Origin: a virus
Virus record (IMG/VR): IMGVR_UViG_3300025122_005155
Coordinates: 1-30,383 of that record
Length of the DNA stretch: 30,383 nt
Reading direction: 5' to 3' (one strand)
Shown: positions 1 to 30,383 of the stretch, piece after piece
Layout of the letters: each line of letters opens with the position of its first letter
Numbering within the stretch: position 1 is the stretch's first letter
The notes under the pieces: model-generated
What the model was told of the DNA's origin: nothing
Database searches by the model: none
What the model saw: only the letters and a program-made list of their open reading frames with translations
Program-made: the position numbers and the translations under genes

Positions 1-231
1 TATAGCAACGCCACAGCTGGAATGGCTGCAAATGCTTTCCTTACTTCGTTTAGCGGTGGACCGACAGCAGAGGCCGGCCAGGCGGCCGTAAACGTGGGGC
101 TCTCGCTGGTTGCTAATGCGGCGGTCTTTACACAGACTGATAGAGATCTCTACTTTAGGACGACTTCATCCTCTGGCAATCCAACGGCAGGCAAGTACAA
201 GCCAGTTCTTTTTGTAATGAGACTTGCCTAA
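1..231 (+). CDS. 3' end of an unidentified gene, possibly virion structural
   Basis: The reading frame is open from the first base of the window and stops at TAA 229-231, so the gene starts upstream. The 76 visible residues are rich in Ala, Ser, Thr and Gly. They end in a beta-strand-like tail with key residues YKPVLFVMRLA. No motif identifies it. The small, polar, low-charge composition suits a phage structural or tail-associated protein, and the neighbouring genes look virion-related, but that is inference from context. The next gene lies on the opposite strand, and the two stop codons are adjacent (229-231 and 232-234). Confidence 0.6.
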   Translation, partial: YSNATAGMAANAFLTSFSGGPTAEAGQAAVNVGLSLVANAAVFTQTDRDLYFRTTSSSGNPTAGKYKPVLFVMRLA

Positions 232-417
232 CTAGAGTCCGCTGTCGACGGTGTCGATCTCCGAGTCCGCTGTCTCGAACAGAGCCTTGATCTTTCCTCC
301 GAACTGCACAGATATCGCTATGCAGACGATGGCTATGGCCACCAGGATGATGACGTACTCCGTCATGCCCTGTCCCCTCTGTCCCCTCTGTCCGCGCGCG
401 TTTGTGGGTATCACCAT
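232..417 (-). CDS. Flp/Fap-type (type IVb, Tad) pilin-like protein
   Basis: A 61-residue protein. I chose the ATG at 417 because the reverse strand has AAGGAGGT six bases upstream; a longer frame reaches 705 but its extra N-terminus is not protein-like. The leader is short and basic and ends in repeated RGQ. It is followed by GQGMTEYVIILVAIAIV, which fits the prepilin peptidase pattern: cleavage after Gly, Glu at +5 and Tyr at +6 of the mature protein, then one hydrophobic helix. Flp pilins of Tad systems have exactly this layout and a length near 50-80 residues. The tail is acidic. No TadV, TadA or TadE genes are visible, so export and processing would need host machinery. It is the only reverse-strand gene in this part of the window and looks like a single-gene transcription unit. 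Confidence 0.8.
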   Translation of the reverse strand: MVIPTNARGQRGQRGQGMTEYVIILVAIAIVCIAISVQFGGKIKALFETADSEIDTVDSGL

Positions 418-438
418 GGGTGCACCTCCTTCCCAGAT

Positions 439-444
439 ATTATA
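439..444 (-). promoter_or_regulatory. candidate -10 box of the pilin gene
   Basis: The reverse strand reads TATAAT here, 21 bases before the pilin ATG. This leaves room for a short leader carrying the strong Shine-Dalgarno sequence. No convincing -35 box lies 16-18 bases upstream, so it could be an extended or activated promoter. Confidence 0.4.
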
Positions 445-529
445 ACAGGATTTCCCGGATTGGGTTGTTACCAAGTTGTTAATGTTTCCGAAGCGAACTC
501 CTCGAGCCCAAACCCAGCCCACCGGAAAA

Positions 530-541
530 TTCCCCGGGGAA
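530..541. repeat. 12-bp perfect palindrome in the divergent intergenic region
   Basis: TTCCCCGGGGAA is a perfect inverted repeat. It lies in the 184-base gap (418-601) between the reverse-strand pilin and the forward small-membrane-protein gene. A position between divergent units suits an operator, but nothing shows which protein would bind. Apart from the pilin -10 box and the ATACTTAA motif, I see nothing else in this gap. Confidence 0.3.
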
Positions 542-559
542 AAATCGGGTTTCTTCGGG

Positions 560-567
560 ATACTTAA
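560..567 (+). promoter_or_regulatory. ATAYTTA motif upstream of the 602 gene
   Basis: ATACTTAA lies 42 bases before the ATG at 602. It is one of several intergenic copies in the window (see also 1750, 6119, 13876, 16593, 19742, 20628 and 22009) and may be a phage promoter element. Its function is inferred only from recurrence. Confidence 0.3.
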
Positions 568-601
568 CCACGTTACCCCATCTATAAGGAGACATAAGGA
601 T

Positions 602-727
602 ATGAGACAGGTTGTTGGACACATATGGAACGAGTTACTACATAGCCCGGCGAGGACCGCCTGGTGGGTCACCCTAGGGATCGTCCACTGCGCCGGCGTG
701 ATCATCGGCGCTGGCCTCGCCAGTTAG
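602..727 (+). CDS. small single-span membrane protein
   Basis: A 41-residue protein starting at ATG 602, preceded by two purine-rich ribosome-binding candidates (AAGGAG and AAGGA). An open frame extends back to 476, but the upstream residues look like translated intergenic DNA. The second half, from about residue 20, is hydrophobic and Gly/Ala-rich (WWVTLGIVHCAGVIIGAGLA) and should form one membrane helix. The N-terminus contains Arg, His and Glu. Size and layout would fit a small holin-like or inner-membrane peptide, but no motif supports a specific role. It ends 9 bases before the next gene and is probably co-transcribed with it. Confidence 0.5.
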   Translation: MRQVVGHIWNELLHSPARTAWWVTLGIVHCAGVIIGAGLAS

Positions 728-736
728 GATTAACCC

Positions 737-1705
737 GTGAAGATATCAGAGTCACACCTACGACGATTGATCTCCGAGGAGCTTCGGAAGCTGTGGGAGG
801 TCTCGTGGAGGTGGGATCCTAAATCATCCGGTCGACGGGGAGGACGACATCACCCCGAGCCCGGAACGGTCCGCGGACCCCAGCCACCCGGATCGTGGCC
901 CCACCACGTGTCACCGAGGAACTTCCAGGATACGATCGATCTCCTGAGGTCCACCGACGAGTTCGGTCGGGTGACGACCTCCGGTATATACGATCACCTC
1001 CGTGCTGCGGGTTACACCGACGACGCCATCTCCGTCGCCGTCGACGAGTACTCCGGATCGGAACTCGACGAGGGATCACACCTACGTCGGTTGATATCCG
1101 AGGAACTCCGGTCGCTCCGGGAGTCCGACCCGAGGTTCTGGTCCAGTTTCGAGGCTGACATCATGTCCCGGGACCCAAGCCGATGGGATCCTCCGGAGAC
1201 AACCGAGTGGCCGGAGGGAACCCCCCTCTTCGCCCGGAGGCCGACGGAACGGTCGGAACCACCTAGCCTGGACCACGTCGACATGGCCCTGGTTGGAAAC
1301 CTGGTCCGCGATCTCGGATACGATGTCCACAAGGTGATAGCCGGCCGGTTCGGTTCCCGGATGAAGGTCTACAGTCGCCAGGACGGGCACCGGCTGGGCG
1401 TCGGCCTTCCTGTGTACGACGACAGAGGTCACGAGGTCCGGAACCCGGTGGCAGATGTGCTCGACCGGATCCAGGACCTGCAGCTCCGGATCAGCAAGGA
1501 CTTCTGGGATGCCCATCCCCACTCCAAGGACCCGAAACCCCGGAAGCACATCCTCACCCTGGAGAAGCTCCGTGAGGAGATATCCCAGGCGATCGAGGAG
1601 GCCCAGGGACTCCAGGACATGTTCTCGGAGAGAGGGGATCCCCGGCTCTCCCAGGAGATCGGCAGCGCGCTGTCCGAGTTTAAGAAGGAACTTCACTGGC
1701 GTTAA
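737..1705 (+). CDS. putative internal virion protein with two copies of the N-terminal charged module
   Basis: 322 residues from a GTG start. Residues 7-21 read HLRRLISEELRKLWE, the best example of a module shared by most genes up to 8211. A second copy, HLRRLISEELRSLRE, lies at residues 115-129 and is nearly identical in DNA too. Between the copies is an Arg/Gly/Pro-rich stretch and a short helical domain. The rest is charged and helical, with Leu/Arg-rich heptads near the C-terminus (about 240-320). No catalytic motif is visible. The two copies suggest fusion of two once-separate genes or internal duplication. If the module is a capsid-targeting peptide, LWE (19-21) and LRE (127-129) would be T4-type processing sites. 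Codon use is strongly GC-biased (the 60 bases from 1381 contain 42 G or C). Confidence 0.7.
   Translation: MKISESHLRRLISEELRKLWEVSWRWDPKSSGRRGGRHHPEPGTVRGPQPPGSWPHHVSPRNFQDTIDLLRSTDEFGRVTTSGIYDHLRAAGYTDDAISVAVDEYSGSELDEGSHLRRLISEELRSLRESDPRFWSSFEADIMSRDPSRWDPPETTEWPEGTPLFARRPTERSEPPSLDHVDMALVGNLVRDLGYDVHKVIAGRFGSRMKVYSRQDGHRLGVGLPVYDDRGHEVRNPVADVLDRIQDLQLRISKDFWDAHPHSKDPKPRKHILTLEKLREEISQAIEEAQGLQDMFSERGDPRLSQEIGSALSEFKKELHWR
752..1123 (+). repeat. imperfect direct repeat encoding the duplicated module (752-799 and 1076-1123)
   Basis: Two 48-base segments, both starting TCACACCTACG, encode the two copies of the HLRRLISEELR module in the same frame. They differ at only a minority of positions, many of them synonymous. 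This points to a fairly recent duplication or gene fusion. Confidence 0.7.
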
Positions 1706-1714
1706 GCCTTCCTG

Positions 1715-1729
1715 GGGGAACTTTTCCCC
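1715..1729. terminator. short GC hairpin after the 737 gene
   Basis: GGGGAA-CTT-TTCCCC forms a perfect 6-bp stem with a 3-base loop, 10 bases after the stop codon. No T-run follows, so it is a weak candidate for an intrinsic terminator. It may instead be an mRNA-stability hairpin. Confidence 0.3.
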
Positions 1730-1749
1730 AACCTTTCACCCACAGAAGG

Positions 1750-1757
1750 ATACTTAG
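1750..1757 (+). promoter_or_regulatory. ATAYTTA motif upstream of the 1793 gene
   Basis: ATACTTAG lies 43 bases before the TTG start, almost the same spacing as the copy at 560 (42 bases). Both are preceded by GG and followed by an AC-rich segment including CACG. Confidence 0.3.
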
Positions 1758-1792
1758 ACACGTGGTGCTATCCGCGCCGCCGGAGGTCCAAC

Positions 1793-2026
1793 TTGGAAGA
1801 CGTAACAGAAGAGGTCATCCGAAAGGTTGTCAAGGAGTCTGTCACCAGGTTGGGACCGAAGTCCCGGGAGGAGTTTTGGGTGGGGAACGCCATCATGAGT
1901 GCTCTGAGTGACATCGGGTACAGGTTGTTCGCCAGCCGGCAGGAGGAGATCCTGGACATCGCCCGTCGGATTGTCGAGATGGCCGAGGAAGATTCCATGA
2001 AGATGGGGAGCGGAAAAGAACGATGA
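1793..2026 (+). CDS. small helical protein, module-related N-terminus
   Basis: 77 residues from a TTG start, chosen for the GGAGGT five bases upstream. The N-terminus (residues 5-19, TEEVIRKVVKESVTR) resembles the shared charged module but lacks the terminal (L/I)-x-E. The rest is helical and charged, with no catalytic motif. Its stop overlaps the next start (ATGA), which suggests translational coupling. The function is unknown; co-location suggests the same compartment as its neighbours, probably the virion. Confidence 0.6.
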   Translation: MEDVTEEVIRKVVKESVTRLGPKSREEFWVGNAIMSALSDIGYRLFASRQEEILDIARRIVEMAEEDSMKMGSGKER

Positions 2027-2460
2027 ACGAGAAGGAACTGAGAAGGATTATCCGGTCTGAGGTTAAGGCCCTGCGGGAGGCACGAGTGTCGACCGCGGCC
2101 TCTGACCCTCCAGAACCGGAGACCATGGTGGCCACCCGGGATGCCGGTGTGGCAGCGTCACACAAGGAGTACCTGGTTGACATAGCTGACGAGTTGGCGG
2201 TGGAGATGCTTCAGAATCGGACCATGTTCCGGAGCGCCATTCACGTGCTAGCCCGCGGTTTCGTCCTCCTCCGAAATAAGGTGGGTGTACATCCTGATGA
2301 TCGTGGTGACCATGTCCTCTCTATAGAGAACGCCTTCATGAATGTTTTGGATTCCATGATTCGGCGCGACATCGAGTCACTGGAGATCGACCGGTCGGAG
2401 GACCGTTCCGCGGGGGCTAGCCCACCATTATCTGAAACTACCTCAGAGGACCCCTCCTGA
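2023..2460 (+). CDS. putative internal virion protein with N-terminal charged module
   Basis: 145 residues. Residues 5-19 read ELRRIIRSEVKALRE, a clear copy of the shared module ending in LRE, a possible prohead-protease site. Residues 45-120 form a helical domain including the pattern SHKEYLVDIADELAVEML, and the C-terminal 25 residues are acidic and Ser-rich. The start overlaps the previous stop (ATGA) and the stop overlaps the next start (TGATG). No known domain is recognised. Confidence 0.65.
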   Translation: MNEKELRRIIRSEVKALREARVSTAASDPPEPETMVATRDAGVAASHKEYLVDIADELAVEMLQNRTMFRSAIHVLARGFVLLRNKVGVHPDDRGDHVLSIENAFMNVLDSMIRRDIESLEIDRSEDRSAGASPPLSETTSEDPS

Positions 2461-2801
2461 TGGACCAGCTACAGAAAATCATTGACCGTGAGGTCAGGGA
2501 ACTTCTCGCTGAGCAGGATTTTGGATCTGTTCGAGCCGCCGGCGGAGATGTTGGCAAGCTGGGATCAGCCCTGTCCACCGACCTAGCAGCGGCCTTCCAA
2601 TCCGTCACCTCCCGATTAGCCCAAATTGAACAGGCCATCTCCTCGATCCCAGCCGCGACCAGATCCGACATTGAGTCGGCCATCGACGACACAGCCAAGA
2701 GAGTTGACTCCCCTGAGAAAGCGGAGGCCTTCGAAGGATCCATCCGAACCGGTCAGGTTGGTCGACAGTTACATACGTACAATCAAGGAACAGTCACATG
2801 A
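2460..2801 (+). CDS. putative internal virion protein with N-terminal charged module
   Basis: 113 residues, beginning with DQLQKIIDREVRELLAE (2-18), a copy of the shared module ending in LAE. The middle (residues 35-85) is Ala/Ser-rich and predicted helical, with heptad-like hydrophobics that could form a coiled coil (AAFQSVTSRLAQIEQAISSI). No catalytic residues are visible. It overlaps genes on both sides by 1-4 bases, so it belongs to one polycistronic unit. Confidence 0.65.
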   Translation: MDQLQKIIDREVRELLAEQDFGSVRAAGGDVGKLGSALSTDLAAAFQSVTSRLAQIEQAISSIPAATRSDIESAIDDTAKRVDSPEKAEAFEGSIRTGQVGRQLHTYNQGTVT

Positions 2802-3688
2802 AACTTACCAAGAGCGAGATATACGGCATCATCCGAGAGGAACTGACCCCCATTATAAAGGAGGAGCGGTCCAGTCGTCATGATGAAGACGAGATCCACG
2901 ATCCTGATGCGAAGGAAGAGCCCGAGGAGGAGGAAAAGGAAGAGGAACTCGAGGAAATGGCCGGCCGAGAATCTCCTGGTCGTTACGCCATCCGTGACTG
3001 GATGCAAGACCACAAGGGACAAATTGACCAGCTAGCCGCCGCCGCGTATTCCCGTGGTAATGCCGCGCGGGCTGCTGAGGGATTGTACAACCTCCTGATG
3101 TCCATCCAGGATGCTGACCTGGTTGGCCGCGGGGTCTCCCCCGATAAGATGGGACGGCTCCTAATGGCCGTGCAAAAACTTAATCAAATAAGGAATCCTA
3201 GAATGCGGGCCCAGCGCCTGGCCGGCCTGGCTTATGGCAACATCCTAGGTGCCGAGGGTCTCCAGGCCCTCCGGGAGGGTGTTGAGAAGGCCAAACCCGT
3301 GTCGCTCAACGCCACTGATCTCCGAAGAATCATCACCCAGGAGTCCCAGAAGATCAACGAGATCTTCACCTCGGCAGGAGGTATCGGGTTCGTCGACCTG
3401 CCGACTATGACCCGGAGGAGCTCCTTCCTGGATGAGAATCCTCCGATGGACCACGCCGAGGAGATCGAGGAACAATCCGGACCCATGGATGGGGCCCGTG
3501 AAACCATCCAGTTCGACCAGATCCTCGAGGACCCGTTGATGGGATGGGTTGTGGAAGTTCTCCGGGCTAGGTGCCTCTGTAAAGAGACCATGGACGACGG
3601 TAGAGAGATCGATCTGGACCCGCGGGGACTTGATCCGGATACCGAAGCCCGATTAACTCGCTTCATTCACCACTCCGGTGGTCGGTAG
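2798..3688 (+). CDS. putative internal virion protein with N-terminal and internal charged modules
   Basis: 296 residues. Residues 1-22 carry the module (KLTKSEIYGIIREELTPI, then IKEE). Next comes a very acidic Glu-rich stretch (about 25-52). Residues 55-155 form a helical domain with the pattern YAIRDWMQDHKGQIDQLAAA. A second module copy, SLNATDLRRIITQESQKINE, starts near residue 168, so the protein again looks like two module-led units joined. The C-terminal part contains a Cys pair (RCLCKETM) and acidic residues. IKE, INE and LEE sites would be T4-like cleavage candidates. The start overlaps the upstream stop as ATGA. Confidence 0.65.
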   Translation: MKLTKSEIYGIIREELTPIIKEERSSRHDEDEIHDPDAKEEPEEEEKEEELEEMAGRESPGRYAIRDWMQDHKGQIDQLAAAAYSRGNAARAAEGLYNLLMSIQDADLVGRGVSPDKMGRLLMAVQKLNQIRNPRMRAQRLAGLAYGNILGAEGLQALREGVEKAKPVSLNATDLRRIITQESQKINEIFTSAGGIGFVDLPTMTRRSSFLDENPPMDHAEEIEEQSGPMDGARETIQFDQILEDPLMGWVVEVLRARCLCKETMDDGREIDLDPRGLDPDTEARLTRFIHHSGGR

Positions 3689-3713
3689 AGGAATAGAGGA
3701 AAGGTACCCGAAC

Positions 3714-4028
3714 ATGAAGATCAAATTATCAGACCTCCAGCAGATCGTCCGGGAGGAGATTAAGAAGTCCAAGGGAAAGTGGGTCCAGGACCCTCCGGAG
3801 GGATCACCCCGTGCGGAGGACCAGTTGGAGGCCCAACACCCGTCGGAGATCGTCCCCCTATCCACGTGGGAGGGTGGGGATAACCTCCACCTCGACGTCG
3901 ACCACCCTAAGGATGCCGGATCTGAGGCCACCACCAAGGAACTGGAGATCCTGGCCCTGGTCAAGGAGGTCATCTCCAACCACATTGTATCCCTAATTTC
4001 TGAGAACTCGTCCACGAAGGAAGGTTGA
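3714..4028 (+). CDS. small acidic protein with N-terminal charged module
   Basis: 104 residues from ATG 3714, which has AAGG nine bases upstream; an upstream in-frame GTG at 3678 overlaps the previous gene and is less likely. Residues 1-18 read as the module (KIKLSDLQQIVREEIKKS). The remainder is acidic, Pro/Glu-rich and probably partly disordered, ending with a short helix (ELEILALVKEVISNHIVSLI). There is no (L/I)-x-E directly after the module. The function is unknown. Confidence 0.6.
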   Translation: MKIKLSDLQQIVREEIKKSKGKWVQDPPEGSPRAEDQLEAQHPSEIVPLSTWEGGDNLHLDVDHPKDAGSEATTKELEILALVKEVISNHIVSLISENSSTKEG

Positions 4029-4035
4029 CCCCGCT

Positions 4036-4749
4036 GTGAAGATCAACGAGAAAAATCTTAGGTCCCTCGTTCGGGACGTCCTCCTCGAGGCCTACGGCGA
4101 CGACGCTGCCTACGCCCGGAGGGAGAGGCAGTTTCAGGCCGCGCAGGGCCGTTACGACGCCATGGAACCCCCGGAGGATCCTTACGACCCTGATGACTTT
4201 CGTGAGGAGGCCTTGGTGGCCATCCTGGACAATGTCACCGAATTCGATGATCGAGTAACTCTTCCTCTCATTGAGGCGGAGACCGATATCAACGTTATTC
4301 TCTTCAGTGCGGCTAGTGAGGATGTAAGCTCCCTTCCTGAGGACATCCAGGAACTTGTTCCAAGCCTGCAGGCGGCAACCGGAGGTGGGAACATGGAACT
4401 GTTGGACGATGAGGCTGTTGACATTGTCCTATCGAATGATTGGAAGTGGAAAGATGTCGGCAAGAAGAGTTTGTACGGCACACCTCTCCGGACGGTGGAA
4501 ATCACCAAAGAGGGTTTAATCTTAAGGTTAGCTACTCACCTGATCGGAGGCTTTGGAAAAAAACTAGACATCTCTAATCTTCCTCCCTCATGGAAGTCTC
4601 TCGCTGAATTGATTTCTGACCACATCTTAAAAGCAGTTGACCGCCTACTTGAGGATTCGGAGTGGGTCGAGCAAGCATACCAGGATGCACGAGAGGCCGC
4701 CGAAGAGGACGCCGCGGAGGCCAAAGCAGACTACCCTGACGATTGGTAG
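4036..4749 (+). CDS. acidic putative internal virion protein with N-terminal charged module
   Basis: 237 residues from a GTG start, 7 bases after the previous stop. The first 18 residues, KINEKNLRSLVRDVLLE and the initiator, match the shared module, and LLE-A is a candidate processing site. The mature part is acidic, with a domain at about 45-190 of mixed strands and helices and a strongly acidic Ala-rich C-terminus. No enzyme motif is visible. The protein is unrecognised. Confidence 0.65.
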   Translation: MKINEKNLRSLVRDVLLEAYGDDAAYARRERQFQAAQGRYDAMEPPEDPYDPDDFREEALVAILDNVTEFDDRVTLPLIEAETDINVILFSAASEDVSSLPEDIQELVPSLQAATGGGNMELLDDEAVDIVLSNDWKWKDVGKKSLYGTPLRTVEITKEGLILRLATHLIGGFGKKLDISNLPPSWKSLAELISDHILKAVDRLLEDSEWVEQAYQDAREAAEEDAAEAKADYPDDW

Positions 4750-4754
4750 ACCAT

Positions 4755-6098
4755 ATGTCGCACCGGTCGAACGATAAAAACCCCTCAGAGTCAAACGTGC
4801 AGGCCCTAGAGGTGGTCCGTGAGGCCATCCGGGACCTGATATGGGAACACGATGTCCCCGACGACCCGGATCACGGTCACCACCAGGACTGGCAGGGTTA
4901 TAACGAGGAGGATCGTGCAGCTTACATCGAGTGGGCCAAACGTGTAGAGGCCGCGGAAGAAGGTCCTGGAAAATTTGGACCGTGCAGACCTTTACCGGCG
5001 GAGGGACTGGCTGCGAACATGGAGATGATCCGGACGGGGAGAGCTAGTTATGAGATGCTTTACCCACCGGAGGAGGGTTTCTGTCCACCGGAGGAGCCCA
5101 TGGGCTACTTGCCGGCCTCGGCCTTCGCCCCGGGCGATGGAAAACACCCACTTCCCTACTGTTCCCCGGAGATAAAAAGGGAAAAGTTCAAGGAGTTTTT
5201 AACTGAGGCGGTGTCTATATCCATCAATAACGTTGCCCACGAGGCCGCAGCGGAACTGGCCCGACCGTGGCCCGATGCTGTCATGGACGAGACCGACGCC
5301 TACACCGGGGCAGTCGACCTCATCGCCATGGGTGTTTTTGGGATCCAGGGTGCGAAGGCTGGAGCGACAATCACAAAACCCATCGCGTCTAAAGGGATGA
5401 GGAATGTTGCTGATGCTAGTCTGAGGATGTTAGGAAAACCGCCAAAACCTCCGGGGGCGTCGATGAGGACAAACCTCATCCCTAAGAAAAAAACCCTTTA
5501 CGATAAATTTGTGAAAGGAGCTCTTCAGACCAACCGCGGGTGGGCCCGTAGGTTTGCCAACGCCGGGGTGAGAACCCCTCTTAGGTTCGCTTTTTGGATA
5601 ACCCTATCAGCCTATGTCGGGTTTAAGTTTGGAACCGCCTTCGCGGAGGTCATCGGAGACGTGTGGAACAAGTCCGATGCCGTCAGGTGGGAGTCTAAAT
5701 TTAAGAAAAAAGTTGAAAATTCCTCGACTGTGAGAGTCATGATAGACCAGATGACCAACATGGCATTCCAAAAGGGGGAGATGTGGGACGATGGACAGGA
5801 TGTCAACCTGAACATAAAGGAGGGGACTGTTTCATCGTGGGGGATTTCATTATCTGAGGAACTTGAGGGGGACTTTGGTGATCAACAGATGCCGTTCACG
5901 AGAAGGGTCATCTGGACCCTCATGGGTCTTGTCCAAGTGGACTGGCAGGAAGCCTTCTGGGGATCGAAGGAACGTGGTTGCGGATTTTCTAAACACGAGC
6001 CACGTCTTAAAAGACAACCCGGCCGGCCGGGTGTGTTACCCTCTCAAATACCAGGAGAAATAGAGAGAAGGAAACGGGAACGAGAGGAAATGGTCTAG
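4755..6098 (+). CDS. large putative virion protein with module-like N-terminus and hydrophobic segments
   Basis: 447 residues from ATG 4755; an in-frame TTG lies 12 bases earlier. Residues 15-31 (VQALEVVREAIRDLIWE) are a variant of the shared module ending in IWE. A His/Asp-rich stretch follows (PDDPDHGHHQDW). Residues about 160-330 contain Ala/Gly-rich hydrophobic segments, for example DLIAMGVFGIQGAKAGATI and FAFWITLSAYVGFKFGTAFA. These could insert in a membrane. The C-terminus is basic. With the next gene it seems to form a pair of large, membrane-active head or ejection proteins. No homologue is recognised. Confidence 0.65.
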   Translation: MSHRSNDKNPSESNVQALEVVREAIRDLIWEHDVPDDPDHGHHQDWQGYNEEDRAAYIEWAKRVEAAEEGPGKFGPCRPLPAEGLAANMEMIRTGRASYEMLYPPEEGFCPPEEPMGYLPASAFAPGDGKHPLPYCSPEIKREKFKEFLTEAVSISINNVAHEAAAELARPWPDAVMDETDAYTGAVDLIAMGVFGIQGAKAGATITKPIASKGMRNVADASLRMLGKPPKPPGASMRTNLIPKKKTLYDKFVKGALQTNRGWARRFANAGVRTPLRFAFWITLSAYVGFKFGTAFAEVIGDVWNKSDAVRWESKFKKKVENSSTVRVMIDQMTNMAFQKGEMWDDGQDVNLNIKEGTVSSWGISLSEELEGDFGDQQMPFTRRVIWTLMGLVQVDWQEAFWGSKERGCGFSKHEPRLKRQPGRPGVLPSQIPGEIERRKREREEMV

Positions 6099-6118
6099 GA
6101 TATAATCGGTCAATTGGA

Positions 6119-6126
6119 ATATTTAA
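6119..6126 (+). promoter_or_regulatory. ATAYTTA motif upstream of the 6142 gene
   Basis: ATATTTAA lies 23 bases before the ATG. A TATAAT sits just upstream at 6101-6106 without a clear -35. The 43-base gap is one of the few real gaps in this gene series, so a promoter here is plausible. Confidence 0.3.
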
Positions 6127-6141
6127 CCCTAGAGAATTAAA

Positions 6142-8211
6142 ATGATAGTAAAGTCAGACCAGTTCAGGTACGCCATACGCCAGAGACTCTTATTCCAGAG
6201 AGTGATGGAGACGTCATCCTGGCCCTCGGATAAAAGGTTGCTCTTCGAACAAGACGGTGATCTGGATGATCCGACAACCTACGAGAAAGGTGGTTACAAG
6301 ATAGCCGGCCTGTGTGGGAACATTGTAACCGCTCTCCTAAGCATCCTCCCCGGAATCGGGAACGCCTTCGATGCGTGCGACTTCATCGCCCATATGGTCA
6401 GGGAGGAGCTCGTCATGGCGGTCCTCACCCTGGCGTGCCTCACCCCCGTCGTGGGGGAGGGGATCAAGCTAGCCTTTATAGCACCTTTCAAGCTCACCAA
6501 GACGGTTGGTGCGAGGGCGTGGTTAAACATGTTTAGTAGGTCACTCACAGGTGAGACGATCTACGCCATAGTCCGATCGGTCTCCCGAAATCCGGATGAC
6601 TTTCCGAAGGAGGCCAGTGCCGAGGTCCTGGATTACATCACCAGAATGTGGGGAGAGATGATCTCCATACGAGGTGGACTGAGTCCTCTAGTTGAGCTAT
6701 CCGGGAGGGTTGCCGACGACGCCGCCAGGGATGTTCCGGGTGCGGAGGCCTTCGCGGTGTTCCTGACGGCCATGGCGAGGTTGATATCTGAGCAGGTTCA
6801 CGACGCCGGCCCGGCCGGCGATGCGCTAGCAACTATGATCAGGCGCGCGCGCCGGGGAGGACTTCCGGACGGGGCAAAGCTCGCTGACGCAAGCGACAAG
6901 ATGCTACGGGAATCCCAGAGAATAGCAAGTGACATACAAAATATATTCGCTGGTAAAGGTGCTAAGATCATCGGAGCCAGTAGCAGCAAGACCGTGGTCA
7001 TGCGCATGTACACCGCCGTCGCAGACTCCATGAAGAATGGGATCAAGGCCATCGACGACGCCACACCCCTTCCAACTCAGATCAAGGGACTTGTGTCCAA
7101 CACCGACGATCTGATCCGGACCTGGGGGGAGGCCGCAGACGCGATGGGAATTCCCAGAATTGGATCCGTCCTCGATGATGTTGGAGTTCCTCAATCCGGC
7201 GCCACGAACGCGATAAAATTAACAGATGACGTGATAGATTACATGTCCGCGGTAGTAATCCCGCTAAGATCTCTAGAGCAGCAGGTCGCGCAGCATGCCC
7301 TCCGGGTGACCGAACCGTACTCCGCTTCCGGTGTTGTTCTTTTGAACCGGTCTACATGGAGGGGACTAGGACAAGGGACAGGAAAGTTGAAGGTGTCGAC
7401 GATAGAGCAACTGATAGCTCCAAGTATCAACTCTAGCAAGGTGTTTAAGGAAGTTAAAAACGAGATGCTCGAGATTTTGGGATCCATCAGGGCGATCCTC
7501 GCAGAGATGTTCTCGTCTATCAAGGATCCTAGTGACATTGTCCTCAAAGGAGAGAGGGGACTAGCTGAGATGACTGAAAAAATTGGAGAGAAAATTGCGT
7601 CGTGGTCTGAGAAGGCTAAACCGGCCATGGCCTTCAAGAGCCCCTTAGCCATGGCAAAGTCGTTGGAGCTGGCGACCATGGCGGTGTTTGGATTCGTGTG
7701 GATCATGATGAGATGGGGCTCGGTAAAGACCAGTAAGTTTACGGATTGGTCTCTTAAATTTTCACCTGATATTGTCAATGTCATGTTTAAGAAGATGGGA
7801 TTTGGAACCTTCGTGGATGACACTGTGCAGCAGATTGTCAGGTACCAGGTTCGAAAGTACCCAGGGTACAAGGTTGGGATCCAGGCCCTCAAGAGAATGT
7901 GGTCCACCGCGGCGACTGCGCATCAGGATGGTGATCCTGCTGTGGGTGCACTAGGAGGCGGGGCATTTCCGGGGGAACGGATCCCGTGGGAAATGTGGGA
8001 CCGGATAAACTGGAGCCGACTAGGAATGGACAACGAGGCCGCGGCGGTCGAGGAACTGGAAGATGTCTTAGATAATTTTGGAATAGACATGAGGAAGGAC
8101 ACCAGACCCGGTGATCTGAAGAACGGGAACCGGGATGGTCTGGACGGATCCGGAGGTGAGGAAGTCCGGGAGTCGCTACTGTATCCTATGACACTCGCGG
8201 AGATACTATGA
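6142..8211 (+). CDS. large putative virion protein with pre-toxin-like hydrophobic domain
   Basis: 689 residues. The N-terminus (about 4-36) is basic and amphipathic, module-like, and contains VME and LFE sites. Residues about 50-125 form a hydrophobic domain containing LLSILPGIGNAFDACDFI and LACLTPVVGEGIKLAF. This P-G-I-G-(N/D)...P-V-V-G-(E/D) layout is seen in pre-toxin linker domains of polymorphic toxins and in some large phage virion proteins. A long, mostly helical region follows (130-600), with another hydrophobic segment near 510-530 (LATMAVFGFVWIMMRWG). The C-terminus ends in TLAEIL, a further L-x-E. I infer a structural or ejected role. Its stop overlaps the metalloprotease start (ATGATG). 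Confidence 0.6.
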   Translation: MIVKSDQFRYAIRQRLLFQRVMETSSWPSDKRLLFEQDGDLDDPTTYEKGGYKIAGLCGNIVTALLSILPGIGNAFDACDFIAHMVREELVMAVLTLACLTPVVGEGIKLAFIAPFKLTKTVGARAWLNMFSRSLTGETIYAIVRSVSRNPDDFPKEASAEVLDYITRMWGEMISIRGGLSPLVELSGRVADDAARDVPGAEAFAVFLTAMARLISEQVHDAGPAGDALATMIRRARRGGLPDGAKLADASDKMLRESQRIASDIQNIFAGKGAKIIGASSSKTVVMRMYTAVADSMKNGIKAIDDATPLPTQIKGLVSNTDDLIRTWGEAADAMGIPRIGSVLDDVGVPQSGATNAIKLTDDVIDYMSAVVIPLRSLEQQVAQHALRVTEPYSASGVVLLNRSTWRGLGQGTGKLKVSTIEQLIAPSINSSKVFKEVKNEMLEILGSIRAILAEMFSSIKDPSDIVLKGERGLAEMTEKIGEKIASWSEKAKPAMAFKSPLAMAKSLELATMAVFGFVWIMMRWGSVKTSKFTDWSLKFSPDIVNVMFKKMGFGTFVDDTVQQIVRYQVRKYPGYKVGIQALKRMWSTAATAHQDGDPAVGALGGGAFPGERIPWEMWDRINWSRLGMDNEAAAVEELEDVLDNFGIDMRKDTRPGDLKNGNRDGLDGSGGEEVRESLLYPMTLAEIL

Positions 8212-8930
8212 TGATCCATGTCGAACAGAATGTTGACCTGGACGAGAATGACCTCGGGATCATAGAGGAGTTCTTCAGATTCTGCTGCGAGAGGTTGGAA
8301 CTTCCAGAGACTGTCTCCGTCCACCTTGTCGCCAACCGGGATGGTCTGACCACCGCGGGTGCGTACCACGTCGGTGAGTCAAAGTGTCGTGTCCTGGTAG
8401 GAGACCGGGCGAGGGCAGATGTAATGAGGTCCATGGCACACGAGATGGTTCATGCTCAACAGGATGGACTGGGACTTTTAGGTGGACATGTCCAGGATAT
8501 CGGAGGTGACATTGAGGATGAGGCCAATGCCGTTGCGGGCCGGCTGGTCAAGGAGTTCTCCTACGACTATGGTGTTGACAAGGTGTACGAGGGCCTAGAC
8601 CCTTCTAGGATCGACTTTAGGCAGCTAACACGAGGATTTCTGGTCGGTGAGTCCCAACCAGACTGCCAGATTGTCAACGAGGTCTCCGGTAAGGTCGACC
8701 CCAACAATCCCTTCGGCAATGTCGACATCGACTATCAGATCCGGAGGATGATCGGAGAGCTAATCTCGATGAACGGCCTGACGAATCGTTCGATGATTAA
8801 CGTTCTGCGTTCCCTGCAATTTCTTAGTGACTCCACCCACCGCTCCTGTGATGAGCTACTTCAACAAATGCTGGATGTCCTTAATCAGGAGATGACGAGT
8901 CGTCCTCATCCCCAGGAGATAGAAGTCTAG
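8208..8930 (+). CDS. HExxH zinc metalloprotease-like protein
   Basis: 240 residues. HEMVH at 78-82 is a classical zinc-binding HExxH motif, and DEANAVAGRL from residue 104 supplies a downstream Glu/Asn environment like the third-ligand helix of gluzincin or M78-type (ImmA/IrrE-like) peptidases. It sits at the end of the putative virion operon with a 4-base overlap with the 6142 gene. It could be a virion-processing or ejected peptidase. The C-terminal 100 residues are helical and unrecognised. It lacks the charged N-terminal module. The last 50 bases overlap the 3' end of the convergent protease gene. Confidence 0.65.
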   Translation: MMIHVEQNVDLDENDLGIIEEFFRFCCERLELPETVSVHLVANRDGLTTAGAYHVGESKCRVLVGDRARADVMRSMAHEMVHAQQDGLGLLGGHVQDIGGDIEDEANAVAGRLVKEFSYDYGVDKVYEGLDPSRIDFRQLTRGFLVGESQPDCQIVNEVSGKVDPNNPFGNVDIDYQIRRMIGELISMNGLTNRSMINVLRSLQFLSDSTHRSCDELLQQMLDVLNQEMTSRPHPQEIEV

Positions 8931-9642
8931 TTTTACTCTCTTCTATAAAGTTCCTTATTTCCCTTAGAGGAACAACAATAGCAAAATTCTCCATTAGGGG
9001 AAAAGATGCAGAGACTATCCCTATTAGTTCTCCTCTAGAGTTTAAAACAGGCGATCCGCTACTCCCTGAGCCTATGGGGATCGTATAAATGTCCATGTCC
9101 ATGTTTAAACTTCTTCCACTGTAAATACCTTCAAATATCAAGATAAAATTTGGCTCAAAAAGGGCATAAGGAGCAGCTATATTGTAAACTCTATCACCTC
9201 TTTTAGGTGGGATACGAGACAGTCTAATAGGTTTTCCAACATCGTTGTTAGATTCAAGCAAACAAAGATCTACATCTAGTTGAAAAGTTAAAATTTCTGC
9301 GTCAAAAGTCTCAAAATTGTAATTTATCACCTGGTTTTTTGTTTCAACAGTTGCTAATGTACTAGATTTTTGATCCATGTCACAAGAATGACCAGCCGTA
9401 AGAATGTATGACTTTCCATTATCTTTAAAGACAATAACACCCGATGAAGATTGAACGACACCAGAAATTTCTACTTGATCAGAGTTTTTTTCTACAATTT
9501 TAGACTCGTATAAAACAAATGATTCTGTGGGTAGTAGGTTGCTGCTATATATTTTTAAAGTTATGACAGACAAGAACAGAAATAATGTAACAATTATAAA
9601 AATTCTCGATAATCTGTTCATTTTTTTCAGAGTTTGACTCAC
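8881..9642 (-). CDS. membrane-anchored trypsin-like serine protease
   Basis: 253 residues from GTG 9642; ATG at 9621 (residue 8) is an equally plausible start and neither has a clear ribosome-binding site. Residues 13-32 form a hydrophobic signal anchor. The trypsin-fold triad is visible: TAGHS (His85), FQLDVDLCLLE (Asp125) and GSGSSGSP (Ser195). The fold probably begins near residue 58. It resembles small S1-family periplasmic proteases of the DegP/trypsin superfamily, but no PDZ domain follows. The protein would sit in the inner membrane facing the periplasm. It is AT-rich, unlike the gene it overlaps, and marks a sharp change in composition. It is the only gene on this strand between 8.9 and 20 kb. 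Confidence 0.8.
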   Translation of the reverse strand: MSQTLKKMNRLSRIFIIVTLFLFLSVITLKIYSSNLLPTESFVLYESKIVEKNSDQVEISGVVQSSSGVIVFKDNGKSYILTAGHSCDMDQKSSTLATVETKNQVINYNFETFDAEILTFQLDVDLCLLESNNDVGKPIRLSRIPPKRGDRVYNIAAPYALFEPNFILIFEGIYSGRSLNMDMDIYTIPIGSGSSGSPVLNSRGELIGIVSASFPLMENFAIVVPLREIRNFIEESKTRLLSPGDEDDSSSPD

Positions 9643-9714
9643 AAAAATAACTATGCCACTGTGGAAAAGATAGTTTATTGTGTATGTTTCATAAAAAAAC
9701 TATAGAATCATTTT

Positions 9715-9930
9715 ATGAAAAGACAAGTGTTTATCAGTGCAACTAGGAGCTCTATCTTAGAGATACCGTGGGATCTTTCTAAAGAACAGTCCATCATTTT
9801 AAAATCAGAAATTCTTAAATCTATTTCATCCGGATCAATATCTGGATGGCCCGTAGAGTTTGAACAGTTTTTAGACTCTTCTGAATTTGTGACTTTATCT
9901 GGTCCTTCAAAGGGGTGGTGGAAATACTGA
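9715..9930 (+). CDS. small hypothetical protein
   Basis: 71 residues from ATG 9715, with no clear ribosome-binding site. It starts KRQVFISATRSSILEIPWDL and ends with a Trp-rich SGPSKGWWKY. No motif is recognised. It follows the divergent gap from the serine protease (9643-9714), where ACTATAGAATCAT may be part of a promoter. It lies four bases before the deaminase GTG and is probably co-transcribed. Confidence 0.5.
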   Translation: MKRQVFISATRSSILEIPWDLSKEQSIILKSEILKSISSGSISGWPVEFEQFLDSSEFVTLSGPSKGWWKY

Positions 9931-9934
9931 GATT

Positions 9935-10318
9935 GTGACAGATTCGTCTACGTTATTGCAAATTGCAATTAGAGAGGCTGTTAAAAGTCCAATGTCATAC
10001 CGACATGGTGCTGTCCTGATTTCTAAAAATAAAATATTGGGATCCGGATTTAATAGTTTTAGTTCTAGTGTCGGAAACGTAAATTTCCAGGTTCCTGGAA
10101 GAAAGAAACCCTGTGTCCATGCAGAAGTTTCCGCTCTTAAGGGACTGAGGCACGATCAAATAAGAGGAAGCACCATGTTTGTCATTCGAATCAACAGAGA
10201 TCACGACCTAAAAATGAGCTATCCCTGTAAGAGATGTGTCTCTATGCTGAGAAGGAAAGGTGTTAGAAAGGTCACTTTTAGCACAGGAAACGGATATTTT
10301 GATCACATTTATCTTTAA
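9935..10318 (+). CDS. cytidine/deoxycytidylate deaminase-family zinc enzyme
   Basis: 127 residues from a GTG start. HAE at 62-64 and PCKRC at 97-101 form the zinc site of the CDA/dCMP-deaminase superfamily, where the Glu is the proton shuttle. Preceding GAVLISKNKILGSGFN is the usual core strand-helix. In phages, such enzymes usually deaminate dCMP to dUMP to feed thymidylate synthesis, but a tRNA or nucleoside substrate cannot be excluded. The protein is shorter than typical dCMP deaminases (about 170-190 residues), lacking their extended N-terminal zinc region. Neighbouring genes do not include a thymidylate synthase. Confidence 0.75.
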   Translation: MTDSSTLLQIAIREAVKSPMSYRHGAVLISKNKILGSGFNSFSSSVGNVNFQVPGRKKPCVHAEVSALKGLRHDQIRGSTMFVIRINRDHDLKMSYPCKRCVSMLRRKGVRKVTFSTGNGYFDHIYL

Positions 10319-10375
10319 CATTTTTTAAAGACTCGTTATTTTTATTCTTAACATAAAAGAACTTGAGCTAGTACC

Positions 10376-10852
10376 TTGAAAATATTTAAAAGAATACTAG
10401 AACTTAAAGATTACTTAAAAGAAGTAGAAGGCCCTAATAAGAAACTAGTTGTAACTAGTGGTGGCTTTGATCCGCTTCACGTAGGGCATCTTAGATGTAT
10501 CCTAGACTGTTCCAACCTGGCCGATATTGTCATAGTTGTAGTTAATGGTGATGGATTCCTAACAAGAAAAAAAGGAAAACCTTTTATGAACCTCGTGGAA
10601 AGGATGGAAATAATCTCCGGAATTAGAGGCGTTGACTATGTTGTCCCGTGGGATGACGGAAGTCAGACTGTGACTGGAGCCTTGGAAATTCTCAAACCTG
10701 ATATCTTTGCAAAAGGAGGAGATAGAGACTCTTCGTCAAATGTTCCGGAATTTGACATGTGTCAAAAAATAAAATGTGAGGTTGTTTTTAATGTAGGGGG
10801 TCACAAAATACAATCAAGTAGTTCGTTAGTCGAAAATTTTATCAATCATTGA
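10376..10852 (+). CDS. HldE/RfaE-like nucleotidyltransferase
   Basis: 158 residues from a TTG start; no other initiator lies upstream in a sensible place. It matches the cytidylyltransferase fold: SGGFDPLHVGHLR holds the HxGH motif (35-38), KGGDR at 113-117, and IQSSSSLV at 145-152 corresponds to the nucleotide-binding SSS motif. The combination KGGDR, VVFNVGG and KIQSSS is characteristic of the C-terminal adenylyltransferase domain of HldE, which makes ADP-heptose for LPS core. The kinase domain is absent. In context it may supply a nucleotide-activated sugar for the glycosyltransferases downstream (26.5-30.4 kb), as in other phages with surface-sugar genes. Confidence 0.8.
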   Translation: MKIFKRILELKDYLKEVEGPNKKLVVTSGGFDPLHVGHLRCILDCSNLADIVIVVVNGDGFLTRKKGKPFMNLVERMEIISGIRGVDYVVPWDDGSQTVTGALEILKPDIFAKGGDRDSSSNVPEFDMCQKIKCEVVFNVGGHKIQSSSSLVENFINH

Positions 10853-10889
10853 CCTCCGTTGAATACATATTTTTGACACGGAGATCGTC

Positions 10890-11363
10890 ATGGATGAGCA
10901 ACCTAATTTCGAAATTCTTTCTAAGTTATCGATAATTGAATCGATTCTTCAATCGGCTCCGGCTCTCAACGGAGAGTTTGAATCACTTGTAAAGGATGTT
11001 CAGATTATAAAAGAGTCTCAAGATCAAATCAAGGAGTCTTTGGCGTCAATTAAAAAATCGGTCTACGAACCTGATACGGGAGTTTTTTCCCGGGTCCAAA
11101 GGCTAGAAGAAAAAATTACTAGACAAGAAGAATTCGATCAATCGGTATCGATCATGTCAGATCGTCACAAAGAAATTTCCATATGGGTCGACGATAAGGA
11201 TAAATTAATAAGTGATCTGTCCAACGATTTAAAAATATCTTCACAGGAACTAGACAGATTGGTTCAATGGAAGGCTAACGTAAGTAAGATTCTCTGGGTG
11301 ATAAGTGCAACAGTAACAACTTTAATTGTCAAAACATTGTTTACTTTGTTATCTTCTTCATAG
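10890..11363 (+). CDS. coiled-coil, tail-anchored membrane protein
   Basis: 157 residues from ATG 10890 with GGAG eight bases upstream. Residues 5-130 have heptad-like hydrophobic spacing (LASIKKSV, RVQRLEEKI, LDRLVQW) and are probably coiled coil. Residues 133-152 (ILWVISATVTTLIVKTLF) form a single C-terminal membrane span. The layout resembles XhlA-like holin accessory proteins and other phage coiled-coil membrane proteins, but the coiled coil is longer than in XhlA. No endolysin or holin lies adjacent, so lysis function is unproven. Confidence 0.55.
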   Translation: MDEQPNFEILSKLSIIESILQSAPALNGEFESLVKDVQIIKESQDQIKESLASIKKSVYEPDTGVFSRVQRLEEKITRQEEFDQSVSIMSDRHKEISIWVDDKDKLISDLSNDLKISSQELDRLVQWKANVSKILWVISATVTTLIVKTLFTLLSSS

Positions 11364-11378
11364 TAGGAATAGCTTAGC

Positions 11379-12551
11379 GTGTCAATTTTCAGACAGCATA
11401 AATCTTCTTCAGATCGATCCGCATCAGATCGGAGACGACACAAGACAAAGATTGAAAAAGCCATTAAGGATGGCATTCATAACATTATTGCAGAAGAATC
11501 TATCATTGGAAAAGATGGAAAGAAGAAGATAAGAATTCCAGTTAAAGGAATCAAAGAATACCGCTTTGTCTACGGAGATAACAAAACAAATAAAAAGGTG
11601 GGTTCTGCCCCTGGAAAAAATATTAAAAGAGGGCAAAAAATTGGTGATAAAAGAAAAACTTCTCCTGCTCATGGCAATAAACCCGGAGATAAACCTGGCG
11701 AAGAATACTATGACGTAGAGGTTACTTTAGAAGAACTTTCTAGATACTTGTTTGAAGATTTAAACTTACCAGAACTTGAGAAGAAAAAATTCAAGTTCGT
11801 GACACAAGAAAAACCTAAAAGAAAAGGACACAGAAACCAGGGCATTAGAATCAGATTATCCAAGAAAGAAACCATTAAAAATAAACTTAAAAGAAAAGCG
11901 ATTGCCAAGAAATTAGGAACATATGACGAAGATTCTGATGAAAGATTTCCTTTTCATGAGTCTGATTTGAGATATCGACATTTTTCTAACAAGCCAAAGG
12001 AAAATAGTTGTGCTGTCGTCTTTTTTATTATGGATGTTTCGGGTAGCATGTCTACTCAAAAAAAATACATAGCCAGAAGTTTTTATTTCTTAGTCTATCA
12101 GTTCCTAAGGTACAAGTATGAAAACATAGAAATTATTTTTATTTCTCACGATACCAGCGCAAAAGAAGTTACTGAAGATGAGTTTTTTTCTCGGGGTTCT
12201 AGTGGAGGAACACTGATATCTCCGGCTCTATCTTTGATGGGAGACATAGTTGAAAAAAGATACCATCCCACCATGTGGAACATCTATGGTTTTCACTGTT
12301 CTGACGGTGACAATTGGTCAGATGACATCCCAAGAACATTAACAGAAACTAAAAAATTAATTGACATGTGTCAAGTTTACACGTTTTGTGAGATAACCCC
12401 AGAAGGAGAAACTTATGGAAAAGATTTTTCCGATACATACAGTACGTACTTGCCTTTTTATGGAAAGAAATTTAAAATTGTAAAAATTACTTCTCCTTCT
12501 GAAATATGGCCAGTTTTCAAGAAAGTTTTTGGAGGTAGAGAAGATGTATGA
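11379..12551 (+). CDS. yeaH: YeaH/DUF444 family von Willebrand factor A protein
   Basis: 390 residues from a GTG start with TAGGA upstream. The N-terminal half is basic and Lys/Gly-rich, including a GGTG-like flexible linker (75-110), as in DUF444 proteins. The C-terminal half is a VWA domain: MDVSGSMS gives the MIDAS DxSGS (219-223), followed by RSFYFLVYQFLRYKYENIEI, SSGGTLISPAL and WNIYGFHCSDGDNW, all close to E. coli YeaH. In bacteria YeaH works with the PrkA kinase and SpoVR in stationary-phase and nitrogen-stress responses. It is the first gene of the three-gene set here and overlaps spoVR by 8 bases. Confidence 0.92.
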   Translation: MSIFRQHKSSSDRSASDRRRHKTKIEKAIKDGIHNIIAEESIIGKDGKKKIRIPVKGIKEYRFVYGDNKTNKKVGSAPGKNIKRGQKIGDKRKTSPAHGNKPGDKPGEEYYDVEVTLEELSRYLFEDLNLPELEKKKFKFVTQEKPKRKGHRNQGIRIRLSKKETIKNKLKRKAIAKKLGTYDEDSDERFPFHESDLRYRHFSNKPKENSCAVVFFIMDVSGSMSTQKKYIARSFYFLVYQFLRYKYENIEIIFISHDTSAKEVTEDEFFSRGSSGGTLISPALSLMGDIVEKRYHPTMWNIYGFHCSDGDNWSDDIPRTLTETKKLIDMCQVYTFCEITPEGETYGKDFSDTYSTYLPFYGKKFKIVKITSPSEIWPVFKKVFGGREDV

Positions 12552-13854
12552 CTGGTCTGTATCAGAACTTAATAAGTGGGATAATAAAATATGTAAAATA
12601 GCTTCATCTTATGGATTAGACTGGTTCGAAATTGACTATGAGATCTGTGATTATTATGACATGATAGGAAATATGTCGTATACCGGCATGCCAACTCATT
12701 ATCACCACTGGAGTTTTGGAAAGCAATTTGAAAGAACCAGGTTTTATTACGACATGGGATTGGAAGGACTTCCGTACGAGATGATCATTAATTCAAACCC
12801 CAGTATCGCTTATCTCATGAGAGAAAACTCTCTTCCCATGCACATACTGACAATGGCACACTGTGTAGGACACTCTGATTTTTTTAAAAATAACAAAACC
12901 TTCCGTCATACAGATCCTGAAAATATAATTTCAAGATTTAGATCAGCAGCTGAGAGAATTAGAAAGTATGTAGAAGATACAACTATAGGAATTGAAGAAG
13001 TTGAAAATATCTTAGATGCCTGTCACAGCTTAAAGTACCAGCGAGATCGAGTATCCGGGGTTAAGAGATTGACACATGAAGAAATAGTAAATAAAAAAAT
13101 TAGAAAAATCAATCTTAAAGAAAAAGGGTACGAATATATTGTCCTGGACAAGTTTCCCTCTGAACCTGATTATAACATCCTACAGTTTATTAGAGACAAT
13201 AGCAGAAATCTTAGTGAGTGGCAGAAGGATATTATTAGCATAGTTGATAACGAGACAGAGTATTTTATACCTCAAGCACAGACAAAAATTATGAACGAAG
13301 GATGGGCATCGTTCTGGCACTATAAGATACTCCACGACCTCGACCTCCCTCAGGAGTTTCATTTTTCTTTTATAAAGACTCACAACCAGGTTATTAGACC
13401 ACACTTGGGTGGAATCAATCCTTACCATGTTGGTTTTAAAATTTTCGCTAAGATTGAAGAAGAAGAAGGATTGGAATCCTGTTTTTTTGCAAGGGAAGTT
13501 CACAATGACACGTCATTTTTAATGGAACACCTTGATGAAAAACTGTGTAAAGATTTAAATCTATTTTCTTTTTCTAAGAAAAAAGAATACTATTCTATTG
13601 ATGAAATTTCTGACGATGATGGATGGCAGGTCATTAAAAGAGATTTTATAAATTCAGTGGGCCTTAATGCTGTTCCAAAAGTTTACGTCGAGAGTGTTGA
13701 TAGGCATGATTGTTTGATGACTGTTAGACATGAGTTTGACGGTCGAGAGCTTAATTTAGAATATGCTGATAAGGTTTGTCACAAGATTTCAGACTTGTGG
13801 GGCGACGAAGTTAGGTTTTTTACAATAATAGAGGACGAAGATTGGGAAATATAG
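12544..13854 (+). CDS. spoVR: SpoVR/YcgB family protein
   Basis: 436 residues from ATG 12544, which has GGAGG six to seven bases upstream; an earlier TTG is less likely. Diagnostic segments of the family are present: GMPTHYHHWSFGKQFERTRF, INSNPSIAYLMRENSLPMH, AHCVGHSDFFKNN, then NEGWASFWHYKILHDL and a C-terminal domain at about 325-436. SpoVR is needed for spore cortex in Bacillus, and YcgB is its proteobacterial counterpart in PrkA regulation; its biochemical activity is not settled. It is full length or nearly so (E. coli YcgB is about 510). The His residues (HYHHW, AHCVGH) are retained. Confidence 0.93.
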   Translation: MYDWSVSELNKWDNKICKIASSYGLDWFEIDYEICDYYDMIGNMSYTGMPTHYHHWSFGKQFERTRFYYDMGLEGLPYEMIINSNPSIAYLMRENSLPMHILTMAHCVGHSDFFKNNKTFRHTDPENIISRFRSAAERIRKYVEDTTIGIEEVENILDACHSLKYQRDRVSGVKRLTHEEIVNKKIRKINLKEKGYEYIVLDKFPSEPDYNILQFIRDNSRNLSEWQKDIISIVDNETEYFIPQAQTKIMNEGWASFWHYKILHDLDLPQEFHFSFIKTHNQVIRPHLGGINPYHVGFKIFAKIEEEEGLESCFFAREVHNDTSFLMEHLDEKLCKDLNLFSFSKKKEYYSIDEISDDDGWQVIKRDFINSVGLNAVPKVYVESVDRHDCLMTVRHEFDGRELNLEYADKVCHKISDLWGDEVRFFTIIEDEDWEI

Positions 13855-13865
13855 TCCTTTAACAG

Positions 13866-13893
13866 TTGCTCGATAATATTTACTATTGATAAT
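13866..13893 (+). promoter_or_regulatory. candidate promoter of prkA
   Basis: TTGCTC (13866-13871) and GATAAT (13888-13893) are separated by 16 bases, a reasonable sigma-70 arrangement. The recurrent ATATTTAC motif (13876-13883) lies between them. The whole sits 13-40 bases before the prkA ATG and after a 51-base gap from spoVR. Confidence 0.35.
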
Positions 13894-13905
13894 CAGGAGT
13901 TTTAC

Positions 13906-15837
13906 ATGGCCTCGTCTGAACTTTTAGGTCTGATCAAAAAACATAGAAAAGAGAGGAAAGTTGACAAATTTTCCGGAACTCTTCTTGACTATCTAGAGAT
14001 TATAAAAGATGATGTTTCTATTTGTAATCTTGCCCATAAAAGACTTTACGATGCCATTGTAGAAAAAGGTATCGATCCAATGGATCCGTCAGATATAAGA
14101 TGCAAAAAATTATTTGAGGGTGAAAGTGTCCCAATTTATGAGTACTACTCACCTCATTTTTTTGGAATGGAAAGATGCATCTCTCAGTTTATGAGATTTT
14201 TAAAATCTGCCTCCATGAGAGGAGAAGAAAGTCGTCAAGTTCTTCTCCTTTTGGGTCCGGTAGGAGCAGGAAAGTCTGCACTGGTAGAAAGAACAAAAAA
14301 GATCCTGGAGAGCCTTCCTCCCATTTATCACCTCGAGGGATGTCCCATCAGGGAGGAACCTCTTCATTTGATTCCTAGGTCATTAAGATCTCAATTTGAG
14401 GAAATTCTAGGAATCAAAATTGAAGGTGATCTGTGCCCAGTTTGTCGCCACCGACTTCAAAATGAATTTAAAAATCAGTACGAAGATTTTCCAGTACAAA
14501 CATCCACGTTTTCAATCAGGGCTCGGAGAGGGATAGGAGTTGTTCCTCCAATTGATGCAAACACACAAGATGCTTCAATCCTTGTGGGATCTGAGGACAT
14601 ATCAAAGTTAGACCTATATCCTGAAGATGATCCAAGAGCTATTTCTTTAAATGGCGCGTTTAATGTTGGAAATAGAGGTGTTGTAGAATTTGTAGAGATT
14701 TTTAAAAATGAGATTGAATTTTTACATGTTATATTGACCGCCACTCAGGAAAAATCAATTCCATCCCCTGGTAAAAATTCAATGATCTACTTTGACGGAG
14801 TTATACTTTCACACTGCAATGAAGCTGAGTGGAATAAATTTAAGTCGGATCATACTAACGAAGCCATTCTTGACAGGATCGTGAAAATAACCGTTCCTTA
14901 CTGTCTAGAACTAGATGAAGAAATTAAAATTTATGAAAAGCTAATAGAGCAATCTGATTTTAAGGCACACATTGCTCCTCACACTCTCCGAGTCGCATCA
15001 ATGTTTTCTGTGATGTCCCGATTGAAAGAATCCCAAAAATGTGACATTCTTACCAAGATGAAGATCTACAATGGATCAGAGATCGTTGAAAAAGGAAAAG
15101 TTAAAAAGGTTGACATAAAGGATCTGAGAGAAGAGACTCGTGAAGAGGGCATGACTGGTATTTCTACAAGGTTTGTCATGAAGTCCATTGATAACGCTCT
15201 TTCTGACTCCACAAACGGGACAATTACCCCCATATCGATCAGGGAATCCCTTGTCAAGCAAGTAAAAGAACAGGTCGTAGCTGAAGATGAAAGAACTAGA
15301 TACCTTGAACTACTCCAAAAGGTTATACACGAGGAATATTTAAACCTTCTCGAAAAAGAAATAACTAAAGCATTTGTCATGGCCTACGAGGAACAAGCTG
15401 AGTCACTTTTTGATAACTACTTAGATCATGCTGAAGCTTTTGTTAACAAGACAACCCTCAAAGACGATACCACTCGAGAAGATCGAGATCCAGACGAAAA
15501 TTTCATGAGATCAATCGAGGAACAGATTGGAATTACAGGTTCAGCTAAAGACGGTTTCCGAAACGATGTTACTAGTTATATGTTCGCTCTCTTAAGGAGG
15601 GGAAAGAAGGTTAAGTGGAACACTTACGGACCTCTCAAGGATGCCATAGAAGGTAAGCTTATGTCGTCTGTTAGGGAGATAGCAAGGATTGTGACCAAGT
15701 CAAAAACTAGGGATAGAAAACAAAAAAAGAAGTATGATGACATGGCTCGGACCCTCATAGAGGATTATGGATACAATGAAGACTCTGCTGAAGAGATTCT
15801 CAAATATGCTGCAAACCATCTATGGAGAGACAACTAA
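13906..15837 (+). CDS. prkA: PrkA family AAA+ serine protein kinase
   Basis: 643 residues, the same length as bacterial PrkA/YeaG. ATG 13906 has AGGAG upstream. An N-terminal domain precedes the Walker A motif GPVGAGKSA (117-125). Then come the Cys-containing LCPVCRHRLQ, the family-specific FSIRARRGIGVVPPIDANTQDAS, LNGAFNVGNRGVVEFVEIFKN and the Walker-B/sensor region ILTATQEKSIPSPGKNSM. The C-terminal part (about 400-640) is the kinase-like domain. The protein would phosphorylate Ser/Thr targets in the cytoplasm; bacterial targets are only partly known. With YeaH and SpoVR it reconstitutes the complete cellular set in one phage operon, in the order yeaH-spoVR-prkA. Confidence 0.93.
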   Translation: MASSELLGLIKKHRKERKVDKFSGTLLDYLEIIKDDVSICNLAHKRLYDAIVEKGIDPMDPSDIRCKKLFEGESVPIYEYYSPHFFGMERCISQFMRFLKSASMRGEESRQVLLLLGPVGAGKSALVERTKKILESLPPIYHLEGCPIREEPLHLIPRSLRSQFEEILGIKIEGDLCPVCRHRLQNEFKNQYEDFPVQTSTFSIRARRGIGVVPPIDANTQDASILVGSEDISKLDLYPEDDPRAISLNGAFNVGNRGVVEFVEIFKNEIEFLHVILTATQEKSIPSPGKNSMIYFDGVILSHCNEAEWNKFKSDHTNEAILDRIVKITVPYCLELDEEIKIYEKLIEQSDFKAHIAPHTLRVASMFSVMSRLKESQKCDILTKMKIYNGSEIVEKGKVKKVDIKDLREETREEGMTGISTRFVMKSIDNALSDSTNGTITPISIRESLVKQVKEQVVAEDERTRYLELLQKVIHEEYLNLLEKEITKAFVMAYEEQAESLFDNYLDHAEAFVNKTTLKDDTTREDRDPDENFMRSIEEQIGITGSAKDGFRNDVTSYMFALLRRGKKVKWNTYGPLKDAIEGKLMSSVREIARIVTKSKTRDRKQKKKYDDMARTLIEDYGYNEDSAEEILKYAANHLWRDN

Positions 15838-15847
15838 GGATCAGCTT

Positions 15848-16093
15848 GTGACTGTTCAAACCAATGACATTGGTAGTAAACTTTTTAAGGCTGCCAAAGC
15901 TCATTTTGAATCTGAGAGAGATGATGCACTAGCAACATTAGCCATTTATTTTAGAAACCCAGTTGCCATTGGTGATCATCCAAATTTCTTAGAAGAAATA
16001 AAGTCTCAAATTTCTAAATTATCCAGTGCTGAAGAAGCTATTGAATCTCTTGAAAAAAACTTTAGTAATTTTGAAAAATCTATTTTAAGATAG
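15848..16093 (+). CDS. small conserved-type phage protein, helical
   Basis: 81 residues from GTG 15848, with AAGGAT about eight bases upstream. The frame is open back to 15767 inside prkA, but that start has no ribosome-binding site. Features are FRNPVAIGDHPNFLEEI and a flanking Ala/Glu-rich helical pair (SSAEEAIESLEKNF). I recall similar N-P-V-x-I-G-(D/E)-H-P small proteins from marine T4-like phages; their function is unknown. It follows prkA by 10 bases. Confidence 0.6.
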   Translation: MTVQTNDIGSKLFKAAKAHFESERDDALATLAIYFRNPVAIGDHPNFLEEIKSQISKLSSAEEAIESLEKNFSNFEKSILR

Positions 16094-16106
16094 TAAGATT
16101 CATCAG

Positions 16107-16331
16107 ATGCTTTCTAAAGAAGCTAAAATATTTAAATCTTCTTTTCCCGGATGTGAGATTAAGGAAGAAATAGATGGAAATGAAAGAGTTGTGTGGATCT
16201 ACTGGCAGACTCTTAACGGATTGTTAAAAATTGACATTCGACCAGATAGAATAGATGATATTGAAAAATTTACGAAAACTCTTTCAGAAAGAATGTCAGT
16301 TTTAGTCTCTATAGATCAAGAGTTCTCGTGA
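16107..16331 (+). CDS. small hypothetical protein
   Basis: 74 residues, with no recognised motif. The sequence has a beta-strand-rich middle (ERVVWIYWQTLNGLLKIDIR) and a helical C-terminus. It overlaps the following GTG start by four bases (GTGA), which implies co-translation. Charge is mixed and there is no signal peptide or membrane segment. Confidence 0.5.
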   Translation: MLSKEAKIFKSSFPGCEIKEEIDGNERVVWIYWQTLNGLLKIDIRPDRIDDIEKFTKTLSERMSVLVSIDQEFS

Positions 16332-16585
16332 AAACTACACAAAAAACAACTCATCCAAAAAATCAAAAATTTGATCATGATGAAATCATTCTCCGATCGA
16401 AGATTGAGATCGGAGATGAATACGAGTACTCTATTCACCATGGTGGAATTGGAAAATCGTTACACGTACTAGCACCTAGTAAAGAGGAAGCTTCGAAACT
16501 TAGAAAAATTATTCCCAGTTATTTCTGTGGATGTAGAACTATTGTCACATACTACAATATAAAAGATGACTTTAGTGACGTGTAA
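16328..16585 (+). CDS. small hypothetical protein
   Basis: 85 residues from a GTG start overlapping the previous stop. The central GDEYEYSIHHGGIGKSLHVLAP looks like a beta-hairpin, followed by KEEASKLRKIIPSYFCGCRT. The C-terminus is acidic. No domain is recognised. It is the last gene before the tRNA, and a 31-base gap follows. Confidence 0.5.
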   Translation: MKTTQKTTHPKNQKFDHDEIILRSKIEIGDEYEYSIHHGGIGKSLHVLAPSKEEASKLRKIIPSYFCGCRTIVTYYNIKDDFSDV

Positions 16586-16592
16586 AACTAAA

Positions 16593-16600
16593 ATATTTAC
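16593..16600 (+). promoter_or_regulatory. ATAYTTA motif upstream of the tRNA
   Basis: ATATTTAC, continuing as TATACAATAATATC, lies 24 bases before the mature tRNA 5' end. It closely resembles the copy before prkA (ATATTTACTAT...AT). It may drive the tRNA-tilS unit. Confidence 0.35.
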
Positions 16601-16616
16601 TATACAATAATATCAT

Positions 16617-16693
16617 CGGCCCCTAGCTCAATAGGTTAGAGCACCCGGCTCATAACCGGTAGGTTCTGGGTTCAAGTCCCAGGGGGCCGACCA
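16617..16693 (+). tRNA. tRNA with CAU anticodon, best read as tRNA-Ile2 (lysidine-modified)
   Basis: A complete 77-base cloverleaf with encoded CCA. The acceptor CGGCCCC pairs fully with GGGGCCG, the D-arm is GCTC/GAGC, the anticodon loop is CTCATAA (CAU at 16651-16653), and the T-arm is CTGGG/CCCAG with TTCAAGT. CAU alone allows Met or Ile2. The acceptor C4-G69 and C5-G68 pairs are positive determinants for TilS in E. coli, and the body resembles E. coli tRNA-Ile2 more than tRNA-Met. A TilS gene starts 23 bases downstream. After C34 is changed to lysidine this tRNA would read AUA. The C1-G72 pair is unusual for elongator tRNAs. Confidence 0.93.
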
Positions 16694-16715
16694 ATTTTAT
16701 TTTTTTGGAGGAAAG

Positions 16716-17327
16716 GTGATTAAAAGTAACGTTAAGATCCCTGATCAAGTAGCAATTGCTGTTTCAGGAGGGCCTGATTCAATGGCGATTTTAGATTTTC
16801 TTAGACGCGGCCCAAAAGAGATTCAGGTTCTTCATTTCAATCACGGAACTGACCATTCTTTTGAAGCCGAAGAGATTGTAAGGGACTATTGCGACAGGTG
16901 GAAGATCGATCTCAAGGTTGGAAATCTTACTGAGAAAGTTACTAAGGGATCTTCTCTTGAAGAGTTTTGGAGAAAAAACAGGTATAATTTTTTTGAAAGG
17001 TCAACCAAAAGACCGGTGATTACCTGTCATCACCTCGATGACGTTGTTGAGAATTGGGTATTTACCTCTTTAAACGGGAATCCAATGATGATCCCATCTA
17101 AGAGGGGAAAGTACATCAGACCGTTTCTGGTGACCACTAAGAAGGACTTGCTTAGTTGGTGTGATAGAAAAAACGTTCCTTATATTATCGATCCAAGCAA
17201 TAGTGACACGTCATTCATGAGAAACTTAATTAGACATGAACTCATTCCAGTTGCATTGAAAGTAAACCCAGGACTGTCTAAGGTGATTAGAAAAAAGGTG
17301 TTAAATCTTCCAACTATTTACCAGTAA
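16716..17327 (+). CDS. tilS: minimal tRNA(Ile)-lysidine synthetase
   Basis: 203 residues from a GTG start, with GGAGG a few bases upstream. It belongs to the PP-loop ATPase family: SGGPDS (17-22) is the ATP-binding motif, and HFNHG (40-44), CHHLDD (104-109), RPFL (135-138), DPSNSD (159-164) and RNLIRHELIP (169-178) follow TilS in order. TilS modifies C34 of tRNA-Ile(CAU) to lysidine, changing its reading from AUG to AUA and its charging from Met to Ile. The C-terminal substrate domains of E. coli TilS (432 residues) are absent, so this is a catalytic-core-only form. Placement directly after the cognate tRNA supports the assignment of both. Confidence 0.9.
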   Translation: MIKSNVKIPDQVAIAVSGGPDSMAILDFLRRGPKEIQVLHFNHGTDHSFEAEEIVRDYCDRWKIDLKVGNLTEKVTKGSSLEEFWRKNRYNFFERSTKRPVITCHHLDDVVENWVFTSLNGNPMMIPSKRGKYIRPFLVTTKKDLLSWCDRKNVPYIIDPSNSDTSFMRNLIRHELIPVALKVNPGLSKVIRKKVLNLPTIYQ

Positions 17328-17366
17328 TCCCACTGTCAGTATGATAAACTAGTGAGGAAAACGTTA

Positions 17367-17642
17367 ATGCCTGATCTTAAATGTAAGAAATGGAATCGAT
17401 TGGGAATATTTGACTCTTATGAGACTGCTGAAGATAAAAAAAATGATCTTCTTAAATCTTTGCTTGAAGATTCTTTAAAGAAATCTAGCACAAAAAAAGA
17501 TAGTGATGACAAAGAATCTGAGTTTCTTGTCAAAATAAAGAGATGTGGTCCTAAGGGAAGTAAGTTTCAAGTAAAGTATTGGGTTGACAACCCTCAAGAT
17601 CTTAAGAAAAATAAGGGAAAAAAGAGATCTAAACGCCGATAA
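17367..17642 (+). CDS. small basic hypothetical protein
   Basis: 91 residues from ATG 17367; AGGA lies 10 bases upstream, and an in-frame GTG at 17352 is an alternative. The first part (WNRLGIFDSYETAEDKKNDL) and the later strand pattern EFLVKIKRC...FQVKYWV suggest a small alpha-beta fold. The C-terminus is a Lys/Arg tail (KNKGKKRSKRR) that could bind nucleic acid. It is similar in style to small phage proteins of unknown function. The stop is followed directly by the chaperonin frame. Confidence 0.55.
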   Translation: MPDLKCKKWNRLGIFDSYETAEDKKNDLLKSLLEDSLKKSSTKKDSDDKESEFLVKIKRCGPKGSKFQVKYWVDNPQDLKKNKGKKRSKRR

Positions 17643-19016
17643 TTGTCGTATGGTCTCTATCACAAAATGGAACAGAGTGAACAATTTTCTAAAGTTTTAT
17701 TAGATCTAGATTTCCAATCTGAAATTCTTAAGTTTTTCAATAAGAAAATTGTTGATAAAAACTTTATAGTCTATGATGGTTCTAACATCAGGACAACCAG
17801 CAAGATGTACCTTCCCGCATCTTTTACTTTTGATAACTCTTCAGGGTTAGAAAAAATATTCTCTAGTTTTATTCTTGATGGATATTATCGATCAGAATTA
17901 TTAGCTCCTGGATCTGGACAGTTGTGTATTAAGTTTTTATTCTCCCTAATTGAAAAGTATAAAAAAAACTCCCTCTTGGGACTGAACGATGAAAATTTTC
18001 ACGGAGATGTTGATTTTTTTGTATCAGATGTAAAAAAAATTTTTCAACAGAGTTCTAGGTTTTCCACACTAAAAGATCTGAAAGAAATACTTCTCCGGGC
18101 CTCGGGAGAAAAAAATTTAGTTGAAACATGTCTTAAATGTCTTGAATTATCAGGAATGACAGGAACTATTCACATTCTAGATCAGGTAACTGATAAGACA
18201 ATATTAGAAAGAAATGGTGGATATACTTTTAAACTTCCTCAGAAATCTTATCATGGCTCATGGCAGAGAAGAAACACTCAGTGCCTGGTCATAGATGGAA
18301 TTATAGAATCTATCTCAGAAATTCACGGACTCTTAGAGACTTTATCTTCATCAGACATCCCAGTGGCAATCATAGCTAGATCATTCTCTCCTGACGTCGT
18401 CAATACAATTTTAGTGAACAATGCTAGGGAAACTTTAGATGTTGCCTTAGTGTCTGTAGGGTATGAGATAGAAAATACTAATATCTTAGTTGATATTTCT
18501 AAAGTTGTCGGAACAGATTTAATTTCACCCCTGAAAGGTGACTTGGTATCAACAACAAAGTTAGAAGAGTTAAAAAACACAGATCTTTTAACTCTTCATG
18601 AGAACAACTTAGTCATAGTAAATAATTCTACTTCCCCTTCTGTAAAATCACATCTTGATAGAATAAGAAGAAAAATATCTACATCTGAGGATCTTGGTGT
18701 TAGAAAAATACTAGAAAAAAGAATAAAATCTCTTCAACCTTGTTGCGTCTCAGTTAAACTTTCTCGAGATATAGGTCAAAACTCTAGGGAAAAACTAGAC
18801 TACATGTTTAGAATTACAAAGTGCATCATAGAAAATGGAATATGTGATCCTTGTGATTCTTTAATTGCAGATAGTAAATATTTTCCAAACCTGACGGAAG
18901 AAATATCCCGTGTTTTTAGTCCCGTTCAAGTAGAATCGTCTATTTTAAACGCCTTGTCTTTGTTTAAAATATTTAAGAATATTGACCATACAATATTATT
19001 GGATCGAGAAATTTAA
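17643..19016 (+). CDS. divergent, probably ATPase-dead GroEL-like chaperonin
   Basis: 457 residues from TTG 17643; ATG at 17667 (residue 9) is an alternative and neither has a clear ribosome-binding site. The GroEL domain order can be followed. The equatorial part is degenerate, with SELLAPGSGQLCIKF (85-98) where GroEL has its GDGTTT ATPase signature. The intermediate part has GEKNLVETCLKCLELSGMTGTIHI (155-178). The apical domain has RNGGYTFKLP (190-199), CLVIDGIIESISEIHGLLETL, and IPVAIIARSFSPDVVNTILVNNARETLDVALVSVG (239-273), close to the GroEL apical fold. The C-terminal equatorial part (340-457) has RRKISTSEDLGVRKILEKRI and PVQVESSILNAL. The GAAT and GGG motifs are missing. It is shorter than GroEL (about 548). 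It may be a specialised phage folding factor or a regulator of host GroEL. Confidence 0.75.
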   Translation: MSYGLYHKMEQSEQFSKVLLDLDFQSEILKFFNKKIVDKNFIVYDGSNIRTTSKMYLPASFTFDNSSGLEKIFSSFILDGYYRSELLAPGSGQLCIKFLFSLIEKYKKNSLLGLNDENFHGDVDFFVSDVKKIFQQSSRFSTLKDLKEILLRASGEKNLVETCLKCLELSGMTGTIHILDQVTDKTILERNGGYTFKLPQKSYHGSWQRRNTQCLVIDGIIESISEIHGLLETLSSSDIPVAIIARSFSPDVVNTILVNNARETLDVALVSVGYEIENTNILVDISKVVGTDLISPLKGDLVSTTKLEELKNTDLLTLHENNLVIVNNSTSPSVKSHLDRIRRKISTSEDLGVRKILEKRIKSLQPCCVSVKLSRDIGQNSREKLDYMFRITKCIIENGICDPCDSLIADSKYFPNLTEEISRVFSPVQVESSILNALSLFKIFKNIDHTILLDREI

Positions 19017-19483
19017 TGCAAGGAATAAAACATCTCATAGAATGTCACTGTATACTTCCTCAGTATAGAAAAAGAAAAGATGCAGTTTTTCATAAGTTCA
19101 TTGTGTTTTCAGTCATAGTTGACAACGACAAAGTTGTAGAAAAAATTGCTAAATGTAACAACTGTGCAGCTCTTCACCGAATTACAGAAATTTGTAAGTC
19201 TGAAATTGTTATTGGAAAAGAGGATGTTAACTGTGTTTCATCTATAGACGATATCAAAACTTGTGTTCCAAACGACCTGTGTGATGTTTTAGAATCTTAT
19301 GATGTCGACCTTCCAACTTGGGAACACGCTCAGTTCATTCTTGAGAACAGGTTGTGGGGAGATAAGTTAGTGTTAACAAAAGAAGAAATAGATTCTAAGA
19401 TCTATGGGAAGATTTTAACTGTAAAAAATAGGAACTCATACAAAGTTGAATCATTTAGTATGGAATCTGAGATGGAAAGGTAG
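19016..19483 (+). CDS. conserved-type phage protein with cysteine pairs
   Basis: 155 residues; ATG 19016 overlaps the chaperonin stop (TAATG). It starts with ECHCILPQYRKRKDAVFHKFIVFSV and continues with AKCNNCAALHRITEIC. The CHC and CNNC pairs could make a zinc site. Later it has DLPTWEHAQFILENRLWGDKLVLT. I recall closely similar small proteins in marine T4-like phages, with unknown function. Overlap with the chaperonin gene suggests coupled translation and perhaps a common process. Confidence 0.6.
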   Translation: MQGIKHLIECHCILPQYRKRKDAVFHKFIVFSVIVDNDKVVEKIAKCNNCAALHRITEICKSEIVIGKEDVNCVSSIDDIKTCVPNDLCDVLESYDVDLPTWEHAQFILENRLWGDKLVLTKEEIDSKIYGKILTVKNRNSYKVESFSMESEMER

Positions 19484-19485
19484 AG

Positions 19486-19737
19486 ATGAAAACAACGGGT
19501 AAAAAAGTTAGCTCTCACCACTATGGAGTTACAGAAGAGGAAAAAAAATCACAGACTTCTATAAAGTCTAGACAAATAGTTTCTGAAATCTTAGATTTTG
19601 GAGTTACTCAAGAACAGATATTACAAATTATAAAATTGCTAGCTTTAAATATTGAAAATAGAGATCACATGTTATCGTTAGTTGAATCTGTTAATAGCCT
19701 TATCGTGGAAGATCACACCGATAAAATAATCACTTAA
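19486..19737 (+). CDS. small helical hypothetical protein
   Basis: 83 residues from ATG 19486, two bases after the previous stop. The N-terminus is Lys/Ser-rich and probably flexible. Residues 25-75 are helical and amphipathic (SRQIVSEILDFGVTQEQILQIIKLLALNIENRD). No motif or membrane segment is visible. It lies in the same unit as the two genes before it. Confidence 0.5.
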   Translation: MKTTGKKVSSHHYGVTEEEKKSQTSIKSRQIVSEILDFGVTQEQILQIIKLLALNIENRDHMLSLVESVNSLIVEDHTDKIIT

Positions 19738-19741
19738 GGTG

Positions 19742-19749
19742 ATATTTAT
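19742..19749 (+). promoter_or_regulatory. ATAYTTA motif upstream of the H1-like gene
   Basis: ATATTTAT lies 32 bases before ATG 19774 in a 36-base gap. The same transcript could continue into the tmRNA, which follows the H1-like gene by two bases. Confidence 0.3.
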
Positions 19750-19773
19750 TAATCGTACAGGAGGAAAAAAACT

Positions 19774-19959
19774 ATGCCAAATGATGAATTTTTATCTCTC
19801 TGGGAAGAACTAAAGGTTCTTGTCGAGAGTTTGGAAGATGATATAACCAAAAATGCCTTAGGCAACCAATCTGCAGGTGTAAGAGCGAGAAAAGCTCTTA
19901 GACTGCTTAAGCAAAAATCTCAGAACCTGGTAAAATCTTCCCTTGAAAATAGAAAGTAA
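19774..19959 (+). CDS. small histone-H1/Hc1-like basic protein
   Basis: 61 residues from ATG 19774, with a strong AGGAGG upstream. The C-terminal half, LGNQSAGVRARKALRLLKQK, matches the G-N-x-A-A-x-R-x-R-K...L pattern of bacterial H1/Hc1-like proteins. The N-terminal half is an acidic helix (SLWEELKVLVESLEDDI). These proteins are thought to bind DNA or nucleoids; Chlamydia HctA is the best-known relative. Here the Lys-rich tail typical of Hc1 is missing. It could act on host or phage DNA, but the short length limits confidence. It ends two bases before the tmRNA. Confidence 0.5.
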   Translation: MPNDEFLSLWEELKVLVESLEDDITKNALGNQSAGVRARKALRLLKQKSQNLVKSSLENRK

Positions 19960-19961
19960 AC

Positions 19962-20323
19962 GGGGGTGACTGGTATCGACGGAGTAGAGAATCTCGATGG
20001 TGCAAGCGGTCCTTGAAAAACGACCTTAAACTTTTTTACACTAACAATTGCCAACAATAGCAATTACAACGACTACGCACTAGCTGCTTAGTCGCGGGGT
20101 TTCCGACGACCTTGTTTTCCAATGTCGGATAGGTGGTTGGTCCCACTGAAAACAACAAGACCAAAATGGTTTCCCTGTTATTAACAGGTGGATCTCTGAG
20201 ACCACATAAGAGCTGGGAACGTTGTGGATATTTTTCTAGTTTGGAAATAAACTAGGCAAGCTTGTGAACGACCGGACAGGGGACCTATTTCGGACGCGGG
20301 TTCGATTCCCGCCACCTCCACCA
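19962..20323 (+). ncRNA. ssrA: tmRNA (SsrA) with encoded CCA
   Basis: Both ends are diagnostic. GGGGGTGACTGG at the 5' end pairs its first seven bases with CACCTCC before ACCA at the 3' end. The T-arm is GCGGG-TTCGATT-CCCGC (20296-20312). The tag reading frame begins at GCC 20050 and reads ANNSNYNDYALAA, then TAG at 20089-20091. The YALAA end is the standard ClpXP degradation signal. At 362 bases it is the usual length. It rescues stalled ribosomes together with SmpB, which is not encoded in this window and would come from the host or elsewhere in the genome. It is a one-piece tmRNA. The exact resume codon is inferred from reading frame and tag similarity. Confidence 0.95.
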
Positions 20324-20324
20324 C

Positions 20325-20582
20325 TTACTCTAGTTCTGATGACTCTGTTAGTTTAGTGATAGCCTTTTTCTCAATTTGACAAATTCTCATTCTCGTCAAT
20401 CCAAATATCTCTCCGATTTGCTGGAGGGTCTTTGGGCCTGAATCTGCTATAAGGATGGAGCAGTTTTTAAAACGCTCACAATTAACCCAATGTCTACAAG
20501 ATTTTCTTTGACACTCAATGTTGTTATTATCGTAAAGTGAGTAGCAAGTTTGTTTTAATATGTCATCTTCTAAGTTTTTCAC
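20325..20582 (-). CDS. sigma-70 region-4-like helix-turn-helix regulator with cysteine cluster
   Basis: 85 residues from GTG 20582, with GGGAGG upstream. Residues 51-78 (TLQQIGEIFGLTRMRICQIEKKA) match the region 4.2 helix-turn-helix of primary sigma factors, which reads TLEEIG...TRERIRQIE. The N-terminal half holds Cys 13, 24, 29, 35 and 41 (CQRKSCRHWVNCERFKNC), a possible zinc site. Region 2 is absent, so it is not a complete sigma factor. It could act as a phage transcription factor or RNA polymerase-binding accessory. The stop codon lies one base from the tmRNA 3' end, so the two genes are tail to tail. It is divergent from the PhoH gene. Confidence 0.7.
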   Translation of the reverse strand: MKNLEDDILKQTCYSLYDNNNIECQRKSCRHWVNCERFKNCSILIADSGPKTLQQIGEIFGLTRMRICQIEKKAITKLTESSELE

Positions 20583-20627
20583 CGGACCTCCCGACAGGTA
20601 GTTTGGTTAAATAGTATCGTGAGAGAA

Positions 20628-20635
20628 ATACTTAT
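20628..20635 (+). promoter_or_regulatory. ATAYTTA motif upstream of phoH
   Basis: ATACTTAT lies 32 bases before the PhoH start in the divergent gap 20583-20659. The same gap must also contain the reverse-strand promoter of the sigma-like gene. Confidence 0.3.
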
Positions 20636-20659
20636 ACAAGAAGAACGAGGTTAAGTTTT

Positions 20660-21991
20660 ATGAAGAAAATCTTTTGTTTGGACGCCAATGTCTTAGCATA
20701 CGATTCTGAATCTATTTTTTCATTCAAAGATAACGATGTCATTGTACCCCTGGTTATTTTAGAAGAATTAGACAACCTTAAAAAGAGAAATGATGAAGTA
20801 GGAATTAATTGTCGAACCTCCATTAGACATCTAGATACTTTAAGACAAGAAGGATGTCTCCGAGAGGGAGTTCCCCTTCCTAACGGGGGAAAACTTTTTG
20901 TTATTGACACTTCTTCTAAGGGGAAATTGCCGGTTGAACTATCAGGACCAGACAAGGTGGACAACATTCTCTTGTCTGTTATGAAATCCCTTACAGAGAA
21001 AAATCCTGATAATCAGGTTAGTCTAATAACTAAAGATGTTAACTTAAGAGTTAAGTGTAATTTTTTAAAAATCCTGTGTGAAGATTATAACAAGCACAGG
21101 GTTACCAGGACTGCTTCTGGACTATTCACCGGTGTAAGTAGAATTTTCATTTCTGAGGAAGAAATGAAAGCTCTGTATGATAAAAAATTTGTTAACATCT
21201 CTAAAGAAACTGTAGAAGAAAACCTCCTTTATCCGAATGAACTTTTGGTTATAAAGACCGGACCTAATAATTCTTCTGCTATCGCAATGTTTGATAAGAG
21301 AAATTGTAGGGCAACCCTGTTAAGAGAGTATAAAAAGGTTTGGAACCTATCTCCAAGAAATAAGGAACAAATTTTTGCTTTTAACCTTCTTTTAAACGAC
21401 TCTATAAAACTAGTATCCCTTGTAGGCCCTGCTGGAACCGGAAAGACTCTTCTTGCTATAGCTAGCGGACTTCACCAGGTTATAGAAGAAAAGGCGTACT
21501 CTAAACTTGTTGTCTCGAGACCTGTTCACACCGTAGGAAAAGATCTTGGATATCTTCCTGGTTCCTACGAGGAGAAGATGAGTCCATGGATTCAACCCAT
21601 AGAAGATAATTTGAAGTATTTGCTAACTTCAAGCTCGGACAAGCATGGTAATGTTTCCATTTTTGACATGTACGTTGACAGGGGTATCATCGAAGTTGAG
21701 GCAATTGCCTACATGAGAGGGAGATCAATTTCTGATGCACTGATCATAATTGACGAGGCCCAAAACCTCTCTGTTCATGAACTTAAGACCATCTTGACAA
21801 GAGCTGGGGAGAATACCAAGATAGTTTTGACCGGAGATATTGATCAGATTGATAATAGCTACGTCGACTCAGTTTCTAATGGTCTTTCGTACGCTGTTGA
21901 AAAGTTTAAAGAACATGAAATATCTGGACATGTGTCAATGATTAAAGGAGAAAGATCTGAACTCGCAACTTTGGCGTCTAAGATTCTATAA
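20660..21991 (+). CDS. phoH: PIN-PhoH fusion protein (PhoH2-like)
   Basis: 443 residues. The N-terminal PIN domain (about 1-145) has the acidic residues expected of this RNase fold: LDANVL (Asp8), VILEELDNL (Glu36) and TKDVNLR (Asp126). The C-terminal PhoH ATPase domain has Walker A GPAGTGKT (256-263), VVSRPVHTVGKDLGYLPGS, and Walker B LIIIDEAQNLS (from 361), followed by LTGDIDQID. This two-domain form is PhoH2, an RNA helicase/nuclease in mycobacteria. Most phage PhoH proteins are the shorter ATPase-only type, so the PIN fusion is notable. It may act in RNA turnover during infection. Confidence 0.92.
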   Translation: MKKIFCLDANVLAYDSESIFSFKDNDVIVPLVILEELDNLKKRNDEVGINCRTSIRHLDTLRQEGCLREGVPLPNGGKLFVIDTSSKGKLPVELSGPDKVDNILLSVMKSLTEKNPDNQVSLITKDVNLRVKCNFLKILCEDYNKHRVTRTASGLFTGVSRIFISEEEMKALYDKKFVNISKETVEENLLYPNELLVIKTGPNNSSAIAMFDKRNCRATLLREYKKVWNLSPRNKEQIFAFNLLLNDSIKLVSLVGPAGTGKTLLAIASGLHQVIEEKAYSKLVVSRPVHTVGKDLGYLPGSYEEKMSPWIQPIEDNLKYLLTSSSDKHGNVSIFDMYVDRGIIEVEAIAYMRGRSISDALIIIDEAQNLSVHELKTILTRAGENTKIVLTGDIDQIDNSYVDSVSNGLSYAVEKFKEHEISGHVSMIKGERSELATLASKIL

Positions 21992-22008
21992 GCTAGCTCG
22001 GCTAGGTT

Positions 22009-22016
22009 ATATTTAA
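22009..22016 (+). promoter_or_regulatory. ATAYTTA motif upstream of the 22043 gene
   Basis: ATATTTAA lies 34 bases before the TTG start and could begin the fibre transcript (22043-26506). Confidence 0.3.
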
Positions 22017-22042
22017 TCTCAGAAGACTGCTGGAGTTGTAAA

Positions 22043-22378
22043 TTGGCAAGTACTACATTTAAAAAGAGAGATAGAAACAGGTTTAGAAAAGTTTATCCAT
22101 TTACTCGGGTAAGGCCTTCTAACACGTATTGTTCTGACGATGTGGTAGTTATGGAGGTGGGAAAAGTTTCCTTCTCTGATTCAAGCACCATATCTCATAA
22201 ATTTTCAGAAGTCTTTACATCTGCACCTATTATAACTGCAATTTCTGTAGATACCGGCTCTGGTGACGCCAATGTCAATATTTTTGTAAGCTCCATTACA
22301 CTACTTGGTGTTACTTTTAACAGTAGTGCTGAATTCACGGGAGATGTTCATTTTCACGCCATACAGGTAGGTGAGTGA
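22043..22378 (+). CDS. small beta-rich tail or fibre-associated protein
   Basis: 111 residues from TTG 22043 with GGAG eight bases upstream. After a basic N-terminus (KKRDRNRFRKVYPF), a beta-rich domain contains EVFTSAPIITAISVDTG, NVNIFVSSITLLGVTFNSSA and FTGDVHFHAIQV. This F-x-x-x-P-x-I...V-x-x-x-x-F...G-x-(V/I)-x-(F/Y)-x-x-I pattern resembles H-type-lectin-like or other small beta sandwiches on phage tails. The next gene is a paralogue. Position just before the fibre suggests an accessory fibre or adaptor role. Confidence 0.6.
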   Translation: MASTTFKKRDRNRFRKVYPFTRVRPSNTYCSDDVVVMEVGKVSFSDSSTISHKFSEVFTSAPIITAISVDTGSGDANVNIFVSSITLLGVTFNSSAEFTGDVHFHAIQVGE

Positions 22379-22381
22379 GCG

Positions 22382-22609
22382 ATGTTTAAGTTAAAGGTAA
22401 CAAGTGGAAAGGTAGCCTTCGTCAAGGAGTCTTCTAAGGATGTTAGTATGTCAGGAGACCTCCATTACAGGATCCCCCGAATAGTTATTACTCCTGCAGA
22501 CGAGGATGTCAATGCATACATTTCTAATGTAACAAGGTCAGGGTTCACCATAAATACTAGCGCTCAGATGACAGGTGATATCTATTATAGGGCAATTTCA
22601 GTTAGGTAG
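22382..22609 (+). CDS. small beta-rich tail or fibre-associated protein, paralogue of the preceding gene
   Basis: 75 residues from ATG 22382. Its second half (DVNAYISNVTRSGFTINTSA, then MTGDIYYRAISV) aligns with the end of the preceding protein (NVNIFVSSITLLGVTFNSSA, then FTGDVHFHAIQV), so the two derive from one duplicated domain. It lacks the basic N-terminal extension. It ends 9 bases before the fibre ATG, with TAGGAG in that gap serving as the fibre ribosome-binding site. A role as tail-tip or fibre accessory protein is inferred from context. Confidence 0.6.
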   Translation: MFKLKVTSGKVAFVKESSKDVSMSGDLHYRIPRIVITPADEDVNAYISNVTRSGFTINTSAQMTGDIYYRAISVR

Positions 22610-22618
22610 GAGTGAGGA

Positions 22619-25600
22619 ATGCCAAAGAATTTTAGAGCTAGACAGGTTGAAACATCGGTCATAGCTGCCTCCGGATCAGGTGAGACATCAGCCCAGATCC
22701 TTATTGTAACTGGATCAGATCTTGATTCTAATGGAAAACTTAGATCTGAATTTACTTCTACGCCTATTGGAACCGACGTCTTCATGTTCGTCTCCGGTTC
22801 GAAGGGCGGCCGCGACGCCGGAAAAGGGGTCATTCTTTTAGCGGGCGACACAGTTATATCCGGAACACTGTATGCTGACAAGATGGTCGTTGAGATCGAG
22901 GAAGCGACCACCGGAAGTCTCAGCGTCTCAGGAAGCCTCTTCGTTTCAGCAAGTGGAAATTTTGGAAACGGCGTAACTGTTAACGACTCCCGTAACAACA
23001 CATCTGTTGGAAATTTCCAGGTTAAGACGAGGGCACTCCCCGGAATGATCGTCTCTGATTCCACCACGAATCAGCTCATTCTTCACTCGTCTGGCACCTC
23101 CGCAGCCACAGCCGGCTCCCCGGGAACACAGTCAGCAGCAGGATCCGATGTTGCCACCTACATAAGCGGGGCTATTGGATCAGTTGGAGTTGCTAATAGC
23201 AAGGGTGTCACCCTGGTCACCGGAGACATGGTTGTGTCCGGCGCTCTGTCGATCGGCGAGTCAGGCACAGGCAGTGATGTCATCTTCTACGGTGAGGACG
23301 CCAACGCGGTCGGACTCCACTGGGATGCTGACTACGCGGAACACGGCGCGCTGCTATTGGGAGTCGATGACCATGGTGTTGATTTAATAGTTCGGGGCGA
23401 AACACCAACTCGCTTTTTATTCTGGGATCAGAGCACTGACACTCTGAAACTTCTCGGACACTTCATATTCAATGATGGTGCTTATGACCTAGACTTCCGT
23501 GCCGAGTCCCAGAACATTCCGGGGATGATTGTCATTGACTCAGGCACAGATCAGCTGTTACTGCATGCCTCAGGCACTACCGCAGCCACTGCAGGGGGAA
23601 CCGGCTTCCAGGCCGGCTCCGATGTTGCCATATATCTGAGCGGAACCTGTGGATCAACCGGCTTCGCCGGCAGTAAAGGGGTGACTCTCTTCACGGGCGA
23701 CGTCGTCACCTCCGGATCCTTTATTTCTAACGAGCCCGGCCTCGATCATGACTTTAGAGTAGCCTCGGAGTTACAACAGGGACAGATAATCGTTGATGGA
23801 GGAACTAATCAGGTCATCCTTCATTCGTCAGGAACCTCAGCATCCTCCACTTCCTCAGGAACAACTATCGGAACCGACGTTGCGGTCTTCATATCCGGAA
23901 CAGCAGGGACGTCAGGGGTGTCTGTTACTCCTAAGGACTCCGCCGGTAGCAAGGCAGTGACTGTGATTGCCGGGGATACTGTCCTAAGTGGTAATGTTTA
24001 CATGTACTCGTCACAGAGACTTGTTTTCAATGGCAGTGACGACACAGGAAAGATCTCAATGAACGGGAGTCAGAACCTCAACATAAATGCTCCTGGAGAT
24101 ATTGTTATCAAAGCGGGAGGAGAGGGTACTTTACCTGCACTCATCCCGGATGCCAACAACGACACCGACATTGGAAGCCACGTCAAGTCCTTCAAGGACG
24201 CTTACTTCCAGGGTGATGTAAATGTCACAGGTTCTCTAAGGTTCACTGAGACTGAAAAAATTACCCACGTTGGACCCCCAGGGATTGTAAATATCTTAGC
24301 CAATCAATCCGTTCAGATCATGGGTAATGATCCTAATCAAGGTAGGGATGTTGGCGTATTCATTTCAGGCACGGTCGGATCCCGCGCGAACCCATCTGTT
24401 GCCGGCACAACTCTAATCGGTGGCGACCTCTTCGTATCAGGAAACACCTACATCGTTCCCTCTTCTAGTATTGAGAACTTCCTGGAAGGCAAGGTGTTTG
24501 ATGCAGTTGGGTCCGACGTCAACTTCTTCGTCTCAGGATCTGCAAGTTCTCAGGGGTCAACCTCCCGTGCTGTATCGTTATTCGGTGGCGGCCTTGTAGT
24601 TTCAGGCACCCATGCCCTCCAGAAGCTTACATCCCAGCCCACCGCCGGTCCGGACCAGGTCGTCCTGTTCGCCTACGATGACGGCGGCGGCGGTGGCGTT
24701 GCCCTCTGGCAGGATGTCGATGGCTCATCACCCATCAAGGTCGGCGGCGGTGGCTGGGTCGATGACGGAACTGTTGTCAGGCTGGATACCATTACAGATC
24801 ATGTTGGTATCGGTACTACAGCCCCGATTGGCGATGCTGGCATCGCCAGTCTCCAGGTTAATGGCTTCACATTGCTTGGCGATGATTCGTATAACGCTGG
24901 GTATCCTCCCACTACAAAGGGTAGCGGCTCTGTCAACATCAGGTGGTTAGAGGGCGACTCAACACGCAGTTCGCTACTGCTAATGGAGAATGCATATAAT
25001 GGCACAGCGGGATCCTCCAGCTCCATATACTTCAAGGCTGTTGATGTTGTAGGCTTTGAGCAAAACTACGCTGGCATCACATACGATGGTGGAACTAATG
25101 GCGACTTGACGCTGTTCTGTAGCTCCTCCGCCGGGCGGCTGATATTCTCACCCGGTGATTCAGAAGCTGGAATCATCAATGAGACATTGCGACTCGACGG
25201 TCCTGGCAAGACTGCTACTAATGACGGTGGCGGTGGCTACCGCGGCGCCGTTTTTAACGAGAATGCCACGAACATTAACTTTAGGGTCGAGAGCTCCAAT
25301 CGACAGGGTGCAATATTTGTCCGAGGTGACCAGGACCAGGTGCTGATATTATCAGGAGGGGCAGGGGCATCTCCAAATGAGACGACATTCACTGACACCG
25401 CATTCTTTGTATCAGGTGCATTAGCATCAAAAGGAACTGCAGTCCGTGGAACCGCCCTTTTTGGAGGTGACCTGGTCGTCTCTGGAGGTCTCCACGGTGG
25501 ATACAATGCGGGCATGGAAGGGGAAATCCTCACCCTTGCGTCCAACGTAATAGCCGGCCCAGGTGTCTTCTTCTACAACGGAATGGATGATTGGAGAAGA

Positions 25601-26506
25601 GAAGGCCTATCCGGCCCGGAGGGCGAAGACGTCGTCTTCTCCATCTCAGGAAGTATCGGTGCCAAGAATGAGATCGATGAACATGGAGGTACCGGAATCG
25701 CCTGCATCGGCGGCGACCTGGTCGTCTCCGGAAACCTGCACGGCGGATATAACGCGGAGTGGCAGTCCAATATTTTAAATATAAGTTCTACCGTTTCGGT
25801 TCAAGGTTCTAGTTTTTTCTTCGACGGAGGCGGAGAAGGTGAGGCCGACGGCTCACCTGGCGGCGACGACGTCGTCTTTTCCGTCTCAGGGAGTGTCGGT
25901 GGAAAGGATCAGGACGCCTTCGAGGGTAATGGAGGAACAGCGGTATTCGGTGGTGATCTTGTGGTCTCCGGAAACACCTACTTCCTACCCGGCACGCAGG
26001 GTCGAAACCCCCAGATGGCACTGTTCGGAACTGACAATGGTGTAACATTCTTCGTGTCAGGGGGAATTGGATACAAGCAGTATGGAGGCCCAGGTGTCTC
26101 GGTATTCTCAGGTGACCTCGTAACATCCGGCGCGCTATACCTCTTAAACCTGGCCTCGGCTGATGTCAATCCTCTAGGAACGGGCGCCGACGGGAAGGTT
26201 GTTACGGACTCATCTGATGTCAGGTTAAAGACCAATATTAAGACGATAGATAGTGCTCTCTGGAAGGTCAACAACCTCAGGGGTGTGAACTACAGTCCGA
26301 TCAACAACCCAGATAAGAAACTTTTAGGAATGATCGCCCAGGAGGTTCAGGAGGTTGTCCCCGAAGCAGTTTTCCGGAACGGCGACACAGGATACTACGG
26401 TCTACACTATGGTAGGATGGTGGGCCTCCTCGTCGAAGGCATGAAGGATCAGCAAAAACAGATAGATGAACTGAAAGCGGAAATAGAGATATTAAAAGAA
26501 GAGTGA
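22619..26506 (+). CDS. giant repetitive tail fibre with S74 intramolecular chaperone
   Basis: 1295 residues. Most of the protein consists of about ten Gly/Ser/Val-rich repeats with a core like GSDVxxFVSG...GxGVTLxxGDLVVSG. Four of the earlier and middle repeats are preceded by a second recurring unit (FR-x-x-S...G-x-I-x-V-D...QLILHSSGT). The last 99 residues are a peptidase S74 chaperone-of-endosialidase domain: SSDVRLKTNI, LLGMIAQEVQEVVPEAV, YGLHYGRMVGLLVEGMKDQQ and a terminal coiled coil. In known fibres this domain trimerises the protein and cuts itself off at the Ser before the SD-x-RLK motif, here near residue 1199. The product is expected on the phage tail, binding the host surface. A Gly-rich stretch (about 685-705) interrupts the repeats. 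The gene is GC-rich after its first 140 bases. Confidence 0.9.
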   Translation: MPKNFRARQVETSVIAASGSGETSAQILIVTGSDLDSNGKLRSEFTSTPIGTDVFMFVSGSKGGRDAGKGVILLAGDTVISGTLYADKMVVEIEEATTGSLSVSGSLFVSASGNFGNGVTVNDSRNNTSVGNFQVKTRALPGMIVSDSTTNQLILHSSGTSAATAGSPGTQSAAGSDVATYISGAIGSVGVANSKGVTLVTGDMVVSGALSIGESGTGSDVIFYGEDANAVGLHWDADYAEHGALLLGVDDHGVDLIVRGETPTRFLFWDQSTDTLKLLGHFIFNDGAYDLDFRAESQNIPGMIVIDSGTDQLLLHASGTTAATAGGTGFQAGSDVAIYLSGTCGSTGFAGSKGVTLFTGDVVTSGSFISNEPGLDHDFRVASELQQGQIIVDGGTNQVILHSSGTSASSTSSGTTIGTDVAVFISGTAGTSGVSVTPKDSAGSKAVTVIAGDTVLSGNVYMYSSQRLVFNGSDDTGKISMNGSQNLNINAPGDIVIKAGGEGTLPALIPDANNDTDIGSHVKSFKDAYFQGDVNVTGSLRFTETEKITHVGPPGIVNILANQSVQIMGNDPNQGRDVGVFISGTVGSRANPSVAGTTLIGGDLFVSGNTYIVPSSSIENFLEGKVFDAVGSDVNFFVSGSASSQGSTSRAVSLFGGGLVVSGTHALQKLTSQPTAGPDQVVLFAYDDGGGGGVALWQDVDGSSPIKVGGGGWVDDGTVVRLDTITDHVGIGTTAPIGDAGIASLQVNGFTLLGDDSYNAGYPPTTKGSGSVNIRWLEGDSTRSSLLLMENAYNGTAGSSSSIYFKAVDVVGFEQNYAGITYDGGTNGDLTLFCSSSAGRLIFSPGDSEAGIINETLRLDGPGKTATNDGGGGYRGAVFNENATNINFRVESSNRQGAIFVRGDQDQVLILSGGAGASPNETTFTDTAFFVSGALASKGTAVRGTALFGGDLVVSGGLHGGYNAGMEGEILTLASNVIAGPGVFFYNGMDDWRREGLSGPEGEDVVFSISGSIGAKNEIDEHGGTGIACIGGDLVVSGNLHGGYNAEWQSNILNISSTVSVQGSSFFFDGGGEGEADGSPGGDDVVFSVSGSVGGKDQDAFEGNGGTAVFGGDLVVSGNTYFLPGTQGRNPQMALFGTDNGVTFFVSGGIGYKQYGGPGVSVFSGDLVTSGALYLLNLASADVNPLGTGADGKVVTDSSDVRLKTNIKTIDSALWKVNNLRGVNYSPINNPDKKLLGMIAQEVQEVVPEAVFRNGDTGYYGLHYGRMVGLLVEGMKDQQKQIDELKAEIEILKEE
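22769..26146 (+). repeat. about ten tandem-like degenerate coding repeats in the fibre gene
   Basis: Repeat cores (codons for G-(S/T)-D-V and nearby) start near 22769, 23141, 23615, 23870, 24341, 24509, 25391, 25622, 25862 and 26031. Each ends near GD-(L/T/V)-V-(V/T)-SG. The last four sit closest together. Two copies also share DNA, such as GACCTGGTCGTCTC before a Gly-Gly-Tyr-Asn segment (about 25467 and 25716). The spacing varies, so these are evolved domain copies and not a simple tandem array. Confidence 0.8.
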
Positions 26507-26510
26507 GGGA

Positions 26511-26538
26511 TTAACTTTTCTCTTGTGTGTCCTATAAT
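26511..26538 (+). promoter_or_regulatory. candidate sigma-70-type promoter of the glycosyltransferase block
   Basis: TTAACT (26511-26516) and TATAAT (26533-26538) are 16 bases apart, in the 52-base gap after the fibre gene. The first glycosyltransferase ATG follows 20 bases after the -10 box. No ATAYTTA motif is present in this gap. Confidence 0.4.
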
Positions 26539-26558
26539 AGGTAGTTGAGGACATACAT

Positions 26559-28538
26559 ATGGTTTCATTTTCTGGATCTAGTTTATTTGACGGCCAACCC
26601 GGACCGGTTAAGGTTCCGCAGGATTGCCATGTTATTTTTGTATCTGACATGTTTGTTGAAGACTACGGTGGAGGCGCCGAGCTTACGTCTGAAGCTCTAA
26701 TACAGAGATCTCCTTTTAATGTCTTTAAGCTTCACTCAGCAGATGTTAAACTTGAAACCCTAGAGTCTGGGGTTGACAAGCACTGGATTTTTGGAAATTT
26801 TTCTAACGTAGACGCGGCGCTGATCCCGACAATCGTTTCAAACCTTAGTTACTCAATCTTGGAATATGACTACAAGTACTGTAAGTACAGGTCTCCAGAG
26901 AAACATTCTGACATTGAGCAGAAACCTTGTGACTGTCATAATCAAATGAATGGAAAAATGATTTCTGCATTTTACTATGGTGCTAAATCCCTGTGGTGGA
27001 TGTCAGAGAGACAACAAGACAGGTATCATCAATTTTTTCCTTTTTTAAGTGAAGTTTCTAACGTTGTCCTTTCTTCTGTTTTTGATGAAAACACGTTCGC
27101 AACGTTGAAGACCCTAAGGTCGAAATATGAAAATACCGAAAGATCAGGATGGGTCGTCCTAGGATCTTCATCTTGGATAAAGGGAACGGAAGATGCTAAG
27201 TCTTGGTGTGAAGAAAGTGGAAAAGATTACGAGGTTATTTGGGATCTTCCATATCCTGAAGCTCTAGAAAAATTAGCTTCTTCTGAGGGATTTGTCTACC
27301 TTCCAAAAGGAGGTGACACGTGTCCTAGGATGGTGATTGAGGCAAAACTTCTAGGGTGTGAACTTCACATTAATGACAATGTTGAGCATGCAAATGAGAT
27401 CTGGTTCCAGACCGATAACTTGTATGACACTGAGTGTTATCTGTACGCTGCAAGAGATAGATTCTGGCAGGCTGTTAAGGAAGACATGAGTTATAATCCG
27501 ACAGTTTCTGGCTACACTACAACTTTAAACTGCGTTGAACACAGATATCCTTTTGAGGAAAGTATCCTTTCCATGATTGGTTTTTGTGATGAGGTCGTCG
27601 TCGTCGACGCGGGATCAACTGACGGAACCTGGGAAAAGCTTGTTGAACTAAAAGAATCTCACGAAAACTTGGTGATCCACAAAGAGAAAAGAGATCTAGA
27701 TCACCCCAGGTGGTCCTTGTCTGTCGATGGACTGCTCAAGGCCCAGGCCAGGTCTCTTTGCACCTCCCATTTTTGTTGGCAGCAGGACGTGGATGAGGTA
27801 GTTGATGAGTCTGATTACGAGAAAATTAGAAACATTACAAGAAACTTTCCTAAACAGCTTGAACTTTTAGCTCTTCCTGTGGTTGAATACTGGGGAGGAC
27901 CAGAAAAAGTTAGGATCGATGTTAATCCTTGGAAGTGGAGGCTTAGTCGTAACTTGCCCCACATCACCCACGGCCCACCAGCTCAACTAAGAAAGTATGA
28001 TAACAACGGTGATCTTTATTGTGCCCGCGGAACGGATAGCTGTGATTACATTAGGTTAGATAATTACGAACCTATTCCTTTTGCCACTTTTTACACAGAT
28101 GAGGCCCACAATGTCAGAATGAAAGCTTGGAACTCTAACCTGAACGACGACTCCGATTTGGAGATCTTAAGTTACTACGAATCCTGGTTTAACAGGGTGA
28201 TTTCAGAACTACCCTCTGTGTTTCACTTTTCCTGGTGGAACATCGAAAGAAAAGTTACCTCTTACCGATCTTACTGGACTGGATTTTGGGAGTCGATGTA
28301 TAACGAAAAATATGACGACATTGCAGAAAACAACGTCATGTTTGACTGCCCATGGACAGAGGTCACCGACGATATGGTCAAAGAAAGATCCCAGGAGTTT
28401 TCTGACAAGTTAGGTGGTTGGATATGGCATCAAAAGTGGAATGGAGAGGTGACCACGCCTCACATGAAAATCAGTAGAGAAGTTCCAAAAACCATGAAAA
28501 AATGGATCGACTCTGAAAGCTCTAAGTCTTTCAAGTGA
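26559..28538 (+). CDS. two-domain glycosyltransferase (GT4-like plus GT2-like)
   Basis: 659 residues. The first 300 residues resemble a GT-B (GT4-type) enzyme: FVSDMFVEDYGGGAEL near the N-terminus, SGWVVLGSSSWIKGTEDA, and a nucleotide-sugar-binding-like GGDTCPRMVIEAKLLGCEL (251-269). From about 316 a GT-A (GT2) domain begins: TTTLNCVEHRYPFEESI, VVVVDAGSTDGT (346-357) and QQDVDEVVDESD with a D-x-D (410-412). The C-terminal 200 residues are Trp-rich and unrecognised. A bifunctional enzyme is plausible, transferring two sugars in sequence. It opens a run of at least three glycosyltransferase genes, and targets could be host surface glycans, phage DNA or virion proteins. Confidence 0.8.
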   Translation: MVSFSGSSLFDGQPGPVKVPQDCHVIFVSDMFVEDYGGGAELTSEALIQRSPFNVFKLHSADVKLETLESGVDKHWIFGNFSNVDAALIPTIVSNLSYSILEYDYKYCKYRSPEKHSDIEQKPCDCHNQMNGKMISAFYYGAKSLWWMSERQQDRYHQFFPFLSEVSNVVLSSVFDENTFATLKTLRSKYENTERSGWVVLGSSSWIKGTEDAKSWCEESGKDYEVIWDLPYPEALEKLASSEGFVYLPKGGDTCPRMVIEAKLLGCELHINDNVEHANEIWFQTDNLYDTECYLYAARDRFWQAVKEDMSYNPTVSGYTTTLNCVEHRYPFEESILSMIGFCDEVVVVDAGSTDGTWEKLVELKESHENLVIHKEKRDLDHPRWSLSVDGLLKAQARSLCTSHFCWQQDVDEVVDESDYEKIRNITRNFPKQLELLALPVVEYWGGPEKVRIDVNPWKWRLSRNLPHITHGPPAQLRKYDNNGDLYCARGTDSCDYIRLDNYEPIPFATFYTDEAHNVRMKAWNSNLNDDSDLEILSYYESWFNRVISELPSVFHFSWWNIERKVTSYRSYWTGFWESMYNEKYDDIAENNVMFDCPWTEVTDDMVKERSQEFSDKLGGWIWHQKWNGEVTTPHMKISREVPKTMKKWIDSESSKSFK

Positions 28539-29254
28539 ATCTCGTCATAGTGGTTCCTTGTTTCAACGCACAGGATAATCTTTCTAAACTAGTGTCGTCT
28601 ATTAGGTCTCAGAAGGACGATAGGTGGTCCTGTGTGATGATAGATGACATTTCTAATGATGGTACATGGAAAACCATGACGAGCTTAGTTGGAGATGATT
28701 CTCGGTTCACTCTGATTAAAAACAAGGTAAAAAAATACGCTTTAAGAAACATAGTTGAAACTTCTAGAAAGTATAAAAAGAGAGATGTCGCTATTGGCGT
28801 TGTTGATGGAGATGACTTTCTTTGCAATGATGATACGGTATCTTTAGTCCTCGAGGAGTATGAAAAAGGTGCTGACGTTGTGTGGACCGCCCATCGATGG
28901 GACATTAATGGAATGAACATCTCAAGAGAGATACCTAACGGTGTAAATCCGTACCAGTGGCCATGGTGTTCTTCACACTTTAGAACGTTTAGAAGTTCTT
29001 TACTTGACAAGGTTCCAGATGAAAATTTTCAAGATTTTAAAGGAAGGTGGTTTAAGAGAGGGTACGATCAGGCTCTCCTCCTTCCTCTCTTGTACAAGGC
29101 TAAAAGTAGAGTGTATATTCCAAATGTATGTTACCAGTACAACATTGAATCTGTCTCTCTTCCTGTTAGAGATCCAGCAGAGAGAGAACAAATATCTACA
29201 GTTTCCTTCGTGAGGTCCCGAGGATTTCTAGAAAAAGATGAAAATAGCCTTTGA
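28535..29254 (+). CDS. GT2-family glycosyltransferase
   Basis: 239 residues from GTG 28535, overlapping the previous stop (GTGA). It is a GT-A enzyme: VIVVPCFNAQDNLSKLVSSI at the N-terminus, MIDDISNDGTW, and VDGDDFLCN with the metal-binding D-x-D. The remaining C-terminus contains WCSSHFRTFRSSLLDKVP and YDQALLLPLL, consistent with acceptor-binding regions. It is short but complete for a phage GT2. The gene overlaps the next one by 17 bases. Confidence 0.85.
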   Translation: MNLVIVVPCFNAQDNLSKLVSSIRSQKDDRWSCVMIDDISNDGTWKTMTSLVGDDSRFTLIKNKVKKYALRNIVETSRKYKKRDVAIGVVDGDDFLCNDDTVSLVLEEYEKGADVVWTAHRWDINGMNISREIPNGVNPYQWPWCSSHFRTFRSSLLDKVPDENFQDFKGRWFKRGYDQALLLPLLYKAKSRVYIPNVCYQYNIESVSLPVRDPAEREQISTVSFVRSRGFLEKDENSL

Positions 29255-30131
29255 AAATGTGGACTTTAACTCAAGCAGTGGACCTAATGGATTTTCCAGA
29301 AAGCTAGCGTCGTCGTTTATTAAGGGAGGTCATGAGATCACCTCTAATTCTCCAGACATTCAGCTCTCTTTTATACAAAGTTTTAAAAAAATTGCTCCGA
29401 CGGTTCAAAGATTGGATGGTATATACTTTAATACCGATCAGGACTGGGAACATCTTAACAATCCAATTAAAAAAACCTATACTGAATCGGATGCAGTTAT
29501 TTTTCAGACTAAGTTTAACAAGGACTTAGTTGAAAATTTTTTTGGTTCTCGTCTAAATTCTCACGTTATTCACAACGGAACAGACCTGGAGTCAATCTCC
29601 AATATTCCAGAAGCAGATATTTCTAACCTGGGAGAGTTTGAAAAGGTGTGGTGTTGTGCTTCTCACTGGAGACCGCATAAGAGACTTTCTGAGAACATTC
29701 AATATTTCTTAGACTTTTCCTCAGATGGCGATTGTTTGATCGTTGCGGGAAAGGATTCTCAGGTTCCGTATCATCCTAGAATTTTTAATGTTGGAAACCT
29801 TTCCTGGGATCGGTTAATCTCAGTTTTTAAGAGATCAGATTATTTTTTACACCTGTCATGGTTAGATCACTGTCCAAATGTTGTTATTGATGCCCGTGCT
29901 AGCGGGTGTCATGTTATTTGTTCTTCATCAGGTGGAACCCATGAAATTTCAGGTAAAAATTCAACTGTAATAGAAGAGGATTTGTGGGATTTTTCTCCCA
30001 TAAAACTTTATAGACCTCCTGTCATGGATTTTAGTAAAAAAAGGATCAACACTATTGATTCAGACATTGATATTCACTCTGTTTCCAATCTTTATTTAGA
30101 AACGTTTAGAGAGGTTTTAAAAGGTAGTTGA
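29238..30131 (+). CDS. GT4-family glycosyltransferase
   Basis: 297 residues from ATG 29238, overlapping the preceding gene by 17 bases. It is a GT-B enzyme of the GT4 type: GPNGFSRKLASSFIKGGHEI at the N-terminus, VIHNGTDLESI, SHWRPHKRL, and LDHCPNVVIDARASGCHVIC plus GGTHEISG in the nucleotide-sugar-binding part. The usual Glu of the E-x7-E motif is Asp in VVIDARASG. It is about 80 residues shorter than typical GT4 enzymes, mostly in the N-terminal domain. It probably works with the two genes before it on one glycan. Confidence 0.8.
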   Translation: MKIAFENVDFNSSSGPNGFSRKLASSFIKGGHEITSNSPDIQLSFIQSFKKIAPTVQRLDGIYFNTDQDWEHLNNPIKKTYTESDAVIFQTKFNKDLVENFFGSRLNSHVIHNGTDLESISNIPEADISNLGEFEKVWCCASHWRPHKRLSENIQYFLDFSSDGDCLIVAGKDSQVPYHPRIFNVGNLSWDRLISVFKRSDYFLHLSWLDHCPNVVIDARASGCHVICSSSGGTHEISGKNSTVIEEDLWDFSPIKLYRPPVMDFSKKRINTIDSDIDIHSVSNLYLETFREVLKGS

Positions 30132-30383
30132 ATGGGACTCGGGGGTTATTTAACGTGGACAGCAGCCGCTAGAGAGATAAGGAAAGTTACAGGAACCTCT
30201 GTTAAACTATTCCCAGTCGAACAACTTCCAAATGGATTCCTAAAGCTAATCAAGAGCGAGGTGTTTATAAACAATCCTGATATTTTAATGAGTGACGGAT
30301 ATGAGTACGAAAATAATCAGATAATCTTACCACTTGTACTAAACAATCCCAACGCAAATTATTGTAAAGTGGACACCCCGGAG
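30132..30383 (+). CDS. 5' part of a possible GT9-like sugar-modifying gene
   Basis: The ATG directly follows the previous TGA, and the frame is open to the end of the window (84 codons). The visible start has GLGGYLTWTAAAREI, then LPNGFLKLIKSEVF and an ending near YCKVDTPE. A Gly-rich start and a helix with AAREI are found in GT9/heptosyltransferase-like proteins, and position after three glycosyltransferases supports a sugar-related job. The assignment is tentative because most of the gene is missing. Confidence 0.55.
   Translation, partial: MGLGGYLTWTAAAREIRKVTGTSVKLFPVEQLPNGFLKLIKSEVFINNPDILMSDGYEYENNQIILPLVLNNPNANYCKVDTPE

Follow-up and report, generated by a model that had tools for sequence, protein, structure and literature searches.

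What would a marine phage do with a single pilin gene, and is that gene its own? The stretch of DNA analysed here (the window, a virus record of 30,383 bases) carries on its minus strand, at positions 232-417, a small ORF that a preliminary description had read from the letters alone as a phage-borne Flp (Tad) pilin. The locus thus raises questions as to whether the product is a prepilin, whether the gene resides in phages, and to what end a lone subunit might be kept.

The ORF encodes a type IVb (Flp/Tad) prepilin, apparently intact. Its strand and coordinates had been given exactly, and its translated product is MVIPTNARGQRGQRGQGMTEYVIILVAIAIVCIAISVQFGGKIKALFETADSEIDTVDSGL (61 aa). Flp_Fap (PF04964) is the sole Pfam family to match it (E 1.7e-5, 25.0 bits; E 9e-7 in a search of the virus record itself), with the score falling under the curated Pfam cut-off of 32.2 bits. 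For this branch of the family, the threshold is apparently too strict, because the pilin heading the tad operon of a candidate host, the MAG locus L016, likewise scores under it (28.9 bits). Within the motif RG/QGMTEY, cleavage is predicted after Gly15 (at the slash); this would separate a short leader of 15 aa, MVIPTNARGQRGQRG (373-417, minus strand), ending in RG, from a 46-aa mature pilin (235-372, minus strand) bearing Glu+5 and Tyr+6. Q-G-M-T-E-Y with these two residues is present in every phage and bacterial copy, in line with the intact prepilin signature claimed at the outset. The single helix that had also been proposed is predicted by an AlphaFold model, in which an unstructured leader precedes one helix spanning residues 16-60 (mean pLDDT 76.8), beginning with the first residue after the predicted cut; the mature subunit would thus be small, single-helix, and hydrophobic to amphipathic in character. 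A structure search with this single-helix model gave no significant match, and no credible match for the pilin was found in PHROGs or NCBIfam.

The mechanical ORF extends as far as 705. Two features support a start at 417: the Shine-Dalgarno sequence AAGGAGGTG (423-431, minus strand), which precedes the ATG by 5 nt, and a homologous start in a related phage contig, G007 (MVIPT / MISPT). The preliminary description had drawn attention to a strong ribosome-binding site and a TATAAT box belonging to the gene itself; both can be read from the sequence, the latter as a -10-like hexamer at 439-444 (minus strand; TATATT at equal spacing in G007), though a scan upstream of the pilin found no sigma-70 -35 box. 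Farther upstream lies a 19-nt element, TTAACAACTTGGTAACAAC (464-482, minus strand), with two TAACAAC copies 11 bp apart. It also occurs in G007, where the copies read TAACAAC and TAATAAC; TTAACAACTTGGTAAYAAC is common to the two contigs, in each case 19 nt upstream of TATAWT, and the intervening sequences are unlike. By chance, 0.02 occurrences of the element (with up to 3 mismatches) are expected in the window. No exact match beyond G007 was found in viral_contigs (IMG/VR), a search in which the window's own record possibly was not included, and across 2.2 Mb of fetched loci the element was detected (with up to 2 mismatches) nowhere except in the window and G007. The remaining pilin-bearing phage contigs, G008-G010, are without it. 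Pairs of YAACA at 10, 11, 21 or 22 bp were detected upstream of the bacterial pilins L015, L019, L022 and L023, i.e., in 4 of the 11 bacterial copies not preceded by tad genes as opposed to 0.3% of random 250-nt windows; this pattern and its spacings were picked after inspection of the sequences, and the distance to the start differs between cases. We thus treat the pairs only as a lead to a possible regulatory link between phage and bacterial pilins.

The pilin is a real phage gene, resident in a marine phage clade. The preliminary description had proposed a search for homologues in phage genomes and in candidate hosts, and this search returned both: four further IMG/VR contigs (G007, G008, G009 and G010) encode the pilin, and relatives are present in six MAGs. 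As G009 and G010 are practically identical over their common part, the contigs represent three distinct versions besides that of the window. All share with the window a common gene set comprising DUF444 (YeaH-type), SpoVR, a PrkA-like kinase and a trypsin-like protease, and a PhoH-like gene is present in all pilin contigs except the fragment of G007. The pilin of G008-G010 is flanked by an HD-domain gene upstream, with which it is co-directional, and by a small gene; it sits inside a variable stretch bounded by two genes (at 9725 and 11884 in G008) that are near each other in many pilin-less members of the clade. In the window and G007, it adjoins phage genes of unknown function: the 76-aa ORF at 1-231 of the window has no match and no relative was found for it, nor did the ORFs tested between 737 and 8208 give a match above curated cut-offs. 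The minus-strand placement of the pilin stands; the virion identity that had been ascribed to its plus-strand neighbours is not established, given the lack of matches above cut-off. The claim that no other Tad gene accompanies the pilin was upheld across the five phage contigs, all of which are fragments: prepilin peptidase (PF01478) and TadA-type ATPase (PF00437) are absent from them, and a motif scan revealed no second prepilin-like ORF. Rather than a complete Tad system with peptidase and ATPase alongside, these fragments carry the pilin only.

Several other features of these phages were recorded along the way. The trio of DUF444 (YeaH-type), SpoVR and PrkA-like kinase genes, at 11379-15837 (plus strand) of the window, is conserved throughout a large clade with contigs of up to 257 kb. 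A divergent GroEL-like chaperonin (17643-19016, plus strand; PHROG 5725, E 2.9e-15) displays 26-32% identity between the pilin phages, compared to 50-77% for several neighbouring genes. G+C content in the window changes in sharp steps (located at ~8900 and at 22500-26500), from 52-61% up to ~8.9 kb to 33-40% up to ~22 kb and 52-54% in the tail-fibre gene. Many adjacent ORFs at 737-4749 (plus strand) of the window, and at 21074-28489 of G007 (L072/L073), start with one short amphipathic stretch. Those of the window read LRRLISEEL, LRRIIRSEV, LQKIIDREV, IYGIIREEL, LQQIVREEI and LRSLVRDVL, each followed by unrelated sequence, and about twelve consecutive ORFs in G007 have starts of the type MKITKxQLRQIIKEEL; such starts might serve as tags for targeting or cleavage, for instance as capsid-targeting sequences. 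Directly downstream of a CAT-anticodon tRNA (16617-16693, plus strand) lies a PP-loop gene of the TilS type (PF01171; 16716-17327, plus strand). Given this neighbour, the tRNA may be an isoleucine tRNA, called Met by ARAGORN, that is modified by the phage's own TilS-type enzyme.

Close bacterial relatives of the pilin (70-89% identity) were found only in six MAGs in a pattern-based scan of genome_contigs. These are titled "Deltaproteobacteria bacterium" or "uncultured proteobacterium", with at least one being marine to judge by its title (TaraRedSea), and all six fall in one GTDB order, for which seven genomes were examined; the seventh gave distant matches only. In 5/6 MAGs, such a pilin lies within ~0.3 kb of a Peptidase_A24 gene. 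A tad operon beside it was confirmed in one MAG (L016), in which the pilin and Peptidase_A24 are followed in a row by TadE, Tad, TadE, RcpC, secretin, FHA-TadA and T2SSF. Copies away from tad genes also occur (e.g., L009 and L014), and in UBA6601 the tad-type A24 gene adjoins a different, more distant pilin-like gene. The preliminary description had named homologues confined to virion cassettes, in phages whose hosts lack Tad systems, as the pattern that would speak against its reading. This is not what we see, as the nearest cellular homologues adjoin a prepilin peptidase and the phage neighbourhoods of the gene vary.

From G/QGMTEY onward, the phage pilins and those of the six MAGs (e.g., RS363 L016 and UBA6601 L009) are near-identical and share the cut motif; this near-identity of the mature part extends to the tad-operon pilin of L016 and to others adjoining tad genes. 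Before the R-G, the leaders are unrelated and differ in length, at 25-26 aa in the MAG pilins versus 10-15 aa in the phages. The upstream DNA of the MAG pilins is likewise unlike that of the phages, and their copies either adjoin tad genes or occupy orphan sites on the chromosome. The break between leader and mature part at the predicted cleavage site is the best sign that selection preserves the mature subunit. From the pilin itself, we infer that the phages probably infect members of the MAG order. No spacer-like match was identified among DNA matches of window positions 8881-28700 to bacterial genomes, with the two strongest window/bacterial DNA matches being a tRNA and the 3' end of a tmRNA, both generally conserved. 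The window encodes a phage tmRNA at 19962-20323 (plus strand; 117 bits, Rfam) with the tag ANNSNYNDYALAA; tmRNAs are also present in G007, G008 and G010 and, with different tags, in several pilin-less members of the clade. We considered the tmRNA as a host link, the phage tag ANNSNYNDYALAA being like the ANDSNYALAA of the bacteria, yet the genes are only 45-48% identical; the link was dropped, as the phage tmRNA genes group with phages of the clade.

Selection on the mature part could be gauged from those phage pairs in which synonymous sites are still informative. For G008 versus G009/G010, dN/dS is 0.03 (dS 0.71), and for G007 versus G008 it is 0.05 (dS 1.5); in the remaining phage pairs synonymous sites are saturated, with pN/pS at 0.07-0.11. 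Strong synonymous divergence combined with a near-constant protein implies that the gene has long been kept as a protein in separate phage genomes. The window's pilin gene has a GC3 of 0.77, compared with 0.33-0.46 for the other phage copies and 0.76-1.00 for the bacterial ones. Ile15 and Ser21 of the mature part are present in all phage pilins and are absent or rare in the bacterial ones, with position 15 being Val in the bacterial copies. Being phage-resident, with close cellular relatives and under selection (dN/dS 0.03-0.05 where measurable), the gene has the properties of a host-derived auxiliary gene.

Within the phage clade, the distribution of the pilin is patchy and out of step with a core gene, the PrkA-like kinase. 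Relatives of this kinase are present in 193 stretches of viral_contigs, of which the best 80 were used. None of 50 other clade records (up to 257 kb, possibly incomplete) contains the pilin, the two matches at E ~0.01 among them being scraps of 18-19 positions. In a kinase tree built with a quick method, the window groups with G008 and G010 in one clade, apart from G007, with the starred branches forcing two changes. In a pilin tree, all four phage pilins cluster (88/88), though this tree has 46 columns and resolves little. Because the window and the distant G007 share the 19-nt element at fixed spacing, and it is otherwise unseen in IMG/VR, the pilin and its promoter have probably moved between phages. 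Such cassette exchange is the simplest reading of the distribution, with common descent and many losses as the alternative.

Known systems offer partial parallels to such an arrangement. In Aggregatibacter (Actinobacillus) actinomycetemcomitans, the Flp1 prepilin, with its Glu+5/Tyr+6 motif, is cut by a dedicated peptidase, TadV; there, one genome holds a full tad locus, whereas the phage contigs (fragments) hold the subunit alone. The Pseudomonas phages D3112 and DMS3 encode small anti-pilus proteins, Tip and Aqs1, respectively, which bind type IVa pilus motors; these too are small phage products affecting host pili, and so superinfection, but here the product is itself a pilin and of the Tad (IVb) type. 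Caulobacter PilA (8u1k; also 8u2b and 8ucr, "Flp family type IVb pilin") resembles the phage pilin in its short leader, Glu+5/Tyr+6 and single-helix subunit, its signal peptide being 14 aa long and its mature helix 45 residues (PMC11067988). In sequence it is distant, its structures giving weak profile matches to the phage pilin (E 0.2-0.35), and it is bacterium-encoded and known to form pili. Among the 50,697 phage records of INPHARED, neither the phage pilin nor a bacterial relative had a match, and neither did an approximate Caulobacter-type pilin sequence used as query. No earlier report of a phage-encoded Flp pilin was found in the open-access literature. The protein is thus a new member of a known family, and, as far as the collections searched extend, a lone, apparently mobile pilin that phages carry with an upstream element and a leader of its own seems to be a new form of host-derived auxiliary gene.

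How might such a gene act? We propose, as a reading with about even chances of being right, that a host-derived Flp pilin serves as an accessory gene in part of a large clade of marine phages and that its subunit feeds the host Tad pilus. The pilin would be transcribed from its own promoter during infection, and the host prepilin peptidase (TadV) would cut the short leader after Gly15. The resulting 46-aa subunit would then join the host's Tad pilus, mixing with or replacing the near-identical host pilin, such that the phage keeps up or re-faces Tad pili while taking over the cell. The likeliest benefits would be altered receptor properties that hinder rival pilus-binding phages, or longer adhesion of the infected cell. 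Assembly of a lone pilin into the host pilus had been raised in the preliminary description, and what it presupposes exists, namely a pilin that phages carry together with upstream signals of its own, and a lineage of bacteria in which near-identical pilins occur along with prepilin peptidases and TadA-type ATPases. The same description had suggested that the pilin could instead poison the pilus; this idea is weakened, since strong purifying selection on a mature part that hardly departs from the bacterial subunit fits an assembly-competent subunit better than a crude poison. In a bolder and distinctly more tentative form, phages would exchange a pilin-plus-promoter cassette that swaps the host Tad subunit in infection, perhaps under a host-type regulator; if true, a host surface organelle would be controlled through the supply of a competing building block.

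Feeding of the host pilus has to be weighed against readings in which the pilin acts otherwise. Superinfection exclusion, whereby the processed phage pilin jams, saturates or caps assembly such that functional Tad pili are lost and pilus-dependent phages with them, would fit a subunit that comes without other tad genes on the phage contigs (fragments), and Tad pili are indeed phage receptors in Caulobacter (PMC11067988). Moreover, mature position 15, with its Ile in phages and Val in bacteria, corresponds to Val29 of Caulobacter PilA, which contacts PhiCb5 (PMC11067988). This match is suggestive at most, as a lone contact position is weak evidence, and the strong conservation of the mature part, including Glu+5 and Tyr+6, is expected of an assembling subunit; we consider such interference unlikely. 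That the protein has given up pilin assembly and been reused to serve the phage as a membrane or virion peptide strikes us as rather improbable: its one helix would be suitable for a small membrane peptide, and in the window and G007 the gene adjoins phage genes of unknown function, yet the prepilin cut site, Glu+5, Tyr+6 and nearly all mature residues have been kept. Unlike a core virion part, the gene also varies in neighbourhood and orientation, and 0/50 of the other clade contigs carry it.

Two further readings would deprive the gene of any role. Bacteria of this group carry several pilin copies, some of them orphans, which makes chance pick-up likely, and patchiness within the phage clade would suit a passenger that brings the phage no benefit. 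Strong purifying selection across large synonymous distances argues against this, as do the probable transfer from phage to phage and the fact that leader and upstream element do not resemble their bacterial counterparts; we give it very little credence. An assembly artefact, joining bacterial DNA to a phage contig, comes to mind because the pilin is close to a contig end in two cases, at a distance of 232 bases in the window and ~0.5 kb in G007. However, in G008, G009 and G010 it is surrounded by clade genes well away from the contig ends, the gene occurs in three distinct phage versions in addition to that of the window, and leader and upstream element differ from those of all bacterial copies, making such a joining scarcely credible. 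Bacterial contamination was rejected, since clade genes flank the pilin within phage contigs.

Ultimately, phage proteins acting on pili mostly bind or inhibit the machine; if feeding of the host Tad pilus holds true, supply of a subunit would be another route by which a phage controls adhesion and adsorption. The pilin also hints at which bacteria these uncultured marine phages may infect and, paired with a host TadV as its would-be processing enzyme, lends itself to a simple two-component test.

Follow-up and report, generated by a model that had tools for sequence, protein, structure and literature searches.

The block at positions 11,379 to 15,837 of the window, by which the whole analysed stretch of 30,383 nucleotides is meant, is a YeaH-SpoVR-PrkA cassette, intact and belonging to a tailed phage with T4-like relatives. 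Among phages the set is conserved as a cassette, and its gene order is absent from the complete bacterial sets examined. As judged from the protein trees it is inherited as a unit in one phage clade, and two or more other phage groups acquired it in separate events. There is no agreement on the biochemical function of PrkA, YeaH and SpoVR, which rank with the more widespread stress proteins of bacteria. Our overall explanation, to which we assign a probability of about 0.45, is that the cassette was inherited or recruited by phages as a unit, that its products may form one ATP-driven machine and, as a further step of inference, that this machine might preserve the host during infection.

The three genes

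Each of the three genes is full length, with an unbroken reading frame and intact key motifs:

11379..12551, plus strand: yeaH/yhbH (DUF444), VWA domain with MIDAS, 390 aa; PF04285, E 2.1e-112, 376.7 bits
12033..12047, plus strand: MIDAS residues DVSGS, YeaH 219-223
12544..13854, plus strand: spoVR from its likely ATG start; PF04293, E 6.6e-124, 414.2 bits
13906..15837, plus strand: prkA, AAA+ ATPase with PrkA C-terminal domain, 643 aa; PF08298 and PF06798
14254..14277, plus strand: Walker A GPVGAGKS, PrkA 117-124

The PF04285 score of YeaH is above the Pfam cut-off, and its best NCBIfam model, spore_yhbH, reached 395 bits, which is under the cut-off of 468. Comparison of an AF2 model of YeaH with VWA domains by VIA yielded a Z of 16.9 and an rmsd of 2.7 over 159 aligned residues. 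The stretch MDVSGSM, which begins at residue 218, reads M/L-D-x-SGSM in all 79 window-type phage YeaH sequences. SpoVR covers positions 1-404 of the 407 in the PF04293 profile, near full length and over the cut-off, and its C-terminal domain PF24755 scored 27.4 bits, marginally below the cut-off of 27.6. The list of open reading frames starts spoVR at TTG 12529, which is probably the wrong start; ATG 12544, closely preceded by GGAGGT, is preferred and gives an overlap of 8 bases with yeaH. The PrkA protein matched PF08298 (AAA_PrkA, E 1.5e-146, 488.5 bits) and PF06798 (E 1.8e-82, 277.3 bits), both with cut-offs of 25, as well as the solved relative 9xip (E 1.7e-98). Its ATG at 13906 has AGGAG upstream and follows spoVR after a gap of 51 bases. 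All 75 PrkA sequences from window-type phages have the Walker A motif GPVG[A/S]GKS, and its lysine (K123 in the window) is lysine in all 228 PrkA sequences compared. The E-values and the conservation across dozens of viral contigs leave no room for a chance resemblance. The adjacency, near-full lengths, yeaH-spoVR overlap and 51-base gap described in an earlier sequence-only reading of this DNA were borne out by the Pfam matches and coordinates, and the MIDAS, the SpoVR motifs HYHHW and AHCVGH and the PrkA Walker A motif were all found in the translations.

Conservation, gene order and phylogeny

A survey of viral loci for co-occurrence of the three families, which the sequence-only reading had proposed, found them together in nearly all cases. 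The complete set was present in 78 of 80 loci selected by SpoVR, the remaining two being interrupted by contig ends, and in 78 of 80 selected by PrkA and 20 of 21 selected by YeaH, where incomplete sets likewise stop at contig ends; the three scans share contigs, some of them near-identical. Among the relatives of the window the order YeaH-SpoVR-PrkA is fixed. In the bacterial operon, in contrast, the order is PrkA-YeaH-SpoVR, as found in 56 of 57 complete same-strand loci (the remaining one, L090, is a phage contig and is described below), in all 16 complete sets among 19 Pseudomonadota loci, and in T. roseum. In a second viral group, of large phages, 77 of 80 loci follow the bacterial order, and 8 of 14 long records contain a T4-type portal.

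Window-type phages formed one clade in each of the three protein trees (SH-aLRT 100, 100 and 97). Outside this clade lie the large phages of the second group as well as the Thermus phages (YS40, YS40_Isch, phiLo, MN1 and Lalka8, with Lalka27a/b left out). The trees were made by a quick method from 74 rows, drawn from the 144 loci at which each of the three proteins is full length, and the Thermus, L087 and L220 rows are on long branches, so that their exact placements are unsure. The comparison with bacterial copies, another check proposed earlier, showed phage sets that are nested within bacterial diversity and conserved, as is expected of auxiliary metabolic or host-takeover genes, which are host-derived and kept intact in phages. 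From the separate branching of the phage groups a repeated uptake of the set by phages can be deduced. When a Thermus-phage PrkA was used as query against viral contigs, two stretches fitted a pattern and neither was a relative.

A candidate metal site in SpoVR

Two conserved stretches of SpoVR contain potential metal ligands:

12859..12873, plus strand: H-C-V-G-H, A3 residues 107-111, candidate metal ligands; both histidines invariant in A1 and A3
13294..13302, plus strand: N-E-G, A3 residues 252-254, candidate third ligand Glu253; E and G invariant in A1 and A3

In an AF2 model of SpoVR (pLDDT 89.4), H107 and H111 are located in helix 98-117 and E253 in helix 249-266, which may parallel the layout of gluzincin zinc peptidases, where one helix bears two histidines and a second active-site helix bears a downstream glutamate. 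Alignment of this model to known structures with VIA-align gave Z values of 7-11 to many zinc peptidases. Fourteen of the first 17 rows were entries titled metallopeptidase or ACE/ACE2, and ERAP1 aligned with a Z of 9.8 and an rmsd of 3.8 over 163 residues. A Foldseek search with the model yielded no match (best E 0.34), and a sequence search of SpoVR against the PDB yielded none either. The hhalign comparison of the SpoVR profile with DUF5700 (8 proteins) and M32 (13 proteins) gave probabilities below 1, level with two unrelated controls; HExxH was missing from the motif print in one DUF5700 row (L312) and two M32 rows (L327, L330), and possible wrong frames in these weaken the test. Three of 81 SpoVR members matched DUF5700 weakly, with a best E of 0.0079. 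In the motif survey the catalytic glutamate of HExxH was absent from SpoVR: the motif reads HCVGH in window-type phages and HVYGH, HVLAH/HVLGH or HAxxGH in others, and E. coli-type SpoVR has one extra residue between the two histidines. Assignment of SpoVR to the zinc peptidases by sequence was dropped as unsupported, given the empty PDB sequence searches and the hhalign result at control level. In the VIA alignments the predicted fold resembles that of zinc peptidases, minus the catalytic glutamate, a putative kinship which the profile comparison failed to back.

Neighbouring genes

The surroundings of the cassette contain the following features:

10890..11363, plus strand: coiled-coil/membrane-like ORF without a Pfam family, ending 15 bases before yeaH
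17643..19016, plus strand: divergent GroEL-like protein, conserved neighbour; phrog_5725, E 2.9e-15
19962..20323, plus strand: tmRNA with tag ANNSNYNDYALAA; ARAGORN; RF00023, 117 bits
20660..21991, plus strand: PIN-PhoH protein, conserved neighbour; phrog_2765, E 2.3e-106; Pfam PhoH and PIN_4

The first of these likely shares a transcript with yeaH, and an ORF of this type precedes yeaH in several close relatives, e.g. L002-L005, L007 and L010. A scan for sigma-70 promoters and terminators gave counts near the shuffle level (51 versus 40.8 and 13 versus 8.4, respectively). The GroEL-like protein matches the NCBIfam GroEL model at 1.6e-15, far under the cut-off, and had a tblastn match in 32 of the 80 SpoVR-selected viral loci. 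The tmRNA was found in 17 of 25 chosen related loci. Since many loci retain the triad and lack the GroEL, tmRNA and PhoH neighbours, the triad is independent of them.

Proposed function

Sampled phage groups have taken the set whole rather than singly, and one lineage has its own order, which argues that the three proteins act as a unit and that this unit pays off in infection; on the sequence comparisons, phages seem to gain by carrying all of it. In the reading to which the probability given above refers, the three proteins would form one ATP-driven protein-remodelling machine. PrkA would be an AAA+ ring pulling on protein substrates, and YeaH would act as a VWA/MIDAS adaptor. SpoVR would contribute a metal site within a zincin-like fold and either bind or process the substrate. 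Made during infection, and acting in the window-type group together with the GroEL-like protein, tmRNA and PhoH encoded nearby, this machine could maintain proteome and viability in a host that is short of nutrients and grows slowly or not at all, conceivably for as long as a large phage needs to complete its cycle. A bolder and rather unlikely version sees the cassette as a portable protein-quality machine made up of a split AAA+ unfoldase, a VWA adaptor and a zincin-fold SpoVR, which together with tmRNA, GroEL-like protein and PhoH would be a proteostasis island by which large phages could bring an infection to its end in starved cells that hardly grow. The question bears on phage multiplication in starved cells, a common bacterial state in nature, and culturable Thermus phages with the same set make the role of the unit testable by deletion.

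Alternative explanations

It is very hard to believe that the block is a bacterial fragment or a passenger without function in the phage. Bacterial homologues are common (SpoVR occurs in 48 of 199 Pseudomonadota genomes, G001 left out), and in Enterobacter phage LAU1 a YeaG-YeaH pair occupies the extreme end of the record and has the look of flanking host DNA. The earlier reading had named bacterial chromosome on long contigs as evidence against its claim of a complete set in a phage operon. The long contigs of relatives (up to 293 kb, the window itself being a 30 kb fragment) carry T4-type portals, on 14 of 16 records with window-type sets, and the claim is supported. L090, labelled as a Methylococcaceae MAG, is the sole locus of the bacterial collection with the order YeaH-SpoVR-PrkA, and its contig of 305,838 bases also carries a T4-type portal. 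Reading frames are unbroken across relatives at 51-67% identity; in one relative YeaH is divided over two ORFs. The bacterial loci examined hold no phage-clade sequences in phage order away from prophage. A bacterial-chromosome origin was rejected on account of the portals on relatives' contigs, the single phage clade and the gene order. Chimeric assembly at a GC step near 9 kb was rejected as the simplest reading, as some relatives, e.g. L003, L005, L010 and L042, likewise drop in GC from the upstream part to the triad. Little step is seen in others (L016, L022 and L056).

The sequence-only reading had called the three genes a stress-kinase set. Spelled out as a mechanism, PrkA would act on regulators of the host by phosphorylation and so redirect its response to starvation (rpoS, toxin-antitoxin modules), assisted by YeaH and SpoVR. 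Such a mechanism is unlikely, and the designation stress kinase is weakly founded, the published evidence in the parts of the papers available being in conflict. According to the part available of the E. coli study (PMC4664914), yeaG is required for the rpoS-dependent nitrogen-starvation response and is functionally linked to yeaH, mutants in the AAA+ part and in the C-terminal, kinase-like domain of YeaG both fail to complement, and the effects are ascribed to the latter domain; a review, as far as its available text goes, cites a weak in vitro kinase activity (PMC6299236). Against this, the accessible portion of another paper (PMC13001217) describes purified B. anthracis PrkA as having neither kinase nor protease activity, gives the missing P-loop of the kinase domain as the cause of the kinase inactivity and treats PrkA as an AAA+ protein without kinase activity. 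The position of K426, called catalytic in E. coli YeaG, is lysine in 75 of 75 window-type phages, asparagine in all five Bacillus-type and aspartate in all five Thermus phage PrkA sequences, so that the constant catalytic lysine of a Hanks-type kinase is not found across the PrkA family. The kinase view also leaves the joint travel of the three genes unexplained. In the bolder version of the machine reading, SpoVR as catalytic or substrate-holding subunit would, if true, explain why purified PrkA had no such activities. Loss of yeaG in E. coli gave higher metabolic activity and lower viability in long nitrogen starvation in the available part of that study (PMC4664914), which is the opposite direction to the earlier suggestion of keeping starved cells productive. 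Somewhat less probable again is a role in virion assembly or maturation, in the manner of MoxR-type ATPases which insert cofactors or remodel complexes. The set of Lalka8 lies between portal/minor head genes and TerL, and that of YS40 near TerL; in the window a block of proteins that may be head-internal flanks the set on one side and a tail fibre on the other. The portal of those window-type relatives that were examined, however, is about 10 to about 100 kb away, the T4-type late promoter motif TATAAATA occurs 0 times in the window against 0.8 expected and is scattered, with none consistently upstream, in relatives, and sets of close similarity occur in bacteria, where there are no virions to build. 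A module directed against other phages or host defence is improbable: AAA+ and VWA domains are paired in prokaryotic conflict systems, but none of the three proteins matches a PADLOC model at E <= 1, and the bacterial homologues have starvation and sporulation phenotypes in the literature available in part.

Comparison with known systems

The cassette shares with the bacterial prkA-yeaH(yhbH)-spoVR operon the same three families, full length, adjacent on the same strand and with key motifs kept. Members of this operon are YeaG/YeaH/YcgB in E. coli and PrkA/YhbH/SpoVR in B. subtilis, and YcgB-YeaH-YeaG are co-conserved among bacteria. Pairs of a MoxR AAA+ ATPase working with a VWA-domain partner are a related arrangement, but PrkA belongs to a separate AAA+ family and the SpoVR partner is peculiar to the present set. 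The genes are also listed in the available part of a T. aquaticus paper (PMC4605624).

A description of the whole three-gene set in phages was not found in the open-licence literature. The earlier statement that no characterised phage system of this kind is known therefore holds as to characterisation but not as to record, as YS40 records annotate the genes and spoVR is known from viromes. The family is thus already in public phage records; the phage-specific order and the recurrence in other phage groups go beyond the earlier reading. In viromes from the Eastern Tropical North Pacific oxygen-minimum zone, spoVR was the most abundant sporulation-related viral gene and was interpreted as modulation of host state, according to the part of the paper available (PMC8940887); its text nowhere uses prka, yeah or serine protein kinase, and cassette, order and phylogeny were not met in that part. 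For the Ralstonia jumbo phage RsoM2USA the available part of the report (PMC8504454) gives SpoVR as ORF28, PrkA as ORF30 and a VWA-domain protein, not named YeaH, as ORF19; this phage was not found in the phage collection searched. Complete sets with motifs kept are found in the huge uncultured phages LR745206, LR756504 and LR756511 and in the large-phage group, with the bacterial gene order, unlike the window; LR745206 and LR756504 have gammaproteobacterial-type proteins, and in LR756502 the set is split. All the Thermus phages compared have the three genes in the order of the window, partly annotated as SpoVR and serine kinase. Their tree position is apart, and SpoVR of three of them shares just 21-23% identity with that of the window. 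In YS40 and YS40_Isch one additional ORF lies between SpoVR and PrkA.

The YeaH-SpoVR-PrkA genes

The window carries a YeaH-SpoVR-PrkA set (YeaH, YcgB and YeaG in E. coli), with the positions and identities that the sequence-only reading had assigned to it; all three genes exceed Pfam cut-offs and are near full length.

Triad genes in the window
11379-12551, + strand, YeaH/DUF444, over the Pfam cut-off
12544 (probable start)-13854, + strand, SpoVR, Pfam match, SpoVR C-terminal domain just under the cut-off
13906-15837, + strand, PrkA, over the Pfam cut-off

The SpoVR start is probably the ATG at 12544, which has GGAGGT upstream and would give an 8-base overlap with yeaH. The prkA ATG is preceded by AGGAG, and an ORF at 10890-11363 ends 15 bases upstream of yeaH. 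The triad looks like a single translationally coupled unit, with this ORF perhaps as its first gene. The matching phage families in PHROGs (phrog_19072, phrog_35217 and phrog_22605) have no assigned function.

Conservation in related phages

The SpoVR query yielded relatives on 171 viral contigs, the best 80 of which (51-67% identity) were retained. The survey of co-occurrence that the sequence-only reading had proposed found YeaH-SpoVR-PrkA in 77 of these 80 loci by ORF profile search; one further locus has the same order with YeaH split over two ORFs, and the remaining two are truncated by contig ends. The set was complete in 78 of 80 PrkA-selected viral loci (best 80 of 148) and in 20 of 21 YeaH-selected ones, the three incomplete loci all lying at contig ends, and the counts from the three scans are not independent because contigs are shared between them and some are near-identical. 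Median gaps over 78 loci are -4 bases between YeaH and SpoVR and 2 bases between SpoVR and PrkA. Walker A is retained in 75/75 PrkA and MIDAS in 79/79 YeaH of these window-type phages.

A bacterial chromosome as the source of the block, the alternative named at the outset, is opposed by the T4-type portal found in 14 of 16 triad records (15 viral, one from the bacterial collection); the two portal-less records, fragments of 127 and 109 kb, had no terminase match either. The window itself, a 30,383-base IMG/VR record, encodes a tail fibre with an S74 chaperone domain at its end. The record from the bacterial collection, L090, is a phage contig: portal, SpoVR and PrkA all lie on its 305,838 bases, binned to a Methylococcaceae MAG in which no second full PrkA was found.

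Genes of Thermus phage YS40 are already annotated as SpoVR and serine kinase in its records, Ralstonia phage RsoM2USA is reported to carry SpoVR and PrkA (PMC8504454), and among the sporulation-related genes of oxygen-minimum-zone viromes spoVR is reported to be the most abundant (PMC8940887). No description of the triad as a conserved phage cassette, or of a phage-specific order, was found in the open-licence papers searched.

Gene order and origin

Among 80 loci from the bacterial collection the triad lies on one strand in 57, with the order PrkA-YeaH-SpoVR in 56, the 57th being the phage contig L090; the other 23 show SpoVR alone (12), YeaH-SpoVR (6) or PrkA on the opposite strand (5). Sixteen of 19 Pseudomonadota loci are complete, all 16 in the order PrkA-YeaH-SpoVR, and three have SpoVR only; Thermomicrobium roseum also has this order. 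The five Thermus phage records examined share YeaH-SpoVR-PrkA with the window-type phages, two of them with one intervening ORF. Three uncultured huge phages (LR745206, LR756504, LR756511) have the bacterial order, and in a fourth (LR756502) the set is split. A huge-phage SpoVR query led to a further viral group of 119 contigs, with the bacterial order in 77 of the best 80 and three incomplete; among 14 long records of this group a T4-type portal was found in eight and a terminase in 11.

Two extra ORFs separate YeaH from SpoVR in LR756504 (L088, 4740-9857), and one of the four huge-phage SpoVR proteins (L088, judged by its split match) is interrupted at the NEG motif by a long stretch of intein-like appearance. 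In the 30,772-base 'complete' record of Enterobacter phage LAU1, YeaG-YeaH occupies the extreme start, beside lambda-like tail genes, and is probably host flank.

In quick trees of 74 rows (23 window-type, four Thermus phage, three huge phage and 44 bacterial), some with long branches, the window-type phages form one clade (SH-aLRT 100 for PrkA, 100 for SpoVR and 97 for YeaH). The Thermus phages are separate, support for their own grouping being 100, 100 and 45, respectively, and two huge phages (L085 and L088) group with the gammaproteobacterial type, a third (L087) being placed elsewhere. We read these trees as suggesting that the whole set was taken up by phages at least three times, with long vertical inheritance within the window-type clade; the order common to window-type and Thermus phages would be either convergent or very old.

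Possible function

A structure is available for a relative of PrkA (9xip, E 1.7e-98). The B. anthracis protein is described in a 2026 study (PMC13001217) as an AAA+ protein which oligomerises with ATP and is without kinase or protease activity. The lysine that was replaced in E. coli YeaG as the catalytic residue varies across the PrkA family. YeaH is a VWA-domain protein and has the MIDAS motif. For SpoVR, sequence searches found no known structure and Foldseek gave no match with the predicted model (pLDDT 89.4); after realignment with VIA-align, entries titled as metallopeptidases or ACE/ACE2 make up 14 of the first 17 rows, with Z of 9.8 for ERAP1, 9.3 for Pz peptidase, 7.6 for LTA4H and 7.0 for FisCP carboxypeptidase. 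The invariant H107, H111 and E253 are located on two helices of the model, a placement like that expected of a gluzincin site. Since the catalytic glutamate of that motif is absent and profile comparison with peptidases gave no support for kinship, SpoVR would at most act like a zincin-fold metal protein. The favoured reading is that the three proteins may together form an AAA+/VWA/metal-site remodelling machine.

YcgB, YeaH and YeaG were noted in 2007 as a co-conserved triplet (PMC2375023). E. coli yeaG and yeaH mutants are reported to behave similarly under long nitrogen starvation, cells without yeaG showing higher metabolic activity and lower viability (PMC4664914), and YeaG has been termed a molecular brake (PMC6299236). 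A phage copy would, by analogy with these phenotypes, be more likely to preserve a starved host than to accelerate it. A GroEL-like protein near the triad in 32 of 80 window-type loci and a tmRNA in 17 of 25 chosen ones suit a protein-quality theme; many loci retain the triad without either.

Other features of the window

232-705, - strand, at the contig edge, ORF end Flp/type IV pilin-like (GMTEYVIILVAIAIVCI), unusual for a phage contig
737-8211, + strand, at least six consecutive ORFs of unlike content whose products start, by eye, with similar short peptides (e.g. NEKELRRIIRSEVKAL, TKSEIYGIIREELTPI, NEKNLRSLVRDVLLEAY)
6142-8211, large ORF, weak sub-cut-off match of about 50 residues to a membrane-translocation domain model (E 0.0016)
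8881-9642, - strand, trypsin-like serine protease with a hydrophobic N-terminal stretch, the sole long minus-strand gene mid-window
16617-16693, CAT-anticodon tRNA (called Met), directly preceding the next gene
16716-17327, TilS N-domain protein (127 bits, cut-off 93.6)
17643-19016, GroEL-like protein, 457 aa, very divergent (phrog_5725, E 2.9e-15; relatives mostly share 23-35% identity)
19962-20323, tmRNA (RF00023, 117 bits), tag ANNSNYNDYALAA

Tags vary among the tmRNAs of relatives (e.g. ANDDFNQIAIAA, ANDNVAYDYALAA). The N-terminal peptides at 737-8211 resemble the capsid-targeting/prohead-protease tags borne by internal head proteins of T4, and by this likeness the ORFs may encode ejected proteins. 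A strict pattern detected two copies of the peptide within the window and one or a pair in each of four (L003, L016, L022, L042) of seven relatives scanned. The 6142-8211 product may be an ejected protein that inserts into membranes, or its match could be due to chance. The tRNA, which together with the TilS N-domain gene is also present in two relatives (L002, L003), may be tRNA-Ile2, paired with a dedicated lysidine synthetase. Many relatives likewise carry the protease gene upstream of the triad, on the minus strand. GC content steps from about 55% (1-9000) to about 35% (9000-22000) and about 53% (22600-26500), and the fall ahead of the triad is seen again in some relatives.

Follow-up and report, generated by a model that had tools for sequence, protein, structure and literature searches.

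Phages bring tRNAs, and they are usually thought to depend on host enzymes for modifying them. The tRNA-Ile2(CAU) of T4-like phages was predicted to be lysidine-modified (PMC1524935), and lysidine at C34 has been found on a vibriophage tRNA-Ile2(CAU), as reviewed in PMC13191261. For these tRNAs, modification by host enzymes has been suggested, whereas at the locus described here the gene of a predicted tRNA(Ile)-lysidine synthetase (TilS) adjoins the tRNA gene. Phage TilS is known as well. The 2019 paper on phage MIJ3 names TilS and gives the CAU tRNAs as Met, and the part of that paper available to us makes no link to AUA or tRNA-Ile2 (PMC6892783). The TilS proteins of MIJ3/PA5oct and of two uncultured phages (LR756502 and LR745206) are core-only, about 195-203 aa long, 46-48% identical to the TilS of our locus and members of the same clade; in MIJ3/PA5oct, however, the CAU tRNAs lie 7-10 kb from tilS, as opposed to 22 nt here. 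Ralstonia phage RsoM2USA also encodes a tRNA(Ile)-lysidine synthase, but this protein has 349 aa and is not core-only (PMC8504454); it was absent among the matches of searches with our TilS.

Bacterial TilS of type I (E. coli; G. kaustophilus, 3a2k) and type II (A. aeolicus, 1wy5/2e89) share the N-terminal PP-loop catalytic domain, its motifs and its fold with the phage protein, but they extend past this domain, whereas the phage protein ends just after it. Type I enzymes have the C-terminal domains CTD1 and CTD2, of which CTD2 contacts the acceptor stem; in type II enzymes CTD2 is missing (PMC12514573). Even the shortest Mycoplasma-type TilS examined continues for about 96-114 aa past the catalytic domain, unlike the phage protein. 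In the literature that we searched, which took in few subscription papers, we came across neither a linked tRNA-tilS cassette nor a clade of core-only TilS, and no mention of tilS genes that avoid AUA.

Linkage of tRNA and tilS genes

The DNA analyzed here is an IMG/VR virus record of 30,383 bases (IMGVR_UViG_3300025122_005155), referred to in its full length as the window. A first-pass annotation, made from the letters alone, had described a tRNA-Ile2(CAU) gene directly followed by the gene of its own lysidine synthetase, a catalytic core with all catalytic motifs. Both genes were recovered side by side (Table 1), and no intrinsic terminator was called on the plus strand of the spacer between them.

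Table 1. Positions of the tRNA-tilS locus and of the tmRNA gene in the window
Feature	Position	Strand	Basis
tRNA-Ile2-like gene, anticodon CAU, CCA end encoded	16617..16693	+	ARAGORN; Rfam RF00005, 67.3 bits
22-nt spacer with T-run and ribosome-binding site GGAGG	16694..16715	+	read from sequence
tilS, predicted core-only tRNA(Ile)-lysidine synthetase, 203 aa, GTG start	16716..17327	+	TIGR02432, PF01171, PDB relatives, AlphaFold, Foldseek
tmRNA of the same gene cluster, tag ANNSNYNDYALAA	19962-20323		ARAGORN, Rfam

TilS relatives were confirmed at no fewer than 558 places in IMG/VR (not necessarily all core-only), and core-only forms are also present in PA5oct/MIJ3-like Pseudomonas jumbo phages and in the two uncultured phages mentioned above, whose genomes are 635-642 kb long. 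A non-redundant set of 67 phage loci (<90% identical) was compiled, and 47 bacterial TilS were added for the tree. Every phage TilS fell on one side of a single branch, opposite the 47 bacterial proteins (SH-aLRT 98, quick method); two loci labelled "Flavobacteriales" (L096 and L097) were placed inside the phage clade and were counted as phage, and under midpoint rooting MIJ3 TilS was the first branch in this clade. By sequence, the window TilS is thus assigned to a phage-specific, core-only clade. The median bacterial tilS reading frame has 399-459 codons (80 loci). The nearest kin of the window, L017 and L022, have the YhbH-SpoVR-PrkA genes, a GroEL-like gene and PhoH2 in common with it, and their tRNA lies 7-8 nt upstream of tilS.

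Of the 67 phage loci, 38 had a same-strand CAU tRNA, and in 18 of these 38 it lay no more than 200 nt before or after tilS, against a random mean of 1.4 and a maximum of 7 in 2000 trials. The side-by-side arrangement is therefore recurrent in divergent phages beyond chance. At 29 of the 67 loci the stretch covered contained no CAU tRNA, which counts against a cassette. Long stretches were available for twelve relatives, nine of which had exactly one CAU tRNA, mostly close to tilS; G249 had two, G260 had three, none of them near tilS, and G262 had none in the stretch covered, which leaves out its tilS-bearing end.

Nor is the linkage exclusive: in one clade, a tRNA-Leu(UAA) gene takes the place 14 nt after tilS (L035:6738-6823, L036:6636-6722 and L039:6705-6790). 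It is the sole tRNA of these loci of ~12.6 kb, and the stretch covered contains none with a CAU anticodon.

We consider it highly probable that the tRNA and tilS act together as a self-contained cassette for AUA decoding; being poor in AUA, its enzyme gene would be translatable before the cassette works. The phage tRNA would be made with a CAU anticodon, and the phage TilS core, using ATP and lysine, would convert C34 of the neighbouring tRNA to lysidine, switching it from Met/AUG to Ile/AUA. The host isoleucyl-tRNA synthetase (IleRS) would then charge the lysidinylated tRNA, which would serve the abundant phage AUA codons, and AUA-containing messages would be read faster. The initial proposal that the two genes let the phage read AUA without relying on the host is sound insofar as the two genes recur together and their pairing makes functional sense, but independence was overstated because host IleRS would still be needed; no IleRS gene was seen in the 30-kb fragment. 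In this clade of large phages, the enzyme that would fix the identity of the tRNA travels with the tRNA.

AUA codons in phage tilS

AUA had been tied at first to the AT-rich genes around the locus, with the genes at 17643 and 13906 as examples. AUA does occur there (19 of 43 and 15 of 54 Ile codons, respectively), but the share of AUA among Ile codons was 30.5% in the AT-rich and 24.7% in the GC-rich genes of the window, near the 34% and 27% expected from third-position composition. Since composition was followed in both regions, AUA use special to AT-rich genes was ruled out.

The window tilS itself has no AUA among its 16 Ile codons (p about 0.004). Over the 67 phage loci, AUA makes up 94 of 941 tilS Ile codons (10%) compared with 32.6% in neighbouring ORFs; 298 were expected, which gives z -14.9, and the value was still -13.2 when the 1.5-kb flanks were taken for comparison (these and the following z-scores assume independent loci, and the phages are partly related). 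When the codons were tested one by one, AUA was the sole strongly avoided codon (z -15.3), followed by TGC at -2.9. Phage tilS genes thus avoid AUA almost uniquely among codons, which is a new result. AUA was under background at 58 of the 67 loci and entirely lacking from tilS at 30. Avoidance was not seen in L052 (9 of 17 Ile codons), L095 (8 of 19) and L078 (6 of 18), which counts against the cassette. In the catalytic domains of bacterial tilS, no AUA avoidance was detected (observed/expected 0.88-0.99, about 80 loci).

Could tilS avoid AUA simply because, as a conserved gene, it is under the usual selection for translation, with a cassette that works as stated and no bootstrapping of its enzyme? 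On full phage contigs tilS ranked 7 of 33 core families by AUA depletion, so that it is not the most AUA-depleted gene of all. Six core families are depleted to the same extent or more (observed/expected 0.06-0.38), and conserved neighbours, such as the glutamine-synthetase-like and ClpP-like genes, reach about 0.6, as ordinary selection would predict. However, most of the strongly depleted families, which by eye include capsid-, ligase- and ssDNA-binding-like ones, also avoid the codons AAA, TTA and AGA, with an rms of 2.8-5.5 for other codons, whereas the rms of tilS is 0.99 and its deviation is the most AUA-specific among the families listed. The lack of avoidance in bacterial tilS also argues against general selection on this gene, and we regard this explanation as rather unlikely, though it survives better than the other alternatives.

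Few other genes have a depletion led by AUA; sigma-factor-like genes belong to these. At L208:18542-19578 (G245), a sigma-factor-like gene and a small neighbour are low in AUA (observed/expected 0.32 and 0.00, respectively) with little broad bias.

Our preferred reading of the avoidance is that tilS, and perhaps other early genes, may have been selected for translation before AUA decoding capacity is raised. Codon use would then suggest that the decoding of AUA is a real bottleneck during infection.

Identity of the tRNA

ARAGORN labelled the tRNA as tRNA-Met, but this tool does not split CAU tRNAs. The gene reads CGGCCCC-TA-GCTC-AATAGGTTA-GAGC-A-CCCGG-CTCATAA-CCGGT-AGGTT-CTGGG-TTCAAGT-CCCAG-GGGGCCG-A-CCA, with C-G pairs at 1-72, 4-69 and 5-68, the pair C29-G41, A73 and an encoded CCA. 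The hallmarks of tRNA-Ile2, namely the CAU anticodon, the loop CUCAUAA and A73, are all present. The sequence is 79% identical to E. coli tRNA-Ile(CAU), 68% to elongator tRNA-Met and 61% to initiator tRNA-Met (both Met references were confirmed as annotated tRNA-Met), and its E. coli matches, among those listed, are all annotated as tRNA-Ile. As originally proposed, the tRNA is Ile2-like.

Were the phage tRNA instead an elongator or initiator tRNA-Met, TilS would act on the host tRNA-Ile2 and boost the AUA capacity of the host. Apart from the ARAGORN label, such a role would fit the finding that E. coli Ile2 is not the best match of every linked tRNA in relatives; many relatives' tRNAs remain unclassified by plain identity to the E. 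coli references. The window tRNA, however, is nearest to Ile2 by 11 points and lacks the marks of initiator tRNA-fMet (a 1-72 mismatch and GGG/CCC at 29-41, 30-40 and 31-39), having C1-G72 and the stem CCCGG/CCGGU. Most relatives examined have a single CAU tRNA, which tends to sit near tilS. We therefore judge a Met identity to be very improbable.

The pairs C4-G69 and C5-G68, which are TilS determinants in E. coli, had been pointed out in the first-pass annotation. Both pairs are present, but they say little about recognition by the window enzyme, because in type I TilS they are contacted by CTD2 (PMC12514573), which is absent here, and because only 12 of 34 distinct linked phage tRNAs have C4-G69 together with C5-G68; these tRNAs do conserve the CAU loop and A73. 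The acceptor pairs were more frequent in phages outside the TilS matches (8 of 10 vs 12 of 34 linked, p 0.03), but these controls had been picked up by their resemblance to E. coli Ile2 or the window tRNA, which biases the comparison. A further E. coli determinant, G27-U43 (PMC12069591), is lacking from the window tRNA, which has C27 and U43; this counts against the cassette.

A catalytic core without C-terminal domains

The tilS product scored 127.3 bits with the NCBIfam model TIGR02432 lysidine_TilS_N (cut-off 93.6) and 128.5 bits with PF01171 (cut-off 27), and its only sequence relatives in the PDB are 3a2k, 1ni5 and 1wy5, that is, three solved TilS. The protein has the motifs SGGxDS, HHLxDxxE, RPx..K and DxSNxDxxxxRNxIR, most of which recur without change in 40 phage homologues; S17-GG-D21-S22, E82, R89, H105-x-L-D-D109, E112, K142, D159, N162, R169 and R173 are invariant there, and the catalytic residues are thus maintained across about 50% divergence. 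For the AlphaFold model (pLDDT 95.1, pTM 0.90; input of 37 window and locus sequences), the top Foldseek matches were TilS structures (TM 0.79-0.85), namely 1ni5 from E. coli and those of A. aeolicus, among them the complex with ATP and lysine (2e89); TtuA sulfurtransferases followed (TM 0.68-0.78). From its sequence the product is identified as a TilS catalytic domain, which would be expected to form lysidine.

The domain match stops at residue 175-178, and ~25 residues remain to the end of the protein. Neither CTD1 (types I and II) nor CTD2 (type I) is present in the 203-aa protein; it is therefore neither type I nor type II but a core-only form, as the first-pass annotation had stated. Loss of both tRNA-binding domains would also be expected of a PP-loop protein that has decayed or taken on another role, such as regulation or host viability, with no working lysidine synthetase activity. 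A PHROGs search retrieved no TilS family and just weak PAPS reductase/QueC matches, and the MIJ3 authors speculate on host viability (PMC6892783). Invariant catalytic residues, linkage to CAU tRNAs and an AUA-specific codon signature all speak for a working enzyme, and there is only a slim chance that the protein has been repurposed.

The absence of CTD1 and CTD2, which other TilS use for tRNA recognition, counts against the cassette, as the core enzyme would have to choose its substrate in some other way. Candidate aids in telling the phage tRNA from Met tRNAs may be ac4C on host tRNA-Met, abundance and co-expression. Least credible is a promiscuous core enzyme that lysidinylates host tRNA-Met/fMet and disturbs host AUG decoding: the loop CUCAUAA is common to E. 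coli Ile2, eMet and fMet, and the reader of the acceptor stem, CTD2, is gone, but AUG decoding by the phage would suffer too, and linkage to its own CAU tRNA and AUA avoidance would be left unexplained. Substrate choice becomes directly testable with a TilS that lacks the domains by which Ile2 is told from Met tRNAs.

CAU tRNAs with long variable arms

Long-variable-arm CAU tRNAs were found in several tilS phages (L003:7662-7747, L005:9899-9984 and L009:5180-5262), those of L003 and L005 lying 16-90 nt from tilS, and tRNA-Leu-like class II CAU tRNAs are present at L061:8461-8544 and L081:9753-9836. Because of these tRNAs, reassignment of AUA to Leu was suspected. It was ruled out on whole contigs, where AUA columns match Ile in relatives much like AUU/AUC. 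In G256, for example, AUA sites gave Ile 0.28 and Leu 0.19 and AUU sites 0.30 and 0.20, respectively, while Leu codons gave Leu 0.46-0.57. The long-variable-arm CAU tRNAs are probably remoulded tRNAs.

One can tentatively imagine that large phages evolved a third TilS type, in which a catalytic core works on a dedicated tRNA that drifts from host TilS recognition, even towards long-variable-arm or tRNA-Leu-like bodies. The two would make up an orthogonal AUA-decoding pair with an AUA-poor, self-starting enzyme mRNA; we hold this to be possible, at somewhat less than an even chance.

Other features of the window

tmRNAs such as that listed in Table 1 recur in tilS-carrying relatives (L017, L022, L043, G245, G249, G250 and G261), and the phage tmRNA perhaps rescues ribosomes stalled at rare codons. 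Positions 11379-15837 of this phage carry three consecutive genes of a bacterial stress/sporulation set (YhbH/YeaH-like, SpoVR-like and a PrkA-like kinase), which are 66-77% conserved in L017 and L022. A divergent GroEL-like protein of 457 aa (17643-19016), with a weak match to chaperonin models, is only 28-33% conserved in the nearest relatives.

The GC content of the window changes in steps at about 8900 and 22600, being 52-61% to ~8.9 kb, 33-40% to ~22.5 kb and then ~52% in the tail-fibre gene. Within the GC-rich block, consecutive ORFs at 737-4749 have a common N-terminal motif like (M)K....LRR.I.EEL, which occurs twice in the 737 ORF and looks as if it were a targeting or scaffold signal. 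A trypsin-like serine protease gene (8881-9642) is located on the minus strand, with nearly all other genes nearby on the plus strand.
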